Shown here: piece by piece, positions 1-21,501 of the stretch
Numbering within the stretch: the first letter of the stretch is position 1
How the letters are laid out: each line of letters starts with the position of its first letter
IMG/VR virus record: IMGVR_UViG_3300044647_002327
Coordinates: 1-21,501 of that record
Length of the DNA: 21,501 bases
Direction: 5' to 3' (one strand)
Origin: a virus
Translations under genes and position numbers: made by a program
Notes under the pieces: generated by a model
Databases searched by the model: none
Told to the model about the DNA's origin: nothing
Seen by the model: only the letters and a program-made list of their open reading frames with translations

Positions 1-288
1 TTTAATTTCTTCGTCAGTAGCCTGACAAATTAAAATTCCTTTTTTAAGCATAGTTTCACGCCACCCATAATATGTTTTGTAATCCTCTGCAACGTTAATC
101 CCTGCGGTTTTTAAATCTTCAGCCGTTATTTTTTGCCAATCTGTGGGGTTATTTGACTCTGTAAATTTTTGTAGAAACAGTCCTGCTAAAATATAGTGGT
201 TTAATAACTTATATTTTTTGCCCTTTAAAAAAACACCAAACGTTTGATAATTCTTCCTTTGGTCGTCTTTTTTCTTCTTGTATATCAT
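1..288 (-). CDS. Hypothetical protein, N-terminal part, cut by the left window edge
   Basis: A leftward open frame begins at the ATG at 288-286 and stays open for 96 codons to the first base of the window, so its C-terminus is not visible. The start is supported by AAGGA a few bases upstream and by a TTGAAA-17-TAATAT promoter at 321-349. The N-terminus is lysine-rich (IYKKKKDDQRKN). The rest (DWQKITAEDLKTAGI, then YYGWRETMLKKGIL) has the helix and short-strand pattern of a winged-helix domain, but I do not recognise the family. It sits next to a cluster of TTCGACA repeats and diverges from the early operon, a position where phages often keep a repressor or a replication initiator. That role is inference from position only. 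Confidence 0.7.
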   Translation of the reverse strand, partial: MIYKKKKDDQRKNYQTFGVFLKGKKYKLLNHYILAGLFLQKFTESNNPTDWQKITAEDLKTAGINVAEDYKTYYGWRETMLKKGILICQATDEEIK

Positions 289-320
289 GATGATTCCTTT
301 CAAGTTTTTCTAACTGTCCA

Positions 321-349
321 ATATTAGAAATATAATTGTCTTGTTTCAA
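321..349 (-). promoter_or_regulatory. Leftward sigma70-type promoter for the gene ending at 288
   Basis: Read on the minus strand, TTGAAA (349-344) is followed after exactly 17 bases by TAATAT (326-321). The predicted start would give a leader of about 25 bases before the ribosome binding site and the ATG at 288. Confidence 0.55.
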
Positions 350-352
350 GTG

Positions 353-367
353 GTTAATTTCATTAAC
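353..367. promoter_or_regulatory. GTTAAT-TTC-ATTAAC inverted repeat, operator candidate
   Basis: This is a perfect inverted repeat with 6-bp arms and a 3-bp centre, four bases upstream of the -35 box of the leftward promoter. The position suits an activator or repressor site. No binding protein can be assigned. Confidence 0.35.
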
Positions 368-381
368 GAAAATAAAATGAC

Positions 382-543
382 TTCGACAGAAATAGTTAGC
401 ATAAAATATAGAAAAATGTCAATTCTTCGACGCAACTTCGGTGTCGAAATTCGACAGCTCGTTTTTTTGCGTCTGTAACCCGTTGATTTCGTTAAGGCAC
501 GCCTCGACAATTCTTCGACAGACCCTTCGACAATTCTTCGACA
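382..543 (+). repeat. TTCGACA repeat cluster, iteron- or operator-like
   Basis: TTCGACA or a one-base variant occurs at 382, 425 (TTCGACG), 450, 503 (CTCGACA), 514, 526 and 537, all on the plus strand. One inverted copy, TGTCGAA, lies at 442-448. The last four starts are spaced 11, 12 and 11 bp, about one helical turn. They form two identical 17-bp blocks (504-520 and 527-543) with a 23-bp period. Repeats phased on one face of the helix are typical of cooperative binding sites such as replication iterons or multi-site repressor operators. Confidence 0.6.
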
Positions 544-905
544 ACCTACTAGTCGGTCATTTTTTTTTCGTCTTACTGCGCCTAAGAGAAGTCGCTTTCT
601 TTGTTACTTTAATTTTACCTGTATTCTGTCAGATCTTTCTGTCAACACGCTCAATCGCCGCTTTTGCTTCTTTTTCTCGCTATGGAGGCTACCGCCCCCG
701 CTCGTAAACCCTTGCCCCCACTAGGGGCTACAGGTTTTTTAAAACCATTTAGAAGCCCATTAAGACCCTTCAAATGAGAAAAACGACATAATGCAAGCCA
801 CGAAGCAAACCCCTTCTTAAAATTAAAATAAACCCCATAATTTTAATTTTTTGTTTTAGCTATTAAAGAGGCAAAGTAAAAATATTATTTTTTAAGTCAC
901 AAAGA
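544..905. other. Non-coding stretch with weak hairpins, no convincing gene
   Basis: I see no supported gene here. There is a GCCCC/GGGGC hairpin at 714-728 with a 5-bp stem and 5-base loop, followed by the palindrome GGTTTTTTAAAACC at 735-748. The pair could be a weak transcription stop but lacks a proper U-tract after the stem. From about 810 the sequence becomes very AT-rich, leading into the promoter of the rightward operon. Confidence 0.4.
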
Positions 906-969
906 AGTCACGTTGACAAAATTTATTTTGCATATTAATAACTTCACAGGTCACGAATAAGAACCGTGA
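894..969 (+). promoter_or_regulatory. Promoter and GTCAC repeat sites for the first rightward operon
   Basis: TTGACA at 913-918 is followed after 17 bases by TAATAA at 936-941, a good -35 with a mediocre -10. AAGTCAC is repeated at 894-900 and 905-911, just upstream of the -35. GTCAC occurs again at 950-954, where TCACG and CGTGA (951-955 and 965-969) form an inverted repeat around the expected transcription start. The arrangement suggests a regulated promoter for the gene starting at 1006. Confidence 0.5.
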
Positions 970-1005
970 TTGAAAAATAATTAGAACTACAGAAAAGGAA
1001 TTATC

Positions 1006-1686
1006 ATGTCGTACTTTTGCAAACCAAAACATGTTTCTCAAAAAACAATTAATGACAAACTTTATATATATGCCCCATTTAATCTATCTGCAAATAAAAA
1101 ATATAAAACTAGAGGTGGAAATTGGAACGCTAGTTTAAGAGCTTGGGAGTTTAATTCATTAGATAGTGATAAAGTGAATAAATTACTTGATTCTATTTTT
1201 GGAGAAAATGGAACAGAAAATGAAATTGAATATGTCTCCTTAAAATTAAAGGGCGAACGTTTATGCGGTAATTATGCTGATTTTGTATTAACAGGTAGGA
1301 AAATAGTAGAAAGAAAAGAAAGAAATTCTGAAGTTTCCCTTGATAGCCAAGCAATACTATTAAATGGTGTCTATGATAGGTCTGGCGGTTCCGTAGCTAA
1401 TCCAAAAATAACAGGCAAAGACGTTCAATTATTGTTAAGATATTTTCCAAAAAAATTAATTGAATCGATTAAAAAAGATTTTGAAAATGAAAATTTAGAA
1501 CTTGAAATAGACGAAGAAGACACTAAAAAAATTTCGGATTCAATGAATAAAACAGCACAAGAAAAACATGTAATTGCTAAAAATGAAAATGAAAATTTCG
1601 AAGAAAAATACAATAAGTTACTTATAGAACATAACGCCCTTTTAAATAAGATGAATGAAATAAAAAGTTTAATTAATACTTTTTAA
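1006..1686 (+). CDS. Hypothetical phage protein with an N-terminal GGxW motif and C-terminal coiled coil
   Basis: A 226-residue protein, ATG start preceded by AAAAGGAATTATC. Residues about 20-50 carry the pattern YAPFN...KYKTRGGNWN...RAWEF. This resembles the short 'K..GG.W......W.F' motif of HARP-like (SMARCAL1-type) modules and of many phage and plasmid hypothetical proteins, so a DNA-processing role is possible but unproven. Residues about 80-150 form a second beta-rich segment including NGVYDRSGGSVANPKI. The last about 60 residues are Lys/Glu/Asn-rich and look like a coiled coil. It is the first gene of the early rightward operon and lies directly behind the promoter at 913-941. No catalytic residues are apparent. 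Confidence 0.75.
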   Translation: MSYFCKPKHVSQKTINDKLYIYAPFNLSANKKYKTRGGNWNASLRAWEFNSLDSDKVNKLLDSIFGENGTENEIEYVSLKLKGERLCGNYADFVLTGRKIVERKERNSEVSLDSQAILLNGVYDRSGGSVANPKITGKDVQLLLRYFPKKLIESIKKDFENENLELEIDEEDTKKISDSMNKTAQEKHVIAKNENENFEEKYNKLLIEHNALLNKMNEIKSLINTF

Positions 1687-1709
1687 GTTAAAATAGGAAA
1701 TATAAAGTA

Positions 1710-2156
1710 ATGCTTTCCCATAAAGATTTCACGGAAGAATATGAAAAGAATATCAGGGCTTTTATGAGTGCTTTAGCAAGACTTGAAATTAAAAATTCAA
1801 AGCGGATTGCAAGATTTTTAATTAAAAAGTTTTCAGAAGAATTTAACAATATCAGATTTAATAGTGTGAAAATAACTCAATTCGAGTGGCTAAATGAAAC
1901 GGAGTACAACACAAGCTACAAAAATTTTGATGAGTTTATCGAAGAATTAATAGCTAAAAATGTTATTGTTTGCTTTGATAAAAATGATATTTTTTCCCCT
2001 CAATATAATATGGGGGAAGTAACTAGAAAGTATATCGATGTTGCGGATTGGCTTAATATTCCAAAAAAAATAAGTTTGCTTGAAAACGAATTAAACAAAA
2101 TGGCAACAAAAAAAGACTTAGAATATTTAGTAAATTCAGTTATAAAAAGAGACTAA
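1710..2156 (+). CDS. Hypothetical protein
   Basis: A 148-residue acidic/lysine-rich protein that I do not recognise. It starts 23 bases after the preceding stop, behind a weak TAGGAAA ribosome binding site. It appears fully soluble, with no signal peptide or membrane segment. Residues about 40-95 (IKKFSEEFNNIRF, then FDEFIEELIAKNVIVCF) alternate helix and strand as in small winged-helix domains. The C-terminal about 35 residues (LLENELNKMATKKDLEYLV) look like a short coiled coil. Spacing and orientation place it in one operon with its neighbours. Confidence 0.7.
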   Translation: MLSHKDFTEEYEKNIRAFMSALARLEIKNSKRIARFLIKKFSEEFNNIRFNSVKITQFEWLNETEYNTSYKNFDEFIEELIAKNVIVCFDKNDIFSPQYNMGEVTRKYIDVADWLNIPKKISLLENELNKMATKKDLEYLVNSVIKRD

Positions 2157-2158
2157 AA

Positions 2159-2551
2159 ATGAATACAGAACAAAATTACGTTGTACAAGAAAAACAGTTT
2201 AAAAAATTAGACGAAGATTTTGGTTTCTATGAATACGAAACTAGATTTATTATCTGCCAACCTGATGGGACTTTAATAGACGATGCGCAAGGATACGGGT
2301 ACAAAACAGCACAAGCAGCTCATAAAGCTCACTGGTTTAAAAATAAAGGTGGAAAAGAAAAGATAGATTTAACAAAAAAACAAGCTAATGTTTTTTGGAA
2401 GAAAAACAAAAAGTTTGGTGATGAATTAAGAGATTATTTAGAATCAAATTGGAAAAGAGAAATCCCCAATAAAGAGATAGAAGAGTATGCTAAAGAAAAA
2501 AATATAATTGGGTTTTCTCCTAAATTTTTGGAATACTTATTTAGATATTAA
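2159..2551 (+). CDS. Hypothetical protein with an aromatic, glycine-rich central motif
   Basis: A 130-residue basic protein whose ATG lies two bases after the preceding stop, so it is probably translationally coupled (no strong Shine-Dalgarno). The N-terminal half has two beta strands and the motif DDAQGYGYKTAQAAHKAHWF. A 'G-Y-G-[FY]-[KR]-[TS]...A..A' pattern of this kind recurs in small phage and plasmid proteins of unknown function. The C-terminal half is helical and lysine-rich, which would suit nucleic-acid binding. No enzymatic motif is visible. Confidence 0.7.
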   Translation: MNTEQNYVVQEKQFKKLDEDFGFYEYETRFIICQPDGTLIDDAQGYGYKTAQAAHKAHWFKNKGGKEKIDLTKKQANVFWKKNKKFGDELRDYLESNWKREIPNKEIEEYAKEKNIIGFSPKFLEYLFRY

Positions 2552-2607
2552 ATTGAAAAACTTTGTAAAATAAAAACACAATTATATTTTAGCAGGGAGG
2601 CTATAAA

Positions 2608-3405
2608 ATGAAATTAAAATCTATTCTAACATTATTTTCTATTGCAATTATTTCTACCTCTATCATTTCATGCAAAGGCAAAGATGGTGAAGATGGTAAA
2701 AAAATATTTGAAAAAGAAGTGCCCGTTTATATTCCACCTAAAAACGGTCAAGATGGAAAAGATGGTTTGAATGGCCGAGACGGTAAAGACGGTTTAAATG
2801 GTAAAGACGGAGTAGACGGTTTAAATGGCGTTAACGGAATAGATGGTTTAAATGGTAAGGATGGTAAAGATGGGATAAGTTATTCTGAATTTTTAGATCT
2901 AAAAAATTCTTTAGAAGCCCTCTCACTTAAAGTAAATGCTTTTGACCCTCCTACTTTTTCAGCTCCCGAAAACACAAATAAAGAAGAAATCGAAGTTAGA
3001 AATGAAATGCACAGAAACCTTTTAGATTTAAGGACTGAATTACAGACCGCAATTAGGAAATCAAAAGAAAGCACAACGCTTGAACAAAGCGAGAAATTGG
3101 CTCAACTTTCTGGTTCTTTGGAAAGAGTTACTGAAACATTAAATTCATTAATTGATATGGTTACATCGTCTGATTATTTATCAAAATATGCAACTTTAGA
3201 TAGAGTAAAAACAATCGAGGAACATTTAAGAACAGCTATCAATGCAATTAATATTTTAAAGAATCCTGAAAAAGCAAAATGCTTTAGTAAAAAACCTGAA
3301 GATAAACAATTTAAATATTCAGAGGAATGTACAAAATTAATGCAGGACGTTGTTAACGATAGAAACAAAAAACCTATTCCAAATTTGCCAGAAAATGAGG
3401 TGTAA
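2608..3405 (+). CDS. Predicted lipoprotein with collagen-like Gly-X-Y repeats
   Basis: A 265-residue protein behind a strong GGGAGG ribosome binding site. Residues 1-21 are a hydrophobic signal peptide ending in a lipobox (IIS-C), so Cys22 should be lipidated and the mature protein anchored in a membrane. Glycine occurs at every third position from residue 47 to 89, with triplets such as GKD, GLN and GVD, a collagen-like tract able to trimerise. Residues about 95-215 are heptad-like coiled coil. The last about 40 residues are Lys/Glu-rich with two cysteines. Mature Gly-X-Y proteins in phages are usually tail fibres, but this one is a lipoprotein in the early region. A cell-surface 'moron' function, such as superinfection exclusion or host-surface modification, is an inference. 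Confidence 0.85.
   Translation: MKLKSILTLFSIAIISTSIISCKGKDGEDGKKIFEKEVPVYIPPKNGQDGKDGLNGRDGKDGLNGKDGVDGLNGVNGIDGLNGKDGKDGISYSEFLDLKNSLEALSLKVNAFDPPTFSAPENTNKEEIEVRNEMHRNLLDLRTELQTAIRKSKESTTLEQSEKLAQLSGSLERVTETLNSLIDMVTSSDYLSKYATLDRVKTIEEHLRTAINAINILKNPEKAKCFSKKPEDKQFKYSEECTKLMQDVVNDRNKKPIPNLPENEV
2764..2871 (+). repeat. Four tandem 27-bp units coding the collagen-like tract
   Basis: Four in-frame units start at 2764, 2791, 2818 and 2845, each opening with GGTTT[AG]AATGG and coding for nine residues (GLNGRDGKD, GLNGKDGVD, GLNGVNGID, GLNGKDGKD). The units differ mainly in their second half. Such DNA-level repetition indicates expansion by slippage or unequal recombination, so the repeat number may vary between strains. 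Confidence 0.85.
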
Positions 3406-3406
3406 C

Positions 3407-3751
3407 ATGAATTTTGATTATCAATTGCCTGAAGATACACACGAGAACAGACAAAGAGATATGGTTTACCCCACTAGAATTTTAAACAATTTGGGAGGAG
3501 GAAACTTTATTGTAATGACAGACGCAACAAACATGGCTTTTACCAGAAACACTCTTGAGTTTTTTATACCTAAAAATATTTCTGAAGCAAACAAAATTGT
3601 AATCACCTACAACGAAAATGTAGATAGATATTTAATGTATTTTGTTAAGCACGATAAGCTTAAATCAGAAGTAATAAAACAAGAATTGAATTTAAAAGGC
3701 AGCGAATTAAGAGATAAATTTGAAACTAATACCCAACTTTCTACCCGTTAA
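3407..3751 (+). CDS. Hypothetical protein
   Basis: A 114-residue protein. I chose the ATG at 3407, which lies one base after the lipoprotein stop codon and behind GAGGT at 3397-3401. Earlier in-frame starts would lie inside the lipoprotein gene. The N-terminus is acidic and polar (MNFDYQLPEDTHENRQRD), followed by a beta-rich centre with a triple glycine (NNLGGGNFIVMTD) and a helical, charged C-terminus. No signal peptide or membrane segment is present. I do not recognise the family. It is the last gene of the early rightward operon, followed by a hairpin at 3757-3786. Confidence 0.65.
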   Translation: MNFDYQLPEDTHENRQRDMVYPTRILNNLGGGNFIVMTDATNMAFTRNTLEFFIPKNISEANKIVITYNENVDRYLMYFVKHDKLKSEVIKQELNLKGSELRDKFETNTQLSTR

Positions 3752-3756
3752 AACAA

Positions 3757-3786
3757 GAAAGCCCCGGCTTTTAGACTAGGGCTTTC
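3757..3786 (+). terminator. Hairpin after the early operon
   Basis: GAAAGCCC (3757-3764) pairs perfectly with GGGCTTTC (3779-3786) around a 14-base loop. It begins five bases after the stop codon at 3749-3751. The stem is followed by GAGTAAG rather than a T-run, so it would be an atypical intrinsic terminator or an mRNA 3'-end stabiliser. Confidence 0.5.
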
Positions 3787-3935
3787 GAGTAAGAACTACA
3801 GAACAAAAAACTCTATCGAAGAATCTATCTGTAACCCCTTGTAACTGCCACAAAAAAATACCCAAGTCAAAATCTTCCTGTAAAAAACTTTTAACTGGCT
3901 AAAAATAAAAAGCTTAACTTTTTCGAGTCAAAAAC

Positions 3936-3965
3936 TTGACAGGTGAATAGTTTTACCTGTAAAAT
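3936..3965 (+). promoter_or_regulatory. Strong promoter with an ACAGGT-N10-ACCTGT operator
   Basis: TTGACA (3936-3941) and TAAAAT (3960-3965) are separated by 18 bases. A 6-bp-arm inverted repeat, ACAGGT at 3939-3944 and ACCTGT at 3955-3960, sits across the spacer and touches both boxes, the classic layout for repression by a dimeric regulator. The block starting CCTGTAAAA at 3956-3977 is repeated with a few changes at 3877-3898, so a second upstream site may exist. It should drive the genes from 4031 onward, including bet. Confidence 0.6.
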
Positions 3966-4030
3966 ATTTTTAACTAGTGAAAGTAAGAACGTCATTAGTG
4001 AACAAAACACTTTATCGGAGGTATACCCCT

Positions 4031-4273
4031 ATGTTTACAAATTCAGAAATCAATTATTATTACGCTAAGTTAATGGCCGCTAGAGCAATTGGCGAATGCT
4101 ACCAAAACGATTTAGCTTACAAATTAGGCACTGATAGAACAATAGCGCATTCTGTGGCCGTAGCTTTAAAAGTTCCGTTTAAAACAACAAATACAATGTA
4201 CGGTTTAAGACTTAAATATGATGTGGAATTATGGCAACAAAAGCAAAGACTAGCTAAAGTTAATGCGTCGTAA
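4031..4273 (+). CDS. Small helix-turn-helix protein
   Basis: An 80-residue protein. The ATG at 4031 is preceded by GGAGG (4017-4021) at good spacing. Upstream in-frame GTG codons lack such a site. Residues about 23-50 (NDLAYKLGTDRTIAHSVAVALKVP) have the spacing of a helix-turn-helix. The same '[LV]A..L......a...L.[VI]P' pattern occurs in the small proteins at 5402 and 10399. It is the first gene behind the operator-bearing promoter and lies just upstream of bet, so a transcriptional regulator or excisionase-like role is plausible. Confidence 0.65.
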   Translation: MFTNSEINYYYAKLMAARAIGECYQNDLAYKLGTDRTIAHSVAVALKVPFKTTNTMYGLRLKYDVELWQQKQRLAKVNAS

Positions 4274-4320
4274 TGCTCATTAACACATAATTTTAACACA
4301 TACGGAAAAGGAATTTCCCC

Positions 4321-5358
4321 ATGACAGTAGTAAGAAAACCCGTTAATAAATATACAATAAAACCCACAGAAATTAAAATCCCTGCTGTTTCCACAGGAGC
4401 AACAGAAACAGCAATAACAGCAACATCAAACGAAACCCTAGAACGTCTTGCGCAATATGGATTCGATAGGGCTAGAGTTGAGCTTATCAAAGACCAGATT
4501 GCAAAAGGAGCTACCGACTTAGAATTAGAAATGTTCCTCATGACGTGCCAAAGAACAGGATTAGACCCATTTTCGAGACAAGTTTATATGATAAGACGCT
4601 GGAATAAAGACGCTACAACAAAAGATAAAAAAATAGCTACGATTCAAATATCAATTGATGGATTTAGAGCCATAGCAAGCGCACATCCCGATTATGCAGG
4701 CCAAACACCAACATTATTTTGCGGTAAGGATGGGATCTGGAAAGAAGTTTGGACAGGCGACGCTAGCAAAGGCGAGTTTCCTTATGCTGCTAAAGTAGGA
4801 GTTTATCGCAAAGGATTCGAGGCTCCCACTTACGCCATCGCTAAATGGGATTCTTACGTACAAACTTTTGATAATAAAGAAGAAAAAATTAAAAACGAAG
4901 TTTCCCCAATGTGGCGCAAGTTTCCTGAGTTGATGCTTGGCAAGTGTGGCGAGGCTTTAGCTCTTCGTAAAGCCTTTCCAAAGGAACTTTCTGGCTATTA
5001 TGCACCCGAAGAAATGGCTCAAGCTAACAATGTGATAGAGGTTGAATCAAGCCCTGTAAAAGCAATTAGCGAGCATGTAACGGCCGTTAAAACCGCTCCA
5101 GTAGCCCTTGCTGCTCCTGCTTCTACTCAAGCCCCTAAAGCTGAACTGGAATCAGATAAAGAACCTTACACGGGCAAAGACAACCATAGAGAAATTTTTA
5201 AAGACCTTATGGCGCAATTAAAATGTGTAAAAAATTGCAAGACCTCAGAAGAAAAAGCCCCGATTTACAAGGCTTTTAATGAAAAAAGTATGGGGGTGCC
5301 CCTATGTTTTTTGGAGGAGCATTTGAAGAATCTTGACGAAGAGGCAATGCACGCATAA
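4321..5358 (+). CDS. bet: Phage recombination protein Bet (RecT/Red-beta superfamily single-strand annealing protein)
   Basis: A 345-residue protein in the cytoplasmic family that anneals complementary single-stranded DNA during phage recombination. Family signatures are clear: LDPFSRQVYMIRRW from residue 81, ATIQISIDGFRAIA about 20 residues later, and GKCGEALALRKAFPKELSGYYAPEEM at about 206-231, the most conserved block of Bet proteins. At 345 residues it exceeds lambda Bet (261). The extra length is a threonine/alanine-rich N-terminus of about 40 residues and a C-terminal Ala/Pro-rich linker plus a short helical tail. The ATG is preceded by AAGGA. No partner exonuclease or single-strand binding protein is recognisable next to it. 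Confidence 0.93.
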   Translation: MTVVRKPVNKYTIKPTEIKIPAVSTGATETAITATSNETLERLAQYGFDRARVELIKDQIAKGATDLELEMFLMTCQRTGLDPFSRQVYMIRRWNKDATTKDKKIATIQISIDGFRAIASAHPDYAGQTPTLFCGKDGIWKEVWTGDASKGEFPYAAKVGVYRKGFEAPTYAIAKWDSYVQTFDNKEEKIKNEVSPMWRKFPELMLGKCGEALALRKAFPKELSGYYAPEEMAQANNVIEVESSPVKAISEHVTAVKTAPVALAAPASTQAPKAELESDKEPYTGKDNHREIFKDLMAQLKCVKNCKTSEEKAPIYKAFNEKSMGVPLCFLEEHLKNLDEEAMHA

Positions 5359-5364
5359 CAGGCA

Positions 5365-5382
5365 GGCAGTCAATTGACTGCC
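5365..5382. promoter_or_regulatory. Perfect 18-bp palindrome between bet and the next gene
   Basis: GGCAGTCAATTGACTGCC is a perfect palindrome in the 43-base gap between the bet stop and the ATG at 5402. Without a T-run it is a poor terminator. It could be an operator or an RNA hairpin that reduces read-through. A regulator dimer is the more natural reader of a spacer-free palindrome. Confidence 0.45.
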
Positions 5383-5401
5383 CCATAGAAAAGGGGAGTA
5401 A

Positions 5402-5626
5402 ATGGGATTTAAAGAGGCATTAAAGATGCAACGAGCAAAAATTTTAAAAGAGTGTGACAAAGATGAACTAAAAACATCAGAGCTTGCGGAAGTTTTAAAA
5501 TGCACAAAAATAACAGCTAGATTAGCAGCAAGTGAGTTAAAAATACCGTCAAGAGTTGAACCTTGCAGATATGGGGAACAGCGAATTTATTTAATAAAAG
5601 AATGGAAAGAAACTTACAAAGATTAA
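5402..5626 (+). CDS. Small helix-turn-helix protein
   Basis: A 74-residue protein behind a GGGGAG ribosome binding site. Residues about 23-49 (TSELAEVLKCTKITARLAASELKIPS) form a helix-turn-helix. The tail 'YGEQRIYLIKEWKETYKD' resembles the end of excisionase- or MerR-like folds, where a strand pair and helix follow the recognition helix. It is related in pattern and ending (WK...KD) to the protein at 10399. It overlaps the convergent gene by four bases. Regulator or excisionase are both possible; no integrase is seen in the window. Confidence 0.65.
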   Translation: MGFKEALKMQRAKILKECDKDELKTSELAEVLKCTKITARLAASELKIPSRVEPCRYGEQRIYLIKEWKETYKD

Positions 5627-5635
5627 TTAATCTTT
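5618..5635. terminator. Bidirectional terminator between convergent genes
   Basis: AAAGATTAATTAATCTTT is a perfect palindrome spanning both stop codons of the convergent genes and followed on the plus strand by three more T. On either strand it gives an A/T stem ending in a U-run. The A/T-only stem is weak, so efficiency is uncertain. Confidence 0.45.
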
Positions 5636-6069
5636 TTTAATCGTACCAAGTTATCTTTTATTTCTAAGTTATATTCAGGTCTAGAATTTATTGCTGTCTT
5701 TTTTTCTATAATTTTTGGGATATCTGCTAAATGTTTTTCCGCTCTTGATCGTGCTTCTTTTGCAAGTGTATCTTCAACTGGTTTTAAATAGATAAGCCAT
5801 TCTTGCTCGTTCCAGTATTTATTTCCTGCTTGCTGTTCACAAAGAAATCTAGCTAATAAATTTACAAAATTAATTGCGTGTTGTTCCGTATTATCAAACA
5901 GTTCTTTTGCTTCTGTTTCTGTAAAACCACTCTCTTTTTCTAAAATTGCTTTAATTACCGTATTTTCAAAAACTTCAAGCCAATTATCAAAAGTTTCGTT
6001 TTCACATGCTTTGTGAATAGAGCTTAAATAGTATAAATGATCGGGTAATTTAGGTAAAAATGTTCTCAT
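5623..6069 (-). CDS. Hypothetical protein
   Basis: A 148-residue, mostly helical, acidic protein read leftward from the ATG at 6069. I do not recognise it. The N-terminus has aromatic residues (FLPKLPDHLYYL). The centre has long amphipathic helices (TETEAKELFDNTEQHAINFVNLLARFL) and the C-terminus is basic. No signal peptide or transmembrane segment is present. It stands alone between two convergent units, with its own promoter candidate (6112-6140). This position and single-gene arrangement are common for phage accessory or regulatory genes, but no function can be inferred. Confidence 0.6.
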   Translation of the reverse strand: MRTFLPKLPDHLYYLSSIHKACENETFDNWLEVFENTVIKAILEKESGFTETEAKELFDNTEQHAINFVNLLARFLCEQQAGNKYWNEQEWLIYLKPVEDTLAKEARSRAEKHLADIPKIIEKKTAINSRPEYNLEIKDNLVRLKKIN

Positions 6070-6111
6070 AATTCTGTTCTTTTTTTAAGGTTATGGCCAA
6101 AAGCCAATATT

Positions 6112-6140
6112 AGCATAGAGCAAATTTTACAGCCGTGCAA
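6112..6140 (-). promoter_or_regulatory. Leftward promoter candidate for the gene at 5623-6069
   Basis: On the minus strand TTGCAC (6140-6135) is followed after 17 bases by TATGCT (6117-6112). Both boxes match the sigma70 consensus in four of six positions. The predicted leader of about 40 bases precedes the ATG at 6069. Confidence 0.45.
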
Positions 6141-6261
6141 ACAAGCAAAAAAATCTAAATGAAAATAAATTTATCGGCATTGTTATGCTTTGCCTAATAA
6201 CCAAACATTTTTTGTTGAAAAAGTATTTTGTAACAACATCTTGTTGCAAGAGTAAATAATA

Positions 6262-6291
6262 TTGAGGTTTTTGCAGTAACAAAAACCTCAA
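6262..6291. terminator. Perfect 12-bp-stem hairpin downstream of terL
   Basis: TTGAGGTTTTTG (6262-6273) pairs exactly with CAAAAACCTCAA (6280-6291) around a 6-base loop. A second small hairpin, CAACA/TGTTG, lies nearby at about 6233-6245. The gap between terL and the gene at 5623-6069 holds no convincing coding region. The strong hairpin most likely ends leftward transcription of the terminase operon, about 120 bases beyond its stop, although the T-run is poor. A small structured RNA is the alternative. Confidence 0.45.
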
Positions 6292-6408
6292 CTTTAAATT
6301 TAGGACAGAGCATATGCAATGAGTAAAGGATTCGGAAGCTGAAGGCAAGTCACCAGAAAAATTTTTTTTCTAAAACGAAGTAAAATAATTTATAAAAACT
6401 AAAGCATG

Positions 6409-8274
6409 CTAAAAATCTCTTAAAGAACGATTCCAGTTTTCCAATAATGGGTCACGTTCTCTTTCACGTTTTTTAGGTTCAATTTTAATTTTAGGTTTTT
6501 TTGCATAAATTCGGTCATTTAGCTCTTGCCATTTTTGCTCTGAATATGTGTCAATCCCCAAATCGTATGCCACTGCTCTTGCATAAATTCGGCAGTCTAA
6601 AGCTTCATTTCTTGTAAAAGTTTTCTTCCAATGATTATTATAATACGTCTCGGAACATAACATTTTAAAATAATATTCTGGATAATCTGGAAAATGGCAA
6701 TAAGCAATTGGGGTTTTGCCGTCTTCAATTCGTCTGTTTAAATTACCATAAAATTCAGTCTTAAACTTATCAACTTGCACAGATAAAACTTTAATTGTTT
6801 TACCTAAATAAAATCCATTGCTATTTTTTTCTTTTACATCAATTGTAGAACACATTCCTTTTGTGCCACGTGTAGACGTTCCTTTAACGGGAATGACTTG
6901 ATTAAATCGCTCGTGAGTTCTACAAAAGTTATAAATAAAATTTGACCGATTCCCATCTGAGCAGTCAATGCCCATTCTTTCAATAGGTAACACAGCGTCA
7001 CTATCTGCTACAGGAAATAACTCATTTGTTACTTTTCTTAACTCATCCCACACCTCAGCTTGTGAAGTGTCCCCTAGTAAAGTCCTGTAACAAATACTCC
7101 AGCTTTCCCTGTTTTTTCCCCAAGCCACAACTTCTAATTCAATTCTATCATGCTGAACATCAGCCCCACAGGTTAAAAGGCATGCCCCTTTAGGGACTAT
7201 ATTTTGTGGGTAATATTCACGTCTATTGTATATCTTTTCAAAGTCAAATATTTCTCCTGTTTCTTCGACAGGCAAACCAGCTTCTAGGTTTATCAAACTA
7301 ATTTTTGCATTTTCATCAAAAGCGGCCGCTTCAATTTGCCTTGCAATATCTGCCCAACTTTTCCAACCTATTGGCGCATACATTGAGCTAATATGAAAAC
7401 TTGCATGATTAGGGTCTTTGCTTTTAGCGGTAGGAATCCATTTGCCACGAGGAATAATATTTATTTTATCAATTTCAGAAAATAAATTTTTACATTGGAT
7501 ACATTCATATTTTACAGACTCAAAATTATCTTCTTCCCATTTTAATTGACCGATTAAGAGTTCTTGAAAATGCTCACAATGGGGACAGGGTACATGAAAC
7601 TTTCGTTGGTCTCCTTCTAAGTAACTTTTATAAATTAAACTTGTTTTTGCGTCCGTGGGCGTACTATTGATAAATATTTTTTTATTGGAAAATGTAGAGG
7701 TTCTTGCAGAAGCTAATTTTATAGGCGAACCTTCTCCGTCAAGATTCCGAGGCATGCGATCAACGTCATCAAGAACGAGAATTCTTACTGGATTAGAGCA
7801 TAATCCAGCAGAACTATTTCCACCTGCAAAGTATAAAACACCGCCCTCATATTCTTTCATTAAAGTAGTGTTACCGCCAGCTTGAGAACGAGCAGCTTTA
7901 AATTTATCTTTAATCTTTGGAATCTCATCTAGCAAAGGCGTAAATCTGTTCTTACTAAATCCCTCCACCAACTCTTGATTAGGCATAACAAGCAATAAAG
8001 GGCATGGGTCTAAATCTGCATAATAAGCTAACAAGTTGTTTGCAAATGTAGATAGCCCTAATTGTACCCCCTTCATTAAAGTTACAATCTGAAAAGGCGA
8101 GCTTAAGCTTAATAACTTCATTGGCTCTCTCAAATATTCCACACGCTCCACACTGTAATTACCTGCCTCGGCTGAAGATTTAGAAGAAAGTTTTACATAC
8201 TTTTCGCACCATTCAGGCAAGTCAATTTGTTCAATTGGCTTTATTCCACGAAGAAAAGCGTCTCTATACCCCAT
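6409..8274 (-). CDS. terL: Terminase large subunit, GpA family
   Basis: A 621-residue packaging motor of the lambda gpA family, which cuts concatemeric DNA and drives it into the prohead with ATP. Residues 67-77 (MKGVQLGLSTF) fit the deviant Walker A of lambda gpA, in which the lysine (here K68) opens the loop. Walker B is RILVLDDVDRMP at 164-175. A Cys4 zinc-binding pair follows at C230/C233 and C258/C261. The C-terminal half carries the nuclease fold, with CGADVQHDRIELEVVAWG and GIDCSDGN as the likely metal-binding strands. The C-terminal tail is Lys/Arg-rich. The start overlaps the end of the small-subunit gene by 11 bases, behind AGGTGA. The gene runs opposite to the portal and capsid operon. 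Confidence 0.95.
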   Translation of the reverse strand: MGYRDAFLRGIKPIEQIDLPEWCEKYVKLSSKSSAEAGNYSVERVEYLREPMKLLSLSSPFQIVTLMKGVQLGLSTFANNLLAYYADLDPCPLLLVMPNQELVEGFSKNRFTPLLDEIPKIKDKFKAARSQAGGNTTLMKEYEGGVLYFAGGNSSAGLCSNPVRILVLDDVDRMPRNLDGEGSPIKLASARTSTFSNKKIFINSTPTDAKTSLIYKSYLEGDQRKFHVPCPHCEHFQELLIGQLKWEEDNFESVKYECIQCKNLFSEIDKINIIPRGKWIPTAKSKDPNHASFHISSMYAPIGWKSWADIARQIEAAAFDENAKISLINLEAGLPVEETGEIFDFEKIYNRREYYPQNIVPKGACLLTCGADVQHDRIELEVVAWGKNRESWSICYRTLLGDTSQAEVWDELRKVTNELFPVADSDAVLPIERMGIDCSDGNRSNFIYNFCRTHERFNQVIPVKGTSTRGTKGMCSTIDVKEKNSNGFYLGKTIKVLSVQVDKFKTEFYGNLNRRIEDGKTPIAYCHFPDYPEYYFKMLCSETYYNNHWKKTFTRNEALDCRIYARAVAYDLGIDTYSEQKWQELNDRIYAKKPKIKIEPKKRERERDPLLENWNRSLRDF

Positions 8275-8956
8275 CTATATCACCTGTTACTTTTTCTGTT
8301 TCCTTCTCTTCAGGTAGATTTAAAATATTCAAAACATTTGTTAACTCTTTAGTTAAATGTGTTTTAATTGTATGGGGTTCTGTAAAACTGGAATAAAGAT
8401 TGCAAACCCTTTGGGGAATTAACATCAATTGTATTCTAACTTTTCTACCTATTTCAAATGCTTCTTTTTCAACTTCTTCCGAACTAATTAAACTTTTTTT
8501 CTCTTGCAAAAGCTTTAAACGTGTTCTCTTAACGTCTAAAGCCATTTTTTTTGTTTTCTCAAAGTCATATCTTAAATCAGAATTGTTATTGTTTTCTGTA
8601 TTATTTACGGGCGTGCGAACATGGAAATTAGAGCCATTGCTAGACCTAGCACGATGCTTATTGTTATAAGTATTGAAACTAGAAATATTATTGTTACGAT
8701 TGTTTGAATAAGTGTCATTAGAATTTTTGTTAATTTTTTCATTAATATCATTTTCTTTTTTACTGTCATCTAAATTATTTGTATTTTTTTTTGAAAAAAC
8801 TTTTAAAACCTGAGTTAAGTCATATAAAACTTTTCCTTTACTATCAACGTTTTTTGCAAAATCTAATCTTTTTTGAGCAATTAGTTTAGATATGTAGGGT
8901 TTGCTGACTCCCATTTCTTTAGCAAGGTTTGTGGCATTTATTAAAATAGAAGTCAT
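8264..8956 (-). CDS. terS: Terminase small subunit (Nu1-like), with an Asn-rich linker
   Basis: A 230-residue protein directly upstream of the large subunit, overlapping it by 11 bases, as expected for the DNA-recognition partner of a GpA-type terminase. Residues about 7-40 (ATNLAKEMGVSKPYISKLIAQKRL) are a clear winged helix-turn-helix like that of lambda Nu1, which binds the cos or pac site. Residues about 58-125 are low-complexity and extremely rich in Asn, Ser and Asp. The C-terminal about 100 residues are helical (FEKTKKMALDVKRTRLKLLQEKK) and would mediate oligomerisation and contact with the large subunit. The start lies one base after the upstream stop, with only a weak ribosome binding site. 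Confidence 0.85.
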   Translation of the reverse strand: MTSILINATNLAKEMGVSKPYISKLIAQKRLDFAKNVDSKGKVLYDLTQVLKVFSKKNTNNLDDSKKENDINEKINKNSNDTYSNNRNNNISSFNTYNNKHRARSSNGSNFHVRTPVNNTENNNNSDLRYDFEKTKKMALDVKRTRLKLLQEKKSLISSEEVEKEAFEIGRKVRIQLMLIPQRVCNLYSSFTEPHTIKTHLTKELTNVLNILNLPEEKETEKVTGDIDGV

Positions 8957-8957
8957 T

Positions 8958-9587
8958 TTATTTTACTTTCTTTAATTCTTTGTCTAAATAATAATTTATA
9001 TTGTGCTTCAATCTGTTTAAATAAGTTTGCTTTGCTTTAGCACTTATTAAATCTGCAATTCCCATATTGTTTTTAATTACATCGGTCATGCTTACATTAC
9101 TCATCTCTCTCTTGTATGAATCTCTAGCGGAAGACTCACGACCTAATGCAATTTTAGTATTTTTAATTGCATTGCCTTTTTTACTAAGCCTTAAAAATGT
9201 TCGGTTTGTAGCAACATCTTTTCCTAAAATCTTAGCTGTTACTTTTGTATATTTACGCTTTCCTTTTTTACCTAATATTTTTTCAGTTCTAAGTTGAAAA
9301 TTTGAAACTGCTTCTTGGAATGTGGAAAAACCTATAGAGGCTTTCATGTCTTTTATGGGGGTATTATCTTTTGCCTTTAATTGTTTAAAAACACGCTTGT
9401 GAAAAAGCTTTACAGGTACTTTAATTTCTTTTTGTTTATTTAATTGTGCTCTTGCAAATGAGGTGACACTTTTTTGAGTTTGTTCCAACGAGCGACGAAT
9501 TGCCGCTTTTAATGCTTGAGATGCTATTTCTTTTGTTGCTTTTTTTAATGAATCTAACGTTTTTGTTTTTATTTGGATGGTAGCCAT
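8958..9587 (-). CDS. Minor tail protein Z-like (GPZ family) head-tail protein
   Basis: A 209-residue very basic protein (Lys/Arg-rich throughout). I chose the ATG at 9587, preceded by AAGGA at six-base spacing, over a TTG two codons upstream. Its pattern (ALKAAIRRSLEQTQKSVTSFARAQLNKQ, then a central VPVKLFHKRVF...ASIGF segment) matches the prophage minor tail protein Z family, whose members act near the neck/tail in lambda-like phages. I base this on general resemblance, so the assignment is moderate. It lies in the leftward terminase operon, separated from the rest of the tail genes, which are on the other strand. The upstream gene appears to run 152 bases into it. Confidence 0.6.
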   Translation of the reverse strand: MATIQIKTKTLDSLKKATKEIASQALKAAIRRSLEQTQKSVTSFARAQLNKQKEIKVPVKLFHKRVFKQLKAKDNTPIKDMKASIGFSTFQEAVSNFQLRTEKILGKKGKRKYTKVTAKILGKDVATNRTFLRLSKKGNAIKNTKIALGRESSARDSYKREMSNVSMTDVIKNNMGIADLISAKAKQTYLNRLKHNINYYLDKELKKVK

Positions 9588-10020
9588 TTTCAATCCTTGT
9601 TAATGTAAAACCTAATTGTTTTTTTTGTTTAGTGTCCTCTTTTATTTTGTAATAAGATTCAAGACAACCGTTAATAACGGGAGGAAGTTCTTTTTTTTTC
9701 AGCCATAGCGGCAAGGGTTTTCCTTGTTCTGCAAGTCGGTAGAATTTGGGTGCAAGCATTTCTATAGCTAAAAGCACATGGCACGGTTTGACATTCGTCT
9801 TCGTAACAAGGAGAGTTTCGGCCATCAGATCTTCAACCATGACATGGCCTCTGGAAAAATAAGCATATCTACTTAAAATAAAACAAGCTTGCCTAACTGG
9901 CTCAAGAAGAACTCTCGGAGATTTTTTAAAATCATAGATATCTTTTCCGATTAAAGTGCTCACTCTTCCCAAATCGTCTATTACCGTACAAATTGTCCTT
10001 GGTGTTATTTTTATTTCCAT
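9436..10020 (-). CDS. Hypothetical protein, C-terminus probably frameshifted
   Basis: A 194-codon frame read leftward from the ATG at 10020, with AAAAAGGA upstream. I do not recognise it. Residues about 35-95 (LLEPVRQACFILSRYAYFSRGHVMVEDLM...KPCHVLLAIEMLAPKFYRL) are helical and look like a genuine conserved core. The last about 50 residues are merely the other frame of the next gene's N-terminus, and the 152-base overlap is unlikely to be real. Codons near 9619-9626 contain an A8 run. Losing one A gives a TAG at 9612-9614, and gaining one gives a TGA at 9590-9592. Either would end the protein just before the next start. It is the first gene of the terminase operon. Confidence 0.6.
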   Translation of the reverse strand: MEIKITPRTICTVIDDLGRVSTLIGKDIYDFKKSPRVLLEPVRQACFILSRYAYFSRGHVMVEDLMAETLLVTKTNVKPCHVLLAIEMLAPKFYRLAEQGKPLPLWLKKKELPPVINGCLESYYKIKEDTKQKKQLGFTLTRIENGYHPNKNKNVRFIKKSNKRNSISSIKSGNSSLVGTNSKKCHLICKSTIK

Positions 10021-10051
10021 GCAACTATTCCTTTTTATTCAGATAGCTACA

Positions 10052-10079
10052 GGTTAACTTCTAATGTAATCGGTTAACT
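10052..10079. promoter_or_regulatory. Two GGTTAACT sites upstream of the terminase operon
   Basis: GGTTAACT, containing the palindrome GTTAAC, occurs at 10052-10059 and 10072-10079, exactly 20 bp apart (about two helical turns) and 32-59 bases before the ATG of the leftward operon. The spacing is that of a paired operator. I see no clear sigma70 promoter on the minus strand here. Confidence 0.35.
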
Positions 10080-10188
10080 AATTTTAATTTTAAATTAATT
10101 ATGGATAACTTTTTAAATTGATTTTATTGGGAGAATTTTTAACAAAAAATTTTCAGGATAAGAATTGGAAAAAATCTTAAGACCAAGA

Positions 10189-10218
10189 TTGACAAAACAT
10201 ACCCCTATGTTTTATATT
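10189..10218 (+). promoter_or_regulatory. Rightward promoter with a CCCC-centred palindromic operator
   Basis: TTGACA (10189-10194) and TATATT (10213-10218) are 18 bases apart. The spacer is filled by AAAACATA-CCCC-TATGTTTT (10194-10213), an inverted repeat with perfect 8-bp arms, well placed to block RNA polymerase when bound. It should drive the 28-codon ORF at 10270 and the HTH gene at 10399. Confidence 0.6.
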
Positions 10219-10269
10219 TGCGAGACTAAGGAATTGAATTTTCTTAGAAAACAAAATAGGAGGCTCAAA

Positions 10270-10356
10270 ATGACAACCGCATCAACTATGACAGATTTAA
10301 ACGGGATTGTTGGGAATTATTTAGGCGATACTTATACAAAATTTGGAGTGGAATGA
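10270..10356 (+). CDS. Predicted 28-residue small protein
   Basis: A 28-codon frame (MTTASTMTDLNGIVGNYLGD..., ending FGVE) behind a very strong AGGAGG at 10258-10263 with six-base spacing. It is the first start after the operator-bearing promoter at 10189-10218. The peptide is acidic and not hydrophobic, so it is not a small membrane toxin. It may be a real small protein or a leader peptide that sets translation of the gene at 10399. The frame extends upstream, but any earlier start would fall within the promoter. Confidence 0.45.
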   Translation: MTTASTMTDLNGIVGNYLGDTYTKFGVE

Positions 10357-10398
10357 AAAATATTTAAAAGAATAAGAAACAAAGAAAGAGATTGCTTA

Positions 10399-10758
10399 AT
10401 GTCTGAAGGTGAAAAAACAAGAGAGCGATTTTTAAATATAGCTAAACATTTGGGGCTTGAAAACCCTGAAAATTATGCAAACAACGCTCTCAGAAATTTG
10501 AACATGTACGATTCAATGATTAGAAAAAAAGATAAAAATTATAAGATTAATTTTCTAAAAACTCATCCTAGTTTTGATAGCGATAATTTGAAATATAAAG
10601 ATGTTGCTAGAATATTGGGGACTGAGCTTAGGTATACAAAAAAATTAATAGTTGATTTACAAATACCTGTAATTTTAAAACCAAAACTTGATAATGAAAA
10701 TGATGTGATTGGGTATGTCCAGCTTAAAACTTGGAGAAAGGCAATAAAGAAAGATTAA
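10399..10758 (+). CDS. Helix-turn-helix protein, related to the small HTH proteins at 4031 and 5402
   Basis: A 119-residue protein. Its C-terminal half (YKDVARILGTELRYTKKLIVDLQIPVI, then a strand pair and KTWRKAIKKD) follows the same helix-turn-helix plus wing pattern as the protein at 5402, with the same WK/WR...KD ending. The N-terminal about 60 residues are an extra charged helical domain (EKTRERFLNIAKHLGLENPENYANNALRNL). It lies between the leftward terminase and lysis operons as a separate rightward unit, which suggests a regulator of the flanking late genes. This is inference. The ribosome binding site AAAGAGA is weak. Confidence 0.65.
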   Translation: MSEGEKTRERFLNIAKHLGLENPENYANNALRNLNMYDSMIRKKDKNYKINFLKTHPSFDSDNLKYKDVARILGTELRYTKKLIVDLQIPVILKPKLDNENDVIGYVQLKTWRKAIKKD

Positions 10759-10768
10759 GAATTTTTAT

Positions 10769-11146
10769 TTATCTTTTGCCTGCTTCTAGTATGGGTAAAT
10801 TTGCTTCTGTAGGAATATAAATCACTTCTTTATTATTCCCATTTAAATTTGATATCCAAAGATAACGTAAATAACTCTCATTATTTTTTAATGAGCTGCC
10901 TATAATTTCGTTTGCTTTAGCTACACCTTTAGCCCGTTCTATTTCTGCAAGAGCTTCTGAAATTGCAGCTTCTTTTTTTGCTTCTGCTTCAAGGATTTTA
11001 ATTTTCCTATTTGATGTTGCTCGTGCTAATTCTGCTTCTCCTTCTTTTTCTTGCTGCCAAACTTTATAAAGAGGGTAAAAAGTAAATCCACTAATTACCA
11101 TAATTGTTAATGTTATTATTGTATAAATTAAATTAGATTTTTTCAT
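10769..11146 (-). CDS. Membrane protein resembling the C-terminal tail of SPFH/prohibitin proteins
   Basis: A 125-residue protein with one N-terminal transmembrane segment (about residues 7-29). It continues into a charged helix (EAELARATSNRKIKILEAEAKKEAAISEALAEIERAKGVAKANEIIG) and ends in SYLRYLWISNL...KEVIYIPTEANLPILEAGKR. This Ala/Glu/Lys helix followed by 'YLRYLWI...VIYIPTE.NLPI' is the tail of stomatin/prohibitin-like (SPFH) proteins without the SPFH core. Short proteins of this type occur in phage lysis regions. Topology suggests an inner-membrane anchor with the helix in the periplasm or cytoplasm, so a spanin-like or host-membrane-quality-control role is possible. It follows the acetyltransferase in the lysis operon. 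Confidence 0.7.
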   Translation of the reverse strand: MKKSNLIYTIITLTIMVISGFTFYPLYKVWQQEKEGEAELARATSNRKIKILEAEAKKEAAISEALAEIERAKGVAKANEIIGSSLKNNESYLRYLWISNLNGNNKEVIYIPTEANLPILEAGKR

Positions 11147-11150
11147 ATAT

Positions 11151-11759
11151 TTAAGAATTTCCTTTAATCAAGTTTAGAAGCTTTTGCATATTTCCTTCTG
11201 AATGTTCACATAATTTATCGGAAAAGCAAACCATGCCAGTTCTGTATAAATAGGCTTTCTTTAAATCTTCATTTAAAAAATGAGTTAGCCAGCCTATTTG
11301 CCCATATTCGGCATGTGTTTCTATCCCTGTAATATAAAAATCTTTCTTAATCATTTGCGCCAATATATTGTTATTTGATAAGACAAAGCAGCATATAATC
11401 TGAATAAATCCTAATTCTTTGCAATACTCAATTGCTTTATTCAGACACTCCGATAAAATCCCCTGCCTTTGATATTCTTTTTTAACGACTCCATGGCGTA
11501 GATAGTAAACATCTATGTCTCTCTGCTCTCCCCTAAATAATGCAATAGCTTTATCACCGTCTTTTAAAATAAAATGATGAGAGATATTTGAAGTCTTATT
11601 TAATAGATTTTGTCTTTTTAATTTTTGCTCATTTGTTAAAATTCCTTCACGAATAAAAGTAATTTCATCAGGGAAATCTTGCATAAATTCATTATAGTAA
11701 ATGTCCCAATATTGGGAATCGTTTACTTGTATTACTTGATAATTTAAAATTGTATTCAT
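11151..11759 (-). CDS. GNAT-family N-acetyltransferase inside the lysis cassette
   Basis: A 202-residue predicted cytoplasmic acetyl-CoA-dependent transferase. Motif A is visible as RHGVVKKEYQRQGILSECL at residues 88-106, with Q97-x-x-G100 in the acetyl-CoA pyrophosphate loop; the usual last Gly/Ala of that loop is Leu102 here. The following strand (IQIICCFVLSNNN) and helix (ILAQMIKKDFYITG) fit motif B. The N-terminal 60 residues and the C-terminal about 50 residues are extra and may define the substrate. Start ATG at 11759 behind AAGGA. It lies between a putative holin/spanin and the SPFH-tail protein, which is odd for a lysis cassette. The target (protein, metabolite, antibiotic) cannot be read from the sequence. 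Confidence 0.75.
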   Translation of the reverse strand: MNTILNYQVIQVNDSQYWDIYYNEFMQDFPDEITFIREGILTNEQKLKRQNLLNKTSNISHHFILKDGDKAIALFRGEQRDIDVYYLRHGVVKKEYQRQGILSECLNKAIEYCKELGFIQIICCFVLSNNNILAQMIKKDFYITGIETHAEYGQIGWLTHFLNEDLKKAYLYRTGMVCFSDKLCEHSEGNMQKLLNLIKGNS

Positions 11760-11788
11760 AAAAATATCATCCTTAATATTTAATTAAA

Positions 11789-12166
11789 TTAATAGTTCTT
11801 CTTTGATTCTATACGGTATAGACGTTTCTCTTGTTCTGCTTGAAGTCTCTCAATTTTCAATTGTTGTTCTTTAAGATTCAATAAGTCCCTTTGATTCGAT
11901 TCAAGTTTCACTTGAATCTTTTCAGAATTAATATTTGCTTGTTTTTGCTCTTTATAAATATCATCTATTTTAGCTAAAACTCCATTGTTTATATCTTTAG
12001 CTACATAGCCCACAAATACAAAAACTGTAATCAAAACCACAGTACCAAAAACATAAGGTGCGCCTGAGCCTGTGAAACCTTCAGTAACTTTATTGACCAA
12101 TCTTTCAGTCATTGTATTGGCATTATCCTGTGATTTATTATTTGGGGGGCTTGAATTATTTTCCAT
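11789..12166 (-). CDS. Single-pass membrane coiled-coil protein, holin or inner-membrane spanin candidate
   Basis: A 125-residue protein. The N-terminal about 36 residues are polar (Asn/Ser/Pro-rich), followed by one transmembrane segment (about residues 37-55, APYVFGTVVLITVFVFVGYV). A long charged coiled coil then runs to the C-terminus (KIDDIYKEQKQANINSEKI... LKIERLQAEQEKRLYRI). It starts within the last 11 bases of the endolysin gene, behind AAAAGGA, so the two are translationally coupled. The position next to the endolysin and the topology fit a haemolysin XhlA-type holin component or an i-spanin. The sequence alone does not separate these. Confidence 0.6.
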   Translation of the reverse strand: MENNSSPPNNKSQDNANTMTERLVNKVTEGFTGSGAPYVFGTVVLITVFVFVGYVAKDINNGVLAKIDDIYKEQKQANINSEKIQVKLESNQRDLLNLKEQQLKIERLQAEQEKRLYRIESKKNY

Positions 12167-12671
12167 TTGTTATCCTTTTTTTATTATTGAAATACGCCCT
12201 TATTTTAGATATGCGGTTTATCCAACCTTTTAATGGGTATTCATTTATTGAGGTAGTTTTGTAATATATTTCAGCTATTTTTTTGAATTGTTTTAATCTA
12301 AAGTCATAGAGGGTTTCTAAAATTTCTGATTCTGTCATGGGTCTTTCTAATATTTTTGCATTCATATATTCAGTTATTTTTTTGTGACCATAACTACCCC
12401 CATTAACTAAACAATCAAAATAATTATAATGAATTTCTATTCGCTCATTAAAGCGACAGTTCTTAAAAATTTCTTCTTGATAAAAATATTTAACTTCTTC
12501 GTCAGATAATGAGCTGACAGGTTTAATAGGAATACCCATTTTTTTACAAAAATTATTGTATGTTTTTTGGGTAATCCCTCTAAAAGTTTCCCCTCCCCTA
12601 TCACGAGGATCATTGCTATGTCTCCCTTCCACTTTGTCCAAAATGTTTAAAAACTCGTTTAATCTGCTCAT
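12156..12671 (-). CDS. Endolysin, glycoside hydrolase family 108 N-acetylmuramidase
   Basis: A 171-residue peptidoglycan hydrolase. The ATG at 12671 is preceded by GGAGG at eight-base spacing. The family signature 'EGG..NDP.D.GG.T..GIT' appears as VEGRHSNDPRDRGGETFRGIT at residues 14-34, with Glu15 as the predicted catalytic acid. The C-terminal part (YFDCLVNGGSYGHKKITEYMNA) matches the predicted peptidoglycan-binding domain that usually follows in these enzymes. No signal peptide is seen, so export would depend on the adjacent membrane protein acting as a holin. It is the first gene of the leftward lysis operon, diverging from the structural operon across the 113-bp palindrome. Confidence 0.88.
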   Translation of the reverse strand: MSRLNEFLNILDKVEGRHSNDPRDRGGETFRGITQKTYNNFCKKMGIPIKPVSSLSDEEVKYFYQEEIFKNCRFNERIEIHYNYFDCLVNGGSYGHKKITEYMNAKILERPMTESEILETLYDFRLKQFKKIAEIYYKTTSINEYPLKGWINRISKIRAYFNNKKRITNGK

Positions 12672-12679
12672 CTTCAAAA

Positions 12680-12792
12680 CCTCCAAAATTTTAAGAAAGC
12701 ACGTACCTAATTGAAAGGGTTGGACTTTTTAAATCGGATTTAAAAAAACTAAGCGAATCAATTGGCTACGTGATTTTTTAAAATTTTGAGGG
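12680..12792. promoter_or_regulatory. 113-bp imperfect palindrome forming the divergent lysis/structural control region
   Basis: The left half (12680-12735), read on the minus strand, matches the right half (12737-12792), read on the plus strand, at 43 of 56 positions, centred on base 12736. Blocks conserved in both arms, going outward, are GATTTAAAAA, TCAATT, TACGTG and TTAAAATTTTG. Each arm ends in the ribosome binding site of its own gene. The endolysin ATG (12671) and the connector GTG (12802) lie 65 and 66 bases from the centre. No sigma70 -35/-10 pair stands out, so the shared blocks may be a phage-specific late promoter or activator site. Confidence 0.7.
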
Positions 12793-12801
12793 GGTGAAAC
12801 C

Positions 12802-13014
12802 GTGTCAGAAAACAGATCAAAATTAATGGAGCAATTGGAAGCCGTTGAGGAAGCCATATTTAGCAATGTAAAAATTGTTAAATTTGATGGTAAAGAAGTT
12901 CATTTTAAAACAACAAGCGAACTATTAAATGCACGGGATATTTTAATTACAAAAATTAATTCATTAAATAGGAACAGACCAAACAGGCGAGTAATGATTT
13001 ATGATCCAAGATAA
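12802..13014 (+). CDS. gpW-like head-tail connector protein
   Basis: A 70-residue protein starting at GTG, seven bases behind GAGGGGG. Length, position just upstream of the portal, and layout resemble lambda gpW (68 residues): an N-terminal helix (SKLMEQLEAVEEAIFS), a beta hairpin (VKIVKFDGKEVHFKTTS) and a second helix (LNARDILITKINSLNRN) with a basic tail. gpW completes the head and forms the tail attachment platform. It is the first gene of the rightward structural operon, and its last 14 bases overlap the portal gene. Confidence 0.8.
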   Translation: MSENRSKLMEQLEAVEEAIFSNVKIVKFDGKEVHFKTTSELLNARDILITKINSLNRNRPNRRVMIYDPR

Positions 13015-14341
13015 TGTCTATTATCAATGGGAAATCAACACAAGGTCGTTTGCAGCGGCTAGCAGAAGCGCACGCCATCAAAATTGGCTTGCATTAGATA
13101 CACATGGGATTAATCATAAACTTGCATATAATTTGAGTACTCTAAGGGCTAGAAGCCGCCAACTGGTGGACGATAGCGGCTATCCTTCCAAAGCCATGTC
13201 ATCCATCCAAAATAACGTGGTTGGTGGTGGGATACTGGCAGATATTTATTATGGAAATAAAAAGAATAGATTCCTGCAAGAGCTATGGGACGAATGGGCA
13301 AAAAGCGCAAATGTAAGTGCCGATGGCATGCTAAATCTTTACGGCCTCCAATCCCTAGCTTGTCGGGAGGTAGCGGCTGGCGGTGATGCGTTTCTTCGCT
13401 GGTATCCAGCGGATAACTTATTAGGTTTTGAAATTGGCCTTATAGAGGCAGAGTTAGTAGATGAGAGTTTAAATCAAACAACCTCCCCAATGGGGCAAAT
13501 CGTTCAAGGTGTTGTTGTAAATCCACGTGGTAGGCGGCTAGGCTTCATGGTTAAGCATAGCCATAACACGGCCGAATCGAGTTTTATTCCTGCCACTGAG
13601 ATGTTGCAATTAATAAAAATAGAACGAGCTGGGCAGATTAGAGGAATCCCAACGCTTACACCTGCTATGCTCGATTTAAAACATCTTGATGATTATCAAA
13701 CTTCGGAACTCATTAGAAGGCGTGTAGCAAGCTGTTTTTCGGCTTTCGTGCATGACATCCAAGGCGGAAGCCAAATTGCCGAAAAAGACAATCCTCGGCA
13801 TTTAGAAGGTGAGACAATGGGCGCAGGTACGATAGAATATCTGCCAGCAGGAAAAACCGTTACTTTTCCCACTCCACCCAATGTTTTAGGTTATGCAGAA
13901 TTTGTAAGCGTTACTTTAAAGAAAATAGCCGCAGCTATCAGCATGCCGTATGAATTATTAACGTCTGATCTATCTGAAGTTAATTTTAGTTCTGCCCGTG
14001 TTGGGCTGGTAGAGTACTACAAAAATGTAGATGCGTGGAGAGAAAATACAATTATCCCTCAGATGTGCGACCCCATTGTTAAATGGTTTGCCGAGGGAGT
14101 TAACTATCATTATCCAAAATTTGAAGTTGAAAAAATAAAAGCAATTTGGACAGCTCCGAAGCGAGAAAGTATCGACACATTAAAAGACGTGAAAGCGCAT
14201 GTCCTCGCTTTGCAACATCAATTAAAAACAGTGGAAGAAATTAGAAGAGAAGATGGCTATACCTCGTCTGAACAAGTTTTAAATACCCCATTAAAAAATA
14301 AAACGGATAATAAAAATAAAAAAATAGGAGGTAATAAATGA
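13001..14341 (+). CDS. Portal protein, lambda family
   Basis: A 446-residue dodecameric head-vertex protein through which DNA is packaged and ejected. It shows the lambda-type portal signatures: RSFAAASRSARHQNW near the N-terminus, LRARSRQLVDDSGYPSKAM and IQNNVVGGGI at about residues 45-75, GGDAFLRWYP in the middle, and SEVNFSSARVGLVEYYKN at about 325-342. It is somewhat shorter than lambda gpB (533 residues), mostly at the C-terminus, which is Lys/Asn-rich. It overlaps the gpW-like gene by 14 bases and shares an ATGA stop/start overlap with the capsid fusion gene, so expression is coupled. Its base composition is visibly less AT-rich than that of its neighbours. Confidence 0.93.
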   Translation: MIQDNVYYQWEINTRSFAAASRSARHQNWLALDTHGINHKLAYNLSTLRARSRQLVDDSGYPSKAMSSIQNNVVGGGILADIYYGNKKNRFLQELWDEWAKSANVSADGMLNLYGLQSLACREVAAGGDAFLRWYPADNLLGFEIGLIEAELVDESLNQTTSPMGQIVQGVVVNPRGRRLGFMVKHSHNTAESSFIPATEMLQLIKIERAGQIRGIPTLTPAMLDLKHLDDYQTSELIRRRVASCFSAFVHDIQGGSQIAEKDNPRHLEGETMGAGTIEYLPAGKTVTFPTPPNVLGYAEFVSVTLKKIAAAISMPYELLTSDLSEVNFSSARVGLVEYYKNVDAWRENTIIPQMCDPIVKWFAEGVNYHYPKFEVEKIKAIWTAPKRESIDTLKDVKAHVLALQHQLKTVEEIRREDGYTSSEQVLNTPLKNKTDNKNKKIGGNK

Positions 14342-16320
14342 CAATATCCGTTTTAGAATCTTGTTTTAAATTAAAGCCTGAAAGCACAAAAGATGAAGAT
14401 AGATCCTTTATATTAATTGCTTCAACAGGTGCAGAAACTCCAAGAACTGTATTAATAAATGGTAAAGAAGTTACTTATTTTGAAGAGCTAGTTATCTCTG
14501 ATGACAGTGTAGTTTTAAATAGATTAAAGGCAGGAGCAAGCCTACTTAATAACCACAAACGGGATGATATTTCCCATATATTAGGCCGTACAACAGACGC
14601 ATGGATCGAAAATGGTTTGTTACATGTAGCGGCTAGATTATCAAAACGATCAGGATTAGATGACCTTTGGCAAGATATAAAAGATGGAATTATTACCAGT
14701 ATTTCCATGGGATATTTTACACTTCTTATAAAATGGCTACAAAAAGAAAACTACGCATATAAAACAAAATTAATCACAAAATTAGAACCATTTGAAATTT
14801 CAATAGTCCCTGTATCAGCGGATTATAAAGCAAATATTCGTTCATTAACTGATGATAACAATTCCTATAACGAAACAATAATTGAAGGAGAAACAGATAC
14901 AATGTTTTATAAAAATAAAATCGGCCGTGCCATGAAAACAAGCGAGCCAGCAATAACAGCTTCTATGAATGACAATGTTGCTAATAATTCAACGACGATA
15001 GAATCAAGCAATGCCGTTTCTGATATAAAAACAGAAACTCGTTCTCTAAATTCCGCAAATACTACGGACATACCTAAGAGTTCTGTTTTTTATGCAGATT
15101 TAAGCGTCCTATGTGCAAAACGTTCTCTAAATACAGAACAAACACATAATGTTTTAACTGATGCGTTAGATATTCAACATGGCAAAAAACTTATTACTCA
15201 ATACGCAATGGAAAATTTTGAAAAGAATAATCCAATTAAATCGCACTCTGCACCTGTATATGGGACAGACCACTGTGAAATAAAACATATGCAACGAGGC
15301 ATTGAAAATGCCCTTGCTGCTCGTATTGGTGTCGAAGAAATACAGGAAATAGGCGCAAATTATCGTGGCATTTCCTTTCTTGATACTATTAAATGTTTAA
15401 ATAGAGATTTAAGCGGATACGACAGAAACGAAATTGCGGAACGTGGGATAAATTCGGCATTATTTGGAGATGCACTTCATACAGTTGTGAATAAAGTCGT
15501 AAAATTCAATTATGGACTTATTGAGCAACCCTATAAACCTTTAATTAGCCCCATGGTGTTACCAGACTTTAAAGCAACTAATCTTGTTGATACGACAATA
15601 TTTACCGAGTTTGAAAAAACGCCAGAAGGTGCGCCACCAAAGCAAGGACACTCCACAAACAACACTCAAAATTCTATTAAATTAGACACTTTTCAAAAGA
15701 AATTATCTATCACTCGTCAAGCAATCATAGGCGATGAAATAGGATTATTGCAAGAAATTCCAAAAATGTTTGGACGTGGTGCGGCAATGACTGAAAAGAA
15801 AATAATCATGTCTTTGTTTTCAGATCTTACTTATAAAATGGCGGATGGCCACACCGTATTTTGTAAAGAACACGGCAATCTAGCTGCCATCAAAGGCATT
15901 CCAAGCGCAAAAACATTTGAGGAAGGTGACAATGCTTTAGCTGCACAAGTAGCATTAGATGGTAACCGAATAGGCTTATATGGGTGTTGGCTAATTGTAC
16001 CAAAGAATTTAGAAAATTCAGCTTACCGTGCTCTTGCTTCTGTCAATGCAAATAAAGCTGAAGACATCAATATATACGCAAATAGATTCCAATTAATTGT
16101 CGACCCGTCTTTAGATAGTATCAACCCTCATGGCTGGTACATGACTGCTAATCCAATTCAATATGACATAGTCAAAACCGCATATTTAGCAGGTTCCACA
16201 GGTTCGCAACTAAGGAAACAACAAAATTTCGATACACTTTCAATTGACTTTATTGGGTTACTGGATTTTGCGGCTGCAATATCCAGTTATAAAGGGGTTT
16301 TTTACAATCCTGGGAAATAA
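14338..16320 (+). CDS. Prohead protease/major capsid protein fusion
   Basis: A 660-residue fusion behind AGGAGG. Residues about 1-165 are an HK97-type prohead serine protease: LKAGASLLNNHKRDDI gives the catalytic His73, TSISMGY gives the nucleophile Ser123, and LEPFEISIVPVSAD is the closing strand. Residues about 165-340 are a polar, helical linker that probably acts as the scaffold or delta domain. Residues about 370-660 are the HK97-fold capsid protein (TIFTEFEKTPEGAPP, KLSITRQAIIGDEIGLLQEI, HGWYMTANPIQYD, GVFYNPGK). Self-cleavage would release mature capsid subunits after assembly. No separate capsid or protease gene is present nearby, so this is the sole source. Confidence 0.92.
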   Translation: MTISVLESCFKLKPESTKDEDRSFILIASTGAETPRTVLINGKEVTYFEELVISDDSVVLNRLKAGASLLNNHKRDDISHILGRTTDAWIENGLLHVAARLSKRSGLDDLWQDIKDGIITSISMGYFTLLIKWLQKENYAYKTKLITKLEPFEISIVPVSADYKANIRSLTDDNNSYNETIIEGETDTMFYKNKIGRAMKTSEPAITASMNDNVANNSTTIESSNAVSDIKTETRSLNSANTTDIPKSSVFYADLSVLCAKRSLNTEQTHNVLTDALDIQHGKKLITQYAMENFEKNNPIKSHSAPVYGTDHCEIKHMQRGIENALAARIGVEEIQEIGANYRGISFLDTIKCLNRDLSGYDRNEIAERGINSALFGDALHTVVNKVVKFNYGLIEQPYKPLISPMVLPDFKATNLVDTTIFTEFEKTPEGAPPKQGHSTNNTQNSIKLDTFQKKLSITRQAIIGDEIGLLQEIPKMFGRGAAMTEKKIIMSLFSDLTYKMADGHTVFCKEHGNLAAIKGIPSAKTFEEGDNALAAQVALDGNRIGLYGCWLIVPKNLENSAYRALASVNANKAEDINIYANRFQLIVDPSLDSINPHGWYMTANPIQYDIVKTAYLAGSTGSQLRKQQNFDTLSIDFIGLLDFAAAISSYKGVFYNPGK

Positions 16321-16361
16321 TAAAGTAACAAACATAACTAAATTTAGAAAGGATTAAAAAA

Positions 16362-16688
16362 ATGACTTTAGAAAAACCTAAACATTACACTGGCAAAATT
16401 GGCGAATATACAACTGGATATTTTTCAGCTCCTGAAAATGTAAAAGCACATGAACCCTATTTATTAGGTAAAATAGTTTACGTACCGTTAACTAACGCAA
16501 AACAAGGTGAGCATGTTACAGTGGATTTTAAAGGCCAATTTTTATTAGCAGTGACAGGAAAATTCGTTGCAGGTGCTCCGATATATTTGGACACTGCCGC
16601 TAGAACATTATCAGCAACTCAAAATAATAATTTAATTGGTTATGCCCTAACTAGCGGTGAAAATGAATTAGCGGAGATTCTCATATAA
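16362..16688 (+). CDS. DUF2190-type capsid decoration protein
   Basis: A 108-residue beta-rich protein that starts behind AGAAAGGA and follows the capsid gene directly. The pattern GEYTTGYFSAPENVKAHEPYLLGKIVYVPLTNAKQGEHVTVDFKG...LAVTGKFVAGAPIYLD...LIGYALTSGENELAEILI matches the DUF2190 family, small proteins found next to phage capsid genes and considered capsid cement/decoration proteins. It is likely to bind the outside of the expanded head. Its stop overlaps the next start by one base (TAATG). Confidence 0.8.
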   Translation: MTLEKPKHYTGKIGEYTTGYFSAPENVKAHEPYLLGKIVYVPLTNAKQGEHVTVDFKGQFLLAVTGKFVAGAPIYLDTAARTLSATQNNNLIGYALTSGENELAEILI

Positions 16689-17047
16689 TGAAAATAAACT
16701 TTAATTCATTAGTAGAAAACGCTTCAAATATAATTAACAGAACATTAGGTGAGCCGCTTTTAGTCCAATTTAAAGACGATAGGTTTAATTTATTGACTGG
16801 TATTTATGGGGAGAAGTTACTTACCCCTTTAGAAAACTCTATTGCAAGTATTACTGATTACCTTTGTACGGTCAGTGTAAAATCTAAAGATGAATTTGAT
16901 AGAGTAGAAGTCAATTTTGTTAAAATTAAAGAAAAGAAATATAGCGTTGTAGCACAAGAAACTTTGCAAGGATTTATCAAATATTATCTAGGTGAGTATC
17001 ATGACAATTCAAGTAACAAGAAAATTAATAAAAAAAGAGATTTTTGA
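16688..17047 (+). CDS. Putative neck or head-tail joining protein
   Basis: A 119-residue protein that I cannot match confidently to a family. The position between the capsid decoration gene and the tail genes, the length, and the mixed beta content (GEPLLVQFKDDRFNLLTGIYGEK...DRVEVNFVKIKEKKYSVVA) are as expected for a lambda gpFII-type head-tail joining protein. The start shares a base with the previous stop and has CGGAG upstream. The charged C-terminus runs 47 bases into the next gene. Confidence 0.55.
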   Translation: MKINFNSLVENASNIINRTLGEPLLVQFKDDRFNLLTGIYGEKLLTPLENSIASITDYLCTVSVKSKDEFDRVEVNFVKIKEKKYSVVAQETLQGFIKYYLGEYHDNSSNKKINKKRDF

Positions 17048-17516
17048 GTATCTTAAAAAACTCTTTAATAAAGTTCAGTTACGAATAAATTACTTACATT
17101 CTTTTGATAATAAAGAAACTTATCCAATTGTAAGCATTTTAAGTGTTCCTGAAAAAATGGTTAAAGATATTTTCCCATATGGAACAGAAAGAGATGTTTT
17201 ATTAAAGGTTCTTATTTTTAATAAGTACCCCATTAATGATTTAGATGGTTGGGAGCTTGCAGAAGATATAGCAGAATTAATTGAAAATGAAATGGCCTCG
17301 TTTATATCCCCCAATTTTAAGATAAAATATGAAGGCATGGAATACGATACAAACGAAAAAATAAGTTCGAGTTTATGTGAAATAATGACTCTAAATTATC
17401 TTGTTAACTATGAGTTCCACCCTATTCCATGGGAAGAAGTTGAAGAATTAAAATTACCAAAATTAGAAATACAATTAAATAACGAAGAAAAGGATAATAA
17501 AAATGGTTTCCTTTAA
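17001..17516 (+). CDS. Putative tail terminator/tail completion protein
   Basis: A 171-residue protein. The ATG at 17001 is preferred over the GTG three codons upstream, because AGGTGA upstream of the ATG gives it a ribosome binding site. Its fold pattern (helix, strand YPIVSILSVPEK, strand RDVLLKVLIFNK, helix LDGWELAEDIAELIENEM, strands) is that of phage tail terminators such as lambda gpU and the Mu/P2 completion proteins, which cap the tail tube before joining the head. The position just before the sheath gene agrees. The last 14 bases overlap the sheath start. No sequence-level match is claimed. Confidence 0.6.
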   Translation: MTIQVTRKLIKKEIFEYLKKLFNKVQLRINYLHSFDNKETYPIVSILSVPEKMVKDIFPYGTERDVLLKVLIFNKYPINDLDGWELAEDIAELIENEMASFISPNFKIKYEGMEYDTNEKISSSLCEIMTLNYLVNYEFHPIPWEEVEELKLPKLEIQLNNEEKDNKNGFL

Positions 17517-18945
17517 TACAATAACCGATACAAGGCAACCGAGTTGCTGGATTGAATTTGATACAAGTGCCGCCAGTGGGGCTAACAAAGTTACTAAAAC
17601 TTTGTTAATTTCTACCGCAAATATTGATGACAAATTAAAAGAAAATCACAATAAATTATTTAGACTTTCAAGTGAAAAAACAGTAATTGATATTTTTGGT
17701 CGAAATACCATTATGCACGAAATGTTTATATCCTACAAAGACAATGATATAGGAAATGCGACAGAACTTTGGGGCATGGCAGTACCTAATAGCAACATTG
17801 CCGCTAAAATTACATACAAAATACCAGATACAATGAAAGAAAATGAGTATATCAATTTTACTTATAACGGTTATTGGGCAAATGTTGCGTACAGTTTGAT
17901 CACTAAAAATATAGAAGACGAATTTAATAAATGGATGAGTCAACACGGGATATTGTTTACTGTAAAAGTAAATTCAGCTAATAACAAACCGTCCGAAATT
18001 GTAGTTACGTCAACTCAAAAAACAGCGGCTTTAAATGGAAAAATAGGCATTTTTAAAGTAAATGAAGTTGAAACAAAACTTGAATTTTCAGGTGGGGTGT
18101 CTTCAAGTTTTGAAATATCAAAGATTTTTAAAGATATAATTAAAGATTTTGATTTTGATTTTTTTGTTTCTTCTTTTGTGGATAAAACTATTTTAGAAAA
18201 ATTTTCAGCAGAGCTTGAAAAACGTTGGCATGCGGCAAAACAATTAGATGGCGTGTTAGTTTACGGAACAAACAATAAAGCCACGGCGGATACCGATAAA
18301 TTCGACGATTTAAATACCCCATACATTATTTATTCAGCTTATCATAAATCACCAAAAGGCAATCACGAGATATCAGCGGCTCTTGCTGCCGCCGTAGCGG
18401 TTAGTGTTTCCATTGATCCAGCTAGGCCGCTGCAAACTGTCCCGTTAAATGGTATAGATCCCCCTGATGTCACCAACAGATTACAAAACTCTGAGGTTGT
18501 GGAATTATTAAATCGTGGGATTGGAGTAATTAATACAGTAGGAACTACTGCAAGAATTGAACGACTTTTAACCGCATACAAAAAAAATGATGCTGGATTG
18601 CCAGACGAAAGTTTACTTAGTCCTGAGACCGTTTTTACTTTATCTTTTATAAGACGTGATTTTAAAAATTATTTTTGGTCAAAGTATAGCAGATTTAAAT
18701 TAGCAAAAAACACGGCCGTTGTTTCACCAAGTCAAAAAATATTAACTCCAAAGCTTGCAAAGTGTGAAGCTATTTCCAGATTTTTACATTGGGAACAATT
18801 GGGACTTGTCCAAGATTCAAAAGATTTTATTGAAAATTTAGTAGTAGAAATTGATGAGAAAAATAAAGGCCGTCTTAATTTCTTGTTACCTCCTACATTA
18901 ATTAGGCAGCTAATCCAAACCGCTGTTCAGATCCAATTTAGATAA
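17503..18945 (+). CDS. Contractile tail sheath protein, Mu gpL-like
   Basis: A 480-residue sheath subunit that polymerises around the tail tube and contracts on infection. Residues about 215-260 hold the KFSAELEKRWHAAKQLDGVLVYGT segment. Residues about 290-325 hold EISAALAAAVAVSVSIDPARPLQTVPLNGI, highly characteristic of Mu gpL-type sheaths. LLNRGIGVINTV and ARIERLLTAYKKNDAG continue the conserved C-terminal domain, ending in IRQLIQTAVQIQFR. Start ATG behind AAAGGA. It is followed by the tube gene 11 bases later. Its presence shows that the phage is a myovirus. Confidence 0.93.
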   Translation: MVSFNTITDTRQPSCWIEFDTSAASGANKVTKTLLISTANIDDKLKENHNKLFRLSSEKTVIDIFGRNTIMHEMFISYKDNDIGNATELWGMAVPNSNIAAKITYKIPDTMKENEYINFTYNGYWANVAYSLITKNIEDEFNKWMSQHGILFTVKVNSANNKPSEIVVTSTQKTAALNGKIGIFKVNEVETKLEFSGGVSSSFEISKIFKDIIKDFDFDFFVSSFVDKTILEKFSAELEKRWHAAKQLDGVLVYGTNNKATADTDKFDDLNTPYIIYSAYHKSPKGNHEISAALAAAVAVSVSIDPARPLQTVPLNGIDPPDVTNRLQNSEVVELLNRGIGVINTVGTTARIERLLTAYKKNDAGLPDESLLSPETVFTLSFIRRDFKNYFWSKYSRFKLAKNTAVVSPSQKILTPKLAKCEAISRFLHWEQLGLVQDSKDFIENLVVEIDEKNKGRLNFLLPPTLIRQLIQTAVQIQFR

Positions 18946-18956
18946 AGGATATACAA

Positions 18957-19319
18957 ATGAGTAAAATGTTAGGTGGCGTTATTTCTTTAAAAGTGAATGG
19001 AAAATTATACTTTGCCACAGGTTCTTTTAAGTATGGTGGTGGAGAAATAAAACGTACTGAAAAATTAGCGCATCAGGGCGTGCTTGGTTTTACTGGAGAA
19101 ACTACAGCGGCATTTATTGAAGGGGTTATTGTTAAAAAAGATATAGCTTTGAAAGATATTGCAGATATTGAAGATGCTACAATTACGCTTGATTTACCAG
19201 ATGGAAAAACATTCACTTTATATCAAGCTTTTTCAACAAATGAAAAAGGCGTAGAAGCAGATACGGAAAAGGGCGAAATTTCAGTTAAATTTGTTGGCTG
19301 CAAGCATGCAGAAGTTTAA
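18957..19319 (+). CDS. Tail tube protein, Mu gpM-like
   Basis: A 120-residue tube subunit preceded by AAAGGA. The N-terminal VISLKVNGKLYFATGSFKYGGGEIKRT and the central VLGFTGETTAAFIEGVIVKKDIAL correspond to the Mu gpM/phage tail tube family, small beta-barrel proteins that stack as hexameric rings inside the sheath. The C-terminal GEISVKFVGCKHAEV is a closing strand. It lies directly after the sheath, in the usual order. Confidence 0.87.
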   Translation: MSKMLGGVISLKVNGKLYFATGSFKYGGGEIKRTEKLAHQGVLGFTGETTAAFIEGVIVKKDIALKDIADIEDATITLDLPDGKTFTLYQAFSTNEKGVEADTEKGEISVKFVGCKHAEV

Positions 19320-19351
19320 TAATAAATTTATAAAAGTAAAAGGATTTTATC

Positions 19352-19645
19352 ATGACAACAAAAAATAGAGGCTCAGTAACCGTAAAATTAGATTACCCCA
19401 TCACAACGAAAGAAGGGGAAGTCGATGAAATTACAATACAAAGAATAAGTTTAGGTGATGCACTAGATTTAGAATTCGATAAAATGAACACGCCTAAAGC
19501 GTTGTTAGATGTGTTTAGTCGTGTATGTGGAATAAAAAAAGATAATTTAATAGATTTAGATTTTACAGATTACGGACGTTGCATGGAAGTTTTAAAAGGT
19601 TTTTTGAAGAAGCCTGTTTTGAAAGACACACAATTACCCGAATAA
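19352..19645 (+). CDS. Tail assembly chaperone, Mu gp41-like
   Basis: A 97-residue protein behind AAAAGGA. The content VTVKLDYPITTKEGEVDEITIQRISLGDALDLE is characteristic of the Mu gp41/P2 gpE-type tail assembly chaperone family (Phage_TAC), which binds the tape measure protein while tube and sheath assemble. It lies between tube and tape measure. As in relatives, a second product is probably made by a -1 ribosomal frameshift near its end (slippery heptamer at 19591-19597), giving a C-terminally extended form. Confidence 0.85.
   Translation: MTTKNRGSVTVKLDYPITTKEGEVDEITIQRISLGDALDLEFDKMNTPKALLDVFSRVCGIKKDNLIDLDFTDYGRCMEVLKGFLKKPVLKDTQLPE
19591..19606 (+). other. Programmed -1 frameshift signal, slippery TTTAAAA (with TTTTTTG nearby)
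   Basis: In the chaperone frame the codons are GTT TTA AAA GGT TTT TTG. T-TTA-AAA at 19591-19597 is a canonical X-XXY-YYZ heptamer, and T-TTT-TTG at 19600-19606 also qualifies. The -1 frame is open from 19546 to the TGA at 19750-19752. Either heptamer would therefore join the chaperone to the downstream frame. Confidence 0.75.
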
Positions 19646-19752
19646 TAATTCATTTTGCCCATAATTTACATTGGTCTAAAAAAGACATTTTAGAGTTAAA
19701 TTGTGGGGAAGTAATAGAATTATTGGACGAAATGAAAGAGTATTTCAAATGA
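19597..19752 (+). CDS. Tail assembly chaperone frameshift extension (-1 frame)
   Basis: After slippage on TTTAAAA the ribosome would read about 51 codons from 19597 (RFFEEACFERH...), ending LHWSKKDILELNCGEVIELLDEMKEYFK at the TGA at 19750-19752. The pattern 'W....IL.L...E...LL.EM' is typical of the second domain of P2 E+E'/lambda G-T type chaperones. The frame lacks a plausible start codon of its own. Its TGA overlaps the tape measure ATG (ATGA). The extended product would total about 133 residues. Confidence 0.75.
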   Translation, partial: RFFEEACFERHTITRIIIHFAHNLHWSKKDILELNCGEVIELLDEMKEYFK

Positions 19753-21501
19753 CGACTATTCCTTTAAAAATAGAATTAAGCACCATTGACTCTTTTTCTA
19801 GTGACTTCGACAAGCTTCAAAAGGATTTTTCCCAAATAGCAAACTCGATTAAAAACATCGGTAACATGAATGAGCTAAGTAATTTGGGAAAAGAACTCCA
19901 AAATTTAGGCGGTGGCTTTAATAAACTCGGTACTAATCTTGATATAATGGGGTCTAAAACTAAGAACACGTTTAAAAATATGTTTTCTGATTTTAGATCT
20001 AATTTAAAAGATTTAAAAAATGGCTTCAATGATTATATACAGCCTCTTAATGATTTAGGTAATAAATTAACATCTGCAATTACAAGCGGTCTTGATGGGG
20101 CAAGTGACTATAAATTAAATGTGGACATTATAGCGGAATCAGCGAATTTAAATTCGGGTGCTAAAAATCTTTTAGAAATTGAAGCGAAGAAACTTTCTCA
20201 ACAAATGGGTGTAGGGCTTCCCGAAATTTCAAAAGTTATGCGTGAAGCGGCAAGAAAAGGTGTTGAAGATGTAGGCCAGCTTGTGAGCATTTCAAAAGTT
20301 GCTATTCAACAATCGAAACTTTCTATTCAAAAAACTGATCCGTTAAATAGCATAGGGACTTTATCAGGGGTTGCAAATACGTTTGAAGAATTCGACTACT
20401 CCAAAATAGGGGGATTCTTACATAAGCTTGAGATTGCGTCAGGGGCTAACTTAGAAAACGTTTTACAATCTATGAAGGCTATTGCACCCATTGCAAAGCT
20501 GATGGGGCTTAGTAAGGAACAGGCCGCTAGCTTTATCACAAGTGCAGGTAATAACGACATAGAAGGCTCAGAAGTGGCTACAGCTTCAAAGAATTTTATG
20601 TTTGGACTGTTAGAAGCCCGTACACAATCCAACGATTTTAAAAATATGGTCAAAGCTAATCCTGCATTAAGAGAACAATACGAAAAAGCAGGAATTGATT
20701 TAAAACCAAGTAAAAAAGGCGAAAATGAGAAAGTACAAGCGGCACGAGGACTAGGCTTCGATATGAGTAAATTGACTGATATCAAAGGTCAATTTGATAT
20801 GAAATATATTATTGAAACCTTCCAAAAAGCGAAGGAATCGCTTCCTAGTGAAATCTTCATGGCTCACAGCACTAAATTATTTGGGAAAGAGGGCATACAC
20901 GCCACTGTAACTTTTGGTAACAAAGGAAAAGGCGACTGGCTGAAATCTGCCGATAATTTATCTAATTCCGATGGGGTTTTAGACAATAAATATAAATTGG
21001 TAGCGGATAGTTACAAAAACAAAGTTGATACTTTTCAAGCTTCTTTCGAAAATTTGAAAATCACTTTTGTAAATTCAGGGCTTTTAGATGTTTTGTCTGA
21101 AACTTTTGCTAAGCTATCACAATTAATTACGAAGTTTGAGAATTTAGTAGTCGAATTCCCATGGATAGGACAATTGGTTTCCTTTGGTGGCATTATTTTA
21201 GGAGCATTTACAGGGATATCCTCAGCTATTCTAACGGTAGGGGCTGTTTTAGGTGGCCTTAAATTTTCTTTGTTAGCTATCAAGGGAAGTTTTATTTTAT
21301 TTGGTGGGGCAGCATTTAAAGCATTAATGGCTATAGGCACAGCATTTAAATTTGTAGGAGCTTTGGCAGTAGCTAACCCCATAGGTTTAACTGTAATGGC
21401 TATTGCTGCCGTTATTGCTGGTTTATCTTGGGTAACGATAAAATATTGGGATGATATTAAACTAGGTTTAAACGTAGCTTTAGTTGAATTTATAAAATTT
21501 T
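19749..21501 (+). CDS. Tail tape measure protein, N-terminal part, cut by the right window edge
   Basis: An open frame of 584 codons with no stop to the end of the window. It sets tail length and is carried inside the tail tube. The N-terminal about 110 residues are coiled-coil-like (FDKLQKDFSQIANSIKNIGN... repeated Leu/Asn heptads). Residues about 110-330 contain the phage-tail tape-measure core (AAAs and ISKVMREAARKGVEDVGQL, VATASKNFMFGLLEA). Residues about 470-560 are a hydrophobic membrane-like block (IILGAFTGISSAILTVGAVL, ANPIGLTVMAIAAVIAGL). The 'NPIGL...A..AG' stretch is a tape-measure hallmark. The start overlaps the chaperone extension stop as ATGA. Confidence 0.92.
   Translation, partial: MTTIPLKIELSTIDSFSSDFDKLQKDFSQIANSIKNIGNMNELSNLGKELQNLGGGFNKLGTNLDIMGSKTKNTFKNMFSDFRSNLKDLKNGFNDYIQPLNDLGNKLTSAITSGLDGASDYKLNVDIIAESANLNSGAKNLLEIEAKKLSQQMGVGLPEISKVMREAARKGVEDVGQLVSISKVAIQQSKLSIQKTDPLNSIGTLSGVANTFEEFDYSKIGGFLHKLEIASGANLENVLQSMKAIAPIAKLMGLSKEQAASFITSAGNNDIEGSEVATASKNFMFGLLEARTQSNDFKNMVKANPALREQYEKAGIDLKPSKKGENEKVQAARGLGFDMSKLTDIKGQFDMKYIIETFQKAKESLPSEIFMAHSTKLFGKEGIHATVTFGNKGKGDWLKSADNLSNSDGVLDNKYKLVADSYKNKVDTFQASFENLKITFVNSGLLDVLSETFAKLSQLITKFENLVVEFPWIGQLVSFGGIILGAFTGISSAILTVGAVLGGLKFSLLAIKGSFILFGGAAFKALMAIGTAFKFVGALAVANPIGLTVMAIAAVIAGLSWVTIKYWDDIKLGLNVALVEFIKF

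Follow-up and report, generated by a model that had tools for sequence, protein, structure and literature searches.

A predicted lipoprotein with a collagen-like tract encoded in an early operon of a probable Silvanigrellales phage

Organization of the locus

The DNA analysed here (hereafter the window; 21,501 nt, 33% GC) spans in full the 21.5-kb IMG/VR record IMGVR_UViG_3300044647_002327. A gene coding for a predicted 265-residue lipoprotein is the fourth of five closely packed, co-directional genes on the + strand, upstream of recT. The features of this region are as follows:

1006–1686, + strand: first operon gene, with a match to PHROG 18108
1710–2156, + strand: second operon gene
2159–2551, + strand: third operon gene
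2594–2600, + strand: Shine-Dalgarno sequence AGGGAGG, read from the sequence, 7 bases before the start codon
2608–3405, + strand: gene for the 265-aa lipoprotein with a putative collagen stalk (open reading frame and translation; Pfam Collagen above cutoff)
2608–2673, + strand: predicted signal peptide (residues 1–21) and lipobox Cys22 (IIS/C, from a regular-expression scan; hydrophobic core)
2746–2880, + strand: collagen-like tract of 15 G-X-Y triplets (residues 47–91), with a 27-bp periodicity
2881–3402, + strand: mainly helical C-terminal domain (residues 92–265) with Cys225 and Cys241; an orphan by sequence
3407–3751, + strand: fifth operon gene, PHROG 9437, starting one base past the lipoprotein stop codon
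3757–3786, + strand: hairpin at the end of the operon, lacking a T run, a possible terminator (z = -1.70)
4321–5358, + strand: recT, the gene for an early single-strand annealing protein (Pfam RecT, 1.1e-28)

The first and fifth operon genes (1006–1686 and 3407–3751) have no relatives in viral contigs. The - strand between 5623 and 12686 codes for the terminase, a GNAT acetyltransferase, an SPFH-like fragment and a GH108 endolysin, and the genes from portal to tape measure lie on the + strand from 12802. Because its operon precedes recT and the virion genes start only at 12802, about 10 kb away, the lipoprotein gene belongs to the early, recombination-linked part of the element and not to the virion module, which upholds the placement among early, non-virion genes proposed in a previous, sequence-only reading of this DNA.

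The phage and its probable host

The terminase of the window and that of the Silvanigrella aquatica phage MWH-Nonnen-W8red 2 (CP017837; L013), a record that also contains ParA/ParB-like ORFs, share 47% identity. A near-identical record, IMGVR_UViG_3300044731_001710 (G001), matches the window at 100% identity from position 4305 to its end and continues for another 4.1 kb; a gene in this extension and a gene of the Pigmentibacter ruber plasmid pGTC16762-2 show 84% protein identity. That plasmid, on which a baseplate J gene was also found, is probably a phage-plasmid. Both S. aquatica and P. ruber are members of the Silvanigrellaceae (Bdellovibrionota). As the CP017837 phage and the Pigmentibacter plasmid are the nearest relatives, the host order is probably Silvanigrellales, bacteria with two membranes, and the host itself probably one of the freshwater relatives of Silvanigrella. 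Genome contigs scanned with the single terminase protein gave no match, and those scanned with a terminase alignment gave a distant Chromatiales copy only.

The window, a fragment, has no recognisable integrase, repressor or tail-fibre gene. Past its right end, in G001 (L014:1693-3171), the tape measure gene is directly followed by genes for a resolvase and for a RelE-type toxin with an HTH antitoxin; tail genes were expected in this position, and a rearranged or defective element is therefore possible. At the other side, G001 ends at window position 4305, just upstream of recT, and the lipoprotein gene falls outside it. This break may reflect population variation in the lipoprotein operon, or an assembly break only.

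Architecture of the lipoprotein

The N-terminus of the protein, MKLKSILTLFSIAIISTSIIS followed by C22, matches the lipobox pattern [LVI][ASTVI][GAS]C. The signal peptide has lysines at positions 2 and 4, then a 17-residue uncharged hydrophobic core leading into IISC, with a mean Kyte-Doolittle value of 1.99. The features of bacterial lipoproteins, a charged start, a hydrophobic core and a lipobox cysteine, are all present, and the view that the 265-aa product is lipid-anchored is supported, the call being that of a simple regular expression and not of a trained signal-peptide predictor. The lipobox claimed previously was thus found in the exact ORF 2608–3405. The same expression revealed no other plausible lipoprotein gene in the window, its one further match being a 53-aa ORF antisense to another gene.

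Three G-X-Y triplets, from residue 24, and a linker precede the main tract, in which 15 triplets follow each other uninterrupted; runs in 20,000 shuffled versions of the mature sequence reached 6 at most, and the match to Pfam Collagen (PF01391) scores 31.4 bits against a cutoff of 27.2. The 15 glycines at every third residue noted earlier are therefore confirmed, and they form the long unbroken run of a collagen-like sequence, although a short one of its kind. Position X is mostly occupied by K, L, V or I and position Y by D or N; proline is absent from the tract. In the PDB, the tract matches 8zxl. Tandem Repeats Finder reports periods of 27 and 54, in agreement with the 27-bp units described in the sequence-only reading. 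However, the length variation suggested there was not upheld: the four GxDGLNGxx units agree at only 19–22 of 27 bases (70–81% identity), and a second allele was not found, G001 ending before the gene. Recent length variation by slippage was discounted because of this divergence, and the periodicity is old or selected and does not represent a fresh expansion.

For the C-terminal domain, a structure model made without an alignment (mean pLDDT 44) predicts helices at residues 92–110, 125–154, 160–194, 198–218 and 239–254. Heptad-like amphipathicity is clear for 160–194 (P=0.0003), marginal for 198–218 (P=0.015) and not significant for 125–154 (P=0.16). Of the coiled coil previously assigned to the region after the collagen tract, then, the part at 160–194, and less so at 198–218, is supported by the analysis, whereas 125–154 gains no significant support; because of the low pLDDT and the limitation of amphipathicity to some helices, a coiled coil is plausible for part of the domain only. 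In an exported protein, Cys225 and Cys241 could form a disulfide. Searched on its own, the C-terminal domain found no relatives among viral contigs, and its best match in phages, at E 1, is no better than noise.

Relatives of the protein, and lipoproteins in related phages

What the whole protein matches among viral contigs, phages and plasmids it matches through the collagen tract; most of the annotated phage proteins among these are tail fibres. None of the collagen-match ORFs that were read out has a lipobox. A Salmonella phage collagen tail protein (L102) begins with a signal-like hydrophobic stretch, so that a hydrophobic N-terminus alone is indecisive. A Microcystis plasmid match (H45) was rejected as a relative, being a long collagen protein without a lipobox. 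No collagen domain was found in the related phage records tested, and to that extent the earlier suggestion of a moron, as an accessory gene, is supported.

Predicted lipoproteins of unrelated sequence nevertheless recur in this phage group, since three related records each carry a lipobox protein. Two of them, from the Silvanigrella phage CP017837 (L013:24930-25676; 248 aa) and from the Pigmentibacter plasmid AP029161 (L100:5845-6645; 266 aa), are 34% identical to each other, and in both a proline-rich tether precedes a further C-terminal domain, which they share. They resemble the window protein in host family, in size and in the succession of lipobox, extended tether and further domain, but differ in that the tether is proline-rich and not collagen-like, and no homology to the window protein was detected. 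The third (L022:47-793) is a full Band-7 (SPFH) protein with a lipobox. The L013 and L100 proteins had no convincing Pfam or PHROG match and are candidates for an uncharacterised phage lipoprotein family.

Promoters, dyads and the timing of expression

Elements that may control the two early operons were found upstream of each:

946–967, + strand: operator-like dyad upstream of the lipoprotein operon, with 2 mismatches to the recT dyad
3936–3965, + strand: candidate recT promoter, TTGACA-18-TAAAAT, the best promoter match in 700–6400
3939–3960, + strand: perfect 22-bp dyad, ACAGGT-N10-ACCTGT, within the candidate recT promoter

A perfect TTGACA (913–918) precedes the dyad at 946–967; its -10 element is weak. 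In the whole record, 946–967 is the sole other match to the recT dyad at up to 2 mismatches, and just 0.2% of 5,000 dinucleotide shuffles of the 232-base upstream region equalled it (P=0.002); there is no such dyad in 20 kb of G001 sequence, which is mostly identical to window positions 5646–21501. Because the dyad is common to the recT promoter and the lipoprotein operon, joint early control is suggested, and we regard this as moderate evidence that one regulator governs both operons. If that regulator is the phage repressor, the lipoprotein would arguably be silent in a lysogen and appear early in the lytic cycle. The expectation that the protein is expressed by a prophage is accordingly weakened, the shared dyad favouring joint early expression and possibly repression in the lysogen.

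The region upstream of recT (3865–4020) also contains direct repeats, of 27 nt at 3877 and 3956 (81%) and of 12 nt at 3865 and 3926, an arrangement that fits the expectation for a multi-operator control region.

A possible early modifier of the host envelope

Phage proteins with a lipobox and phage collagen tracts are each well known separately. The literature searched contained no case of the two combined in an early operon, a weak negative. We consider an alteration of the infected cell's surface to be the most likely function of the lipoprotein, and we tentatively assign a probability of about 0.35 to exclusion or early envelope modification by an early-made envelope lipoprotein. The lipobox, the 15 triplets, the operon next to recT and far from the virion genes, the dyad and the two-membrane host all favour this reading, as do the unrelated lipoproteins of related phage elements and the literature on phage lipoproteins. 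By analogy with the latter, the protein may block competing phages, and superinfection exclusion is plausible; against exclusion stand the orphan C-terminal domain, with its poor model, and the weak -10 of the operon. A search with PADLOC matched the lipoprotein to no known exclusion family or defence system, and PHROGs returned only collagen-tract or weak matches of unknown function.

In such a scheme, the operon would be expressed and the lipoprotein produced early in infection. Its signal peptide would be removed by signal peptidase II, leaving Cys22 at the N-terminus, where it would be acylated. In E. coli, Asp at +2 is a retention signal; with Lys at +2 and no such Asp, the protein would, by that rule, reach the outer membrane. 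The 45-residue collagen-like tract may then trimerise into a short stalk of about 13 nm, held together by the helical C-terminal domain, which would be presented away from the membrane; further phages would be unable to adsorb to, or inject through, the altered envelope. In its most specific form, in which a trimeric collagen-like stalk holds a helical receptor- or adsorption-blocking domain off the membrane of the Bdellovibrionota host and so excludes superinfection, we think the proposal rather unlikely.

Several phage lipoproteins offer precedents. Llp of T5 is described as an early-expressed lipoprotein that blocks FhuA, jamming it from the periplasmic side (PMC9586334); the lipoproteins of mEp coliphages exclude phages and were found in 40/48 genomes, in four sequence types (PMC11893012); and Ltp is a moron carried by a prophage (PMC6356513). 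T5 Llp, Cor, mEpimmI Lpp and Ltp share with the window protein a phage origin and a lipobox, and exclusion lipoproteins exist in types with no sequence similarity to one another. In contrast to the window protein, those compared have no collagen stalk, we found no sequence similarity between them and it, and at 265 aa it is larger than Llp (61 residues in the modelled form; PMC9586334). Collagen-like lipoproteins have also been predicted in Burkholderia (PMC4565658), where Bucl8 and Bucl3, like the window protein, combine a predicted lipid anchor and a collagen-like region; they are, however, chromosomal, carry OEP or Talin-1 domains and are unrelated in their non-collagen parts.

In phages, collagen tracts are familiar chiefly as parts of virion fibres, and the lipoproteins best studied as envelope modifiers are small. 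An early-controlled lipoprotein on a collagen stalk, if real, would unite both and would make envelope modification by a phage gene open to testing in a group of hosts that has been little studied. Were the exclusion stalk real, a fold used to build fibres would have been turned against rival phages. The unrelated lipoproteins across related phage elements point to an accessory slot worth surveying.

Alternative functions

It is also possible, though well short of an even chance, that the protein acts in lysogenic conversion: a prophage or phage-plasmid would express it, and as an adhesin or by modifying the surface it would benefit the host (in biofilms or in attachment to animals). Bacterial collagen-like surface proteins are described as often serving adhesion and biofilm formation (PMC3268755; PMC10987987), a stalk suits a surface adhesin too, and the relatives, in which lipoproteins recur, are plasmid-borne or extrachromosomal, a state that permits expression of such genes. 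But the dyad common with the recT promoter points to early lytic control, and the window has no recognisable gene for partition or lysogeny. That the gene is a passenger from the host, with a role in the host envelope and no selected phage function, would agree with a C-terminal domain that has no relatives in viral collections; we nonetheless find it unlikely, given the intact frame, the good ribosome-binding site and the tight position within an operon of phage-family genes.

A tail or head fibre whose hydrophobic N-terminus is merely signal-peptide-like was also considered: tail-fibre or other structural annotations account for nearly all collagen matches in phages, and the window itself lacks a tail-fibre gene. 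The EPcl proteins of EHEC prophages, proposed to be side-tail fibres in which the collagen adjoins a coiled coil (PMC3368898), and the PHROG collagen-like minor tail proteins resemble the window protein in placing a G-X-Y tract by a coiled-coil-like helical region. The likeness is, however, limited to the collagen tract; the window protein differs from the phage collagen fibres in its lipobox signal peptide and its early operon, some 10 kb from the portal gene, and it has neither PfN/PfC nor another virion-attachment domain and lies outside a tail module. A virion component was therefore rejected as the leading view and appears improbable. Least probable is a protein of lysis or envelope disruption such as an outer-membrane spanin: an envelope lipoprotein would suit a two-membrane host, and the endolysin gene has no recognisable spanin pair beside it, but size (265 aa), topology (no C-terminal transmembrane segment by inspection), the lack of a spanin match and a location far from the endolysin (12156–12686) and its neighbour (11789–12686 in all, on the other strand) led us to reject it.

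In the same - strand block, the GNAT acetyltransferase gene (11151–11759) lies between the lysis genes and the SPFH-like fragment (10769–11146), which matches PHROG 11227 and, weakly, PHROG 200 (lipoprotein). An imperfect inverted repeat of 105 bp (12684–12788), whose two arms of 52 nt are 79% complementary and separated by 1 nt, sits between the divergent endolysin and portal-side genes and is a possible bidirectional control region.
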